Source: Porpolomopsis calyptriformis
Taxonomy: Eukaryota > Basidiomycota > Agaricomycetes > Agaricales > Hygrophoraceae
NCBI GenBank assembly: GCA_951640195.1
Contig: OX621171.1
Span: 1,426,001-1,490,000 of the forward strand
Length of the DNA stretch: 64,000 nt
Direction: 5' to 3'
Each line of letters starts with the position of its first letter. Position 1 is the first letter of the stretch. Both the position numbers and the translations under genes were made by a program. Positions 1 through 64,000 of the stretch are shown here, piece by piece. The notes under the pieces were generated by a model. The model saw only the letters and a program-made list of their open reading frames with translations, was not told the DNA's origin and ran no database searches.

Positions 1-2
1 GT

Positions 3-341
3 ACGATCCCATATGGGAATTGTTACTCCTGCGGCCAATCTGGCCACTTCGCGAACGCCTGCCCAAATCGAAACGCCGGTGATGCGAAGAATCTACCCGA
101 TACCTCTTCCTCACGTCGAGGAGGATACTTTCGAGGCAGAGGAGGCTACAGAGGACGAGGACGAGGACGAGGCAGAGACATACGTGTCATTGCCACTGAG
201 TCCCACGTGGAGAACGTCAACTCGCCCGCTACACTGGCAGCGAGCGAGACTCCGTCGGACATGGCAAAGGTTGGTATACGCAATTGGTCGGATGATCGAA
301 AGAAGAGGCTGGCAGCGGACTTGAAGGATCAGGGTTTTTGA
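3..341 (+). CDS. gag: Ty3-1 gag, C-terminal part (zinc knuckle nucleocapsid)
   Basis: This is the 112-codon C-terminal part of Gag, open from the window edge to a TGA at 339-341. Gag packages the element RNA in cytoplasmic virus-like particles. A CCHC zinc knuckle (C-X2-C-X4-H-X4-C, starting CYSCGQSGH) lies at 21-62. An RGG-like stretch rich in Gly and Arg follows at about 110-180, which is usual for RNA-binding nucleocapsids. The gene overlaps pol by 4 nt, and pol is in the -1 frame. The N-terminal capsid part is outside the window. The homologous Gag of Ty3-5 (25260-26408) shows what is missing. Confidence 0.88.
   Translation, partial: TIPYGNCYSCGQSGHFANACPNRNAGDAKNLPDTSSSRRGGYFRGRGGYRGRGRGRGRDIRVIATESHVENVNSPATLAASETPSDMAKVGIRNWSDDRKKRLAADLKDQGF
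332..338 (+). promoter_or_regulatory. Probable -1 frameshift site (GGGTTTT) at the gag-pol junction
   Basis: The zero-frame reading is CAG GGT TTT TGA. The heptamer G GGT TTT fits the X XXY YYZ rule for -1 ribosomal slippage and is immediately followed by the gag stop. A one-base slip continues into the pol frame. The same heptamer in the same place occurs in Ty3-5 (25263-25269) and Ty3-2 (5971-5977). Confidence 0.72.
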
Positions 342-3300
342 AAGGTTCGGACGATGCGCTCAACGTCGCGGACCATACCACTCGATGTACCATTACCTCT
401 TGCAATAACTTTCGAACTCTTGGTACTATCGAAAAGGGCGATTCAGGACTTACGATGGACGTTTGGATCAAGACTGTAGACAGTGGCCGACGTGTCCCCG
501 CCACGTGCCTAATTGATAGTGGAGCTTCTGGGAATTTTATGGACGAGAATTTCGCAACTCGTCACGAGTTTACTCTTCAGGATTTGGAAACCCCAATCCC
601 CGTACGGAATGCCGATGGGTCAGAGAACCGAGGAGGCCCGATCGTTTTTGACACAGATGTCTGGATAGAAGCTCCAGGTGGACACACTGAAAGGATCCGT
701 TTGGAAGTGACCGACCTCGGATCCAAGTTTGATATAATCCTCGGCTACCCATGGCTCAGAGCTCAAAACCCTAGTATCGACTGGGAGAGTTCAACACTGG
801 CTCTCGGAGGCAAAGAGATTTCCCGTCGATATTGTAGCGGCGAAGCAGAACCCTCTGTGGTAGAATCGGTCTTGCTGGCAAGTGTTTCAAAATCGGACGA
901 GTCTAGAGCCAGCACGGTGGAGGAAGATATGCGAAAGTTTGTACCGGAGGTCTATTGGAAAGACTATGCTAGTGTCTTTGCCAAGGAGTCCTTCGATTGC
1001 CTTCCACCTCATTCTGAATTTGATCATGTCATTGATCTTAAAGATAACTTCACGCCACAGAATGACAAGACTTATCCGATGTCCCCTCGAGAGATAGACT
1101 TCCTAGAGAAGTTTTTGGAAGAAAACGTGGCCACAGGACGAATATTCAAAGGGACCTCACCCCAGGCCGCTCCCTTCTTCCTGAGCAAGAAAGCTGAAGA
1201 AATCAACGCGAAAGGACAAGACGCTGGATACAGACCAATCGAAGACTACCGTTATCTGAACCACTTTACCGTTCCCGACCGATATCCTTTGCCACTTCTC
1301 CATCAAATCGTTCAGCAGCCCAAACTACGATCTGCTGCATTATTCACAGTCGTGGATATCCGATGGGGATTTAACAACATTCGAATCAAGGAAGGCGACG
1401 AATGGAAAGCCGCTTTCAACACGGTCAAGGGACTCTATGTTCCAAGAGTGATGTTCTTTGGTCTACGGAACTCTCCAGCTACATTCCAACGGATGATCGA
1501 TACGCGATTTGCCGAAGTGTTAAAATCAGGTTGTGTTTTCATCTATATTGATGATGTTCTCATCTGCGGAGATGATCTAGAAGAATTGCGTTACTGGACG
1601 TTCAAAACCCTTGATGTTATGAAGAAGAACAAGCTCTCCTGCAAGCCTGTCAAATGTCAATTCGAGAAAGAAGAGGTGATCTATCTGGGAATGACCTTAA
1701 AGAAGAGGTGATCTATCTGGGAATGACCTTAACGAAAGGTCATATTGGAACCAATCCCAAGAAGGTCAAAGCCATAGCTGAGTGGGCCGAACCTCGAACC
1801 GTTAAACAACTTCAATCCTTTCTCGGAAGTGCCAATTTCTGGAGAAAATACATCAAGGACTTCTCAAAGATCGCCCAACCACTTAATGAATTACTCCGCA
1901 AAGATACTGTATGGGAATGGACTCCCAAACGACAACACGCCTTTGATCAATTAAAACACTCCCTCACGAATGCCCCTGTCCTCGAAGTACCGGACCAAGA
2001 TCTGCCGTACTGCTTGGAGACTGACGCCTCTGGTTTTGCCTTAGGAGGTATACTGTCTCAGTTGCACGAAAACGAATGGAAACCTGTAGGCTTTCACTCA
2101 AGATCTTTGACTCCCGCTGAAAAGAAATATCCGACTCACGACGCCGAGCTCTTAGCGATAATAGACTGTCTTAAAGCATGGCGACATCTTTTGGAAGGAT
2201 CGCGACACGACCTTCTAATCCGTACCGACAGCCTCGCTCTCAAATATTTCAGTACTGCTCGCGTATTGTTTGGACGACGTGCTCGTTGGTCAGAGATCCT
2301 GTCGAGATACGAGTATAAAATCGAGTACATCCCAGGGAGAAAGAACAAAGCCGATGGGTTATCCAGGCGCCCGGATTATTTCGACGAGGGTAAAGGCGAG
2401 GTGGAAGATGAGGCTTTAATCGCAGATGAACATTGGATCAATTCGATCGTCAAACTTTCAGAACCGGACTTTTTCGCAAGATTACGCTTCAAATTGCCAA
2501 TACCGTACAAGATCTCACAGAAAATCGAGGATGCCTCACTGTTTTGGGACCAAGTCGATGGGTTGGTTCGCGATGTTGAAGGTCGAATTGTGGTGCCGGA
2601 GGAAGTATCTCTGCGCACAAACATAATACGACTGTCCCACGCCTACCCCCATGCTGGACACCCTGGCATTGAGAAGACGAAGGAGCTGGTGCTCCGAAAC
2701 TTTGTTTGGGATGGCGTCTCTCAAGACGTTATCAACTACGTACGATCCTGTCCTGCTTGTCAACAGAACAAGAACTATCCTTCGAAACCGACAGGACTCC
2801 TACAACCTATACCCCCCGCTACCGAACCATGGACTGAGATTACCGTCGATCTCATCGTTCAGCTACCTGACTCGCTTGGATACGACGCTGTGATGGTAGT
2901 CGTCGATCGCTTTACAAAACGTGCCCACTTTATTCCGACGACTTCCAATCTCTCATCAGAAGGTGCTGCCCGACTTTTCCGTGATCACATCTGGAAACAT
3001 CATGGATGGCCAAAGAAGATCATTTCCGATCGTGGAGTTCAGTTCGCATCAAAATTCACTGAAGCCCTCAATAAACTCTTAGGAACCATTTCTGGACTGT
3101 CCACTGCTTATCATCCCGAGACCGATGGTCAGACCGAGCGAACGAATCAAGAACTCGAGGTCTACCTACGGTTCTATACCAACTTTATGCAAGACGATTG
3201 GTCCGAATGGCTGGCTTCTGCCGAATTCGCTTACAATAATCGACAACACTCCTCCACATCACAATCACCCTTCTATTTGGAATATGGCCGTCACCCTCAT

Positions 3301-3900
3301 TTGCCGATCACAATTGAATCCCCGAGTAACGTTCCCGCAGCAAACACCTTCCATGAACGTCTCACGCGTGCTCAGAAGAATGCTAGCGAATCACTATCAC
3401 ACGCTGCAGAATCGATGAAGAAATACGCTGATCGAAAACGGAAACTCTCTCCCCCCTTCAAAGTCGGAGAATTGGTTTGGTTAGATACCAAGAACATCAA
3501 GACGACTCGGCCCGCCAAGAAGCTAGATAACCGAAGAACTGGACCGTTCAAGATTCTGAAACAAGTATCGGATCTTGCGTATCTTATCGATATCCCCGGA
3601 ACTTGGAAACTCCATCCAGTCTTTCACGTATCACTCCTGAGACCAAACATCGAAGATAAGTTACTCCACCCTGATATTACTGATACATCTCGACCTCCAC
3701 CAGATCTGATCGAGAACGAAGAAGAATATGAAGTTGAATCTATTCTTCAACACTCTGGAGTTCAACGCCGACGAAAGTATTTGGTCAAATGGAAAGGCTA
3801 TCCAATCGAAGAAGCTACCTGGGAAGAACGATCGAGCGTCTTACGACACGCCAAGGAAATTGTGAAGACTTACGAAGATTCGATTCAAACGGCGACTTGA
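338..3900 (+). pseudogene. pol: Ty3-1 pol polyprotein, broken by a 32-bp duplication
   Basis: The domains in order are: retropepsin (LIDSGASGNF, catalytic Asp near residue 60), reverse transcriptase (FIYIDDVLI, YIDD near residue 403), RNase H (ETDASGFALGG; ADGLSRR at its end), integrase zinc domain (H and H of HAYPHAGH, then CPAC), the DDE core (TVDLI, SDRGVQF, GQTERTNQE) and a C-terminal chromodomain (YLVKWKGYPIEEATWEE). The chromodomain presumably targets integration to marked chromatin. The frame is lost only at 1669-1732, where 32 bp are repeated in tandem between reverse transcriptase and RNase H. Otherwise it is complete and colinear with the intact Ty3-5 protein. There is no ATG at 338; translation presumably enters by frameshift from gag. 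Confidence 0.93.
1669..1732 (+). repeat. Exact 32-bp tandem duplication inside pol
   Basis: Bases 1669-1700 are repeated exactly at 1701-1732. Both copies start AGAAGAGGTGATC. 32 is not a multiple of three, so the upper frame ends at 1711 and the rest of pol continues in another frame. Ty3-5 has a single copy at the corresponding codons. Confidence 0.97.
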
Positions 3901-3960
3901 TTCGTTTGTCATCATTCCGGCTGTCCATTTTTGAATTCTATTTTTAGGTCGAGTTGGCAC

Positions 3961-3968
3961 TTATAAAA
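3961..3968 (+). promoter_or_regulatory. TATA-like box ahead of the Ty3-1 extra ORF
   Basis: TTATAAAA lies 60 nt after the pol stop and about 105 nt before the ATG of the third ORF. Ty3-5 has TTATAAAC at 21645-21652 (minus strand), about 99 nt before its homologous ATG. Similar spacing in two diverged copies suggests a separate promoter. Transcription itself is not shown. Confidence 0.5.
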
Positions 3969-4065
3969 GCTCAGAATCGTTGATACGATTCCATCCAGTC
4001 ATTCCCCATTTTCGGCGAACTTACCCAGTACTCTTGTTCCCAACGTCGCTAAACCATCCCTCATA

Positions 4066-4803
4066 ATGCCCGCCACTCGATCTCCCTCTCCTCAAGTCGC
4101 TATCAGACGCGCTGGACGAATCCCCTCGTCTGCCATCCTCCGTTCCCCTACCCCCGGTCCCTCCACTTCTTCCTCCTCCACTCGACAACTACGTCGACAA
4201 GGTCGCGCACGCGCGGAGGACTTCTTCAACGAATATCCTACTCAGACCCCTCCTCCTGAAGACCCCGCCGTCACCATCTCGCGTCTTACGGTTCACAGCA
4301 ACAGCGTCAGTAATTGGAACCGAGAACTCCGTCAAGAACACGACGTTTTGAAAGCCGAGCTCAAAGCATCGGAAAGAAGCGCCCTGTATTGGAAGAACCG
4401 CTGGGACGAAAGCGAGCTCAAAGTCTGGGAGCTCCAACGACAGAAGAGGCGAACATGGGTTGATTGTTACGACGTCACCACCCGCGCCGTCATCGCCAGG
4501 CTCGTAGAAGAGAGTCGTCGAGCTGAACGACTCTCTCGAGAAGATTTTCTCCGAGCCCAACAAGATCTCGCGACGACGGAGACCATCATCAGCTACGGTG
4601 CGTCAGTCGAGTACCCCATCGATCTCGACTTAGAATACCCGGACAACGACGACGTCGAGACAGTCCGAGCCCCTTCCCCCATCGAAGCGGTCTCAGACAC
4701 TGTCCCCATCGCTTCCCTCTCAGTGGTCATCGAGGCCCCCACCACTGAGGAAATCCAGACTCAGGCCTCAGAGGACGAAACGCCTGACACCGCCCAAGTT
4801 TGA
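4066..4803 (+). CDS. Accessory ORF (ORF3) downstream of pol, coiled-coil protein of unknown function
   Basis: The 245-residue frame begins MPATRSPSPQ. The first 75 residues are Ser/Pro/Arg-rich (basic, probably disordered). Residues about 95-170 are charged and helical (NWNRELRQEH, LKAELKASER, WELQRQKRR, EESRRAERLSRED), as expected for a coiled coil. The tail from about 185 is acidic. I see no signal peptide, membrane segment, zinc motif or integrase-like feature, so it does not look like an envelope gene. A clearly homologous 245-residue frame sits at the same place in Ty3-5, so it is part of the element. It lies 165 nt after pol with a TATA-like box in the gap. A role as chaperone, assembly factor or silencing antagonist would be a guess. 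Confidence 0.85.
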   Translation: MPATRSPSPQVAIRRAGRIPSSAILRSPTPGPSTSSSSTRQLRRQGRARAEDFFNEYPTQTPPPEDPAVTISRLTVHSNSVSNWNRELRQEHDVLKAELKASERSALYWKNRWDESELKVWELQRQKRRTWVDCYDVTTRAVIARLVEESRRAERLSREDFLRAQQDLATTETIISYGASVEYPIDLDLEYPDNDDVETVRAPSPIEAVSDTVPIASLSVVIEAPTTEEIQTQASEDETPDTAQV

Positions 4804-4837
4804 AATTCGGGTCGAATTTCCCGAAAAACGAGGTGTA

Positions 4838-5280
4838 TGTCACGGACGTAAATTTTCATTTCCTCTCTATGTTAGTCATCAGTGCTTAGTCGGACAGGTC
4901 CTATCTCTACTTGGGATTCCCCAGGGATTCCCCACGATTCCTTATCTTTTCATATATCCTAGATAAGACCCATTTCATTTCCGACGATCATGTTTCATTC
5001 TTTCACATGCTGTTTCACCTTTTCACATGCTCCGAGTCTCTTATCATACTTATCTTTACTCGTCGCATGTATTCCTCATGTACTCCTCATGTATTCCCCG
5101 TGTTTACACTGACTCATCCGCAGTAGCGTAGTCAGTATATAAACTCCTAGTTAGTCGTACTCAGACCTTAAGTCTGATTCCTCGTTAGCAACTCCAATAA
5201 CTAGGACTCGAGATATCATCATCGTCTAGGGACAGAGCTCTCCGAAGTAAAACCATCTCATCGGCAACCAGTTTATAACA
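4838..5280 (+). repeat. 3' LTR of Ty3-1 (LTR family A)
   Basis: It starts TGTCACGGAC and ends TTTATAACA. A TATA box (AGTATATAAACTC) lies near 5134 and a hairpin-prone CAGACCTTAAGTCTG about 30 nt later. Ends and layout match the Ty3-5 LTR and the solo copies at 12344-12732 and 56029-56439. Confidence 0.9.
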
Positions 5281-5971
5281 GAAGTTCATTGAAGGTAGTC
5301 TTTATAAATACCTTCCAGTGCCTCCAGTATTTCTTCGGCACATATTTCTTCATATCTTCCTCCACAGTAGTGGGTCTTGCATCATCTCCCAGTGAGACCA
5401 ATCTGATAATCTTAGTATAGGAGTCGCCATTCAATGTAGAGCCTACTTGTGACACTATCACTCCAGCCTGAGAAGTCTTGGTTGGGGCCACAGTCTGACA
5501 TGAAGTCAGTGTTCCAGCCTTCCAGTCAACCAGGGGATTGTTACATTTGAGCCATGGGTAGCTGAGGATAACCTGTATCATATCTCCTAAATTTGTTACT
5601 TCCAAATGGGTTCATTCCCTAGGAAAATCCAGCATCTCCATCCACAGGTCTACAGCATATTCGATAGGACCTCCTCAGTTGTCTGTCCCATCTGCGTTCC
5701 GCATGGGGATTGGTCCTTCCAATTGATAAAAAGGGATATCATGCTCCTGCACAAAGTTCTAGTTTATAAAGCATCCAGAGGTGCCAGAGTCTATCAATGC
5801 ACTGGTGGCAATTCATCTACCAGTGTCTGTGGTTTCCAACCAAAGGGGTATGGTTAAGGCTTCTTCGCTTGAATCAAGTGCACTAAGAATTTGAGAAATA
5901 GATTGTATAGGGGTAGTGGTACACATAGAAAAGGAGTCTGCAATGCATGAGCTATTATCTGGACTGTTCAA
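5281..5971 (-). pseudogene. Ty3-2 pol, protease segment, cut by Ty3-1
   Basis: Reading leftwards from 5971, the frame gives a retropepsin with ALIDSGTSG near 5790 and the flap-side motif ILSYPWLKCNNP at about 5540-5575. It then reaches the start of the reverse transcriptase linker (EEDMKKYVPKKYW) and stops where the Ty3-1 LTR ends at 5280. The rest of pol must lie left of Ty3-1, outside the window. The frame carries scattered stops. It is related to, but clearly diverged from, the Ty3-1/Ty3-5 family. Confidence 0.82.
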
Positions 5972-7380
5972 AAACCCTGTTTCTCCAAAGCTCTCTTCAG
6001 CTCTTCTTTCCTCTTAGGCTCCCAGTTGATGATACTACACTTCTCGAAATCTTGACGAGAGTCTTTATTGGGGTTGACCTCCTCAATCGAGGCTAAGGTC
6101 TCCAGAACTCGAACATTTCTTCCTTGACCAGGTTTCTTTCCTCCACGACCTCTAGCTGCTGGGGTGAAGGAGTAGCTTCCAGAACCAGAAGTACTCGTCC
6201 TAGGAGCATTGGGACAAGAACTAGCAAAGTGGCCAAATCATCCACAGTTAAAACATGCTCCTTTGGGAATTCCTCCTAGTGAAGCAGGCTTCTCTTCTTG
6301 TTTGATTCTGGGGGCAGCAGGGATAGAATAGGTGGAGGGACTAGCAGGTTGTCCTTGTCGGTAGGGGGTGTTGGTGATGTGAGTGTTGCGAGTCTGGGGC
6401 TTAGAAGACGTTCTAGCCAGAAATTCTCAATGTTGCCTATCAAGTTCAGCAGCATGAGACTGCCATTCAAAGAGGGTGGTTGGTTGATGATCTGAAAGGT
6501 AGATCTGTTGCAAAAGGGAGGGGTTGAGTCCATCTTTATATAAAGTTGTCAAAGCTTCTTGTCTGTATCCAGTATCATGGGCCCATCAATTGAAATTGAT
6601 GTTGTACTCCTCTACGCTCTTGTTGAACTGCTTGACATCCTTAATCTTCAGCTGAGCAGTTGACTTGGGGTCCAAGTCTCCAAAGTCTCGGGCGAGGGCT
6701 TGTTCAAAGACAGTCCAATTGGTACTAACCCAGTTCAACGTTGTGTAAGCATCTACTTGACACTCAGCCCATGGTTCCGCATTTCCTCCAATCATATATG
6801 ACAAGGCATAGATAATCTTGTTGGCCTCTGAGATTCCTGGCCATCCCAAATGATTCAGCTTCACTTGATGCAGAAAGTTGCAAAGCTTGGTGGGGTCACC
6901 AGAGAATTCGTCAGGAGGGTTCATCTTGATCTTGGCAGGGGCAGGGGCAGGGGCAGGGACAGGGGCAGGGGCAGGGATAGGTTGGGGGAATACTGGGGGT
7001 GCTTGGAAGGGTTGGGGGAATAGCCCAAGAGGGGCAGGGGGTTTGGGGCCTATGAGGTTGGCCATCAATACTTGAAGTTGTTGTTCGATTCTATGACTCA
7101 CTTGCACTTGGTCTTGTTGGACCTGCAGCAGTTGCTGGTAATCCTGCTTCATGGTTTCGGAGGCTACATGTGGGTCTTCTTCTTCATCCTCATCATTGTC
7201 CTCAGCTCGACCTTTCCCCTTTGAATGAGAGGGATCCACTTGTTCTTCTTCTTCTTCTTCTTCTTGGGTAGGGTCAACCATCTCATCGTGGAAGGGAGCT
7301 GGGACAGGAGGGAGAGAGCCTTCCTGGGAGGGAGGGGCAGCAGGGTGAGGGATAGTGGATGATGAATGAGTCAAAACCAT
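5968..7380 (-). pseudogene. Ty3-2 gag, degenerate
   Basis: The N-terminal 264 codons (7380 to 6586) are open. They begin MVLTHSSSTI and contain an acidic stretch (EEEEEEEQ), a run of Pro-Ala repeats and a capsid-like region (NPPDEFSGDPTKLCNFLHQ, IIYALSYMIGG). The frame then breaks. A zinc knuckle follows near 6210-6260 (CFNCG, a stop, FGHFASSC); the stop is a TGA where CGA is expected. The C-terminus ends KQGF-stop at 5968, as in Ty3-1 and Ty3-5. The Pro-Ala run comes from a GGGGCA-type microsatellite at about 6936-6980. Confidence 0.85.
5971..5977 (-). promoter_or_regulatory. Ty3-2 frameshift heptamer GGGTTTT
   Basis: On the minus strand the sequence is CAGGGTTTTTGA, with the gag stop TGA at 5970-5968, the same arrangement as in Ty3-1 and Ty3-5. 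Pol continues in the -1 frame. Confidence 0.65.
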
Positions 7381-7548
7381 TGGTGGAATGGTGGCAGTTG
7401 GATGTTGGGGGGCTTGACAGGATTACAAGGGGAGAGAGCAACCCTAATCGATATTGATGTCTGGGGGGTGAAAGTGATCTGGTAGGTGAAGACCTTCAAT
7501 ACTAGCCAGACAGAGTAGAGGTTGTATAGTGTGGAGTGAGCAAGAAGG

Positions 7549-7560
7549 AAATCTGTTTCT
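7549..7560 (-). promoter_or_regulatory. Ty3-2 primer-binding site, self-priming type
   Basis: The minus strand reads AGAAACAGATTT directly next to the 5' LTR. It is perfectly complementary over 12 nt to AAATCTGTTTCT in the same LTR (7661-7672), just downstream of the LTR TATA box. This is the arrangement used by Tf1, whose mRNA 5' end primes reverse transcription. Confidence 0.75.
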
Positions 7561-7919
7561 TATTAGATGGCAGTCTAGGATTGATCACAAAGTTTTACTT
7601 CAGGCTCTGGGTGTAGGGTTTTAAAGGGTCGGCAGACTACTAATTGGGGGTGTTAATGAAAGAAACAGATTTATCCTAAGTCTATCTACTGCTAGCTTTA
7701 TATACTAGCTAAGTATGAGTCATACTAACTACATGTGAGTCATAACGACTATGGATGAGTCATGTAGATAAGGAGAGTGATGGTAGACTAAATATAGATA
7801 TGGCTTGGTCACCTTCTATTACTAAGTGGAGCTTGGGTAGCTAAGCAGTTATTGATGTAAACTGTCTAATGTAAATAGGAATAGACGAGCAAAAGAAAAG
7901 AAAAAATATATCTCTGACA
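7561..7919 (-). repeat. 5' LTR of Ty3-2 (LTR family B)
   Basis: The minus strand begins TGTCAGAGAT. The inner end is TATTAGATGG on the plus strand, where the related solo LTR at 62779-63136 implies TGTTAGACGG, that is, two transitions. TATA (TATATAAAG) is near 7700. The outer flank continues into unassigned sequence. Confidence 0.85.
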
Positions 7920-8281
7920 GTAAAATGAAAGGGTGAAAGGGACCATTATGAATGATCCGAGTGGCACAGTGGCTCAGAGTGCACGAAATGAGTGTGCTCG
8001 TTTGGCGCAGCTTTTAAGGAGTCCAGTGAACCAAGTTTGGAGTGAATCCAATCACTGGTTCTTGAGTTACAGTCTCTTTTAGTGATTTTTGGCATGAACA
8101 CTACAAAAGGTGCACAAAACAAGTATGCTCATTTGGAACAAGGTGTCACAACGTTACCTGAGAGTGCGCAAAACAAGTGTGCTCATTTGGCGCAGATATT
8201 TCTGATAATTAATCTATGGATGCAATCAATCCAATTGTCAAAGTCTTTATTGATTAGCTCTTTATTGTTTTGGTCATTGGG
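7920..8281. repeat. Gap with three copies of a ~32-bp dispersed motif
   Basis: No gene is visible here. Imperfect copies of a motif resembling GTGCGCAAAACAAGTGTG followed by CTCATTTGGCGCA occur near 7979-8010, 8110-8140 and 8164-8195. Two more occur at 31562-31592 and 31615-31648. The ends are partly inverted (TGCGC and GCGCA). Confidence 0.55.
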
Positions 8282-10652
8282 CTATTGGGGGTGTTGAGAG
8301 AGACCATTGGGACCATGGTTCAATCCAGTGACATGTACTAAAGTAAAATGGAATGTTAGGATCACTATGATCCATCTGTTAATACTAGCTTGGGGCACAA
8401 TGTCTGGATTTGCTAGCATTCCTTTGATATAGTGAGCATCGACTTCTATAATGAGGTTTTGGATGCCAATAAGGCACAGGTAAAAGCTAACAGTGATATA
8501 GGAGGTGTCGATGGCAAGTATTACAGGAGTGTCAGAAGTATAATTGAGAACTCGTAGAGTAGGCAATTCTAGAAGGGCTTGTTTTAGGTCCTCTTGAGCA
8601 GCAACCTGATTGGGACTGAATTTGAAGAGCATATCTTTCCTAGTGAGCTTAACTAAGTGGTGTGCTTGATGCGCGAAGTTGTGAATCAAAATTTGAACAA
8701 CACCAATAGTGCCAAGGAAGGCTCAAACTTTGGAGAGGTCTTTACAGGGACCCCAGTTTCAGATCACTGACACATGTGATTCATCAGGTAGTCATTCTAA
8801 GTGAGTACATCAATGTCTGAGAATTCTGCACACAAGAACAATTTATAGCCTAACATGGTTCTGCTACAATATTTCATTTGCTGGACTATTCAATTGAGAT
8901 TCCTGAAGTGTTCCCACATGAATTGTCAAATTCTATTGTTCTCTGGAATCGTTTTATAGGATCCATCAGGTAATACATATCAAGTCATGGGACCTTTCAC
9001 AGGGATATTGTTGATATAAGGGATTGTAAACTCAGGAATCTCTGGTTGGAGGATATAGGTAATGTCATCATAAAAGACTAGCACAGAATTCATCCATCCC
9101 ATGGGTAGGGTAACTAGTCGATAAGCCCCATAGGGTGTTTGGAAAGTGGTTAGATCATGAGATGAAGGCACAATCACTCATTTGTCACATCTGATGTAAA
9201 GATTGAACATAGCACTGCAGGATTGGCTACTAAACTGTTCAGCTAAGTGTTCAGGGATTGGAGTTACTCCTAAGTGTTAAATTATAACTTGATTGAGTGG
9301 TTCGGGGCTATGAATGATTCTAAGTTCTTTTCCTCCCTTCTTTAGAACAGTGAACCATTGTGATCAATAGGAGGAGTTTGAAGGTTTGTAAACTCCAGCA
9401 TTGATTTTTTGCTAGATCACTTTGCAGACTTCATAATAGATACCTGGTGGAATTGGGATATTCTTTTGTACCCAAGGCATATGTGGTACAACCAGAAGAT
9501 TGATGGGAGGGAAAAAGTCAGATCTAAAATGTCCTCATTCAGAGTCATTCCAGGTGAAGGCAAGATCTTGTTTTCTCATGAAATCGTGAAGGAGGGCCCT
9601 TTTCTGAGGCTAAAGGAAATCTCTAGGGTGAGCTTTATCAAAAAGCTCCTTTCATTTGATTATATATCATTTAGTAGGAGTAAATGTTGGGGGGTTTGGG
9701 TTGAGTATTGGCATGTCTGTGAGTGGATCACCAAGGATTTTTCAGATTATTTGGAACTTGTTGGGGAGTTTAGCTACTATGGAGCAAACTTTCTTTGAGA
9801 TGGGTTTATATTTCTTTTTTGATGAAAGGAAGGTTGCAATTTCTATCAATTGATCGAAACAGTCACAATTGGAAGGTCAATCACTGGTTGATTGGAATTT
9901 AGAGATAAGGTTGGGAAGGTTACAAGTGGATAAATAAGCATAGGAAACTGTTGAAACTTTATTTGATGTGCGTAGTGGCACATAGGAATTGACAGATAGC
10001 ATAGATGTAGTGTGGTCATAATCTAGGATTATCACAATCTCTCCTTGATCGGGAATCAAATCCTCAATGAGCAAAAATCTGAATAGTGTTTCGGTAGACC
10101 TCATGGAATCATTGGAATAGTGATAGTCTTACTACTATTTGGATCACAAATAGTAATTATCTGGTTTTTGTTGGCAAAATTATTGACAAGGCTTTGTGCT
10201 AAAATGTCAAACAGTCTTCCAAGCAAGATATCATAGGCGGGAGCACAAATACCATGAATCTGAAGGTAAGGGGTTATATTACTGATCTAACAGGGGACAT
10301 TCCTTGTGAGACCTAAGGATTGGTCTATTTTGCCATTAGCTGATTGCATGTTGAGTTGGATAGTTGGGTTGTAGATTAGTCCTAAATCATGACAAATGGC
10401 TTTGGACATGGCGATAATCTGAGATCTGGGATTAATGATACATTCAATTGTTTCTTTATAATCGATCAGCATTATGATCAATTGGAGAGCTTGCAATTCA
10501 TTTGCAACTGTAACAGTGTGAGGAGTTTCATCAGATAAGAGGGTGTTCAGATAAGATTCATAGGGGTCGGGAACAGTAATGGAACAATTATCATTGTTGC
10601 AATAGAGGAGAGCATCATTTGGAATAGCTTCTACTTTGATGGTTTTGATCAT
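8282..10652 (-). pseudogene. Ty3-3 pol, heavily degenerate
   Basis: Three recognisable blocks lie in order on the minus strand. A retropepsin-like region (10652-10287) has INPRSQIIAMSKAI where an Asp-based motif is expected, then MQSANG. A reverse transcriptase piece lies at 9177-8980 (TTFQTPYGAYRLVTLPMGW, VPYINNIPVKGP). An RNase H/connection piece lies at 8689-8285 (VILAIDTSYI, INRWIIVILTFHF, LNHGPNGLS). Stops and frameshifts occur throughout, and 8,980-10,286 is otherwise unreadable. The Gag and polymerase motifs belong to a different Ty3 lineage from Ty3-1/Ty3-5. The integrase end is not visible. Confidence 0.75.
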
Positions 10653-11049
10653 GATCAGTTGACTAGTAGGCTGAGTTCATTTAGGAGTTACTGCCTCTCA
10701 AACCTTCAATCCAACTTTGGGTGAGAGGGATAGCAGCTCTTCAGGGGAAAGCATAACTCAAGGGGTTTTCATTGAATGGGTATAGATGTTGGAAGCAATT
10801 TTCAAGTCTTAGATTGGTGCTTGGGTGTGGTATGAAGGGTCTTTGTCTCTCTTTGCCATCAGAGAGCCAAAGTTTCAGATGTGGGGCAGTACATAGTTGG
10901 ACTCTTTTGCTTTTGAGAATAGATGTTCCAGTATAGCTGGTTAAGTTGGGGTGGTTGTGATCAGAGCACTCAATAGTTTATCAGCTACTTTCTCTTTTTC
11001 CAGTTCTTGTCATCAAGGCTAAACAATCTCTACTCCATCAAATGTCTTT

Positions 11050-12164
11050 TTGCTCCTTAATGTGAAAATGTCTTTTTCACAAGCAGCAATCCATTTATTG
11101 GTAGATAGTTTGAATGTTTCAGTTGCTAGATTGCGATTGGTACTAGCTAAAATTCCATACATTATTCCAGTAGTCAGAGTCAGGTTTTGTTTATATTATT
11201 TGTCCATTTGTTCTTTCAAGGTTTTTCCAGGCATTTGCTGGGGGACAAACCTGTCATTTGGGAGTATGATCCTTCCTTTGAAATTTTTCTTATATTGACC
11301 ATTTTGAATATATTTGCGGCAGGTTGGGCAGCTTCTGATAAAGTGATTGGGACTTCCACAGAAGACACAGGTTTTTGGCTCAAATGGGTCAGGAGCATTG
11401 GGTTATCATTCCGAAGACTATGGCAATTGAGGGGGTGGGTTTCATTTCGGGGGACATCTATTGTCCAAGGTTTTAATAAGCATTGTTATAAGTCACTCCA
11501 TGAAGACACTGAGGTCTTCTTGCTTAGTGGCGGGGGAGGTAGCTGTTATAGAAGTTGTAGTTTTGCATGGTAAGAAAGTGTTTAGAGATGTTCCATAGAG
11601 AATGAAATGGGCTGCCTTGTTGATATTGTTTACCCCATAAGGATCATTAGGGAAGTGATTGGGGAACTTGATTTCCAGTTGTCACATGATTCTAGACCAG
11701 AGTTTGGGTTGGAATCCTCAGATGAAAGCACAACTATGTTCTGCTTCAGAGATTCTGTTCTTCAATTGCAGGAATTTGGTGATCACAAGGAATGATTAGA
11801 AATATGCTCCTAATTTGTTTGTATTCATAATCCCTAGTCGAAGTTGTTCTCTGACTATCTTGTCCATATTGGTGATAGACCACTTTTGATCATCTTCCAA
11901 TCCTGGATAGAGCTTATAAATGGTGGTAATGAATTCAGCTTGGAACTCTGTTTGGTATTCCCAAAGTTCAGAAGTATCAATGTCAACATATTTGCAGGTG
12001 TAGGTCTTTTTAGCATTGTCATTGTTGATGCTACAATTAACAAAACAGCCTCTGAGGTTCTGGAAGTATCTTCTAAGTTCTTGAGGTTGTTCAGGATTGA
12101 ATTGTGGGGTGGTCAAGTGACCACAAGTGGGCATAACTAGAGTTGGTAGAGTTGTTATAGTCAT
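11050..12164 (-). pseudogene. Ty3-3 gag, degenerate
   Basis: From 12164 the frame begins MTITTLPTLVMPTCGH and reads TPQFNPEQPQELRRYF. This is followed by IYKLYPGLEDDQKWSI and VREQLRLGI, a capsid pattern common in basidiomycete Ty3 elements. A CCHC zinc knuckle (CVFCGSPNHFIRSC) lies near 11320-11375. Frames are interrupted between the two parts. The 5' leader to the right has a possible tRNA-type primer site (TTTTGGAGCCCACTG, minus strand, near 12800), unlike the self-priming families here. Confidence 0.7.
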
Positions 12165-12343
12165 TGTAGAGATAGAGGATAATGATGAAAGGGATAAGGT
12201 AGAGGATGGTTCATTGGGTGAATTGGGTTAGTTGATTGAAATCAGATTTCAATTTGAAGAGTTGGGAAATAGTAGTTGGGTCAGGTCAATATTTTGAGTC
12301 AATCTATCTTGTTGGGTTGTGCTTCGAGTGACCTGATTGTGTT

Positions 12344-12732
12344 TGTTATAAACCAGTTGTTCAGAACACATTTTACTTTGGATGTTCTGTCCCAAGAGAT
12401 AGAGTATTGTTCTAAGTCCTTGTTATTTGGTAGCTAATGAGGAATCAGACTTAAGGTCTGATACATACAAGAGGTCCCCTTCATATACTGACTACTTATC
12501 AGTGTGAGTCAGTGTGATATAAAATGAATTAGAGATAAGGATGAGTCATTATGATTGATGATGAATCATAAGGGGGTGAAACATGAACAGAAATCAAGTA
12601 AGTCCATATATGGATAAAGTCTTGGGATAAGGCTATAGGGAATCCCAAGGAAAGACTATGGGGAATCCCAAGATAAGACAAGGAATTACATGGAGATAAG
12701 GAAAAGAGAATTGAAAAACTACAACCATGACA
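12344..12732 (-). repeat. Solo LTR of family A with target duplication GTGTT
   Basis: On the plus strand it starts TGTTATAAACC and ends ACCATGACA. It is flanked by identical GTGTT at 12339-12343 and 12733-12737. It is the same family as the Ty3-1/Ty3-5 LTRs, inserted in the leader of Ty3-3. The internal element is gone, as expected after LTR-LTR recombination. Confidence 0.92.
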
Positions 12733-12813
12733 GTGTTGGGAATGGTGGTTTGAAGAGCTGAGTTGAAGGAATCTTTTAAGATTTCTAGTGGGCCCTCACA
12801 GTGGGCTCCAAAA

Positions 12814-13547
12814 TGATATGTCTGCTTCATGTATGAGACCCGAACACAGAACAAGGTGTGAGGATGACTATAAGAGTCTCAACACAGCCTATGATCAATG
12901 ATCATGAAAAGGAAGTCTTTGATCATTTGCAAACGTGATTGATTGAGGATCAGAGAAGTTGGACAATTGAAAGAGGAATTTGAGAGGAAGTCTCAGTGAA
13001 GATCTGGACTTGAGAGTGAGAGGGAAATGAATATCTAACTTGTTTTATCACTAGCTACAACATACAGTATATATATCTTCTGAGACAAGGATCCTTTTGA
13101 GTATATATAATAAAAGGGGGCCTTTCTAATAATCTAAGGGGAATGTAGTGAATAGGAATGAAGAAGTCGAATGGAAAGGGAGAAATAGAAGAGAATAGAA
13201 GCCTTTGTATAGTGTCTTCCCTTTGATATGCAAACTTTCATTCGCATTCAGAAACCTTCACTTGCATTCGGAGAGTTTGATAATTCTTGAACTCATTCAG
13301 GACATTCAGAAGCTATTAGCAGCATTTGAAGGGTTCATATTTGTGTTCGAAGGACTTGATAGGCATCTAGTATTCATATAGTTGAATATACAGGGCTCAG
13401 GGGATGGAAGGGTTGTATCAGTGGATTACATTATCACCAACTAATGGCAAATATAACTCTGATTACATGAGTGTCACAGTGGTCACAGTGGAAGGTAAGA
13501 TAAGATTAGAAAATTGTGATAAGATAAGATGAAAACAGGACACATCA
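12814..13547 (-). repeat. Probable 5' LTR of Ty3-3 (LTR family H)
   Basis: The minus strand starts TGATGTGTCC and ends GACATATCA, next to the possible primer site. A TATA-rich block lies near 13070-13115. Sequence layout resembles the TGAT...ATCA insertion at 29899-30471. The far end abuts the Ty3-4 reverse transcriptase, so Ty3-3 probably inserted into Ty3-4. The boundary at 13547 is tentative. Confidence 0.5.
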
Positions 13548-16500
13548 TAATACAACTACCCTAGGGACCCATCTACAATATGTCTGAAAAGGAACTAACT
13601 ACCCTCTGCAAATACCTGGATGAAATGCTTGAAAAGGGATTCATATGACTATCCAGATCCCCCACTGGCACCCCTGTCCTCTTTGCACTAAAGAAGGATA
13701 GATCCCTCCACCTATGCACTAACTACTGCACATTGAACAAAGTAACAGTAAAGAACTGGTACCCCCTTCTGCTTATCAGCACTATCCTAGACTGTTTTAG
13801 CAAAGCTAAAATCTACTCCAAGATTGAGCTACACATAGGATACAACAACATCCACACCTGCTAAGGAGATGAATGGAAAACTGCTATCTACACTTGCTAC
13901 AGATCTTTCAAATTTCTCATCATGCCATTCAGTCTTACCAATTCCCCTGCAGTATTCAAGCACTTTATGAATGAAGTCTTCTCAGATATGAGCAACAACT
14001 GTGTAGTCATCTACCTGGATGATATTCTGATATTCTCCACAAACATCAAAGAACACTGCACCCATATCTGCAGAGCACTGCAACACATCTGCAATTACAA
14101 TCTCCATGCTAAACCTGAAAAGTGCTTCTTCCACATAGATTCGGTGGGATGCCTAGGCTATATAGTATTACTCAATAGTGTCTCAATAGACCCTGCAAAG
14201 ACAAAGATCATCCACAAATAGCCTACCCCAACAAAAGTCAAAGAAGTACAATCCTTCCTAGGCTTTGCAAACTTCTACTACCACTTTATTCATAACTACT
14301 CTAGAATAGCCTGTCCCCTCTATACCTTCATGTAGAAGGACACCCCATTCACCTGGACCCCAAAATGCGAAGAAGCCTTCTCTACACTAAAAGATGATTT
14401 CACCTCCACACCTATACTAACACACTTTGACCCAGATAACCCTATAGTCCTAGAGACTAATAAATCTAACTATGCCATTGCCACTATACTCTCCCAAATC
14501 AATTGCAACACTGGACTTATGCACCCTGTTACCTACTTCTCAAGGATAATGCAACCCACAGAACTCAACTACAACATCTATGATAAAGAACTACTGGCTA
14601 TATCTGAAGCTTTCTATGAATGGCATGTATACCTAGAAGGATCAAAGTATAAAATCCTTATTGTCTCCAACCACAACAACCTGGAATCCTTCACCACTAC
14701 TAAACAGCTATCCTGCTGCTAAGCTAGATGGTTAGAATACCTTTCCAGATTCAATTTTGTTGTAAAATTCCACCCCAGCTACTTAGGCACCAAGGCTAAC
14801 ACTCTTACCTGATAACCCAATATGTATCCTCAAGGGAAGGATAGTGCTTACACCCTAGCCAACCTACACAACCTCCAGTCCATATTTAAAGCCAGTCAAT
14901 ACCTTGCTGCAATCACTATAGACATCACCTCCATCAACTACAAGATCAAGACCACCCTCAAAAATGACCCATATGGGTAAGAACAAATCTGCTGCTTATA
15001 AAACACTGTGGAACCTAACCCCTTGGAACCTTCTAACTCCTCTAATGAACACCTCAAGAGAAAGGACCTTATCTACATCCCTGACAATAACAAACTTCAC
15101 TCTGAGATCCTCAGTAACTACTATGATCACCAACTAGCTAGCTAGCCTAGTATCCACAAGACAATTCAAATTGTACACTGCAGATACTTCTGGCCTAAAC
15201 TTCAATACTATATCACTATCTACATCTGCACCTGTCACCTTTGCTAATACACCAAGACAATTCACCACAAACCCTACAGCCTACACAAGTTCCTACCAAT
15301 CCCTCTATGACCCTGGAGCTCAATCTCTATGGCCTTTATTAAAGGACTCCCCCCTTCCAAAGGATACAACTCCTTCCTTGTTATAGTATACTGCCTCACC
15401 AAAGCTACACTATTTATAGAAGGAAAGTCCATAGACACTACTCTGCAACTGTCCATGACCTACCTCAAGCATGTATTCTTAAAATATAGAGCCCTGCACA
15501 ACATCATCTCTAACTGAAGCAAACTATTTATCTCAAAGTTCTAGTCTTCCCTATGCAAACTCTTAGGTATCAAGTCTAATGTGTCCACAGCCTACCATCT
15601 ACAAACCAACAGATAAAATAAATGCATCAACCAAATCCTTGAATAAAACCTCTGCATATATATCAACTACCAACAAGACAATTGGATATCCCTACTATTG
15701 CCAACAACAATATCCTACACTCTGCAATAGGTGTATCTCCCTTCTTCACTAACAAAGGATACCACCCTCATCTTGAGATCTCAAGATAAGTACTGACAAT
15801 ATCACCTCCCTTATAGCCTAACAGACTGCAAAAGACCTCTCTACACTCCATGAGCACTTGAAAACCCAGCTCTAGAGTGCTATAGAGTATTATGCTGTAG
15901 CCTCCACAAGTTGCTGCCAACCCAAACCCAACTTCCCCATAAGCTCTGAAGTCTGGCTCAATGCCTGCTTTAAGGCGCAGGAGCCTCCTGGTTAGCTTAG
16001 AGTGCTTAATGGAAAGACCAAAGATCTTAGCTGAATAGCTAAGAGGGGGTATCTCTATTGAGATCAAAACTGGGGTCTACAAACTCTAACTATGCTACTT
16101 ATCTAGTCTGAGTTCAAATGTGATGACTCAGTTATGATCCATGGAATGGCTGACTCAGCTACTGCACATTGCTGCAGATGGTGTCATTGCTGACCAAAAG
16201 TGATATCCCCTCTAATCTACAAGGTAGTGAATAGAAAAGGAAGGTGGTAGGGAGATAAGATAAGATTAGAATGAGAGATAAGATAAAATGAAAATAAAAA
16301 AGGATGCATTGTAACACCTGCAATCTTAAGACCAAATACTCCTCCAAGAAGCTAGATCACTACTGCATAGGTCCCTGTAAGGTTCTAGTGAAAATATCCT
16401 CACATGTATACTGCATCAACCTCCCTGTATTACTGAAGACCCTCTACCCTGTATTCCATATGCAACTCCTAGAACCTGTAGCCCCCAAAGTTATTCTGCA

Positions 16501-16735
16501 CTATCTGCAACCACCCCTGCTGCTAGTAGAAATTGATAATGACTAAGACTATGAAGTTGCTGAAGTCCTAGACAGCTGCTGCAAGCAATCCTGCATCAAA
16601 TACCTAGTGGAATGGGCAGGTTACAAACATTCCACAGACTTCTGCACTTAGAAACCTGCAGACAACCTCTCTTATGCACAAGAACTCATCTGCAACTTTC
16701 ACTACTGCCATCCTGCAAAGCCTATATTGCTAGAT
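13548..16735 (+). pseudogene. Ty3-4 pol, degenerate, with chromodomain
   Basis: Fragments in one overall order show reverse transcriptase (GPIYNMSEKEL near 13570; CVVIYLDDILIFS at 14000-14040, catalytic YLDD kept), RNase H (YFSRIMQPTELNYNIYDKELLA), integrase (GYNSFLVIVYCLTKA; a damaged STAYH...QTNR) and a chromodomain (KYLVEWAGYKHSTDF near 16595-16640). Many stops are explained by C-to-T or G-to-A changes, for instance TAG or TGA at expected Gln, Arg or Trp codons. A solo LTR interrupts it at 15969-16316. Gag and protease are absent, replaced at the left by the Ty3-3 LTR. Confidence 0.85.
15969..16316 (-). repeat. Solo LTR (family C relative) inside Ty3-4, target duplication CCTGC
   Basis: CCTGC occurs at 15964-15968 and again at 16317-16321. 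Removing the insert joins VWLNA to NLKTKYSSKKLD, the usual Ty3 sequence before the chromodomain. The interior resembles family C LTRs (GGAATGGCTGACTCAGC, repeated GATAAGATAAGA). The left end reads TTTAAGG rather than TG, probably by mutation. Confidence 0.8.
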
Positions 16736-16848
16736 TTTTCCCATCAAGTCCTACCAACCCTCACTCAGGCTTACTCATTTTTCAAACATCACTCTCTTAT
16801 ATTTACAACAAAAACTACAAAATATAAAGAGAAAGAAAAAAGAAACCC

Positions 16849-17890
16849 CTACCCCTCATATCCCTCTTGCTCCTCTTCTCCTCTCCTATCTAGCCCCACT
16901 ATTGCAAATGCTGCATTCTCTATTACCCACTGAAACCTTCCCATCCCTGCTGAGAACTGCTTGAGTCCACTAGCAATCTGCTCTATAGCCTGCACCATTC
17001 CCCTAAACCCACCTGACAGAGTCTCTATTAACTCCTGCACATCCCTAAACCCCTGTGATATGTTATACAGGGCCCACCTATATCCCTAGTGGGCCTACTT
17101 CCTATCTGTTATCCCTGCATCCCCAGCCCTCCATACAGCCTCTGCAACTAACCTATGCCTCTTAGATGTAGATACCTCTGCAGATAACTTTATCCCCCCA
17201 TCTGCCACCTCTGAACCCTCAGCCTCCATAGCCTTCTCTACCCTCTTCCTCTTATGTCCCACTCCACACTTCCTCACTACCACCTCCATCTGTCCCTCCC
17301 CCACCTCACCCATTGACTCCCTCATCTAACTCCTGCATACCCCCACCCTACTCCCCACTGCACTCTCCTTGCACTTGTGCTTGCTCCTGTGATAGTGGTC
17401 ATAGGACCTGCTCTGCATCCCCATGCATACAATCTGACCCTGCACACACTAGGTGTATAGCACCTGCCAGTAAACAATCCTCCCCTGCAGAACAAATTAT
17501 CAGCATGCAGAAAACTCAAAAAAAAAAAAAGAACCTAGAACTCACCTGATATCAAGTGACGTGGTTATCACCTCACTTGACCTTAGCCTCTTTTGGGACC
17601 TCTCTAGCCTCTACCTACTCCCCCTTATTACCTATGCCCACCCCTACCTATAATTCCAGACTCTCCTACTCAACCCCCTTAGCCTTCTTCTGGGCCTCTG
17701 CCTTGTGTTTACCCTCCTTGTGCTCCCTCTACCTTCTCTCTTCCTCCCACTCCTACAAAAAAAAAGGTCAGTGAAAAGAAAACAAAAAGAACTTTTTTTC
17801 AGAGACTCACCAGCAGCTCCCTGACACCTTGACACCAACCCTGCCATTCCTCCAACTCCTCCACCAAAACTGCCACTGACACCTCCACAT
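16849..17890 (-). pseudogene. Accessory gene relic: coiled coil, cysteine cluster, helical tail
   Basis: Exon-like blocks run leftwards. One near 17890-17815 reads VEELEEWQGWCQGVRELL and ends at a GTGAGT donor. One at 17752-17546 (acceptor TTTGTAG, donor CAG/GTGAGT) is Lys/Glu-rich (REHKEGKHKAEAQKKAK). A Cys-rich block follows at about 17500-17330. The last, 17325-16849, contains HKRKRVEKAM and LIETLSGGFRGMVQAIEQI. Several stops break it. The layout matches the plus-strand relic at 41297-42049, and a fragment of the same gene recurs at 31424-31546. The Cys-rich part recalls fungal binuclear zinc clusters. The function is unknown, and I cannot tell whether it is a host family or transposon cargo. 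Confidence 0.5.
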
Positions 17891-17892
17891 CC

Positions 17893-18960
17893 CCCCTAGT
17901 AAGAAGGAGAGAATAGACTTAGCTTCAAGGTATTAAGATTAGATTATAGAGGACTAGAAGAAGATGGTGTAGTTAGGTGAAACTAAAATCAATTGCTTGG
18001 GATCAGATAGTAGGAAATAGGTATGGAAAAAACTTAATAGAAGAATAGATGGAGACCTCTATATTAAGATGCTAGAGAAGGAACTTCAATAAATTATCCA
18101 ATTCTATAATAAGGCTAGAAGACTCATCTTCTAACAAGATAATAACTCTAAATATACATATAAGAAGGCTTAAAAGTGGTTGAAGGATTATAGATATGAA
18201 GTCCTCTTATAGCCTACCCAATCCTCTGATCTCAATCCTATTGAGTATCTCTAGAGGAACTTGAAAACAAGGTTAGCTAACTATAACATATCCTCTAATA
18301 GAATTGTAGATTTGTAGGAAAGGGTGTAAGTAGAGTGGGATAAAATAGAAGAGTATACCTAGATATGTGGGAAGCTATATTGAAGGCTAAGGAAGGTTAT
18401 ACCAAGTACTAAATACTAGTAGAAGCTCTCAATAAAATAACTATTTTAATAATATTACTAGATTCAAAATGGAATATCTCTAGAAATACTATACTAATTA
18501 TAATGTTCAGAGGCTTGTTCTAAACCCAACATAAAGGGCTATCATCTGTAATATTTGCATGATTATATCTATTTTATATTATAGGATGTAATAGTATTAG
18601 TTCAAACTTATTAAATATTGGAATAGTTTTTTAGCCTACTGTACTATAGGTATATAATACTATAAGTTTAGTAAGTTTATATAATTTTCCAATATTCTTT
18701 ATATAAATTCATCATTAGAAAGCTTATAATAAATAGTGTATAAGAATGTATTGTAACATATGAGGAAATTATATAGATTATATTACTAGTTAACTTATTA
18801 AGTTATTAAGGGTATAGTTATAAAGGTGTCTAAAGTTAAGCAAGTATGTTCTGCAGCTTATATAAGCAGATCTACAAAGAAATAGTAAGTTTCATATAGA
18901 TACTAATATTACAACCCCTATTAGTTAAGCCTTAACCTACCTCTGCAATAGTATTGTAAT
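17893..18960 (+). mobile_element. Tc1/mariner transposon relic a
   Basis: A very AT-rich stretch encodes, through many stops, the C-terminal half of a Tc1-type transposase: QDN near 18135, KWLKDYRYEVL, and SSDLNPIEYL near 18220-18250 with the catalytic Glu of the DDE triad. The flank 18430-18960 is repeated inverted at 31700-32210 and direct at 33190-33520, so it is the terminal part of the element. The N-terminal half is absent. Confidence 0.78.
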
Positions 18961-19488
18961 GGCTTAGTCTGGCTATAGCTTAGCTGTCAACCTAGACCAA
19001 TGTAGGACTGAGCTGGACTGAGCTATTGGATGACTTCCCATGAGGATTTACAGATGAGATTTCTGTAAATACATCCAAATGTATCCACCTGCCAAGATGC
19101 TGAGGCCAGATTGATGAGATTTGAACTCAGCTGACCTGAACAAGGCATTGTAAATCCTAAAATCTGTAGAGGGGTCTGACCCCCTTCACAAATTGCTGTA
19201 ACACCTTTTTTGGCTATCAGTTGCCAGTTTTGGAAGTCATGTCAACATACCCTCCCTTGATGCAAAACATGCCCTCCCTCACTGTAAAACTCATGTTAGC
19301 AACTCTTGTATTTACTAACCATGTGTATAGACAAAAGAATCTTGTTTGGTACTGCTAAGCGTGAATTATTATAAGGCACTTCAATAACTTATTTTTTGAA
19401 TCATCTTTACTGCCCCCAACTCTTATCCACTCATCACTGGTTGATACCACTAATCCTTTCATCTACAAACTTGCGCACATTCATTACA

Positions 19489-20058
19489 ATGATCGATGAG
19501 CCAGTTTACTTTGCTGTTGAACCTCTAATGGTGCAAGAAAATCAGCTTGTATGTTTGGATGAATGATTTTAACTACACACCTAACTATTTTTCATAGCCA
19601 AGAATCCCAGATGTTGATGGAAACCAATTTAGTCAACCACTATTCTCAACATCACATCAAACTGCCAGCTCATACTACCTGCCCCACCTCCCTGTTCTTA
19701 GACCCAGTACCCCTTCATCCTGGTCCACTTCTGATCATGCTGACACCCTTGGTCTTATGACAAAAGGAATTAAACAAGAGAGAGATGATGAAATTGAGAA
19801 ACCTATGAAAAAGCAAGCTGCAGGAAAGTTAGCTAATCCAAAGGTACCTGTGACAAAAGGTACATTGAATGCCAAGGGGTTGAAGCATCCAAGTTGCAAG
19901 GCAGGTGCTTCAGGCTATGGTCAAGAAGAAATCAATGCACTACTCCATTTCATCGAAAGGAACTTACCAATTGGACAGCATGGCTGGGATTTAGTTGAGT
20001 GATCGTATAACATGTGGGCCAAGAAGTACAAGTATAACTCTGACCACAATGCTAAGGC
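19489..20058 (+). pseudogene. H1 Myb/SANT-like gene, exons 1-2 (5' part)
   Basis: The start chosen is the ATG at 19489. Exon 1 (19489-19548) joins in phase to exon 2 (from 19598) across a 49-bp intron with GTATGT donor and CATAG acceptor. The product has a Ser/Thr/Pro-rich N-terminus, a basic stretch and a Myb-like helix region (GYGQEEINALLHFIERNLP, HGWDLVE). A TGA at 20000-20002 interrupts it. The frame is then cut by unit U-A after NAKA and resumes at 28470. In this family the Myb-like partner binds the transposon ends and helps the transposase act in the nucleus. Confidence 0.78.
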
Positions 20059-20463
20059 TGTCATGAAATTGGCGTTCACTCTCTTAAAATTCTGTTCTTT
20101 TCCTTTCTTTTCTATGCCTGTTCTCTTTGGAAGGGGGCTGTCTTTATTGGCAGCAGAGACTACTTGTACAAAAGGGGGAGTCCATGTCCGACTAACTATT
20201 TAAACTAGTCTGTCTTAGCAATCTCCTGCACCATACTGTCCCTCAAGAACTCTACAAAACTCGAGACTACTTGACCATCTAATGCGGCCAACTTATTACC
20301 CCAATAGATTGCCCCATTGGTATCTCCACCAGAAGCCTGCAACTCAGTAGCCTTCCCCTCAACGAAACCCATTGCTATCTTTCTCACTTCCTCACCCAAC
20401 CAATCGTTAGTGGGACTCCATAACAAACTAGGAGGAACATCTTCCTCCTTGATCTTGATGTTG
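20059..20463 (-). mobile_element. Unit U-A, left part (1.7-kb TG...CA unit)
   Basis: It begins TGTCATGAAATTGG, the same left end as U-B and U-C. The 5 bases before it, AAGGC (20054-20058), are repeated after the right end of the unit (28465-28469), which proves a single insertion event. It is interrupted at 20463 by Ty3-5; about 80-90 bp of the unit and about 94 bp of the adjoining Ty3-5 LTR were lost at this junction. See U-B for the full structure. Confidence 0.88.
20205..20463 (-). pseudogene. U-A antisense gene, exon 3
   Basis: This is the last exon of the three-exon gene described at 51285-52113. It reads PTNDWLGEEVRKIAM, ELQASGGDTNGAIYWGN and ends VQEIAKTD-stop at 20205. The frame is open here, unlike in U-B, where Trp of NDWLG is a stop. 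The exon start and upstream intron were removed at the Ty3-5 junction. There is no known domain. Confidence 0.7.
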
Positions 20464-20780
20464 AACGAGGAATCAGACTTAAGGTCTGATACGTACAGAA
20501 GTACTCTTTATATACTGACTACTTATCTGTGTGAGTCAGTGCGGCATAACATGAGGTGGAGATAAGGATGAGTCATCGTGATCGATGACGAATTATAAAG
20601 GGGTTGAAACATAACGGAAATGAAGTGTGTCCGCATATGGGTAAAGTAGTGGGGAATCCCTAGGGAATCCCGGAGAAAGGTAATGGGGAATCCCGATAAC
20701 AAATGGGGGGAATTCCAAGATAAGAGATAGGTTTGCATACAATTAGATAAAGAAAAAGAAGGAAAATTACGACCGTGACA
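20464..20780 (-). repeat. 3' LTR of Ty3-5, outer end truncated
   Basis: The 317 bp correspond base for base in length to 26945-27261 of the 5' LTR, with about six substitutions by eye (roughly 98% identity), so the insertion is recent. The terminal ~94 bp (through TATAACA) are missing together with adjoining U-A sequence, so no target duplication survives on this side. Confidence 0.9.
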
Positions 20781-20815
20781 TACACCTCGGCTTTTAAAGA
20801 AATTCGTCCCGAATT

Positions 20816-21553
20816 TCAAACTTGGGCGGTGTTAGTCGTTTCGTCTTCCGAGGCCTGAGTCGGGATTTCCTCGGTGGCGGGGGCCTCGATGGCCACCGAG
20901 GGGGAAGCAGCAGGTTCGGCTTCCGAAGTCGCTTCAACGGGGGAGGGGGCTCGGACCGTCGCGATGTCGTCGTCGTCGATCGGGTATTCTAGGTCGATGT
21001 TGATAGGGTATTCGACCGTTTTCCTGTACTCGATTAAAGTCTCCATTGTCGCAAGGTCTCGTTGGGCTCGGAGGAAATCCTCCCTGGAGAGCCGTTCAGA
21101 CCGGCGACTTTCTTCTACGAGCTTGACGATGATGGCGCGGGTGGTGACGTCGTAGCAGTTGACCCACATTCGTTTCTTTTGACGTTGGAGTTCCCAAACT
21201 TTCAACTCACTTTCATCCCAACGATTCTTCCAAAACAATGCGCTTTTCTCCGACGCCTTGAGTTCAGCTTTCAGAACTTCGCGTTCTTGACGAAGTTCAC
21301 GGTTCCAATTGCTGACGCTATTACTGTGAACCGTGAGGCAGGAGATGGTGACGGCGGAGTCTTTGGGGGGAGGGGTCTGAATGATGTAGAAGTCTTCCGC
21401 GCGTGCGCGAGCTTGTCGACGTAATTGTCGAGGAGAGGAAGCGGAGGTGGAGGGACCAGGAGTGGGGGAGCGAATGGCGGACGAGGGGATTCGTCCAGAA
21501 CGTCGGATGGCGACTTGAGGGGAGGGGGATCGTGTAGACCGTGTAGCGGGCAT
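20816..21553 (-). CDS. Ty3-5 accessory ORF (ORF3), coiled-coil protein
   Basis: Intact 245-residue frame starting MPATRSTRSPSPQ and ending TTNTAQV, homologous over its whole length to 4066-4803. It has the same basic Ser/Pro N-terminus, central charged helices (LRQEREVLKAELKAS, ESRRSERLSREDFL) and acidic tail. Differences are spread through the protein, with small indels in the N-terminus that keep the frame; this fits a maintained coding sequence. It starts 165 nt after the pol stop and ends 36 nt before the 3' LTR. A TATA-like box (minus strand, 21652-21645) lies about 99 nt upstream. The function is unknown. Confidence 0.87.
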   Translation of the reverse strand: MPATRSTRSPSPQVAIRRSGRIPSSAIRSPTPGPSTSASSPRQLRRQARARAEDFYIIQTPPPKDSAVTISCLTVHSNSVSNWNRELRQEREVLKAELKASEKSALFWKNRWDESELKVWELQRQKKRMWVNCYDVTTRAIIVKLVEESRRSERLSREDFLRAQRDLATMETLIEYRKTVEYPINIDLEYPIDDDDIATVRAPSPVEATSEAEPAASPSVAIEAPATEEIPTQASEDETTNTAQV

Positions 21554-21644
21554 GATAAAGTTACTATGGTGTTTTGACTCAGTGGTCTTGAGTCGTTAAG
21601 GGGCGCGTAATTTGAATCATGAAGGAAAGTAGAGACGTCCGGCA

Positions 21645-21652
21645 GTTTATAA
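21645..21652 (-). promoter_or_regulatory. TATA-like box ahead of the Ty3-5 extra ORF
   Basis: The minus strand reads TTATAAAC, about 99 nt before the ATG, matching the position of TTATAAAA in Ty3-1. Confidence 0.45.
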
Positions 21653-21717
21653 GGAGTGGTTCTAAAAATAGAGGTCAATTCTTGGCAGATGAGATGATGA
21701 CAAACGAATGAATAGAA

Positions 21718-24700
21718 TCAAGTCGCCGTTTGAATTGAGTCTTCGTACGTCTTCACAATTTCCTTGGCGTGTCGTAAAATGTTCGATCGATCTTCCCAAG
21801 TGGCTTCTTCGATCGGATAACCTTTCCATTTGACCAAATATTTTCGGCGTCGTTTAGCTCCGGAATGTTGTAGTATAGATTCGACCTCGTATTCTTCTTC
21901 ATTTTCGATCAGATCAGGGGGAGGCCGTGATGTGTCGATGACATCAGGGTGGAGTAATTCATTTCCGACGTTGGGTCTCAGGAGTGAAACGTGAAAGACT
22001 GGGTGTAGTCTCCACGTTCCGGGAATGTCAATCAGATAAGCAAGGTCCGATATCTTCTTCAAGACCTTGAATGGTCCGGTCCGTCGATTGTCAAGTTTCT
22101 TCGAGGGTCGTGTCGTCTTGATATTCTTGGTATCCAACCAGACTAGATCTCCTTCTTCGTAGGAGGGTGAAGGCTTCTGTTTACGATCGGCGTATTTCTT
22201 CATTGACTCCGTTGTCTTTGATAAGGATCGTTCGGCATTTTGCTGTGCGCGTGTGAGGCATTCGTGAAAGGTATTTGCTGCGGGCACGTTGCTTTGATCC
22301 GGAATGATTGTGGGAAGGTGAGGATGACGTCCGTATTCCATATAGAACGGTGATTGTGAAGTAGCAGAGTGTTGCCGATTATTATAGGCAAATTCCGCAG
22401 AAGCAAGCCATTCTGACCAGTCGTCCTGCATAAAGTTGGTATAGAAACGTAAGTAGACTTCAAGTTCTTGATTGGTTCGTTCCGTTTGACCATCTGTTTG
22501 AGGATGATACGCAGTGGAAAGACCGGAGATAATCCCTAAGGAGTTATTGAGGGCTTCTGTGAATTTGGACGCAAATTGCACTCCACAATCGGATATAACT
22601 TTTTGGGGCCATCCATGATGTTTCCAGATGTGATTCCGAAAGAGTTTTGCAGCACCTTCTGATGAAAGATTGGAAGTTGTCGGAATGAAATGAGCATGTT
22701 TAGTGAAACGATCGACAACAACCATTACAGCATCATAGCCTTGTGACTTGGGGAGTTCGACAATGAGATCGATGGTAATTTCCTTCCATGGTTCCATAGA
22801 GGGGGGTATGGGTTGGAGTAGTCCTGACGGCTTCGAGGGGAAGTTCTTGTTTTGTTGACAAGTGGGGCAGGATCGAACGTAGTTGGTGATGTCTTGTAAG
22901 GCACCATCCCAAATAAAGTTACGAAGAACGAGTTCCTTCGTCTTCTCAATGCCAGGGTGGCCAGCGTGGGGGTAGGCGTGGGACAGTCGTATAATGTCTG
23001 TGCGCAGAGATACCTCCTCTGGCACCACTATCTGACCTTCAACATCGCGTACAAGCCTATCAGCTTGGGTCCAAGCGAATGAGGCATCCTCGAGTTTATC
23101 TTGGATTTTCTGCGGGAGTGGGATTTTGAAGCGTAATCTAGAGAGAAAGCTTGAATTCGACAAGTTGACAATTGAATTTATCCATCGGTCGCGCGCTATC
23201 AGAACTTCGTTCTCCACGTCGGCTTCGACGCCGGGCAAGTAATCCGGGCGTCTGGACAAGCTGTCGGCCTTGTTTTTTCTCCCTGGAACGTATTCAATTT
23301 TGAACCCGAACCTGGACAGATACTCAGACCAACGAGTCTGGCGGTTCGATAGGCGAAGGTTTTTGGAAAAGTATCGTAAAGCCAAACTGTCCGTCCTGAT
23401 GAGAATATTGTGTCTTGCTCCTTCGAGAAGATGACGCCATTGTTTAAAGGAATCAATGATCGCCAGGAGTTCCAGATCATGGGTAGGGTAGTTCTTTTCG
23501 GCAGGGGAGGTAGACCTTGAGTGATAACTGACAGGTTTCCAATGTCCGTCATGACGCTGGGAGAGTATTCCTGCGATTCCAATGATAGAAGCATCGGTTT
23601 CTAAGCAATAAGGGAGATCGCGATCGGGAATATGAAGAACGGGCGCGTTTGTCAAAAGGGATTTGATGTTGTCGAAGGCTTCTTGTCTCCGAGGAGTCCA
23701 TTCCCACACAGCTTCATTGTGCAAGAGTTCATAGAGAGGGGTAGCGACTTTGGAGAAATTCCTGATATATCTCCGCCAAAAGTTCGCACTGCCCAAGAAG
23801 GATTGGAGTTGTTTCACCGTCTCTGGAATAGGCCAAGACATGATAGCGTCGACCTTCTTCGGGTTAGTGGTGATTCGTCCTTTGGATAGGACGACTCCGA
23901 GATAAATGACTTCTTCCTTCTCGAACTGGCATTTGACGGGTTTACATGAGAGTCCGTGTTTCTTCATGATATCTAGAGTCTTGAAAGTCCAGCATCGCAA
24001 TTCCTGTAAATTGTCTCCACAAACAAGCACGTCATCGATATAAATGAAAACGTTTCCAGAGTCCAGGACCTTTTTGAATCTCGTGTCGATCATCCGTTGA
24101 AAGGTGGCTGGTGAGTTCCGCAAACCAAAGAACATGACGGTGGGTTCGAAGGCGCCTGCTTCCGTAATGAAAGCGGCTTTCCATTCATCATCTTCCTTGA
24201 TCCTGACGTTGTTGAATCCCCATCGGATATCCATGACTGTGAACAGTGACGCTGTTAGGAGTTTAGGTTGTTGGAGTATTTGATGAAGGAGAGGAAGGGG
24301 ATAATGATCAGGAACCGTGTGTTCATTGAGATAGCGATAATCCTTGATAGGGCGTAAGCCAGCATTCTTACCTTTAGCGTTCACTTCCTCGGCTTTCTTT
24401 CCAAAGAAGAACGGAGAGACTTGTTTCGATTTGGAAACTCGGATTCGTCCAGTAGACAAGTTTTCGTCGATGAACTTGTGTAAGTGATCCATCTCAAGAG
24501 GGGACATCGCGTATTTCGTGCCTTTAACTGGTTTAAAGGTTTCGTCCAGTTCTATGGCGTGGTCGAATTCCGAATGCGGTGGAAGGCGGTCGAAGGATTC
24601 TTTGGCAAAGACACCAGAATAGTCTTTCCAGTATACCTCCGGTACAAACTTTCGCATATCTTCTTCCACCGTGCTGGCTTGGGATTCATCCGACTTCGAT

Positions 24701-25263
24701 ACGCGTCGATTCATGGCCAGCGTGACCGATTCCATTCCCAGTGACTCCGCATCTTTCACTATCCATCGTGGAAGAGGGAAATCTTCGCTATCCAGAGCTA
24801 GTGTTGCCTCTTTCCAATCGATGTTGGGGTTGTGCTTTTTGAGCCACGGGAAGCCAAGGATAATATCTGTCTTAGATCCGAGATCGGTCACTTCCAATCG
24901 GATCCGTTCATTGTGTCCTCCAGGAGCCTCTAACCAAATATCAATATCATTCTCGATGGGTCCACCTCGGTTTTCAGATCCATCGGCATTCCGTACGGGG
25001 ATTGGGGTTTCCAATCGTGTTAGAGTAAAACTGTGGCGAGTTGCGAAAAATTCGTCCACAAAATTTCCAGAGGCTCCGCTATCAACTAGAGCAGTGGCCG
25101 GGACACGTCGACCAGTGTCGGTAGCTTCAATCCAAACGTCCAAAATAAGTCCGAGATTGCCTTTTTCAAGAGTACCAAGAATTCGAAATAAATTGCATGG
25201 GGTGGTGGTACATTCTTGAGTAGATACGTCCGTAATGGTAGGCGAAGCGTTCGGACTCTTCAA
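21718..25263 (-). CDS. pol: Ty3-5 pol polyprotein, intact
   Basis: This is a single open frame of 1181 codons, the best-preserved gene in the window. Domains: retropepsin (ALVDSGASGNF), reverse transcriptase (VMDIRWGFNN; VFIYIDDVLVCGD with the YIDD active site), RNase H (LETDASIIGIAG; NILIRTDSLAL), integrase (HAYPHAGHPG, CPTCQQNK zinc finger; TIDLIVELP, ISDCGVQFASKF, DGQTERTNQELEV for the D, D and E) and a chromodomain (KRRRKYLVKWKGYPIEE). Integrase reads SDCG where Ty3-1 has SDRG. It is entered by -1 frameshift from gag and has no ATG at its start. All catalytic residues I can place are present, so it may be functional. Confidence 0.96.
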   Translation of the reverse strand: MKSPNASPTITDVSTQECTTTPCNLFRILGTLEKGNLGLILDVWIEATDTGRRVPATALVDSGASGNFVDEFFATRHSFTLTRLETPIPVRNADGSENRGGPIENDIDIWLEAPGGHNERIRLEVTDLGSKTDIILGFPWLKKHNPNIDWKEATLALDSEDFPLPRWIVKDAESLGMESVTLAMNRRVSKSDESQASTVEEDMRKFVPEVYWKDYSGVFAKESFDRLPPHSEFDHAIELDETFKPVKGTKYAMSPLEMDHLHKFIDENLSTGRIRVSKSKQVSPFFFGKKAEEVNAKGKNAGLRPIKDYRYLNEHTVPDHYPLPLLHQILQQPKLLTASLFTVMDIRWGFNNVRIKEDDEWKAAFITEAGAFEPTVMFFGLRNSPATFQRMIDTRFKKVLDSGNVFIYIDDVLVCGDNLQELRCWTFKTLDIMKKHGLSCKPVKCQFEKEEVIYLGVVLSKGRITTNPKKVDAIMSWPIPETVKQLQSFLGSANFWRRYIRNFSKVATPLYELLHNEAVWEWTPRRQEAFDNIKSLLTNAPVLHIPDRDLPYCLETDASIIGIAGILSQRHDGHWKPVSYHSRSTSPAEKNYPTHDLELLAIIDSFKQWRHLLEGARHNILIRTDSLALRYFSKNLRLSNRQTRWSEYLSRFGFKIEYVPGRKNKADSLSRRPDYLPGVEADVENEVLIARDRWINSIVNLSNSSFLSRLRFKIPLPQKIQDKLEDASFAWTQADRLVRDVEGQIVVPEEVSLRTDIIRLSHAYPHAGHPGIEKTKELVLRNFIWDGALQDITNYVRSCPTCQQNKNFPSKPSGLLQPIPPSMEPWKEITIDLIVELPKSQGYDAVMVVVDRFTKHAHFIPTTSNLSSEGAAKLFRNHIWKHHGWPQKVISDCGVQFASKFTEALNNSLGIISGLSTAYHPQTDGQTERTNQELEVYLRFYTNFMQDDWSEWLASAEFAYNNRQHSATSQSPFYMEYGRHPHLPTIIPDQSNVPAANTFHECLTRAQQNAERSLSKTTESMKKYADRKQKPSPSYEEGDLVWLDTKNIKTTRPSKKLDNRRTGPFKVLKKISDLAYLIDIPGTWRLHPVFHVSLLRPNVGNELLHPDVIDTSRPPPDLIENEEEYEVESILQHSGAKRRRKYLVKWKGYPIEEATWEDRSNILRHAKEIVKTYEDSIQTAT

Positions 25264-26408
25264 AAACCCTGTTCTTTCAGTTCCTTGATGAGCTGAGCTT
25301 TCTTCTCCTTCGGCCAGCGGTCGATCCCGCAGTTGTCCACCACTCGAATAGTTTCCTCCATAATAGTTGGGGAAACCACTTCGTCGGCTCGTTCTGTCTC
25401 GATACCTCGAATATTTCGTCCTCGACCTCGCCCTGTGGTTGGTCTTCCTCGCCGTTGTCCGGCAGGGGCACTACTCGATGGGCGCGCTGTCGAAGAAGAG
25501 GCGAGAGGGGAATTTGGACACTTGTTCACCCAATGACCTGGTTCTCCGCAGCGATAGCAGTTGCCTTGCGGAACGCGCAATATTGATGGTGAGGAAGTTG
25601 TCTCCTGTTTGACAGGAGCAGAGGAGGGAGTTCGGGTCGTCGTTCAAGCCACGGTCTCCCTGGGAGTGTAGTAGTTACTCCGGGGAACGGTACGACGCTC
25701 AAGTGCAAGTTCGAGACGTTGTCGATCGAAGATGGAAGCTTTTCGCTTCCAAGCGTTAAGGGTGGCGGGGATGGGATCAAGGGCATAGACCTTTTCGAGT
25801 ATTCCGGGGTTGAGGCTGTTCCGGTAGAAAACTTTAAGGGCGTCGTCGTTGAATCCAGTTTCATCCGCGAGAGCTCCGAATCGTACGTTATAATTGTCCA
25901 CAGTAGAAAGTCCTTGGGTTACCTTTTGAATTTTGACCTGCGCTGTCGCTCTCGCATCAACGTCTCCAAAGCATTCCTCAAGCTCTTCCATAAAATGCTC
26001 GTAATCGGCTCCAACCCATTGGACACGTTTGAACTCTTGGGTCTGCTGTCGGGCCCATGATTGGGCGACACCAATCTTCATAAACGACAAGACATAAGTG
26101 ATCTTCTGTCTGTCGGACCATTGGCTGTCGTCGAGGACTAGATGACAAGCTTGGATGAAGTTAAGGCACTTGGCTGCAGACCCGTCGTATTCATCGGGTT
26201 TGGCGATCTTGATGGAAGGGGGAGCAGGTTGTTGAGGTAAAGGAGGCTGTTGGTGTGGTAGAGGAGGTTGGGGTTGTTGTTGCTGGAGCTGGGTAATTAG
26301 CTGTTGTTGTTGGGTGATAGTTTGTTCGAGTTGGCGAACAGTGGCCACCAAGGTCGCAATATCAATGGTAGGGGGGTTGGTGGGGGCGTTAGTGGACGTT
26401 CCTGACAT
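25260..26408 (-). pseudogene. gag: Ty3-5 gag, one in-frame stop
   Basis: The frame runs 383 codons from ATG at 26408 to TGA at 25260 with a single internal TGA at 25646-25644 (context GCT TGA ACG, readily explained by CpG decay of CGA). It has a Gln/Pro-rich N-terminus after a short coiled region (LEQTITQQQQLITQLQ), a capsid domain (KPDEYDGSAAKCLNFIQACH, ITYVLSFMKIG, GDVDARATAQVKI), then a CCHC knuckle (CYRCGEPGHWVNKC), a Gly/Arg segment and a C-terminus ending KEQGF. About 440 bp of leader with no visible gene separate it from the 5' LTR. Confidence 0.9.
25263..25269 (-). promoter_or_regulatory. Ty3-5 frameshift heptamer GGGTTTT
   Basis: The minus strand reads GAA CAG GGT TTT TGA with the gag stop at 25262-25260. 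A slip of one base at GGT TTT continues with TTG AAG AGT into pol. This is the same site as in Ty3-1 and Ty3-2. Confidence 0.72.
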
Positions 26409-26838
26409 ATTGGTAGATGTCGATTGTTGTGGAGTTGTTGGAGCTGTTGGTGTTGGTGTGGATGTCGCAGAGGAAAGTTGGGAGTAGAGGGAACCGTATT
26501 GTCCTGGTGGGGTAGCAGTTCGTTGATGAACTGGTCTCGCTGTTGGTACTGAAGACGAAGAGAAGAGTCCTCTTGTTCTCGATCGAGTTCGTGGTCCTAG
26601 AGGGGCAGGAGCAGGGGTAGGAGTAGCTAACGTTTCTTCAAGGACTGAAGAAAAGGATGGTTCTTGATCTCGAATTGTAGCTGAGAAAGTCGATCTTGAG
26701 AGAGGGTCTTCATAATGTTCTTCAACGTCTGAGTTGTCGGTAGAAGCCAGGATGGAAGTGGGTAAGGGGCAAAGAGGTGATGTCGATGATCACAGTGATG
26801 GGGATGTTTGGATAAGCAGGTGGGAGAGAACCAGAAGG

Positions 26839-26849
26839 AAGTCTGATTC
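26839..26849 (-). promoter_or_regulatory. Ty3-5 primer-binding site, self-priming type
   Basis: GAATCAGACTT on the minus strand, one base from the LTR, is perfectly complementary over 11 nt to AAGTCTGATTC in the same LTR (26961-26951). That LTR segment starts about 30 nt after TATATAAAG, where the transcript should begin. Confidence 0.78.
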
Positions 26850-26850
26850 T

Positions 26851-27261
26851 TGTTATAAACCGGTTGTTCAGAATGCGTTTTACTTCGGGTGTTCTGTCCC
26901 AAGAGATATAAGAGATGGTTCCAAGTCCTTGTTATGAGTAGGCTAACGAGGAATCAGACTTAAGGTCTGATACGTACAGAAGTACTCTTTATATACTGAC
27001 TACTTATCTGTGTGAATCATTGCAGCATAACATGAGGTGGAGATAAGGATGAGTCATTGTGATCGATGACGAATCATAAAGGGGTTGAAACATAACGGAA
27101 ATGAAGTGTGTCCGCATATGGGTAAAGTAGTGGGGAATCCCTAGGGAATCCCGGAGAAAGGTAATGGGGAATCCCGATAACAAATGGGGGGAATTCCAAG
27201 ATAAGAGATAGGTTTGCATACGATTAGATAAAGAAAAAGAAGGAAAATTACGACCGTGACA
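26851..27261 (-). repeat. 5' LTR of Ty3-5 (LTR family A), complete
   Basis: 411 bp; the minus strand starts TGTCACGGTC and ends TTATAACA. It has a TATA box at about 26996-26988, then the near-palindrome ATCAGACCTTAAGTCTGAT around the expected start site. Its length equals that of the solo LTR at 56029-56439. Confidence 0.93.
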
Positions 27262-27748
27262 ACTACTAGACAAAGCACTTGTTGGACCAGGGGTCCAAGG
27301 ACGGAAAGGGGGACTGGTAGCCCAGTCCTCAGGCTTAGCATCATCAAAGGGGAGGGGATGCCCCCAACGATCGGAACTCCAATCGACCTGCTCCTCTAAA
27401 GGGAGCTGGGAAGTAGGGGGAGGGGCGTCGTCATCCCAAGCTAAGAAAGGAAGGCCTATTATCAACAAACATAGACTAATAAAGACAAAACAGATACATA
27501 CCAAGCGGATCCTCCATCAAGCCACAAACATGCTGGATTGGCCAGAGAACATACAGACACTTTCTGACCTTATGCTTGCCACCACAAGCAAAACAAGAGA
27601 AGGAGGACCAGCAGAGGTTGGCGTCGGAGGGGGTGCGCTGAAGGTAGTAGTGAAAAGAATCACAATCAAGGAAGATAGGAGCGGTGCGGTGCACCACTCC
27701 AGACTGCTTGAAGAATTGGACGTAGTGGCCTTGGTGGGAAGGAGTCAT
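27262..27748 (-). pseudogene. U-A antisense gene, exons 1-2
   Basis: Exon 1 from ATG 27748 to 27502 reads MTPSHQGHYVQFFKQSG, FLDCDSFHYYLQRTPS and the Cys/His cluster CFACGGKHKVRKC. A 61-bp intron (27501-27441, GTATGT...CTTAG) joins in phase to exon 2, WDDDAPPPTSQLPLEEQ and PLPFDDAKPEDW. Both exons are open in this copy, so only the Ty3-5 insertion and the linked deletion break the gene. Product and comparison are given at 51285-52113. Confidence 0.7.
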
Positions 27749-28148
27749 GATGATTGACAAGGATTGAACTGAAGCATAGGGATACAACCCCACACCTTTT
27801 ATATGCCTAGACACAAAGGGAGGACCAAAAAGAGCTTCCTCAGTCAAAGAAGAGAAACCCGATACGCTGGGCAAGAGATAGAAACAACGGCGATCTCATA
27901 ACCAGAAGAACAATAGAAACCAGTCATGAGACAACACAGCCTCATTCTGCGGAAGGCTATGCCCAATAGAATTGAGTCATCAGAAGCACACAGCCTTCTG
28001 CAGAATGACTAGGAACAATGGCAAACCTTAATTGAAGGCTGTGAACAATAGAAAATGGGGTGACTGCAGAGGCTGACTCATAGTGACTCCTATTTTAGAA
28101 ATACTATATAAACCCTGAGGGCGAAGTGGATCATCACTTCATCCTCCT

Positions 28149-28464
28149 GTGAGATTACTTGTAGTAGCACAAACGCAATCAGAATCATCAGACTTCTTTT
28201 CTATCAGAACAAGAAAAGAGAAACATAACTCGGAACTATTGGACCAACTATTCATACCTATATTCCCTAAACTCTCAGCAGAGGCACGAAACGGATTCAA
28301 CCCACAAAATAACTTCTTTATAGAAGTCCAACTTAACTCTGAAGGAATCATTACTCTTTTTGAAGATGTTCCTGTCAGAACCTTTTTCTATATCCTTCTA
28401 GACCTATTAAGCTCAAAGGCCTGCCTTGTGATCAATGAAAAAACTTACAACTACAGTTGTGATA
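28149..28464 (+). pseudogene. U-A sense reading frame reaching the end of the unit
   Basis: This is the longest version of a frame seen in all three units. It starts at a GTG here (ATG in U-B) about 40 nt after the TATA box, reads LLVVAQTQSESSDFFSIRTR, then IPIFPKLSAEARNGF, EGIITLFEDVPVRTFFYIL and SSKACLVIN, and ends NYSCD at the unit border. A stop follows 5 codons later in flanking DNA. There is no known domain. The conserved block is the last ~75 codons. It may be the start of an ORF that continued into a lost internal region. Confidence 0.5.
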
Positions 28465-28469
28465 AAGGC

Positions 28470-29317
28470 CCTCTGTACTAAGTTTGATGCAGTACATCCT
28501 GATCTATGCTACCTACCTAACACACACTGATGCAACTTAGCTTGTGAATACACCCAAACCAACTGGTAATGCACAAGTTCTAGAGTATATCCAGAAGGCA
28601 TGGGATATCAATGAGAAAATCAGCATGAAGGCTGGAACCCTAGCCCTCAACGATCCAGAATTTGAGGATGCTGCACCTGCTGAAGTTATTGAAATCACAG
28701 ATGAGGATAATACAGAAGAGAAGGATAACACAAATAAGCTGCCAAAGAAAAAAGCTATAGTTGCAAAGGCCTACTATACCCTCAATCCCCTTATCAATAA
28801 ACCTCCTAAACGATCATGTTCAAGTGCTGCAACTGAAGCACTCACATCTATCACATCCATGTTAAACCCATCAGTGATCAAACAGCAGGATGATAACAAA
28901 TTTGCTTACAGTGTGCAAATTACACAGCTTACTAGCATCTAGGCTGAACTCTAAGAGACCCACACACACATGGATATCCTCCAGGATCGTCTCAATACTG
29001 AAACATGTCAGGCAGATCAAGCTGAGGCTTAGCTAGACATGATTAAGATGTTTGGTGGTCATCAATTCCAAGGGCCAGTATGGCACCAACATGCCCATTA
29101 TTCACCTCACCAGCACCTTCCCCCAGTCTATCACAACACCAAATTTTCGCCATACAAAGGCGATACCCACAGTGATGTGCAGCAACCTAGCTTCAACCTC
29201 CCTACTCCCTCAACACCCTCAGTGAATATGCTATCTGCTACAGCTTCATCAACACACAACCCCACTACTAGCCTCAGGATGCTAGCATCTATTGCATCTG
29301 GTATCTGTTACAACTAG
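28470..29317 (+). pseudogene. H1 Myb/SANT-like gene, 3' part
   Basis: The frame resumes directly after the AAGGC duplicate: the exon joins NAKA to LCTKFDA, the usual TPKSLExKFKxL position of the Myb-like domain. A 49-bp intron (28492-28540, GTACAT...CTTAG) leads in phase into LVNTPKPTGNAQVLEYIQKAW, an acidic stretch (EITDEDNTEEKD), a basic stretch and a C-terminal coiled coil (RLNTETCQADQAEA, then MIKMFGG). Stops occur near 28940-29035. The whole gene without inserts would be about 440 codons. Confidence 0.78.
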
Positions 29318-29520
29318 CAAAAGGCATCTATACATACTTTGTGTTAGTAGTTACACCAAAGATTCAAATTATATTACCTGTCCTACTCCTCAACAACCCT
29401 TAAGTGAAAGCATGATACATAATCATTTTTCTGAATATCCTTGAATAAAACAGCACCCAGATTCCTCTATAATTCCTTGTCTTCTGATTCTTTCCAGGTT
29501 GGCAAGTAGACTTGAAGAAT

Positions 29521-31271
29521 TTAATTGATACCAATAAGCCGACAACATATATTGCTTGAACAAACACAGGTTTTAAGTAAATCCTGTCGCCTATTATCAT
29601 CATTGATATCCAATGGGACCCAAAGGTGTGCATATGAACCTTGGAGCATCTGCATTCCCCACTCAGCAGTTTGGCAGGAAGAAAGAAGGTTACAATTGAA
29701 GAGGAGAAGTTCTTGGCATTCATAGGGATCATCAGGAAGGATAGTTCTGCCTTTAATAGGTGCTTGTATCTTTCCTGCAACAGCTGCTGTCCCACAAGGA
29801 AATGCTGAGTTGGAAACCAAGTAAAATCCATCAGGGACCTTGGTGCATAGCTGCTCATAAAGGGGGCAGGCAACACAGGAGTCATGCCAACTACCCAGTG
29901 ATGCAATGTGGAGCCGTCTGAGCTCTGGGATCTGCCCCAAGAGATGATGGGAGGCACAATAGAAAGGAGCTATCAAAGAAATCGTGAAAATCGAAGAAAT
30001 AGAAGAAATTGGAAAATCGGAGCACTCTCTAGAGTGCTAGAGGCGGTTGAAGAGGCTCAAACATGAAGGACTGGACGTGGGACGATGGAATCTATCTTCC
30101 TTCTCTATGATACAAACATATCTACAAGTAAATATATCTGTGAAAACAAAGATCCCTTTATATGCTATATAGTAAAGGGATGAGACTTCTGAATGAAGCC
30201 ACCAGTGAAAGGGATGATGGAAACGATGAGGATCTACACAATGGACGTCTGGCTATCAGATGCATCCTTTGATATGAGCTGCGATCGCGAATTGAAGGAT
30301 CAGAGAATTCGAAGAAATTTGCAGAAATCCGAAGCGTTCGGAGATAAATCGCTGGACAGGAAGCCGAATCGCGTAGTCGGGGACATCGTAGAAGTGTAGT
30401 GGACGTCTGGGGGATCATGTCGATATATAAAACATGTACTCCGGACCTCAGGGGACCAAGGGGTCATATCACCAGTGCATTCAGGACAGCTGCAATAATT
30501 ACACCTATGGAAATAATAAGTTAGCCATCCAAATGAAAAGCAGTACATTTACCCACCTTGTGGAGAGAAAGCTAATATGTTATTGATGAAATGAGAGCTC
30601 TTCCAGCCATTGTAAGTTGTATTCTTAACTTCTGCATCATCCACTGTCTGAACAGGTAACCCAAGACCAACTACACTCCCAAATGCCCCAGTGAGGCAAG
30701 GGTAATGTATGCAGATAAGAGTGCTGTCTTCACAGCACTCATCTCCCTGTGTGAAGGTAATAGCAGCATCAGGCATAGTCCTCAGAGTATCGAGATAGGC
30801 TGTGAGCCCAAATTTAAGATAGCAGGATGTAACAGTAGGGACCAATCCAAAAACCTCTTGCAGGTTAACTTTGGGCATTGATAAGCTAAGGTAGTGCAGG
30901 ACTAGTCCCAGTGTACTAGCTGCATCTAGTGAATGATAACCTAAATGAGGCTGTCTGACTTGTGAAACATCAGAGTGTGGAATTGGCCTTGAGTTCCACC
31001 TCTGTTCAAACCCACTATCAAGTATTAAATAGAAGGTTTCAACATCAAAACCCATTGTCGTAATGAAAGCGCATTCACTTTGGCTCTCATACTGAGTCTG
31101 CCAGGCTGAATCCACTCAAGGATTAGGCATCAGTTTTGCCTGACAGAGGCAATGGCAGGAAGCATTTCAGCAGGCTACATTCTGTAAACGAGCCTCTTCA
31201 GCACCCAGGATAAGAACAGCAGCAAGTACCAGTATGTAATTATCAAGTTCATCCTCTTCAAAGAGGGACAT
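29521..31271 (-). pseudogene. H1 PIF/Harbinger DDE transposase
   Basis: The start chosen is ATG 31271 (MSLFEEDELDNYIL). After a stop and damage the frame continues ESQSECAFITTMGFDVETFY and a DNA-binding part (FGLTAYLDTLRTMPDA), then TGAFGSVVGLGLPVQTVDDAE. A 52-bp intron (30556-30505) ends before GVIIAAVLNA. The LTR-like insert at 29899-30471 splits the next codons; removing it gives LNALGSWHDSC. The rest reads DGFYLVSNSAFP (catalytic Asp region is damaged: SNS where ADT or ADS is usual), YRQTAEWGMQMLQGSY-like sequence with the Glu, and ends GIN-stop at 29521. The product would cut and paste the element using its TIRs. Confidence 0.82.
29899..30471 (-). mobile_element. LTR-like insertion in the H1 transposase
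   Basis: 573 bp starting TGATGCAATG and ending CATATCA on the plus strand. CCAG precedes it (29895-29898) and follows it (30472-30475); the match extends to CCAGTG if the ends are placed two bases inward. Excision restores the transposase frame exactly. Interior layout (TATA-rich block, AAGATCC) is like LTR family H. Confidence 0.75.
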
Positions 31272-31423
31272 TGTTCAGTGGGGAAGTATCAGAACTGTGG
31301 TTACAGGTTTGCAAATTTGCTGTAAATTTACAGCCAAACATTTCCAATTATTTATAGCTTTGCTTTTTTCCCTAAAATCTTATGGGAAGTCACCTATTAG
31401 CGAATAGTCCCTAATAGCTCAAG

Positions 31424-31546
31424 AACCTAGAACTCACCTGATATCAAGTGACATGGTCATCACCTCACTTGACCTTAGCCCCTTTTGGGACCTCCCTGGC
31501 CTCTACCTACTCCCCCTTATTACCTATGCCTACCCCCACCTATAGA
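31424..31546 (-). pseudogene. Fragment of the accessory coiled-coil gene
   Basis: About 123 bp nearly identical to 17531-17660, including the CAG/GTGAGT donor of the Lys/Glu-rich exon of the gene at 16849-17890. It directly abuts the right end of H1. The rest of this copy is not visible. The following 31547-31690 holds two copies of the 32-bp dispersed motif and nothing else I can name. Confidence 0.6.
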
Positions 31547-31689
31547 TAACATCATCTAAAGGTGTGCAGGATGAGTATGCTCAGATCGCGCAAGATGATA
31601 TAATATCATCCAAAGGTGCACAAAACAAGTGTGTTCAGATGGCGCAGGGTGTTGGGGTTAGGATTTCTAACAATATGGCTATTATAGAG

Positions 31690-33520
31690 GTAGGTTAAGG
31701 CTTAACTAATAGGGGTTGTAATATTAGTATCTGTATAAAACTGACTATTTCCTTGTAGATCTGCTTATATAAGCTGCAGAACATACTTGCTTAACCTTAG
31801 ACACCTTGATAACTATACCCTTAACAACTTAGAGCAAGTTAACTAGTAATATAATCTATATAATTTCCTCATATGTTACAATACATCCTTATACACTATT
31901 TATTATAAGCTTTCTAAAGATGAATTTATATAAAGAATATTGGAAAATTATATAAACTCACTAAACTTATAGTATTATATACCTATAGTACTATGAGCTA
32001 AAAACTATTCCAATATTTAGCAAGTTTGACCTAATGCTATTATATCCTGTAATATAAGATAGATATAAATATAGGAATATTACAGGATAGCCCTTCATCT
32101 TAGGTCTAAAACAAGCCCTAAAACATTAGAATCGGTAAAGTATTTCTAGAGATATTCTATTTTAAATCTGGTAATATTATTGAAATAGTTGTTTTACTAA
32201 GATACTAAAATCTAGAAAAGATAATACTTTAACTTAGGGGTAAAGACTGTTTATAATATGTTTGGTTCCAAAAGTGAGCTGTAGATTATATTAATAGTAA
32301 CAAACAAACCTAACTAACTAGTTGAACTTGACCACTATTATTATAAAAAGCCTTTCTACTGCTAATTGCAATTACATCATTCTAGCTTCTAAATTTAGTG
32401 CTTCCTATACTACTATCTCTAGATTATACACTAGATATTACCTTGATCTTCAAAAGTCTTTTAGTAGATATCCTTCAAAGCTTTCCACCTCTAATATTTA
32501 TTAAAGTTCCTCCTCTAGCATCTTAATATAGAGGTCTATTAATTTTTTTCCATACCTATTTCTTACTATCTGATCCCAAGCAATTGATTTTAGTTTTATC
32601 AAACTATAGTACCTTCTTCTAGTCCTCTATAATCTAATGTTAATACCTTGAAGTAAAGTCTATTCTCTCCTTCTTATACTTCTTAGTGAGTAAAGGTCTT
32701 TTCTTCTTCACTATAGCCTTTATCCCCACTTCTTTCTAAGCCATTATCAAACAGTTTGGGAAGAGAGAGGTTAGTTAGTAATATTCCTAAGCATTTAAGT
32801 AACTTCCATAGTATTTTTAACCTTCCCAGAGCTAATAAGATAAATAGTATAGGAAACTATCCAATTCTATAATAAGGCTAGAAGACTTCTAACAAGATAA
32901 TAACTCTAAATACACCTATAAGAAGGCTAAAAAGTGGTTGAAGGATTATAGATATGAAGTCCTCTTATAGCCTACCCAATCCCCCAATCTCAATCCTATT
33001 AAGTATCTCTAGAGGAACTTGAAAAGAAGGTTAGCTAACTGTAAGGTATCCTCTCTAATAGAATTGTAGAGTTGTAGGAAAGGGTGTAAGTAGAGTGGGA
33101 TAAAATAGCAGAGTATACCTAGATATGTGGGAAGCTGTATTAAAGGCTAAGGAAGGTTATACCAAATACTAAATACTAGTAGAAGTTCTCAATAAAATAA
33201 ATATTTTAATCATATCACTAGATTTAAAATAGAATACCTCTAGAAATACTATACCAATTCTAATGTTTGGGGGCTTGTTTTAAACCCATGATGAAGGGCT
33301 ATCCTCTGTAATATTCCTATAATTATAGCTATTTTATATCAAAGGATATAATAGTATTAGGTCAAACTTGCCAAATATTGGAATTATTTTTAGCTCATAG
33401 TACTATAGGTATATAATACTATAAGTTTAGTAAGTTTATATAATTTTCCAATATTCTTTATATAAATTCATCCTTAGAAAGCTTATAATAAATGGTGTAT
33501 AAGGATGTATTGTAATATAT
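31690..33520 (+). mobile_element. Tc1/mariner transposon relic b with internal inversion
   Basis: The flanks 31700-32210 and 33190-33520 are inverted copies of each other over about 330 bp. Between them, 32321-32504 encodes the N-terminal helix-turn-helix part (SASYTTISRLYTRYYLD). About 32505-32855 is the middle of the gene in reverse orientation; its 32505-32690 part is the reverse complement of 17890-18080. From 32860 to 33180 the C-terminal part runs forward again (QDNNSKYTYKKAKKW, QSPNLNPIKYL, with Lys in place of the catalytic Glu). The transposase is dead. Confidence 0.75.
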
Positions 33521-33523
33521 AAG

Positions 33524-33888
33524 TGTCATGATTGTATTTTTTACACCTTTTCTATTTTCATCCTTTAGTTATTGTGATTAGATTATGCTTTCTTTTTATC
33601 CACCTCATGTCTTCTTATCTAGTTGCATCCCCCTTCCTTTCTATTTCCTTTATTGTTCTACGAGCTCTTCACAAGTCACATTCTATATTCCACTAACTTA
33701 GATTATTTCTTATCTCTAACTCATATAGTTACCTAGTAGTATAAACACTTAGTCATAGTTAGTAGATAGTTAAGTTTAGTTCCTAGTTAGTACCCGATTC
33801 TATCATTGGAACTCTTTCTCCTATCTCAGGCCCACTCAGCCAGTATTTAAAGTAAAACCCCAAGTCCTACTGATAATAGAATATAATA
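33524..33888 (+). repeat. 5' LTR of Ty3-6
   Basis: It starts TGTCATGATTG and ends GAATATAATA, followed at once by AAAATCAAACTTCC. A TATA-like GTATAAAC lies near 33736, and AAGTTTAGTT about 33 nt later is partly complementary (8 of 10) to AATCAAACTT next to the LTR. This would be the self-priming design in decayed form. It abuts the Tc1 relic end, which it truncates. Confidence 0.65.
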
Positions 33889-33959
33889 AAAATCAAACTT
33901 CCTTCTTACACATTCTAACTCTCTCACTCTGGAGGATTACCTACTTATATGATCCATCT

Positions 33960-36057
33960 TTTCTAAAACAGAATCCAAAGACTACTACCAACAACTAACT
34001 TTTGCTACTCCCCAATAATCACTCCACTCTTCTACCTCATTACCTTTTCCTCAAACAACTAAGTTATCAATATCTTAAGAATCCCAAACTAGTGTCCCTT
34101 CTGGTTCTCAAAACATCAAGACTACTCCTGCTCCCCCTCAAGGTCCCTACACTATTGAAGATCTTTGAGAAATGATCACCCAACCTCAATAGAACAAGGA
34201 ACAAGCTGATAAATGGATTAGACAACTAGCTGAAGAAAGGGATAAAATCCAACAACAACTATAACAAGGAATACATACTCTCCCCTAACAAGAAACTCCT
34301 CCACTGCCAATCACCCTGCAACAATGATTATACACTATTCCTGAAACCCCCACAAATCTATTTGTTTAAATTTCCTAACAACCTCCCATTTCTCACTTAG
34401 CTCTACTTATCAAAATTGCCAAACCTGCAGAATTTGATGGCACCCCTATTGATGTTGAGAATTTTCTCTATCAGTTTTGACTTGTATCTTAGTGCTAGAA
34501 ACTATACAGACAAAGAAAGAGTTCTCTTTATAAGAAAGGGGAATACTGCAGAATGGGTGAAAATGAATCTGGAGGCTATGATTGTAATAAGAAAATGGAA
34601 TTGCAAGGATTTCAAGGAAGAAGTTAAGGGCAACTTTGGAGATGTAGATCCTGCTACTACTACACAATTTGAGATTGCAAGACTGAAGATGACTAGGACA
34701 GGTGATGCCTACAATATCAACTTTGCCTATTATACTACTCAAACCAAATACAATAATAAAGCTCTCATCAACTTCTATTAGAAAGGACTACACTCAGGAG
34801 TTGTAGACCATATCTACAGTCTCCCCACTATACCTAAAGGCCTAAAACAATAGATGGAATGAGCTTTGTAATTCAATTAACAATAGTGATAATAGCAACA
34901 AGACATTCATGTGGCCTTAATAACTAGAGATTCAAAAGGAAAATGGGCCAACTCTAAGCCTTACCTATAAGGGTAATCCTCTTCACAAATCACAACTTCT
35001 ACTCCCATCAAAAAGGAAGAAATGAAAGAAGCTACCCTCTCTGCCACCTTAGAAGACATGTCTTCTATCATCTGGTTTAACTGTGGCAAGAAAGGCCACT
35101 ATGCTAATGTTTGTCAAAGCCCAAGGGCTAAAAATGTCCCTACTTAACAATCTTCTTCTTCATTTCAAGGACATGATGGAAATCAATGAGGGTATAGATG
35201 AAATGTTCAAATGATAAATTGAGTTGATATAGAGCAAACAGAAGTGCAAATTGAGGAAGTAGAAGCAAATCCAAAGGAAAAGGAATAAGCAGCTTGAAAC
35301 AATTTCTAGGAAATGGGGATAGCAAAATGGTTGAAAGAGAGATGAGTAGCTCTTGTCTAGGAGCTTAATAAAAACAAGAACAAGGATTTTTGATTCATCT
35401 TAGTGGTAAGAGCCCAGCTACTAAGGACAGTTTGCATGTATGTATGCTACTACCTATTAAAGAATTTCACTCTCTTGGCACACTTTAACATGGCCCCAGC
35501 GCTCTTGAATTTTACATCTGGATTATAAGCACCAACAATATCCAAAGAGTTACTGCAATAGCACTCATTGACTCTGGTGCCTCTGGAAATTTCATTGACA
35601 AAGATTTTATCCATCAGTTTGAGATTTGAACTTATCTGCTTGTTAAAGCAATACCAGTAAAAAATGCTAATGCTTCTGAGAACTAAAGAGGTCCTATTAG
35701 CTATAATACAGACCTGTTCATTAAGATGCTAGATTTATCTTACTATGAATGTATTCAACTGGAGGTTGTTACATCCCAGTTCCAACAACTCCAACAACTT
35801 TGAACACTCCAGACTTTTCACAGGTTTTTTACTTATGATGCACTCTATCATTATTGTGTCTCAGATATAATTATCTAGTAGGTATATAAGTACTACGTTT
35901 TTTCCTGTATCTGTAGATAGAATATCAACCAAGTCCTATGTTTATGCATCTCCAATCTCTGATATCAACTCTGAAACTTCAGACCTAACAGAGGTTACCA
36001 GTCTTGGAAGAAGACAACAGGTCATCCTTAGCTTCCCTTGGCTCAATCATCACAACC
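33960..36057 (+). pseudogene. Ty3-6 gag and protease, degenerate
   Basis: Gag fragments: KIAKPAEFDGTPIDVENFL near 34405-34460, GNFGDVDPATTTQFEIARL in the open piece 34416-34781, and a zinc knuckle near 35075-35115 reading WFNCGKKGHYANVC (first Cys replaced by Trp). The gag end keeps the junction in altered form (AAGGATTTTTGA near 35382, one base from GGGTTTTTGA). The protease has ALIDSGASGNFIDKDF near 35567-35615. A solo LTR splits it at 35767-35990; the frame resumes with VILSFPWLNHHN and ends at 36057 where the copia-like LTR begins. It resembles Ty3-5 in organisation. Confidence 0.82.
35767..35990 (+). repeat. Solo LTR (family G) with target duplication GAGGT
   Basis: It starts TGTTACATCC and ends GACCTAACA, flanked by GAGGT at 35762-35766 and 35991-35995. 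Removing it rejoins the protease frame (LEVV to TSLG). TATA box GTATATAAG near 35882. Same family as the Ty3-7 LTR (47663-47917). Confidence 0.92.
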
Positions 36058-36209
36058 TGTAAGGGCCAGATCAGATGCAATGTAATCAAAACAGGATGAG
36101 ATGAAATCTACACAGTTTTATCCCAGAGTATCATGGAAACCAATTGGTCACATCTGTCAGTATGTGACTATATAGACTATATAGACTGTATCCCATACCT
36201 CACCAGTGT

Positions 36210-37440
36210 GTACAATGCAGGAAGCAGAGGAAGGCTGTGGCCACACTTGTTGCTGTTGCTGCTTCTGCTGTAATGATATATCTGTCTTCTCACTTGATCA
36301 AAACACCTTAGAATGATTCAGCACTCACAGGACATGCATGGGTTCATGAGCTACTAGTAGGTTATCCCGGCTGCTTTCACAATATGATGGGTATGTTGAA
36401 GCATACCTTCCGCAAGCTTTCCCAAGAATTGCAGGAGTATGCGGGGCTGTGTCACTCAAAATACATAGCACTTGAAGAGCAGTTGGCAGTTTTTTTGCAT
36501 ATGTGCTGAACAGGTGGGAGTCACTGGGGTATGCAGGAGCAGTTCTAACATAGCCCTGATACTATCTCAAGGTAAGAGTTAGTTGCACCATTACAAGTGC
36601 CCTGTCCTCATTTGTGAAATATTCCACATAAGATAGGATATTCCATTGACTTCTTGGGATGACCATATTGACAACTTCCTACAACAGATATCTCAAACTT
36701 CCTCCCAATGATTCCACTCCACCTGAAATCTGGAGCAATCCAAAACTCTATCCATTCTTCAAAGACTGCTGTAGTGCGATTGATGGTTCCCATATTGATG
36801 CATTCATCCCTGATGACATGCTTGCATGTTATCATAACCGAAAGGGCCATATATCCCAAAATGTCCTTGCAGCATGTACCTTTGACATGCAATTTAGCTA
36901 TATTCTTCCAGGGTAGGAAGGAAGTGCTTCCAATAGCCAGATATTTAATGATGCTTGGCAACATGGCCTAGCTATTCCACCTGGAAAGTTTTACCTTGCA
37001 GATGCTGGGTTTCCTCTTTGTGATGTTCTCCTTGTACCTTATAGAGGGGTGCGCTATCATCTCAAAGAGTGGGGACATACACCACACAGGCAAGTTCCAA
37101 GATGATTCAAGCCAGCTCGCAACTTGATAAACTATCTAGACCTTCAAATTACAAGGAACTATTCAATCTTCATTATGCACAGGCTCAGAATGTGATTGAG
37201 CACATTTTTGGTGTAGTAAAGTGACAATTTCGACTCATAGTTACCACACCTGAGTATAGCATTGAAGTTCAGGCACAACTAGTTCTTGCACTTTGTGTCT
37301 TGCATAACTTCATCCATGTTTATAACCCCAACAACTTCAATGATGACCCAACTGAAGAGTTAGAGCAGTGTACACCTAGGAGAACACATAAGGACTTTGG
37401 TCAAACCATCACACAACAGGAACATTGTTGAGCAGCTCAG
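36210..37440 (+). pseudogene. H2 DDE transposase
   Basis: The N-terminus reads KQRKAVATLVAVAASAVM, then HAWVHELLVGYPG, MLKHTFRKLSQELQ and LEEQLAVFLH (helical DNA-binding part), to a GTAAGAG donor at 36572. After the intron (acceptor not resolved) come YNRYLKLPPNDSTPPEIW, the first catalytic Asp in CSAIDGSHIDAFIP, then NRKGHISQNVLAACTFDM, YLADAGFPLCDVLLVPYRGV with the second Asp, and a damaged C-terminal helix where VIERIFG-type Glu is expected (VIEHIFG survives in another frame near 37190). Several stops. It would act in the nucleus with the Myb-like partner. Confidence 0.85.
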
Positions 37441-37535
37441 AAATGAGACACAATAGTATAGGCTATATGGGAGCAATATGTTGAATACATGCAGGGGGAA
37501 ACTTGATTATTTGTGTGTATCTCATTGTATGAATC

Positions 37536-38751
37536 TTAGTGCAATATATGTATTTTTCTTGGACAAGAAATGAAGATGTGCAAGAATACAGCACACTCTT
37601 CAAAACTCAGCCAACTCGTCTTGTATATAGGCTGTTCGCAACTCCATCTCATCAATAGCAAGGTATGTGTCTGCACTTGCAATCTCCTAAATAGACACAT
37701 TGCCTTGATACATTCTTCTTTTGTCAAGGATCCATCAACAGCGACAGCCCTGATTGCCTGAGTGCAGTGCTGAGGTGTGTCACTTACTTGCTTGTTAGAT
37801 GCTGAGAGTGATAATGCAATCGCAGATATTACATCTGCCATTCCCATCACTGCTGTTGGTCCTGTGATGTGTGAACACTTTGGTGCTGGGGTAGGAGGTT
37901 CCACAGAAGTATCTGTTAAACCAGATAGCTTCCACTTGAGTATTTTCTTGGACTTGGGTGGAGCAGGGGAAGGACTTGGAGCTTGTGGAGGGGTAGGTGG
38001 CCAGTTAATTACTCCTTCAGGCTATAGTCTGGTTATTTTCAGTTATCACTAGAGCGACACCACACACTAAGTCAGAATCCTCATCCTCAGGCTTTTCGAC
38101 AGCTTGTGTATCTACTTATTCCCCAACACACAAAGAATTATCATAAATCTCAGGTATATGCAATGCACCCTCTCCAGTCACATATCTCCCTTCAACAAGT
38201 CCTAGAATATCATCATACAGTAGAAATGCCTTCATCTACCAGACCAATGCCCCTAGATGTGCCTGATAACCAGAGCTATCAGACACAATCAATAGTATGT
38301 GCAAATGCATGTGTTACACTCACCTGTACATATACTGCCCAGACATTATCAGTCACTGTCACAAGCTTACTGCTCTCATCCCAACAAAATCCAGACAAGC
38401 CTCGAAGGGTCTTAACAACTTTGAACTAGCCCTTGAGCTGTGAGCCGTCAGTTTTGTAGATGTCTTGTGCACAAATACTACATTAACCTACTGTCCTGAA
38501 GCGATCCTGGCAGCTCCACTACTGAGCTTCTCACTGCCAGCAAGCACTTGCTCAGCTGCAACCCACACCACACTCTTCTATCCATTATCAGCCTGGTTCC
38601 CAGCTACCTGCTGGTCCTTGAGAACCTCAATGAGTGCATTGTTATCAGCTGTCGACCACTTGGCTTTCTTCAATGGACCCTTTGGTGGCACCTTTTTTTT
38701 GGATGGTGCATCAGGTATGATACTTCCATTGGTGGAAATGGTGGAGGCCAT
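37536..38751 (-). pseudogene. H2 Myb/SANT-like partner gene
   Basis: The start chosen is ATG 38751 (MASTISTNGS). A basic stretch leads into AKWSTADNNALIEVLKDQQ, the first Trp helix of a Myb/SANT domain, and GNQADNG. Frames then shift; EQVLAGSEKLSSGAA (near 38520) and FLLYDDILGLVEG (near 38215) mark the rest of the domain. The C-terminal part is 37904-37540 (MADVISAIALSLSAS, TKEECIKAMCLFRR). Convergent with the transposase gene, with their 3' ends about 100 bp apart. Confidence 0.72.
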
Positions 38752-38977
38752 CATAGTGATTGTGCTAGTCAGGGTAAAACAGGATACTACTGTGTCATAC
38801 ATACTTACTACTATATGATTGTACTGTACCCAATATCACTGTGTGATAGCCAACTACTGCTCACCGAACACTCTTATCTGGTTGAAAGATGGTCCTTTTG
38901 AAGTCACTGCGGAATTGACCTGTGAAGCTTAAATTTGGCAGGGAATTGACTTTGTCTCAGTGTATCCGATCTGGCCC

Positions 38978-39187
38978 TAAGAGTTCTTGATCTTGCAGTG
39001 CTCACAACTAGCTGGATACAACTAATATCTATTGGATATGTGTAAACCTGGTATGAGTGGTGGCAAGATATAAAAAGAACTACCTAAATAAGGGTAAATA
39101 CTGCCTATATACTGCTCTCTGGTACAAACACCAATATATAAGGACTACATCCCTAATGTACACACTGTAACAGTAATATATGTTACA
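38978..39187 (-). repeat. 3' LTR of a copia-like element (LTR family F), split by H2
   Basis: The minus strand starts TGTAACATAT and ends at TCTTA; the final CA lies on the other side of H2 (TG at 36058-36059 on the plus strand). The sequence immediately upstream on the minus strand, GTGAGGGAGGA (39198-39188), is a polypurine tract, which makes this the 3' LTR. It matches 63754-63964. Confidence 0.78.
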
Positions 39188-39459
39188 TCCTCCCTCACAA
39201 GATTGACCCAAGGGGTTTAATCAATCAAGAAGAGCCTAAAATAAAGGCTTCAAAAAGTACATCAGAATCAAGACATGATCCTGAACAATATATACATTCT
39301 GAAAAATATATATATTTCTTATAACACTACTCTGCATCATGTACATTTATTAGTTGTATAGCTTAGCTCTGCTTTGCTATACTACTGGTATTCCCCTACT
39401 AAATTAAATTCTGAGGGTTAAACCTTTCCCTCCAAAAAATATTATTCTCGGAGGGCATA
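39188..39459 (-). mobile_element. 3' internal remnant of the copia-like element
   Basis: About 270 bp with no readable protein, ending in the polypurine tract next to the LTR. The rest is missing: unit U-B begins at 39460. Assignment to Ty1/copia rests only on the short TGT...ACA LTR and polypurine tract, so it is tentative. Confidence 0.45.
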
Positions 39460-39605
39460 TGTTATGAGATTGGCATTCACTCTCTTAAAATTCCGTTCTT
39501 TTCCTCTCTTTTCTATGCCTGTTCTCTTTGGAAGGGGGCTGTCTTTATTGGCAGTGGAAGCTATTTATACAAAGGGGGAGGTCCATGTCCAACTAACTAT
39601 TTAAA

Positions 39606-40425
39606 CTAGTCCATCTTGGCAATCTCCTGCACCATGCTATCCCTCAAAAACTCCATGAAACTCGAAACTACCTGACCATCTAATATGGCCAACTTGTTAC
39701 CCCAATAGATTGCCCCATTGGTATCTCCACCAGAAGCCTGCAACTCAGCAGCCTTCCCCTCAACAAAACTTATCACAATCTTTCTCGCTTCCTTACCCAA
39801 CTAATCATTGGTAGGACTCCACAACAAACTGGGAGGAACTTCTTCCTCCTCAATCTTGATGTTGACGTTGGTCAATGACGTCAATAGATCTTCCACTGAG
39901 AGATGAGGAGTCAACAAACATAAAAGAGAGTGAGAGAGTTTGGAGCTTACAACTAGAAATGGGACTTGGACCAGGGGTCCAAGGATGGAAGGAGGAACTG
40001 GCAGCCCAGTACTCAGGCTTGGGGCCAGCAAAGGGGGGAGGGCACCCCCAATGATCAGAACTCCAATTAACTTGCTCCTCCAAAGGGAGCTGGGAAGTAG
40101 GGGGAGGGGCGTCATCATCCCAAGCTGAAGCCCATTATCAACAAACAAAGACTAATAAAGACAAAACAAAGAACTTACCAAGCAGATCCTCCATCAAACC
40201 GCAAGCATGCTGGATTGGCCAGCGAACGAACAGACACTTCTTGACTTTATGCTTGCCACTGCAAGCGAAGCAGGAGAAGGAAGACCAACAGAGGTTGGTG
40301 TCGGAAGGGATACGCTGAAGGTAGTAATGGAACGAATCACAGTCAAGGAAGACAGGGGCAGTGCAATGCACAACCCCAGACTGCTTAAAGAATCAAACAT
40401 AGTGGCCTTGGTGGGAGGGAGTTAT
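39606..40425 (-). pseudogene. U-B antisense three-exon gene
   Basis: Exon 2 (174 nt), intron 2 (55 nt) and exon 3 (290 nt) have exactly the lengths found in U-C, and all splice sites are kept (GTAAG donors, CTTCAG and TCTCAG acceptors). The start ATG is ATA, an Arg codon in exon 1 is TGA (CGA in U-C) and the Trp of NDWLG in exon 3 is TAG. Each lesion is a C-to-T type change absent from at least one other copy. The cluster CFACSGKHKVKKC is kept. Product discussed under 51285-52113. Confidence 0.72.
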
Positions 40426-40824
40426 GATGATTGACAAAGAATGAACTGAAGGATAGGGATACAACCCTGCAGCTTTTATATGCCTACAGACAAAGGGAGG
40501 ACCAAAAGAAGCTTCCTCAGTTAAAGAAGAGAAACCCGATACGCCTGGAAAGAGATAGAAACAACAGCAATCTCATGACCAGGAGAACAATAGGAACTAG
40601 TTATGAGACAACACAGCCCATGCTACAGAAGGCTATACCCAATAGAATCAAGTCACCAGAAGCACACAGCCTTACGCAGTATGACTAGGAACAATAGCAA
40701 ACCTTAATTGGAGGCTGTGAACAATAGAAAATGGGGTGACTGCAGAGGCTAACTCATAATGACTCCTATTTTAGAAATACTATATAAACCCTGAGGGTGA
40801 AGCAGATCATCACTTCGTCCTCCT

Positions 40825-41142
40825 ATGAGATTACTTGTAGTAGCACGAATGCAATCAGAATCATCAGACTTCCTTTCCATTAGAACAAGGAAAGAGAAAC
40901 ACACACTTAGAATCATTAAAGCCAACTATTCATACCTATATTCCCTAAACTCTCAGCAGAGACACGAAACAGATTTAACCTACAACAGAATTTCTTCGTG
41001 GAAGTCAAACTTCATTCCGAAGGAATTATCACCCTTTACGAAGACGTTGCTGTCAGAACCTTCTTCTATATCCTCTTAGATTTATTAAGCTCCAAAGCTT
41101 GCCTTGTGATCAACAAAAAGACTTGCAACTACAGTTGTGACA
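40825..41142 (+). pseudogene. U-B sense reading frame
   Basis: It starts ATG RLLVVARMQSESSDF, shifts frame near 40915, then continues IPIFPKLSAETRNRF, HSEGIITLYEDVAVRTFFY and NYSCD to the end of the unit. Compared with U-A over the last 50 codons I count about 16 or 17 synonymous changes against 7 amino-acid replacements, which points to past selection on the protein. Confidence 0.5.
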
Positions 41143-41296
41143 GTGAGCCCTCAAGACCGCATATTAGACTTGACCATATTTGGTAATGACCAAGAAATCG
41201 GAGTTTCAGAATGTGGTAGATTTCGGAGAATCATCGGAGTTTGAAATTGGAACATATATAATAAGTTCTGGTGGACCACTCTTCTTCATTAACAAT

Positions 41297-42049
41297 GCCC
41301 ACTCGTGACGAAATCCAAGCCCAACTCGCACAGCTGCAAGTCTAGCTTGAAAACGAAGAATGATGAGAACACGAGGAAGCAGAGAAACAAGCGGAGGAGG
41401 CCCGGAAGGTGGAGGAAGAGTGTCAGTTGGCAGAGGAATGATGGGCAGCTAGAAAGGGTGCCAAAGCTGCAAAAAAGGAGGTAGCGAGGAGGGCGAAGAA
41501 GGCAGCTCAAACAGCAGAGCAGGCAGAGATAGTGGTGGAGGAGAGATCAGGGCAAGAGGCCTTGATCAGAAGGCTATAAGTATTTTCTCTTTTATCCACT
41601 TTATTCCAGAGTTGACTGGAGTTTATTTAGGAGGGCTCCATGCAAGCCTTGCATCAGGAAAGGGAGCGCAGAGGAGTGCGTGTGGCTGGCTGGACAAGGG
41701 AAGGCCTAGAGTTGCACCACCTGCCAACAGGTAAAGGCCAAATGCTGGGTTGGGGAAGAACCAGCAAAAAGGAAATGCACCCAGAGTGCCACGGAGGAAC
41801 TGGAGCACAGAGGAAAAAGGCAATGAGGAAATGCAGAGTTAGCAGAGATGGCGAATTTGAGGGAGGAGTTGTAAGGAGTTTGGGGGGAGATGAAGAAGAT
41901 GAGAATGGAGATGAAGAGAATGAGGGAGTCCATAGAGAGGACTGAGGAGTTACTAGATGGGGATTACCAGGATAGCGGAGAAAGTTTGGAGGAGTTGGAG
42001 GAAATGCCCATAAGGGATGTAGAATTAGTCCCTTTGGAATAGATAACAA
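41297..42049 (+). pseudogene. Accessory gene relic: coiled coil plus binuclear-type cysteine cluster
   Basis: It begins MPTRDEIQAQLAQLQ with a Glu/Ala/Lys-rich coiled coil (EEAEKQAEEARKVEEE; KGAKAAKKEVARRAKK), ending SGQEALIRRL. An intron probably follows (about 41580-41632, GTATTT...TTTAG; the phase is not settled). Then CKPCIRKGSAEECVW and SCTTCQQVKAKCW give C-X2-C-X8-C and C-X2-C-X6-C, like fungal zinc clusters. The last part is helical (MKKMRMEMKRMRES, EESLEELEE). All internal stops fit CAG, CAA, CGA or TGG decay. The layout parallels 16849-17890. A DNA-binding role is plausible from the cluster but unproven. Confidence 0.6.
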
Positions 42050-42091
42050 TTTTTTTTGAATCGAAGAAAAGAATAAGTAAGAGCGAAAGGA

Positions 42092-45000
42092 TTTAATAGT
42101 CAGGTCTGGGTTTCTCCAGATAAGTGGAGTGGAACTCCAAGACAAGTTCTGAAGCATGTCCTAGCTCAGTAGCGAGGATCCATGAGGTTTCTTCATCGGT
42201 ACCTTCATAGCCTTCCCAATGAACCAAATACAATAATTTGCATAAGCGATACCTATTATCAATTTTTGAGTCTAGGATTTTGGAGATCTCAAACTCCAGT
42301 TCTCCATCTATGATTACTGGAGGAGGCGGAGGATGTACTCAGTTTGGAATTGTATTCGGTGAGGCTGGTTCCAACTGTGATACATGAAAGACAGGATGGA
42401 TAGCTTTCATGGAACTAGGCAAATGGAGAGTATAGGAATGGGTTCTAACTTGGGCAATGACCTCGAAAGGACCTAAGTTCTTCTCCGAGAGTTTCTTGGA
42501 GGGTCTGGTAGTTCAGAAAACCTTGGCCTTTACAAAGGCTTGAGTTCCTATTTCAAAATCAGGGGCCGGAATGTGCTTTAAGTCAGCATAGTGCTGATAA
42601 CGCTTTTGAGCTTCAGAGATGGTATTTTGGAGTTCAGAGTGGAGTTCATCCAAATCACCAGCTAGTTCTCTGGCTCAAACGGAAGTAAGATCACACTCAG
42701 GGTGTACTGAAATATTTGGATGATAACCCTTGTTGGCAAAAAAAGGGGATATCCCAGTAGTAGCATTCAGAGCATTGTTATACATGAATTCCACAATAGC
42801 CAGGAGATGTGTTAGGTGCGAAGCAGGACTCAGGTCTTCACTCTGGGAGGTCCAATGTGGGTCTTAGCCAATGCAAACAAGGAAGTTGGCAAGTCCAAGT
42901 TGTGGTTCAACCTAGAGAAGTACAAGCAATTCCAAGCTGCCTATATTTACCCTAGCTGAGTCCGAATATGTGAGTATGTAATCAATCCATGGAATGATTG
43001 TGTAAGCAATGATTAAGTGTAAAAGATAAGATAAGAAAGATAAGAAGGAGTGACAAATGTCACACTTGTGACCGTGACTCGACCGGTCAGGTAACGGTCA
43101 CATTGTGACAGCGTGACAATCGCAGCATCGAAAATGATAGTGAAGAGAATTGGCACACAGAAAGGAAATAATAACCAAAAAAGAGACTCATCATAACAAG
43201 ATGGGACCAGTTGTCCTGTTGATAGTTACAATACATCTGTAGGTATTGCTCCAAGGTTTGATTGACTCGTTCAGTTTGTCCGTCACCTTCTAGATGATAC
43301 CCGGAGGTAAAATGGAGACGCATGTCAAGGACTTTACCCAATGACTGGAAAAAGTGGGAGACGAATTCTGAGCCTCAGTCACAGGTGACATGTGAAGGAA
43401 CTCCATGTTTGGAGAATACATGGACAAGGAAAAGTTGAGCGAGTTGAGGAGCAGTGATGGTGTTGAAGGTTGGTATGAAAATAGCTTATTTGGAGAATCG
43501 ATCAACAATGACAAGAATAGTGGAGAATCCATCAGAGTTAGGGAGTTGCTCGATGAAATCCATGGAGATGGAATTCCAAGGCTTCTCTGGAATTGGGAGT
43601 TGCTTGAGCAAACCATAAGGTCGATGGCGAGGGACTTTGGACCTAGCGCATATAGTACAGGAGTTACAGTAATCTTTTACAAAGGTCTGGAGTTCCAGCC
43701 AAGTGTATTCTTGTCAGATCAATTCAAGTGTTTTGTTTTGTCCAAAATGACCAGCAATTGGATGATCATGTTTCATATGCAAAATTTGAAGTTGTAAGTC
43801 ATCTACATTGGGCACATAGATACAACCATTATGATGAAGGAAACTGGAAGTGTCAATAGCCCATTGGAGATCGGAGTTGGCATTAGAGTTGGCATTGGAG
43901 TTGGACTCTGCAACCTTCAGATGCTCCATAGCCACTGGATCATCACGAAGTGAATTCCGAATTTTCAAGTGGAGGGAGTCTACATCCATAATGAATGCAG
44001 CCTTTAACACTAGATCCAACAAGGATAAAGCTCATAGGGATGAAGCCAGTTGCTCCGAGGTAAAAACCAGTTGGAGGTTCTGAGGATTGATACTGGCATA
44101 GTCACTATCTCCCTGTTTAGGATTAATGTCATATCAATGCATTAAGAAGTCCAGTTTTGCTCCAAGTTTTCTGGGGTGAAAACGAATGATAAGATTAAAG
44201 CCTGATAGAAATTCAGACCAACAAGCCTGATGTCATGACAGGAGTTTGGTTGTAGAAAAGTATACCAAATTCTTGTGATCAGTGACAACATCGATTGGGT
44301 CAGAAGAGCCTTCAAGGTAATGACGCCAGTTGCGAAAACTATTGTGAATGGCTAATAGCTCCTTGTTGTGAATATCGTAATTCAACTCCGGTGGAGTTAA
44401 AGTCTGAGAGTAGAATGCAATGGGATGCAATGATTCATCATCCACGTAAGTTGATAGAATGCCTGCTATGGCATAGTCAGAGGCATCCGTTTCTACCACC
44501 AGAAGGGATCCCAGAGTGAAGTTGACAAGAACTGGAGTGGAAGTGAAGGCCTGTTTCAGAGATTCAAATGCAAATTTGCATTGAGTATTGAAATTCCACG
44601 GAACATTTTTCTGGGTCAGTCACATAAGTGGAGATACCAATCCCGAGTAGTTGTTAATAAAACACCTATAGAAATTTCCAAAACCTAAGAATGACTGGAC
44701 ATCCTTGATTTTCCGTGGTTCTGGCCAATCCAGGATAATTTGAACTTTGGCAGGGTCCATGGTAATTCCACCAGGGGAAAGGATAAATCCAAGGTATTCA
44801 ATCGTATCTTGATGAAAGAACCATTTCTCCAATTTTCCAAAAAGACTATTAAGTCGGAGTCTTCAGAGCACTTCACGGAGATGCCTCCGGTGATCCTCAA
44901 TGTTATCTGAGTAGACAAGGATATCATCAAGATATACTACAACAGAGACATCGGAGAGGTTGGAGAAGATTTCATTCATGAAACATTAAAATGTTGATGG

Positions 45001-46352
45001 GGCATTGCATAGACCTAAGGGCATACTGTAACCAAGAACCCGAAAGCACCATACCTAGTATGGAAAGTGGTTTTCCATTCATCCCCTTCCGCGATCCATA
45101 CATTGAAGTATCCAATTCACAGATCAATTTTGGTGTAGATACGACCTTTGCTGGTACAGTCTAGGAGATTGGAGATGAGTAGAAGTGGGTAACAATCTTT
45201 CTTGGTGATTTTATTAATGCCTTGATAGTCCATGCATAATCATAATGAGCCATCTTTCTTGCAGATGAAAATGATCGGAGCACCTCCCAGAGATCCGGAG
45301 GAATGTATCCAACCTTTTCTTAGGTGTTCATCCAAGAATATATGAAGGGCTTCTTGTTCCGCAACAGAAAGAGAATAGATGTGTGCTAGTGGAGGTGTCA
45401 TACCTTCCTCTAGATCAATATGGTAATCGCTATAACAATAAGGAGGAAGACGTTTAGATTTTCCTTCACTGAAAACATCAGTATAGTCATGATATTCCAG
45501 AGGAACTTTCGCATAAAATGTAGGGTCCAGAGGAACATCGGAGATCTCAACAGAGCATGCTTTTGAAATATCCACAGCTTGAAGAATGAATAATTGAGAT
45601 CCTTCTTGCTTGCTAGCATGTACAAATGTGGCTGCTGAAATAATAGACACATGAGGAAGTGAAGTCGGAGTCAGAGTCGGAGCTGGAGGGTCAAGTGGAG
45701 TTGCCTCGGAGGGTATAAGTGTCAACAACGAAGATGAATACATTAGTTTTGGTGCCCCAAATGAAATACTGCTTGTAACCCAGTCAATCAATGGATTGTA
45801 GTGGGTAAGCCAGTTGAATCCAAGAACAGCAGAACAAGATGCATCCAATGGAGTGACCAAAAACTCAATATCTAGAGTTTCTCCAGATGGAAATTGGACA
45901 GGGAGGATAACTCCCTCATCAATAGTTCTCCCTTGAGATCCATCAAATAATTGGAGTTGCTTCAGAGGAAGCAGAGATGTTTTGAGCTTGTTTTGATGGA
46001 CAAAGTCAAAGTCCAAGAAACAGTGTGTGGATCCTGAATCGATAAGAGTCGGAATAGATAAAGATTTGATAAATAAAGTGATCAAAAAGGAATCAGCACA
46101 AGGAACAGAAGCGTTGAGTTTTACAATAGAAGATACAGGAATAGTTTCAATGCAGGCCACATTCCATGTCTCATACAGACTGCCTCCTATTTTTCTGGAG
46201 CGGCCGGAGAGGCACTTGGAATAGAAGTAGGGGATTCCTGAGTGGGTGGTTCGGCGACAGTAGTGGCACATCCAGAAGCCTTCTTTGAAGTGGAAGAACC
46301 TGACTTTGGATATTCCTTTGCCATATGACCTGGGGATCCACAAAACATACAC
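42092..46352 (-). pseudogene. Ty3-7 pol with chromodomain
   Basis: Read leftwards: protease (LIDSGSTHCFLDFDF near 46040; AVLGFNWLTHYNPLIDW near 45790), reverse transcriptase start (IHSSGSLGGAPIIFICKKDGS; YLDD region near 44920-44945 intact), RNase H (VETDASDYAIAGIL; YDIHNKELLAIH), integrase zinc domain (HMKHDHPIAGHFGQNKTLEL), core (GYHLEGDGQTERVNQTLEQY) and chromodomain (KLLYLVHWEGYEGTDEETSW) ending KPRPDY-stop at 42092. Frames are broken in several places. A solo LTR (42810-43198) interrupts integrase. It is a different lineage from Ty3-5. Confidence 0.88.
42810..43198. repeat. Solo LTR (family D) with target duplication AGATG
   Basis: It starts TGTTAGGTGC and ends CATCATAACA, flanked by AGATG at 42805-42809 and 43199-43203. 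Excision rejoins Ty3-7 integrase (DNWSHL to LAIVEFMYNNA). It contains a dense set of GTCAC/GTGAC inverted motifs near 43058-43115. No other copy in the window; orientation probably minus. Confidence 0.9.
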
Positions 46353-47263
46353 AAGTTGTTATCCAAATGACATTTTCATTTGGCCGGAGTAAGCTTTCCA
46401 TCTTTTCTGAGCTTATCAGAGAGGTCAGGACATTTCAGAGTTGAGGTAGTCAGGGTAGACTTCATAGGAGTTTTCTTGAAAGTAGAAGGTGTCATTGGAG
46501 TTGAAGATGGTTTAGGAGCATTCGTCGGAGGTGCTGGAGCACAACTGGAGTCTCACTTAAGCTCTCCTTTACATTCCCAATACCTAGCATCAATCGTTTG
46601 AGCTAACTCCTTTATAGCTACCAACGTGGCTGGTTTTCTGACTTGAGACATTTGATCCTTGATTCGATCTAGAAGACCACGGTAAAAGATATACCGCAGT
46701 GCTCCGACATCCCATTGAACTTGAACTGTTAGCCTATTGAAGTGCTGTAACAGATATGGCTGTTACAGAGCCTACAGAGGCAGGTGATCAGTGTTGATAG
46801 GTGTTTGGCACCTCAGAGCAGTATAGAGGCTGTATTTACCACTATTTACAGTATGTTTTAACCCTTTGCCACCACTTGTACCAGAGATACCGCACCCAAT
46901 AGATATTGGTTGTATTCAGTCTAGTCTTGAGCAAGGCAAGAACCTAAACCCTTACAAGTGCACAATATATTTGGCAATCCGTTGATTATTGAACATCTTC
47001 AAAGATTCCAATTCCACTTCAGCAGTTCCTACTGGATCCAAAGGTCCAAATTGGTCCTGTAACTCAGAGCAGAACTCTGAGAAGTCCGAGAGGAACAACA
47101 GAGGGTTAGGAATAGTCTCCAAAAGGTAAGGTTCAAATATAGATAAGGCCATTCCCTTCAGAAACAACATAGCATAATTGACCTTAGCTTCATCGGAAGT
47201 AAATGCAGAAGGCCTATCCTTGAAATTCAATTGAAGTTGAACTAGGAAAGGTTGGAGTTTCAT
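46353..47263 (-). pseudogene. Ty3-7 gag, degenerate
   Basis: The N-terminal capsid piece (47263-46957) reads MKLQPFLVQLQLNFKDRPSA, NYAMLFLKGMALSIFEPYL and FGPLDPVGTAEVELESL. After the LTR at 46746-46956 come short Gag pieces, and the zinc knuckle near 46325-46365 is CMFCGSPGHMAKEY: the last ligand Cys is Tyr (TGT to TAT type change). About 380 bp of leader with no gene lie between 47264 and the LTR. Confidence 0.8.
46746..46956 (+). repeat. Short solo LTR (family E) with target duplication AGTGC
   Basis: 211 bp, TGTAACAGAT to CCCTTACA, flanked by AGTGC at 46741-46745 and 46957-46961. It is nearly identical to 63484-63694 and similar in length and layout to family F (63754-63964). The element proteins are not present in the window. 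Confidence 0.92.
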
Positions 47264-47649
47264 CGGATCAGAGCCATCGAAAGGATCAGGCTCTCAGACT
47301 TTGGATTTTGTGGGTTTGGCTCCAGAAGAAGCTTAAGTGATGGTGGCAATATTTTGAAAAGCCATGATCAATCTCTCTTCAACTGTCTCCTGTTCCAGAG
47401 CTTCTTGAGCTGGCTAGACTTGAGGTGTTTCTTCAACCAAAGTTGATGCTTGACCTTGAGTAGTCCGCAGAGTTATGGGTCGTAATGGATTTTCTCGATC
47501 ATGAAAAGCAGTAGGGAGCCTTTCAGATATATGCATAGTTGGAGACACAGGACTTGTTTCGGAGTTGGTCAGAGATAATCAACCTCTAGTTGAAAATCCC
47601 ATGAAACGTTCAAGAGTACATTGTGTCATCATGAATAAAACTGAGCTAG

Positions 47650-47660
47650 AGACAGAATAT
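47650..47660 (-). promoter_or_regulatory. Ty3-7 primer-binding site, self-priming type
   Basis: ATATTCTGTCT (minus strand), two bases from the LTR, is perfectly complementary over 11 nt to AGACAGAATAT in the same LTR (47739-47729), about 30 nt downstream of its TATATAAG. Confidence 0.75.
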
Positions 47661-47662
47661 AC

Positions 47663-47917
47663 TGTTAGGTCTGAAGTTTTGGAGTTGAATTTGGAGATCA
47701 GAGTTGGATAAATGATGGGACTTAGTTGATATTCTGTCTACAGATACAGGAAAACATGCAGTACTTATATACCTGCTAGATAATTATATCTGAGACATAG
47801 TGATGACAGAGGTCATCATAAGTAGGAAACATGTGAAAAGTATGGAGTGTTCGGAGTTATTGGAGTAATTGGAGTTCATTGGAATTCATTGGAGTTCATC
47901 GGAACTAGGATGTAACA
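47663..47917 (-). repeat. 5' LTR of Ty3-7 (LTR family G)
   Basis: The minus strand starts TGTTACATCC and ends CCTAACA. TATA at about 47775-47768. Short repeats of GGAGTTCATTGG occur at the outer end. Related LTRs are at 35767-35990 and 60967-61296. Confidence 0.88.
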
Positions 47918-47989
47918 AATATATACTATAAAAATGAAGCAGTTAAAGAAGCAAAGGGTATAAATGAGGACAAAGATAAGTCTACTACC

Positions 47990-48924
47990 AAATCTAGTCA
48001 CCTTCCACCACCTCCTGTACCTCATTAGCATCTTCCTAGTCCTGATCCTCATTCCCACTCTTGTTCTTACCCAAATTCCTCTTTATCTTTGCCAACTTTG
48101 CTAACTTTTGAGCATGATTGCAATGGCCACAAGACCTAGTAGATTTATTGATGGCATGGGCTAGCTGAGCAGGCTGGGGTTGGCATTAAGATTCTTGGCA
48201 GCAGCAGTTATCTTTCCAACAACAATACACCAATCTTCATCAGACAATTGCAGGTCTCATGCCAGGTTAACCACTATTACCTGATCTTGCTCAATAGTGG
48301 TAGGATTAGCAAATTGAGCCAACTGTCGATCAGTAGCACAAGTCAGATGGTAGTACAGGTCCCTGTGCCCTGATTCACCCTAAATAATACATAGAGATTG
48401 ATAATACTAATGAAAAAGAGGGAGAATTACTCACATCAAGCCTAGTCTTTGGTTGATATCTGCCAAGGGTTTAACTATGGCTGTTGAATCTGAAACAGAT
48501 AAGCAATAAGATCAAAAGCAAGAGCTTAGCACTCACTGGAGACCTCCTTGACAGCACTGCACTTGATGTCAGTTGAATTCTAAGTCCAGTTGAAAACTCG
48601 GTTGCCACTTTTGGCCACCTCAGCATTCTTTTTCTGCTTGGCTAACCCCTTCTTAATGGCTGCCTCCTTTGTCTGGTTCCTTTTCTTCTTGAGGGCAGCT
48701 AGGTGCTCTTTGGCTTTGAGCTGGGCCACAAGATTCTAGAAGCACATAAATCAACTATTAATAGATTAGAAAAAGGATTATACAGTGCAAGACTTTTTGC
48801 CCTTGGAAGCACTTTGGGCCTGAGCCTAGAGGGTAGATTAGGCTAAAGAAATGCATAAAAAGTCAGGTTTACTCACCTTTTTCTTGCCCTGGGATATGGC
48901 CTTTGCAGCAGCAGCTAGAGCCAT
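47990..48924 (-). pseudogene. Spliced Lys/Ala-rich gene relic, possibly Myb/SANT-like
   Basis: From ATG 48924: MALAAAAKAISQGKKK, then a GTGAGT donor. Further exon-like blocks are VAQLKAKEHLAALKKKRNQT to NRVFNWT (about 48740-48535, acceptor TTCTAG, donor GTGAGT), a short block near 48470 ending at GTGAGT, and a block with HRDLYYHLTCATDRQLAQFA, IEQDQVIVVNLA and LSDEDWCIVVGKITAA (about 48385-48180). Introns of about 50-60 bp have clean borders, so this was a spliced gene. Several stops break it. The family is not recognised with confidence; the FNWT...AVKEV segment resembles Myb-like proteins found beside fungal transposons. Confidence 0.45.
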
Positions 48925-49180
48925 AGCCCTTTGGGGCTAACCAGAGGTGGTCTGTCAAGAAATTGTTCCCTCTTACTCCCAATCACGTGTTGCTTGGCAT
49001 AGTCATACAATTACAAACTGTAGATACCTTAGTTCTGCAATGATGTGAATAGAATTCTGATAGTTTGCAGAACTCCCTCCCCGACAGTCCTAACCAAATG
49101 TTCTAGACCCTCAGTAAAACCCCTCAACTTAATCCAAGATGTCCAACCTTGAGTAATTCCTTGCAGAGGTAGCTGCCCAC

Positions 49181-50539
49181 ATGATAAAAATGAACGAGAT
49201 GTTCTCCTCACTCGAATCCAACATAACCCTCCCAAACAAGGGAATAACCCAGCTTCAAAACCTCCACCTTGCCCTAAACCTCTCCAACCTGACCTAGACC
49301 ATCCAAGCCCTACAAAACCAGATAATGGCCTTGAATGCCAATCCCCAACCAATCCTTCCCCCAAACCCCCCTACTACTCCTCCTCTAACTCACATCAAAC
49401 CAGTGACCCCAGGATACTATGATGGATTGTGCCCAATAGCCAAAACCTTCTTCCGCCAAATCACCCTGTACATAGAATGGGTCAGTCACAACCACACCCT
49501 CCATATCAAACACGCCCTTAACTTCATGACAAAAGGCCCAGCCCAAGTCTGGGCCCAAAACAAATTTGACACCTACAAAGCAGGGAGAAACCCTTTCCTT
49601 GACTGGACTGACTTCCAAGACAAATTCTTATGCCAGTTTGATGACCCCAACTGTTACAGCTACTTCATTTTTCATCTAGCCCACTTTCCCTATTTTTAAT
49701 CTTATCTAATCTTTATCTTGTCCTCTCCTAGATTGGAGGTGATAACGCTATTAGCTGATGAAGACATGCTCTGCAGCAACTCTGCAGTAGCTGCACAAGG
49801 CTGCGCAATACTATGCCTTAGTCAGCTGTTCCATGGATCGTCACCATGGTTATCACAATCACAGCCTAGACCCAGGTAGTATATAAGTAGTGTACAGAAC
49901 ACTTGTATATACCCAGTTTCGTCCTTCAGTGTTGTCACCCCTAGCTTATGCACTAGGCTCTTTGTGATTTACATCAAGTGACCTGAGTCCCCCTGCCAAT
50001 ATAACACCAACCCCCAATGAACAGCAATTGAAGCCCTAGAAAAGATCAAACAAACTGGCAGGACAGCTGAAGAATACAATGCCAAGTTCCAAGCCCTAGT
50101 CAACCTAAGTGGGATTAACAATATTGCCGCTATAGAATACTACAGAAAAGGACTCACCCCTACCCTCCGTAACTGTATCTTCAACATAATACCCCTACCC
50201 ACCACCCTGGAAGGCTGGAAGACCCAAGCCAAAACCCTTGACTGCCAATGGTGAGAACCCAATACCTACACCACCCACAATATGGGAAGACCCACAAGAA
50301 CCAACTGACCCCCTTTCCAACCCTACCACAACACCAAACCCACCCCCATGAACTTTAATACACTAGCCCCTATGGACATTGATCACACCAGACACCCCAC
50401 ACCAAAGTTCACAGGCAAATGCTTTAGCTGTGGAGGGGGGGGCCATCATGTATCCAACTGCCCCTATGCGCAAAAAATGATAAAGCTAATTGAAGCTGGG
50501 AGAGGTGATGAATGGTTAGCATTACCAGATATTCAATAG
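49181..50539 (+). pseudogene. Ty3-8 gag
   Basis: From ATG 49181 (MIKMNEMFSSLESN) an N-terminal Gln/Pro region leads to the capsid motif TPGYYDGLCPIAKTFFRQI, HALNFMTKGPAQVWAQNKF and FQDKFLCQFDDPN. A solo LTR follows, then NEQQLKALEKIKQTGRTAEE and a CCHC knuckle CFSCGGGGHHVSNC near 50420-50465. A few stops (for example TAG in NLTxTIQ) and a shift break it. It is a Ty3-type Gag from yet another lineage. Confidence 0.85.
49652..50006 (+). repeat. Solo LTR (family C) with target duplication CCAAC
   Basis: 355 bp, TGTTACAGCT to CAATATAACA, flanked by CCAAC at 49647-49651 and 50007-50011. Removing it restores the Gag frame across FDDPN-PNEQQ. TATA (GTATATAAG) near 49880, with GTTTCGTCCTTC about 34 nt later, the presumed self-primer of this family. 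Confidence 0.93.
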
Positions 50540-50699
50540 GGATATTGATACCTACCGCCTGCTTGTCCCATAACAGATTCACAGTCCTCAAAATAGAGAA
50601 GACTGATGCTGAAGATGAGGTAGAGAAAGAAAAGACTGAAAATGGAAGAAAGACACTCACCACCCCCCCTGATAAATGGACCAATGAAGAAGAACCCCC

Positions 50700-51137
50700 A
50701 TACATGCCAGAGGATAATCATGTCATACACAGGATGCTTGACCAGAAACTAGAGACCTCTATCCATATCTATCTAACTATCCCTAAAATGCTATGATCGA
50801 CATCACAGAAAGCCCTAGTTGACTGTGGTGCTACCAACTCTTTCATTGACTGACAATATGCCTGAGAGAACGAAATCCCAATTACCCACCTTAACAGACC
50901 CATACCAGTATTCAATGTAGATGGCACTAAGAATGCTGCCGGAGCCATCACAGGAAAGTCAATGGTGATCATAGAATACAAAGGACATAGAGAATGCCTC
51001 GAGCTCCTGGTGACAAACCAAGGGAAGATGAATATCATCCTTGGACACCCATGGCTTCAGAAACACAATCCCTCAATTAACTGGAGAACAGGTGAAGTAG
51101 ACTTCTCATGATGCCCCCCCGAATGTTGCACACAGCC
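50700..51137 (+). pseudogene. Ty3-8 protease segment, cut at unit U-C
   Basis: Retropepsin-like: ALVDCGATNSFID near 50812-50850 (catalytic Asp present; Cys replaces Ser or Thr), IPVFNVDGTKNAAGAI, ELLVTNQGKMNIILGHPWLQ near 51000-51060. The sequence ends at 51137 where U-C begins, and reverse transcriptase is not found on the other side; that side is the integrase of Ty3-9 in opposite orientation. Confidence 0.82.
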
Positions 51138-51284
51138 TGTCATGAAATTGGCATTCACTCTCTTAAAATTCTGTTCTTTTCCTCTCTTTTCTGTGCCTGT
51201 TCTCTTTGGGAAGGGGCTGTCTTTATTGGCAGCAGAGACTATTTGTACAAGAGGGGGAAGTCCATGTCTGACTAACTATTTAGA

Positions 51285-52113
51285 CTAGTCTGTCTTAGCA
51301 ATCTCCTGTACCATACTATCCCTCAAGAACTCTATGAAACTTGAAACTACTTGACCATCTGAAGTGGCCAACTTATTTCCCCAATAGATTGCCCCACTGG
51401 TATCTCCACCAGAGGCCTGCAACTCAGCAGCCTTCCCCTCGACAAAACACATCGCAATCTTTCTCGCTTCCTCACCCAACCAATCATTGGTAGGACTCCA
51501 CAACAAACTGGGAGGGACTTCTTCCTCCTCAATCTTGACATTGACATTGGTCAATGATGTCGATAAATCTTCCACTAAAGAGATAAGGAGTCAACAAATA
51601 TGAAGAGAGCGAGAGAGTTGAGAGCTTACAACTAGAAACGGGACTTGGACTAGGGGTCCAAGGACAGAAGGGGGGACTGACAGCCCAGTGCTCAGGCTTG
51701 AGATCAGCAAAGGGGAGAGGGTACCCCCAACGATTGGAACTCCAATCGACTCGCTCCTCCAAAGGGAGCTGGGAAGTAGGGGGAGGGGGGTTATCATCCT
51801 AAGCTAAGAAAGGGAAAGCCTATTATCAATAAACATAGACCAATAAAGACAAAACAAAGTACTCACCAAGTGGATCCTCCATCAAGCCACAAGCATACTG
51901 GATTGGCCAGTGAATGAACAGACACTTCTTAACTTTGTGCTTGCCACCACAAGCGAAGCAGGAGAAAGAAGACCAACAGAGTTCGGTATCGGAAGGGATA
52001 CGTTGAAGGTAGTAATGAAAAGAATCACAATCAAGGAAGACAGGGGCAGTGCGGTGCACCACCCCAGACTGCTTGAAGAATCGAACGTAGTGGCCTTGGT
52101 GGGAGGGAGTCAT
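51285..52113 (-). pseudogene. U-C antisense three-exon gene, unknown protein with CCHC-like cluster
   Basis: Exon 1 from ATG 52113 to 51867, intron 63 bp, exon 2 51803-51630, intron 55 bp, exon 3 51574-51285. The exons sum to 711 nt, a multiple of three, and all junctions are GT-AG. The predicted ~236 residues contain FLDCDSFHYYLQRIPSD, CFACGGKHKVKKC (C-X2-C-X3-H-X4-C, one residue shorter than a retroviral knuckle), PPTSQLPLEERVDW and LQASGGDTSGAIYWGN. The only lesion seen is TAG for Trp at the start of exon 2 (TGG in U-A and U-B). The consensus of the three copies is fully open. I recognise no family; RNA or DNA binding through the cluster is possible. Confidence 0.72.
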
Positions 52114-52512
52114 GATGAATGACAAGGATTGAACTGAAGCATAGGGATACAACTCCACACCTTTTAAATGCCCATGAACAAAGGGAGGACCAAAAGGAGG
52201 TTCCTCAGTCAGAGAAGAGAAACCTGATACACCGGACAAGAGATAGAAACAAAGGCGATCTCATGACCAGAAGAACAATAGGAACCAGTCATAAGACAAC
52301 ACAGCCCAGTGCTGTGGAAGGCTATGCCTAATAGAATTGAGTCATCGGAAGCACACAGCCTTCCGCAGTATGACTAGGAACAATGGCAAACCTTAATTGG
52401 AGGTTGTAAACAATAGAAAATGGGGTGACTGCAGAGGCTGACTCATAATGACTCCTAATTTAGAAATACTATATAAACCCTGAGGCAAAGCGGATCATCA
52501 CTTTGTCCTCCT

Positions 52513-52830
52513 GTGAGATTACTTGTAGTAGCACAAACACAATCAGAATCATCAGACTTCCTTTCCATCAGAACAAGGAAAGAGAAACATAAAACCTAAA
52601 ACTATTAAGCCAACTGTTTATACCTATATTCCCTAAACTCTCAGCAGAGGCATGAAACAGATTTAACCTACAACAGAACTTCTTTGTAGAAGTCAAACTT
52701 AACACTGAGGGAATCATTACCCTTTACAAAGATGTTCCTATCAGAACCTTCTTCTACATCCTTCTAGACTTATTAAGCTCCAAGGCCTGCCTTGTGATTA
52801 ATGAAAAGACTTGCAACTACAGTTGTAACA
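52513..52830 (+). pseudogene. U-C sense reading frame
   Basis: The same frame as at 28149-28464: LLVVAQTQSESSDF, a frameshift near 52590, IPIFPKLSAEA followed by a TGA where U-A and U-B have CGA, TEGIITLYKDVPIRTFFYIL and NYSC to the unit end. Confidence 0.45.
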
Positions 52831-55550
52831 GATGGTAGGCTGTGGATACATTCTGGGAGGTGCCTAGAAGGCGAAAGAGATCAGTCATGAACTTGGAAAC
52901 AAATCGCGGATCGCAATCATGGATGATGCGTTGGGGGACACTGTGATCTTAGATAACATAATCCCAAATGATTTTTGCGAACCCTTCAGAGTTCAGCTCG
53001 ATGTGGGTGGCTTCGAATTTGACAGCCTTTGAGAAGTGATCAATGATCATGAGAATCACATTGTAGCCCTAACATTCAGGTATGGGGCCAACGAGATTGA
53101 CTGTAATCGTATCCCATGGTCAAGGAGGAGGGTTGAAAGGGTGGAGTGGGGTTTTCGTGGGGAGTTGGGATGCCTTGGTGCATTGGCATGTTTTGCAGCC
53201 ACGAACATAAGTCTCAACATCTCTCCTGATAGTAGGCCACTAGTAGTCATGACACACAGCTTCAGAGGTCTTGAAAGAGCTGTAATGTCCAGAGAGAGGA
53301 TTGTTGTAGTATTGAGCGATGATTTCGCGGCAGAGTGGGGTGTCCTTTGAGATGTAAGTCCAGTCCAGGAAGGTCTTGATGCTGTAATCTCGGGTATTCC
53401 AATCAGTTTTACATTTTTCTTGAAGGAGTGTGGCTTGTTTTTCTTCATTTCGGTATGAATTTTGAATCCAGGAGTGGAAATTAGTGGGTTCAATCTCATG
53501 TTGAACTTGGTGGAGATCTATGATAGGGTGGTCTGAGGTGGGAAAAAGATTATCTGGGAGTAAAATAATGTTGTCATTGTCATTCACCCCCCTCTCAAAA
53601 CCTGGTCATCTCAACAGGATATTGGCCTTGCCGGCAACATGGTGGAGAGTGAAGTAATAGTCCTGGAGCTCCGTGAGCCATCTTGCCTGGCATCTATTCA
53701 GCTTCTGGGGCAGCTTAAAGTACTGGAGGTTGGCGTGATCCGTCCAAACCTCAAAGACTTGCTTAGCAGACAGCAGCCATTTGTGGAACTCTTGGAGTGC
53801 AGTTATTATCGCAAGCAACTTGCAGTCATAGATCTGGTAATTTCGTTCCATGGGGGTAAAAGCCTTGGAGACATAAGCAATGGGCTTCTAGACGTTGTCT
53901 TGTTTTTGTAATAATATAGTGCCCAATGCGTAGTCAGAGGCATCAGTTTCCACATGGAGTAGGTCGTTATTATTGGCAATAGAGAGGACAGGAGAGGTTG
54001 TAATGATCCTTTTCAGGGCATCAAAAGCATCCTGGCATTCAGTTGTCCAGTCAAAGGGAGTGTTTCCAGTTAGCATATTGAGGGGTTGAGCAATCCCGGC
54101 AAAATGATGGATGAATTGACGATAGAAATTACAGAATCCAAGGAAAGCTTGAACATCTTGCTTGCATTTGGGGGTTGGCCAGTCAGTAATTCCCTGGACC
54201 TTAACAGGGTCTATCTTGACGTGGCCTTCGGATATGATAACACTGAGGTATTCCACTTGTCGCTGATTGAAATTGCACTTCTCAGGCTTAAGGTAGAGTT
54301 TATGTTCACGAAGTGTGGTCATAACTTCGTAAACATGTTGGTGGTGCATTTCAAGATCCTTGTCAAAGATAAGGATATCATCTATGTAGACCAAGATGTG
54401 TCCTTCGACGATTTAGACATGGAAAATGTTGTTCATCATATTTTGGAATGTCATGGGCAAGTTGGTGAGACTGAAGAACATGACAAGGGGTTCAAACAGG
54501 CCACAATTGGTTTGGAATGCAGCCTTGTGTTCATCTCCTTCTTTGATCCAGACATTGTTGTATCCCCATCGAACATCTAGCTTAGTGAAATAGTGAGCAT
54601 TCTGTAGGGTGTCAATCAATTTGTTGATCAGAGGGAGGGGATACTGGTTTTTGACAGTCATGTCATTGAGCTTTCTGTAGTCCTGGATGGGATGTAGTCG
54701 ACCATCTTTCTTCTTGATGAAGAAGAATAGGGAGGCAATGGGGGAGATTGATTTGTGAATCCATCCAGTGCAGAGGTTCTCTTCCAAGAACTCGTCCAAT
54801 TGGGCACATTCATCCACAGAGAGTGGATAGCCCTTGCAGTCAAGCTTCTCTTCAGTTCTGGGGAGGAGTTCAATTGCGTGGTCCCAGGGATGACTTGGGG
54901 GGAGTTCATCGAAGTCTTCCTTGGTGAAGATGTCTTGGAATTCGTGGAGGTATTCAGGAACAATTTCCTTCCAGGTACAGTCCTTCTTCTGGGCCTCCCA
55001 GGCCTTGATCGCGAGATCCTGAGACTTTGTTCCCATCAAACAAATCTAGATAGCAGGGTTGAAGTCAACTATGAGTAGTTGATCGCCATCCTCAAGGGTC
55101 AGTTTGTTGATGTTGACGGAGTCTGGGAAAGGAGTGGGATGACAATCTGGGGGGCATCGATCGAGAACTAGGGAGTTCGCCTTCCAATCAATAGAGGGGT
55201 TGTGAATCTTTAACTAGTTGTATCCAAGGAAAATTCAGGATTTGCCAAGGTTTGTGATACCGAAGTTAATTCATTCGACATGAGTACTGACCTTGAGCTC
55301 GAGCGCAACCATTTCGGAGATGGGTCCCTTGGAATTAGGTTGTCCATTGGCATTATGTACCGGGATGGGTCAAGCGAGTTTGGTTGTGTGAAGGTTGTTT
55401 TCATGGACATATTTAATGTCGATACATAAACCTTTGCAGCCACTATCAATGAGAGCAGTTGCAAGATGTTCAGTACGATTATCTAAGGTAGTGATGATAG
55501 TCTTGAGGGTCAATTGATTCCTCAAGCCTGAACTATAAACAAACACATGA
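52831..55550 (-). pseudogene. Ty3-9 pol, nearly intact but truncated
   Basis: Protease with ALIDSGCKGLCID near 55455; reverse transcriptase 55039-54413 (HYFTKLDVRWGYNNVWI), a TAG, then VYIDDILIFDKDLEMH (YIDD intact); RNase H (VETDASDYALGTILLQKQ; YDCKLLAIITALQ); integrase zinc domain (HYSSFKTSEA, CKTCQCTKA) and core as far as MTDLFRLLGTSQN then STAYH, where U-C begins. Only a handful of stops, mostly TAG or TGA, interrupt it in this span. The last Glu of the integrase triad and any chromodomain are missing. Confidence 0.88.
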
Positions 55551-56001
55551 GGTTCCTTGAGTTCGTGGAGGGCTCAGATGGCATTTTCCATTGAGAGGGA
55601 ATTGATCTGATTGATCATGGTTTGAGTCATCTCCAGTGATTGGGCAGGGTGAGACCATTTTTGAAGAATTGGGATTGCTTGATTAGCCTGTTCCTTAATA
55701 GCGTTAACAATATCTAGAGGGGAAGAAAGAGAGTTGATGTCAATTGAATCGACAGAAGGGAGAGACGATGATTCGGGAATGGGGGATTCAGGGAATTCGG
55801 GGCACTCAGTGTTCACATCTGGCATAGACAGGGTTGGACAAATTTCATTAACAGACTTGTTGGTATCAATTAATGTACATGCTGTCATAGTAGTACAAGG
55901 GAGGGAAAGGGGAGAAGGGGTAACAAAGGGGGTGTCTGATACTGTCTGTTTGCAATGCTAAAGCAAACACAATTCTGTTGAGTGAAGTGAGCGCATCTTC
56001 A

Positions 56002-57401
56002 TTAACCGTCGCCAAAATCCTGATCATCTGTCACAGATGTAAATTTTCCATTTCTCTCTATGTTTGTCCTTGTAGTTTAGTTGGATCCACCTTATCTTGC
56101 TTGGGATTCCCCACAGTTTCATCATAGGATTTACTATGACCTTATCTTTTTCATTTATCCAAGATAGGATACTTTTCATTTCCAATAATTATGTTTCATC
56201 CTTTCACATACTCTGAGTTCCCTATCATACTTATCTTCACTTGTCGCATGTATTCCTCATGTAAACACTAACTCATCTACAGTAGCATAGTCAGTATATA
56301 AACCCCTAGTTAGTTGTACTCAGACCTTAAGTCTGATTCCTCGTTAGATAACCCAATAACTAGGACTTGAGACATTATTATCATCTTGGGACAGAGCACT
56401 CCAAAGTAAAACCATCTCAACAACAACCAGTTTATAACATTATCGTTGTCAGGGGTGGGTTCATCGGCATTGTGTTCCTCTGTGGAAAGGAAGTTCATCA
56501 ACTCTGAGATCTTGTTGATAGTCAGTTCATGCTGGAGAGCATGAATGTTAACCTTCTTGAGCTCTTGGGGACAATCCCAGTAGAAGTGTCCGATCTGACC
56601 ACAGTTGTAGCACCTATTGGTCTGTCTCATCTTGCTCAGGTCCATTGGAAGACCCTGGCCTCCATGGATGGTGCCCGATGGCACTTGCTTGTCCTGGGGA
56701 GGTGGGAGGTGGAAGTGTGGGATGGAGGGACAAAAAGACAGATGAGAATGGGGGGCAGATGGGCATTGGCATCATTCCTGTTTATGGAAATGTTCCAGCA
56801 ATTGACCCATAGCCATGACCTTTTCGTGGTACTTGGGGTATGTGGTGGGAAGCAGGGGTGACATGTACATTTGATGAATGATGTCCTGGCAGACATTCTT
56901 TTCAAGGATCTGGATGCATTCTTTATCCTGGCCGACGAGGCCAGCTTGGCAGAACAAGAGTTCCAACTTGACAAAGTAGTCTATGATACCTAATCGTCCT
57001 TGTGAGAAGTGCTCAACTTCCTCATGGGTGCATTGCTCTGTGGTGTGGTTGGTGAAAACAGCATCCAGAATATCCATGAAGTCTTTCCAGGGGCCAAGAG
57101 GGACAAGATTGCCAGTGATGGGGTCTGTCCAGCTGAAGTAGTTGTCCATGTATTGCTGGGCCCATTTGGTGGTGATGCCTTCCTTCATATACAATAGAGT
57201 AACCAGTATCATCTTCTCGGGATCCATGACTTTGCTGCCGCGAAGGAAAATAATGACCTGGCAGAACCAGTTCTTGTACAGTTTTTTATCGCCATTGAAG
57301 ACGTTGTGTTGGGCAAGCTTAATCATTTTTGAGACTGAAGCCATTGGTGGCATTTGCAAGGGAGGAAGTGGGTTTGGATTTGAAGGCAGTGGGGGAGACA
57401 A
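56002..57401 (-). pseudogene. Ty3-9 gag with a solo LTR inserted
   Basis: The open part 57401-56772 reads MASVSKMIKLAQHNVFNGDK, WFCQVIIFLRGSKVMD, ITTKWAQQYMDNYFSW and GRLGIIDYFVKLELLF (capsid). After a frameshift a CCHC knuckle (CYNCGQIGHFYWDC) lies near 56570-56615. The C-terminus is split by the LTR at 56029-56439; without it the frame reads PTPDND-NDQDFGDG-stop, ending at 56002. Confidence 0.85.
56029..56439 (+). repeat. Solo LTR of family A, target duplication TCATC/TTATC
   Basis: 411 bp, TGTCACAGAT to TTTATAACA. Flanks are TCATC (56024-56028) and TTATC (56440-56444), differing by one transition. Length equals the complete Ty3-5 LTR. Confidence 0.88.
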
Positions 57402-57439
57402 AGAAGGGGAAGGAGCTGGAGAAAAATGAGGGGAGGGAT

Positions 57440-58479
57440 TCAGTTCAGAGGGGGAGGGAGACCTTCCCAGTGGAGGAGAGTCTTTCGGTTTCTTGGGGGG
57501 TTCCAGGAGTGGTCATTGCGGGGAGGTTGAGGTGCTTGCTTTTGTAGGAGTGGACAATAAGTGAGCAAGAGGTGGTGGCAGGGTTTGGAGAAAGTGGGGA
57601 CATCTGAACACGAAAGGCAAGGGTGTATCTGTGGGTTGCGGAGAAGGGGTGGGGAGAGTGGTTGGTCTGAGAATGGAGAAGACAGAAGGAGTTGAGGGGT
57701 CGAGGATCTGAGATGATAAGGGTGAGTGTATCTCAGATGTGTTGACTGCATCCTGGAACTCTAATTTGTCGTCTGTAAGCCTGTAGCTTGATCAACAGGA
57801 TCCTGCATGGGGTGGCATAGTGAAAGATTATCTCGGACATGGATCTCTCTGATGTGATCAGAGGATCCGCGACAATAGAAAACACAGATGGAGGAAGTGA
57901 GAAAATTCGCAACGAGAACTGGGGAATGAAAGATTCTGACACGAATGCAGTTAAACATGTGTGGTTCAATTTAGAGAAAGGGGTCAAGGCCATCTGAGGA
58001 ATCCGGGGGTGAGGGGGCAGTGTAAAATGAATCCAAAGAGAGCAAGGAGTGAGATGAGGTGGGGGAAAGGTTGGCAGAAATGGGAGGAGTGATATTGAAG
58101 GCGAGATGGGAGAACTTGAGCGCAAGAGCTTTGAGTTGGTCTCGTTCGATCTCTAAAGCATCAATGGCTTGCTGTTCTGAGTAGCTAATGAGCTGACTCG
58201 TCGAAGCCCAAGGGGATTGATGAGGAGGAGAGTAGGGTGGGGGTGGGGTGGATGAAGATCGATCCAGGTTGGTGGTCACACTTGATACTGTATGAGGATG
58301 TCCCAAGGGGTCTCTCATGGTTTTCAAAGCAAAAGAGGACAGGTCGGTTGAGGGGAGCCTGTTGGACTTCTGGGGAGGCAACAGCGATGGCTTTTACTTG
58401 ATAACTCAAAGCAAAAGTGGTTGGTGTCAGATGAAGTTTGACCAGTGGCTCTTGCAAAGAGTAGCGAGGTGAGAGGAGA
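57440..58479 (-). pseudogene. Ty3-9 5' region, Ser/Pro-rich broken frames
   Basis: Between the LTR and the clear Gag start, several overlapping minus-strand frames are rich in Ser, Pro and His (for instance LDRSSSTPPPPYSPPHQ near 58260-58210, then EQQAIDALEIERDQLKALAL). They may be an N-terminal extension of Gag or a separate leader ORF broken by shifts. I cannot decide which. Confidence 0.4.
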
Positions 58480-58491
58480 GTTTTGTCCTTC
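58480..58491 (-). promoter_or_regulatory. Ty3-9 primer-binding site, decayed self-priming type
   Basis: GAAGGACAAAAC (minus strand) abuts the LTR. It pairs with GTTTCGTCCTTC of the family C LTR at 49652-50006 at 11 of 12 positions and with its own LTR (58582-58571) at 10 of 12. The mismatches are what decay of a CpG on opposite strands would give. Confidence 0.55.
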
Positions 58492-58808
58492 TGTTATGTT
58501 GGCAGGGGGACTCAGGTTGCTTGATGTAAATCACAAAGAGACTAGCGTATAAGCTAGTGGTGACAACGTTGAAGGATGAAACTAGGGAAGATATAAGCAT
58601 TCTGTACTCTACTTATATCTACCTGGGTCTGGGCTGTGATTGTGATAACCACAGCGACAATCCATGGAACAGCTGACTAATGCGCAGCCTTGCACAGCTA
58701 CTGCAGAGTTGCTGTGCAGCATGTCTTCATTGGCCAATGGCGTTATCACCTCTAATCTAAGAGAAGATAAGATAAGTGAATGAGACAAAAAACGAAGTAG
58801 CCGTAACA
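58492..58808 (-). repeat. 5' LTR of Ty3-9 (LTR family C)
   Basis: The minus strand starts TGTTACGGCT and ends CCAACATAACA. TATA-like AGATATAAG near 58618. It is inserted in the Tnp2-type transposase gene, whose frame continues at 58809. Its partner 3' LTR is not in place. Confidence 0.87.
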
Positions 58809-60420
58809 TTCCATGCCATAGCTTCACAGTGAGATCAGGTGCATTGAGGGATAGAAGATGCATTATGTCAAGGCTAAAGTATCTTGAGACATCAATGATA
58901 TGAGTAAGACTAGAAAAAATAGTTGGCTTGCAGATACCAGTTACAAGCTGACATAGCTCATACTGAGTCTTGTTGCAAGCGGTTTTGACTAGCTGGAGGT
59001 TTTGCTGGTACTTTTTGATTAAACTGCCTGATAGGGAATGAATTAGAATGTTATCATAGTCACAACCTGCAACATAGTAGTTATCAGGCTTGAGACATGC
59101 TGGGTAGTAATGGGGAAGTCCCTCTTTGTGACAGCCTGGCAGTGGGCAGTAGATCCAGTTGCCATTTTTTCCATAATAGCCAACAAAGCCAGTGATTTGG
59201 GCCATCCCAATAGTATCAGCACATACATGGAATAGAAAGACATTTGATATAAATGTATAGCAACATGAGGCATCCCAGATCTTGAGTCCCTCATTTTGAA
59301 TTGCACCAAGGTGATGGAGACCAGGGAACAAGAAAGAATCCAAAATCTTTGGAGCATTTGGACTAGGGATGAATCCTCCTGGAAGGACATATTTTTTCTT
59401 GTATCAGACACCAGGAGCATGATCAAGGACAATCCAGATATATATCCAAGTGTCAGAAGCCTTGTTTTTGTAAAGTTGGGCACTATCAATAGAAAGCATC
59501 AATGTTATATCACCAGCAGTAATTTTACTATTGAGAATGTATTACAAGTAGTCACTCCCACAGAAGACATTGTCATACAGTGAGATATGGCCCTCATTTT
59601 GTTCCAGCTTGTTGAGGAGATTTTTGGTGTGTTGTTCATGATACCAGATGTCTTCTGCACCTTCTGGTGACCTCCACGGAGCTTGATGCTGGGGACCAAT
59701 GGGGATTATATAGAACTGTTGGCGGCTGACTTTCTCTTTAGTAGAACCATTCTTGTATTAGTCTGCACTACATTTGGGGCAGTGATCAAGTTCCAACCAT
59801 GGGCCAACATATGTGAGACAAGTGTTTGGGCACATGTTATGGACAATCAGAACAACACCACTGAACTCAGCAATGTGTCATTTGACTTGATTGAGGGAGA
59901 GCATCTTGCATTCTGGGAAGCGTTTGTGAATAGTCTCCTGAGCCATGTTGTAAATCCCTTGAGAAGCATGCTCAGTAGATAGAAACATCTTGATTGATAG
60001 CTGTAGGTTAGGTTCATTGATGATGAGAGGCTCCTCGGGTGGATTGCATAGATGCTCACAGAAGTGTTCATCAAGTTTGTCATGTACATCACCTAGTTGA
60101 GCATTTTTGATAAGATCAATTAGCTTCATACAGTTTGCAATCTCTTCAACCTGAAGTGTGTGGTATTTATCATCATTGCCATCTTGTAGTTAGTCATGAT
60201 GGTGATCTGTTGTATTGAGATTTTATTGTGGGTTTTGATTTCATTGATCTTCTATACTTCCAGGGTCTGGATTAGAGTGCAGCAAGTTACTAGAGCTACC
60301 AGATACTCCACATGGTGTGGGTAGTTGATTGGACTGAGTATTGTAGAGGGAATACTCAGCTTCATACAACTACACAGACAGGTTAGATGTAGATGGATCA
60401 ATAGTATCAATACACTCCAT
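58809..60420 (-). pseudogene. Tnp2/Plavaka-type transposase relic
   Basis: From about ATG 60420 the frames give EEIANCMKLIDLIKNAQLGD, then CPKCSAD, KVSRQQFYIIPIGPQHQA, ITLMLSIDSAQLYKNKASD, WIYIWIVLDHAPGVWYKK, FIPSPNAPKILDSFLFPGL, GMAQITGFVGYYGKNG, YCPLPGCHKEGLPHYYPACL and DIMHLLSLNAPDLTVKLWHG. This order is that of Tnp2-family (CACTA-like, Plavaka) cut-and-paste transposases of Agaricomycetes; the Asp in SIDSAQL is a likely catalytic residue. Stops and shifts are frequent, and the C-terminal third is removed by Ty3-9. Upstream, 60421-60966 probably holds the N-terminus but I cannot read it. Confidence 0.78.
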
Positions 60421-60966
60421 CCTCTTGGGTGTTTATACACCTGAATTCAGGTTTATACCTAGCCACATTCTCTTAGTTACTTCTGCACTTTTTGCCAATA
60501 GGTTGGATCACTTGTAGACCATTGTCTTGAGGTTGTTTAGATTGACAATGCCTATTCAAGGTTTCAGATGGCTGGCTAGACTGAGATGCAAGAAACTGAT
60601 AGAGCTTAGGGGAAAAGGTATCAAGTGCATGCCATTGTAAATGTCAGTTATAGGTTGCATGTGATACTTCTTGAGGAGCACCACTGCAATGCTTTTTACA
60701 TCCACAAACAGGTATAAAGTTGGACTTGGTAGAAGAAAAGTTGGACAGAACAGTGCAATAGACAATCGAATTGCATTATGCAATAGCTACAAAAAAGTAT
60801 GTACTCAAAAGAGTATTTAGATAGCTGAAAGCGGTACTGAAAATGCTCTTCAAGTGGATGTGAGCTGGCCAGAGATGGTGAGAATAGATCCAATCTCCTA
60901 CAGTCACTCACGGTCAGTCTGAATAGACTGATTTTTCACTAGGGCTTAACCTTGAGAGGGAGATAC

Positions 60967-61296
60967 TGTTATATATACAATTCTGACAACTCTGACAACT
61001 CCAGATGCTCCAATTACTTCCCCTATTTAGTATGTTCTGTTATCTTTCAATCTATGTTTAAATGTGTCTTAGATTTACATTGTCTCTGATCACACCTTTC
61101 TCAAACTTCTCTTGACTTAGATAGATACTTTATACAAATGTCTTACACAACCCATAGACACTTGTCTCAAGTATTAATAGTTAACAGGTATATAAGTCAT
61201 GCACTTTCACCTGTATCTGTAGTCAGAATATCAACAAAGTCTCCTACCTATTGTCTTCTTAGAACTCCAAATCATCTCTGTATACTAGACTTAACA
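60967..61296 (+). repeat. LTR of family G, no target duplication seen
   Basis: It starts TGTTATATAT and ends GACTTAACA; GTATATAAG near 61190 and AGTCAGAATATCAAC downstream match the family. The flanking 5-mers (GATAC, GAGTA) differ, so it may be one end of a rearranged element. Confidence 0.72.
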
Positions 61297-62778
61297 GAGT
61301 ATGAGGAAGAAGGATCCAAAAGTTTATTGCAATTCTCTTGGGGAATTTTGTCAGAATCAAAGGTGAGTTATAATATAAAGGAAGGTTCAGATATTAAAAT
61401 GATTGAATTGATGAAACATTCTTTTGGAAGTAAGACTTGATTTTTGATTTTGTCAAATCCTAGAGGGAGGTGATCTAGATGTCTAGAAAGTCTGTCAGCT
61501 TTGTTTTTATTCCCAGGGGAGTACTTAATCATGAAGTTATAAGGAGCAATAAATTGCATCCAGTATGCTTGGCATCTTAAAAGTCTCTAGTTGGACATGA
61601 AAAAATTCAGGGTAAGATTATCAGTGTGAATAAGAACAGGATGTTCCCTCTCACCTTCCAAAAGGTATCTTTAGTACTTCAGAGCCAAGATAATTGTGAG
61701 CAACTTGAGATCCTGTATCAGATAATTACACTCTACAGGAAGTAGGGATTTTGAGAAGAAGCTAATAGGGAGCTATTAGTCATTATACTTCTGAGATACA
61801 TGTAGCATAGCGCCAATTGCAAATCTAGATGTATTAGTCTCCAAAAGGTAAGGGAGATCCTGACAAGGAGTTCTAAGAATAGGAGTGGAAGTAATCTTAG
61901 ATTTGATAGTATCTATAGCTTGCTAATATAAAGGAGACTAGAACCAAGGGTGGTCCTTATGTAAGAGATTAGTGAGAGGATGAACAATGGAAGAGAATGA
62001 CTTGATATAATAATGCTAGAAGTTAGCAGTACTAAGAAAGGATTGAAGATTGCATAACTTCTGGGGAGTAGGCTAATTGATAATAGCATCTACCTTTTGA
62101 GGGTTTATCACTAGTTAACCTTTCAAGACAACAGTTCCTAGGTAAGTAACTTTCCTTCTCAATCTAGCATTTAACTGGTTTTGCAGAGAGCTAGTCATTC
62201 TCCATAATCTCCTAAATTCTATTTATCCAATAGTATAGTTCCATGAGGTTGTCACCCATGATAAGGATATTATCAATGTAGATGTGGACACAACCTAAGT
62301 CAATCACTTCCTTGAAAAGAATATTGATCATCCACTAAAAAGTAGCAGGAGAGTTTTGCAGTCTGAAGAATCTAACTGTTAGTTCAAAAGTCCTTGATTG
62401 CTAATAAAGGCTACTTTCCATTCATCTCCTTCTTTCATCTGTACATTGTTGAAGCCCCATCAAATGTTGATTACTATAAAGAGAGAAGCCATTGCAATTT
62501 CAGGCACTTGAAGAATTTCAGACAGCAAGGGGAGAGGGTATTGATTAGGAATAGTATAGGCATTCAGGTAACAATAGTCCTAGATAGGATGGAGGCTAGT
62601 GCTGAGACCTTTTGCATTAATTTCTTTAGCATTTTTTGCAAAGAAGGGAGTAGCTTGGGGAGATTTCAAGGGATGTATATAGGTAGTTTGTAGATTGTTA
62701 TTAATGAATTTGTTGAGTTCCTTTTATTCATAAGAGAGAGGATAGATTTTCCTAAGTTGGAACTTAGTTCTAGGATAG

Positions 62779-63136
62779 TGTTAGAGATATCTTTTTTCCT
62801 TTTCCTTTGCTCGTCTGTTCCTATTTACATCAGACAGTTTACATCAATAACCGCTTAGCCACCCAAGCTCTGCTTAGTAATAGAAGGTGACCAAGCCATA
62901 TCTATATTTAGTCTACCATTACTCTCCTTACCTACATGACTCATCTATGGTCGTTATGACTCACACGTAGTCAGTATGACTCATACTTAGCTAGTATATA
63001 AAGCTAGCAGTAGATAGACTTAGGATAAGTCTGTTTCTTTCATTAACACCCCAATCAGTAGTCTGCCAACCCTTTAAAACCCTACACCCAAGCCTGAAGT
63101 AAAACCTTGCGATCAACCCTAGACTGCCGTCTAACA
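62779..63136 (+). repeat. Solo LTR of family B with target duplication GATAG
   Basis: 358 bp, TGTTAGAGAT to CGTCTAACA, flanked by GATAG at 62774-62778 and 63137-63141. TATA (AGTATATAAAG) near 62993, followed by AAGTCTGTTTCT, the self-primer segment of the Ty3-2 family. Confidence 0.93.
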
Positions 63137-63483
63137 GATAGAGATTAATTGCATGATTGAATGGATAATGTGGGTGGAGTTTTTCAAATTCTTTTGTGTG
63201 GAAGATATGCCAGAAGCAATAGACATAGAATAGAAGCTATAGGAAGATGTTGGGCTAGCTCTGGAGTTGTATGGAACTGATAACAATGTGATTGTGTTTT
63301 GCCTATTGATTAGTGAAGCTAGCTCCCTGGCTGGGATAGAAGATTTAATGTTGTCCTTAATGGAAACAGGTTGTAAGTGGTCAACTCTGACTAAAGAGAT
63401 GTGAGAGTCATGTTTCAGACTTAAACTAAAGAAGCAGAGTTCCTCTCTAGGCTCTATTACTGACTTGCATACTACTAAATAAT

Positions 63484-63694
63484 TGTAACAGATATGGCTG
63501 TTACAGAGCCTACAGAGGCAGGTGATCAGTATTGATAGGTGTTTGGCACCTTAGAGCAGTATAGAGGCTATATTTACCACTATTTACAGTATGTTTTAAC
63601 CCTTTGCCACTGCTTGTACCAGAGATACTGCACCCAATAGATATTGGTCGTATTCAGTCTGGTCTTGAGCAAGGCAAGAACCAAAACCCTTACA
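63484..63694 (+). repeat. Short solo LTR (family E) with target duplication ATAAT
   Basis: 211 bp, TGTAACAGAT to CCCTTACA, flanked by ATAAT at 63479-63483 and 63695-63699. Near-identical to 46746-46956. Confidence 0.93.
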
Positions 63695-63753
63695 ATAATG
63701 TAATACCAGACACAAAAGTTAAGGTGCCTTTTGTCCAATTGATGGTGGGGTTG

Positions 63754-63964
63754 TGTAACAGATATTACTATTACAGTATGTATATTAGGGATGTAGTCCT
63801 TATATATTGGTGTTTGTACCAGAGAGTAGTATATAGGCAGTATTTATCCTTATTTAGGTAGTTCTTTTTATATCTTGCCACTGCTCATACTAGGTTACAC
63901 ATATCCAATAGATATTAGTTGTATCCAGCTAGTTGTGAGCACTGCAAGATTAAGAACTCTTACA
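63754..63964 (+). repeat. Short LTR (family F), no target duplication
   Basis: 211 bp, TGTAACAGAT to CTCTTACA. It matches the copia-like 3' LTR at 38978-39187 (there minus). The flanks (GGTTG, CCTTT) differ; the Ty3-10 protease motif GYP...NPTINW lacks a few codons across the site, so a small deletion probably removed the duplication. Confidence 0.8.
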
Positions 63965-64000
63965 CCTTTTTGGATATCCAACATAGACTGTTGGATCACC

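Follow-up and report, generated by a model that had tools for sequence, protein, structure and literature searches.

A putative three-exon antisense gene within the 1.7-kb LTR of a Ty3/gypsy retrotransposon from the fungus Porpolomopsis calyptriformis

We propose, with a probability of roughly 0.93 for the two statements taken together, that a 1.7-kb unit present three times in a 64,000-nucleotide stretch of the Porpolomopsis calyptriformis genome is the LTR of a Ty3/gypsy retrotransposon and that this LTR carries a coding gene on its antisense strand. The stretch as a whole (assembly GCA_951640195.1, contig OX621171.1, positions 1,426,001 to 1,490,000) is called the window below, and coordinates are those of the window unless they are given as LTR or antisense positions. 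Judged by its predicted domains and signals, the retrotransposon is a chromodomain Ty3/gypsy element of the self-priming Tf1/sushi-like type with an LTR of roughly 1.7 kb. The antisense gene is located within U3 and comprises a TATA box, three exons separated by two GT-AG introns, a coding capacity of about 237 aa and a poly(A) signal; it spans antisense positions 718-1537 of the 1683-bp LTR, and not the interior between pol and the 3' LTR. A preliminary description of the window had recognised the unit and its antisense gene, but overlooked both a second gene, the sense frame ORF1, which is coding in the LTR, and the self-priming signal.

Copies of the unit and full-length elements

One copy in the window, U-B, occupies 39460..41142 on the forward strand as U3-R-U5 in the orientation of the retrotransposon, with TGTTATGA..TTGTGACA ends and the same borders as the LTRs of full elements, in agreement with the TG...CA-type ends reported for it previously. 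It aligns end to end with U-C (51138..52830, +) at 87.8% identity. The third copy, U-A, is a single LTR interrupted by a nested element, its first part lying at 20059..20463 (+) with AAGGC at the left flank and its second at 27262..28464 (+) with AAGGC at the right flank. The unit borders given in the preliminary description were exact, and its 5-bp duplication of U-A was confirmed. Comparison of both edges revealed no target duplication around U-B or around U-C.

Several other repeats adjoin these copies. The element nested in U-A (20464-27261) has 317-bp direct repeats (20464-20780 and 26945-27261) that are 98.1% alike, and encodes a 1181-aa ORF with pol similarity on the minus strand (21718-25263); no 5-bp duplication of this element was seen, and a relative with 74-80% identity lies in the opposite orientation at 322-4860. 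In the alignment, U-A lacks 84 columns at the nested insertion point. To the right of U-B, 41143-41910 was considered as the interior of its element and rejected, being part of a different repeat that occurs in at least 40 copies (86 candidates at first look). The LTR copy at locus L009 has this repeat in common with U-B at 94.8%, and the two copies may therefore stem from one insertion or from a duplicated block. The right flank of U-C (52831-56820, about 4 kb) matches loci L011 and L016 on the same contig at 95%, the flank stretches of these two loci being 97.6% alike; since the flank is common to them, the stretch was probably duplicated after the LTR had landed. Elsewhere in the window, 17529-18951 and 31421-33523 share a set of direct and inverted repeats that are about 86-94% alike from one region to the other, and 7550-7922 and 62776-63146 form an inverted pair of about 370 bp with 92% identity.

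Across the 33.5-Mb assembly (17 contigs), an 18-nt pattern of the 3' end of the unit had 254 matches with up to two mismatches, and its reversed control had none. Full-length searching returned 293 candidates, and 38 of the 40 that were scored begin within the first 17 bases of the unit and reach its end. Target duplications were assessed for whole copies in 20 loci and the window, 20 of these copies having both edges cleanly aligned, and a 5-bp duplication was present in eight. Seven of the eight are independent, because L018 and L019 have common flanks; the 12 copies lacking a duplication include the two LTRs of one full element (C13), and five further copies with a small gap near the left edge were left out of this assessment.

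Patterns for the LTR-PBS and PPT-LTR junctions matched 17 and 23 places, respectively, with up to three mismatches, against one place for each reversed control. Combining junctions in the right orientation and within 20 kb gave 15 pairs that represent candidate full elements, of which nine have a spacing of 5.30-5.35 kb and the remainder range from 4.9 to 19.8 kb, the larger spacings presumably reflecting nested insertions. The polypurine tract GGGAGGGGGTAA directly precedes the 3' LTR and was found with up to two mismatches in 18 of the 23 places (reversed control, 1). Since no more than 40 LTRs (17 + 23) have a recognisable interior junction, compared with 254 3' ends, the majority of copies are solo or fragmentary LTRs.

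Six of the 15 pairs were sampled at their ends (C1, C6, C8, C10, C13 and C14). Identity between the two LTRs of a pair, where both are preserved, is 97.5-99.4%, and in four of the six elements a 5-bp target duplication lies outside the LTR pair, namely ATCTA on both sides of C6 (LTRs 98.6% alike), GTGAT at C8 (98.2%), CTGAT at C10 (97.9%) and CTGGG at C13 (97.5%). The 5' LTR of C1 is missing its first 229 bp and the pair is 99.4% alike over 1482 bp, and that of C14 is reduced to its last 438 bp, or interrupted, and is 98.6% alike to its partner. LTR lengths in C6, C8 and C10 are 1706-1708 bp. The preliminary description had proposed, as its own check, to look for two direct copies on either side of gag-pol within a 5-bp duplication, and these paired LTRs support its reading of the unit as a giant solo LTR with an antisense gene in U3.

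The spacing of the 3' ends of the unit suggested such pairs, and the interior between two of them (L029) was therefore read, nearly whole. Its Pfam domains occur in the order protease, RVT_1, RNase H, Integrase_H2C2, rve, SH3_Tf2-1 and Chromo, with the chromodomain at the C-terminus of the integrase (PF00385, 5e-14). The gag frame, which contains one stop, matched no Pfam family and was assigned by position. The integrase part had 4039 matches at E 1e-30 among 7994 scored, including proteins of Rhizoctonia, Tulasnella and Ceratobasidium; the six closest (57-64%) all come from contigs of 2-5 kb, and named matches, one of them from Absidia, a member of another phylum, have 42-46% identity. The left flank of L013 was also considered as a family interior, but was set aside as a broken gypsy pol that need not belong to the 1.7-kb LTR family. 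Near-identical direct repeats around gag-pol, the 5-bp duplication, the polypurine tract beside the 3' LTR and the protease-RT-RNase H-integrase order are features shared with Ty3/gypsy, and the chromodomain is one shared with chromoviruses.

These results bear directly on the alternative named in the preliminary description, a gene-carrying DNA element, framed here as a non-autonomous or gene-carrying 1.7-kb DNA transposon with TG..CA ends and 5-bp duplications that is independent of the gag-pol elements. Such a transposon would suit the prevalence of solitary copies (254 3' ends against 15 junction pairs) and the short inverted ends TGTCA/TGACA, but the terminal inverted repeats extend no further than these five bases, the closely similar copies bracket gag-pol with duplications outside the pair, ORF1 crosses the right border of the unit and ends in the element interior, and no transposase family in Pfam was matched by the antisense protein or by the last 117 codons of ORF1. 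We consider the probability of a DNA transposon to be close to negligible, and treat the unit as an LTR below.

The LTR promoter on the sense strand has the predicted TATA box TATATAAA (40781..40788, +), which is present in 29/29 aligned copies. The sequence CACTTCGTCCT (40811..40821, +), which begins 30 nt after the start of this TATA box, is where both R and the RNA are predicted to start, and it complements 11 nt near the end of the 5' LTR in C1, C6 and C8; these three elements carry AGGACGAAGTG, its exact complement, 2 nt past the 5' LTR. The match is inexact by one base in C10, which differs in R, and in C13, which differs in the PBS. As a control, only 2/300 random interior 20-mers had an 11-nt complement anywhere in the LTR. 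We infer that the element self-primes, with the PBS pairing with the predicted 5' end of the RNA. A tRNA-primed PBS (LTR end, 0-4 nt, then TGG) was rejected, since the 24 places with this arrangement had varied intervening letters and no single motif. According to the available part of one source, the first 11 bases of Tf1 RNA complement its PBS, and Tcn1 of Cryptococcus has been proposed to self-prime as Tf1 does (PMC7175516). As far as these partial accounts allow comparison, the element resembles Tf1/Tf2 of fission yeast and Tcn1 in having an integrase with SH3_Tf2-1 and a chromodomain, and an 11-nt PBS match to the predicted RNA 5' end. It departs from the Tf1/sushi type in the 1.7-kb length of its LTR, in the three-exon gene on the antisense strand of U3, and in the additional ORF1, whose LTR-born frame differs from that of gag and overlaps its start.

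A spliced antisense gene in U3

In U-B, the predicted gene is read on the minus strand through exon 1 (40179..40425, 247 nt), intron 1 (40125..40178, 54 nt, GTAAGT..CAG), exon 2 (39951..40124, 174 nt), intron 2 (39896..39950, 55 nt, GTAAGC..CAG) and exon 3 (39606..39895, 290 nt including the stop). Its start codon is ATA in U-B and ATG in 28/28 other copies compared, and intron 1 is 61-65 nt long in 27/28 other copies. The antisense TATA box TATAAA (40475..40480, -) lies about 50 nt upstream of the start codon and is found in 28/29 copies, with TTTAAAA at this position in U-C, and the poly(A) signal AATAAA (39544..39549, -) is found in 25/29. The corresponding exons of U-C, also on the minus strand, are 51867..52113 (247 nt), 51630..51803 (174 nt, with a nonsense codon near its start) and 51285..51574 (290 nt including the stop), and the lengths of 174 and 290 nt previously given for exons 2 and 3 hold for both copies. 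Over 29 copies, exon 2 has 174 nt in eight and 177 nt in 21, and exon 3 has 290 nt in 20, 287 nt in three and private indels in six. Copies without private indels share a frame of ATG, 247 nt, an intron of 54-65 nt, 174/177 nt, an intron of 53-58 nt, 287/290 nt and a stop.

The antisense gene was read in 39 of about 254 LTRs, referred to here as rows. Both introns are GT-AG in 34/39 rows, which bears out the splice sites first noted in the window. The gene is intact, in frame and at both GT-AG introns, in 9/39 rows, including one LTR each of C1, C6, C8, C10 and C14; in the other 30 the frame or a splice site is broken. A total of 60 nonsense changes were counted, among them 26 TGG to TAG, 11 CAG to TAG, eight CGA to TGA and five CAA to TAA, and this pattern fits C-to-T decay after insertion, as expected. 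All three window copies are decayed, with the antisense frame disrupted in each: besides its altered start codon, U-B has two nonsense codons, U-C has one, and the frame of U-A is broken by a deletion. The structure of the window copies was correctly described before, but their decayed antisense frames and the coding capacity of the sense strand were missed.

Substitutions among the copies show a strong codon-position bias in exons 1 and 3 and a weak one in exon 2. Over all pairs of 29 copies, dN/dS is 0.109 for exon 1, 0.404 for exon 2 and 0.118 for exon 3, as compared with wrong-frame values of 1.10-1.42 for exons 1 and 3 and of 0.92 and 1.15 for exon 2, and with a biased baseline, presumed noncoding stretches having values of 0.51-0.80 instead of 1 (antisense leader, 571-717, 0.66-0.80 in three frames; antisense tail, 1538-1683, 0.51-0.68). 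Exon 2 is therefore weakly constrained, hardly below the baseline. A low dN/dS is not decisive by itself on this scale, and the coding case for exon 1, exon 3 and ORF1 thus rests on codon-position counts together with dN/dS. In 38 rows (all 39 except C14_5), the segregating sites at codon positions 1, 2 and 3 number 21/15/57 in exon 1, 23/19/33 in exon 2 and 24/11/63 in exon 3, so that position 3 holds 57/93 of the sites in exon 1 and 63/98 of those in exon 3; the corresponding p-values of about 3e-8, 0.035 and about 4e-10 are approximate, as they count the common ancestry of related copies as independent. Sites in intron 2 are spread evenly over the three phases (11/10/11). Indels common to at least two of the 29 copies measure 3 bp in exons and 1, 3, 8, 9, 10 or 11 bp in introns, and six of the seven private single-copy indels within exons break the antisense frame. 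The codon-position bias of the antisense gene and of ORF1 points to purifying selection.

It has to be asked whether this selection acted on a protein used by the element. The antisense mRNA would complement the U3 part of the genomic RNA, and antisense RNAs without coding capacity are described for micropia and TART in the part of the source available (PMC7264820); the transcript might accordingly matter as RNA, as a source of dsRNA or through promoter interference, with the protein incidental. A function of this kind fails to explain the codon-position bias in exons 1 and 3, the 3-bp size of exon indels that several copies have in common and the change of frame across introns, and we judge it highly improbable. 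It is also unlikely, though less so, that the antisense frame is a recently captured host gene whose selection reflects its past in the host and not its use by the element. The introns and the gene's own TATA box and poly(A) signal do resemble those of a host gene. However, it is among copies of the element itself that the codon-position bias was measured, and 29/29 aligned LTR copies contain the gene or remnants of it. In addition, searching 5.8 billion proteins at E 0.001 gave no homolog of the antisense protein, nor any of ORF1, in a set that includes proteins of fungal retroelements, since the integrase part finds its matches there. The codon bias among copies suggests that the antisense protein was of importance in those lineages from which new copies arose. 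There is no sign of selection keeping solo copies, since the window copies and 30/39 rows are broken.

The protein itself offers few clues. At thresholds up to E 1 it matched none of the Pfam families, TRP28 and SMC included, and neither it nor ORF1 matched a Pfam or NCBIfam family (in Pfam, the last 117 codons of ORF1). A match of the antisense protein to protein tyrosine phosphatase IVA 2 (E 0.0054) was taken as chance; the signature of these phosphatases, HC-x5-R, was not seen. Exon 1 encodes a C-x2-C-x3-H-x4-C pattern that is invariant in 14 chosen intact peptides. The CCHC zinc knuckle has the form C-x2-C-x4-H-x4-C, from which the spacing in exon 1 departs by being one residue short, with no Pfam match, and we regard the Cys/His pattern as no more than a weak indication that the protein binds metal or nucleic acids. 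Structure models of the peptides from exon 1 (pLDDT 45) and exon 3 (pLDDT 48) have too low a confidence to inform on function.

As a separate observation, antisense intron 1 (40125-40178) is more conserved than expected, with 11 segregating sites in 54 and a between-copy p-distance of 0.072 as against 0.214 for intron 2. This hints at a second function, perhaps as a regulatory or packaging site.

A sense frame across the LTR border

ORF1 encodes 167 aa on the sense strand; it begins in the LTR, crosses the border and the PBS, and ends in the interior. Its LTR part has 70 codons (40932..41142, +), with the start mutated to ATA in U-B. Measured against the same biased baseline, dN/dS for this part is 0.110, and 1.10 and 2.79 in the other frames; segregating sites number 15/4/40 by codon position (approximate p about 7e-8), and the part is stop-free in 33/37 rows (C14_5 and the cut-off copy at L020 left out). 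C8 and C10 carry ORF1 intact to its 167-aa stop, whereas nonsense changes interrupt it in C6 and C14; in L029 and L012 the frame stays open between the LTR and the identical stop. The Gag ATG lies 193 nt into the interior of C6, C8, C10 and C14, in another frame that overlaps the end of ORF1; in L029 this ATG is mutated.

The sense leader before ORF1 (LTR 1350-1472; 40809-40931) has a dN/dS of 0.20 in the frame of ORF1 and of 0.70 and 0.56 in the others; stops occur in this frame within the leader, whose segregating sites are spread evenly over the phases (13/10/14). Either the leader is constrained for another reason or the dN/dS method misleads in this stretch. A sense-strand intron upstream of ORF1, considered for U-B and U-C, which have no ATG, was dropped since most copies have an ATG at this place.

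In Ty1, TYA (Gag) likewise begins inside the LTR and reads through the PBS. Unlike TYA, ORF1 is a separate 167-aa frame that ends before most of Gag, which has its own ATG.

Comparison with known elements and possible roles

HTLV-1 HBZ extends beyond the LTR, and most of its coding sequence lies in the interior of the provirus. All exons, the promoter and the poly(A) signal of the gene described here are predicted to lie inside one LTR, unlike those of HBZ, and the likeness is one of arrangement, with no sequence relation claimed. As reported in the available part of the source, HBZ mRNA is an antisense, spliced and polyadenylated transcript that starts in the 3' LTR, with its first coding exon there (PMC1459196), and in this it resembles the spliced antisense mRNA that the conserved splice sites, TATA box and poly(A) signal predict for our LTR.

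Antisense extra ORFs are described between pol and the 3' LTR in the plant elements Retand, Grande and RIRE2 and in Boty of Botrytis, with gene23 of Grande having its own promoter, in the accessible parts of two sources (PMC7264820, PMC11963269). The present element is like these in encoding an antisense protein without assigned function in a Ty3/gypsy-type family, and unlike them, as far as they are described there, in having the gene wholly in U3; neither main text contains the word 'intron' (PMC7264820, PMC11963269). The S. pombe wtf genes, ORFs of about 1 kb that contain introns, are likewise associated with LTRs, those of Tf elements; they lie beside or between LTRs, and the available part of the source records no evidence seen of their mobility (PMC7175516), whereas the antisense gene here is part of the LTR. 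Antisense genes between pol and the 3' LTR are thus known, and what appears new is an intron-bearing gene wholly inside an LTR, for which we found no description among the literature matches listed, mostly without subscription papers.

Based on these features, we regard the antisense gene as best explained by an accessory role for which the element has retained it, and we propose that two divergent LTR promoters about 300 bp apart would fire in opposite directions, one giving the genomic RNA for ORF1, Gag and Pol and the other a short, twice-spliced mRNA. The introns would outlast retrotransposition because the genomic RNA carries the antisense gene as its reverse complement, in which the splice sites would be unusable, and reverse transcription would copy a gene in this position into both LTRs. 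Because it lies wholly in U3, each element has two copies of the gene, and solo LTRs retain it: loss of the interior by recombination would leave it complete and would cut ORF1 at the border.

A tentative interpretation, which we hold somewhat short of even odds, is that the antisense protein serves the element as an accessory factor and increases its fitness, most likely as a nucleic-acid-binding trans regulator of its expression or copy number. More speculatively, and with distinctly less confidence, each LTR could act as a self-contained cassette for a trans-acting accessory protein that leftover LTRs can keep expressing. If so, past insertions would set the dose of a factor controlling the living copies, and copy-number control or counter-defence would be built into the LTR. 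With about 250 copies in one genome, P. calyptriformis would offer a natural case in which to ask whether relics can regulate living copies via a protein.

The LTR described here may thus hold two constrained genes, one per strand. Retroelements lose sense-strand introns when they are copied through RNA, a loss that an antisense gene in U3 would escape; such a gene could have its own promoter, would be duplicated with each insertion and would outlive the element in solo LTRs. The annotation of solo LTRs would change accordingly, as they would become possible protein-coding loci.
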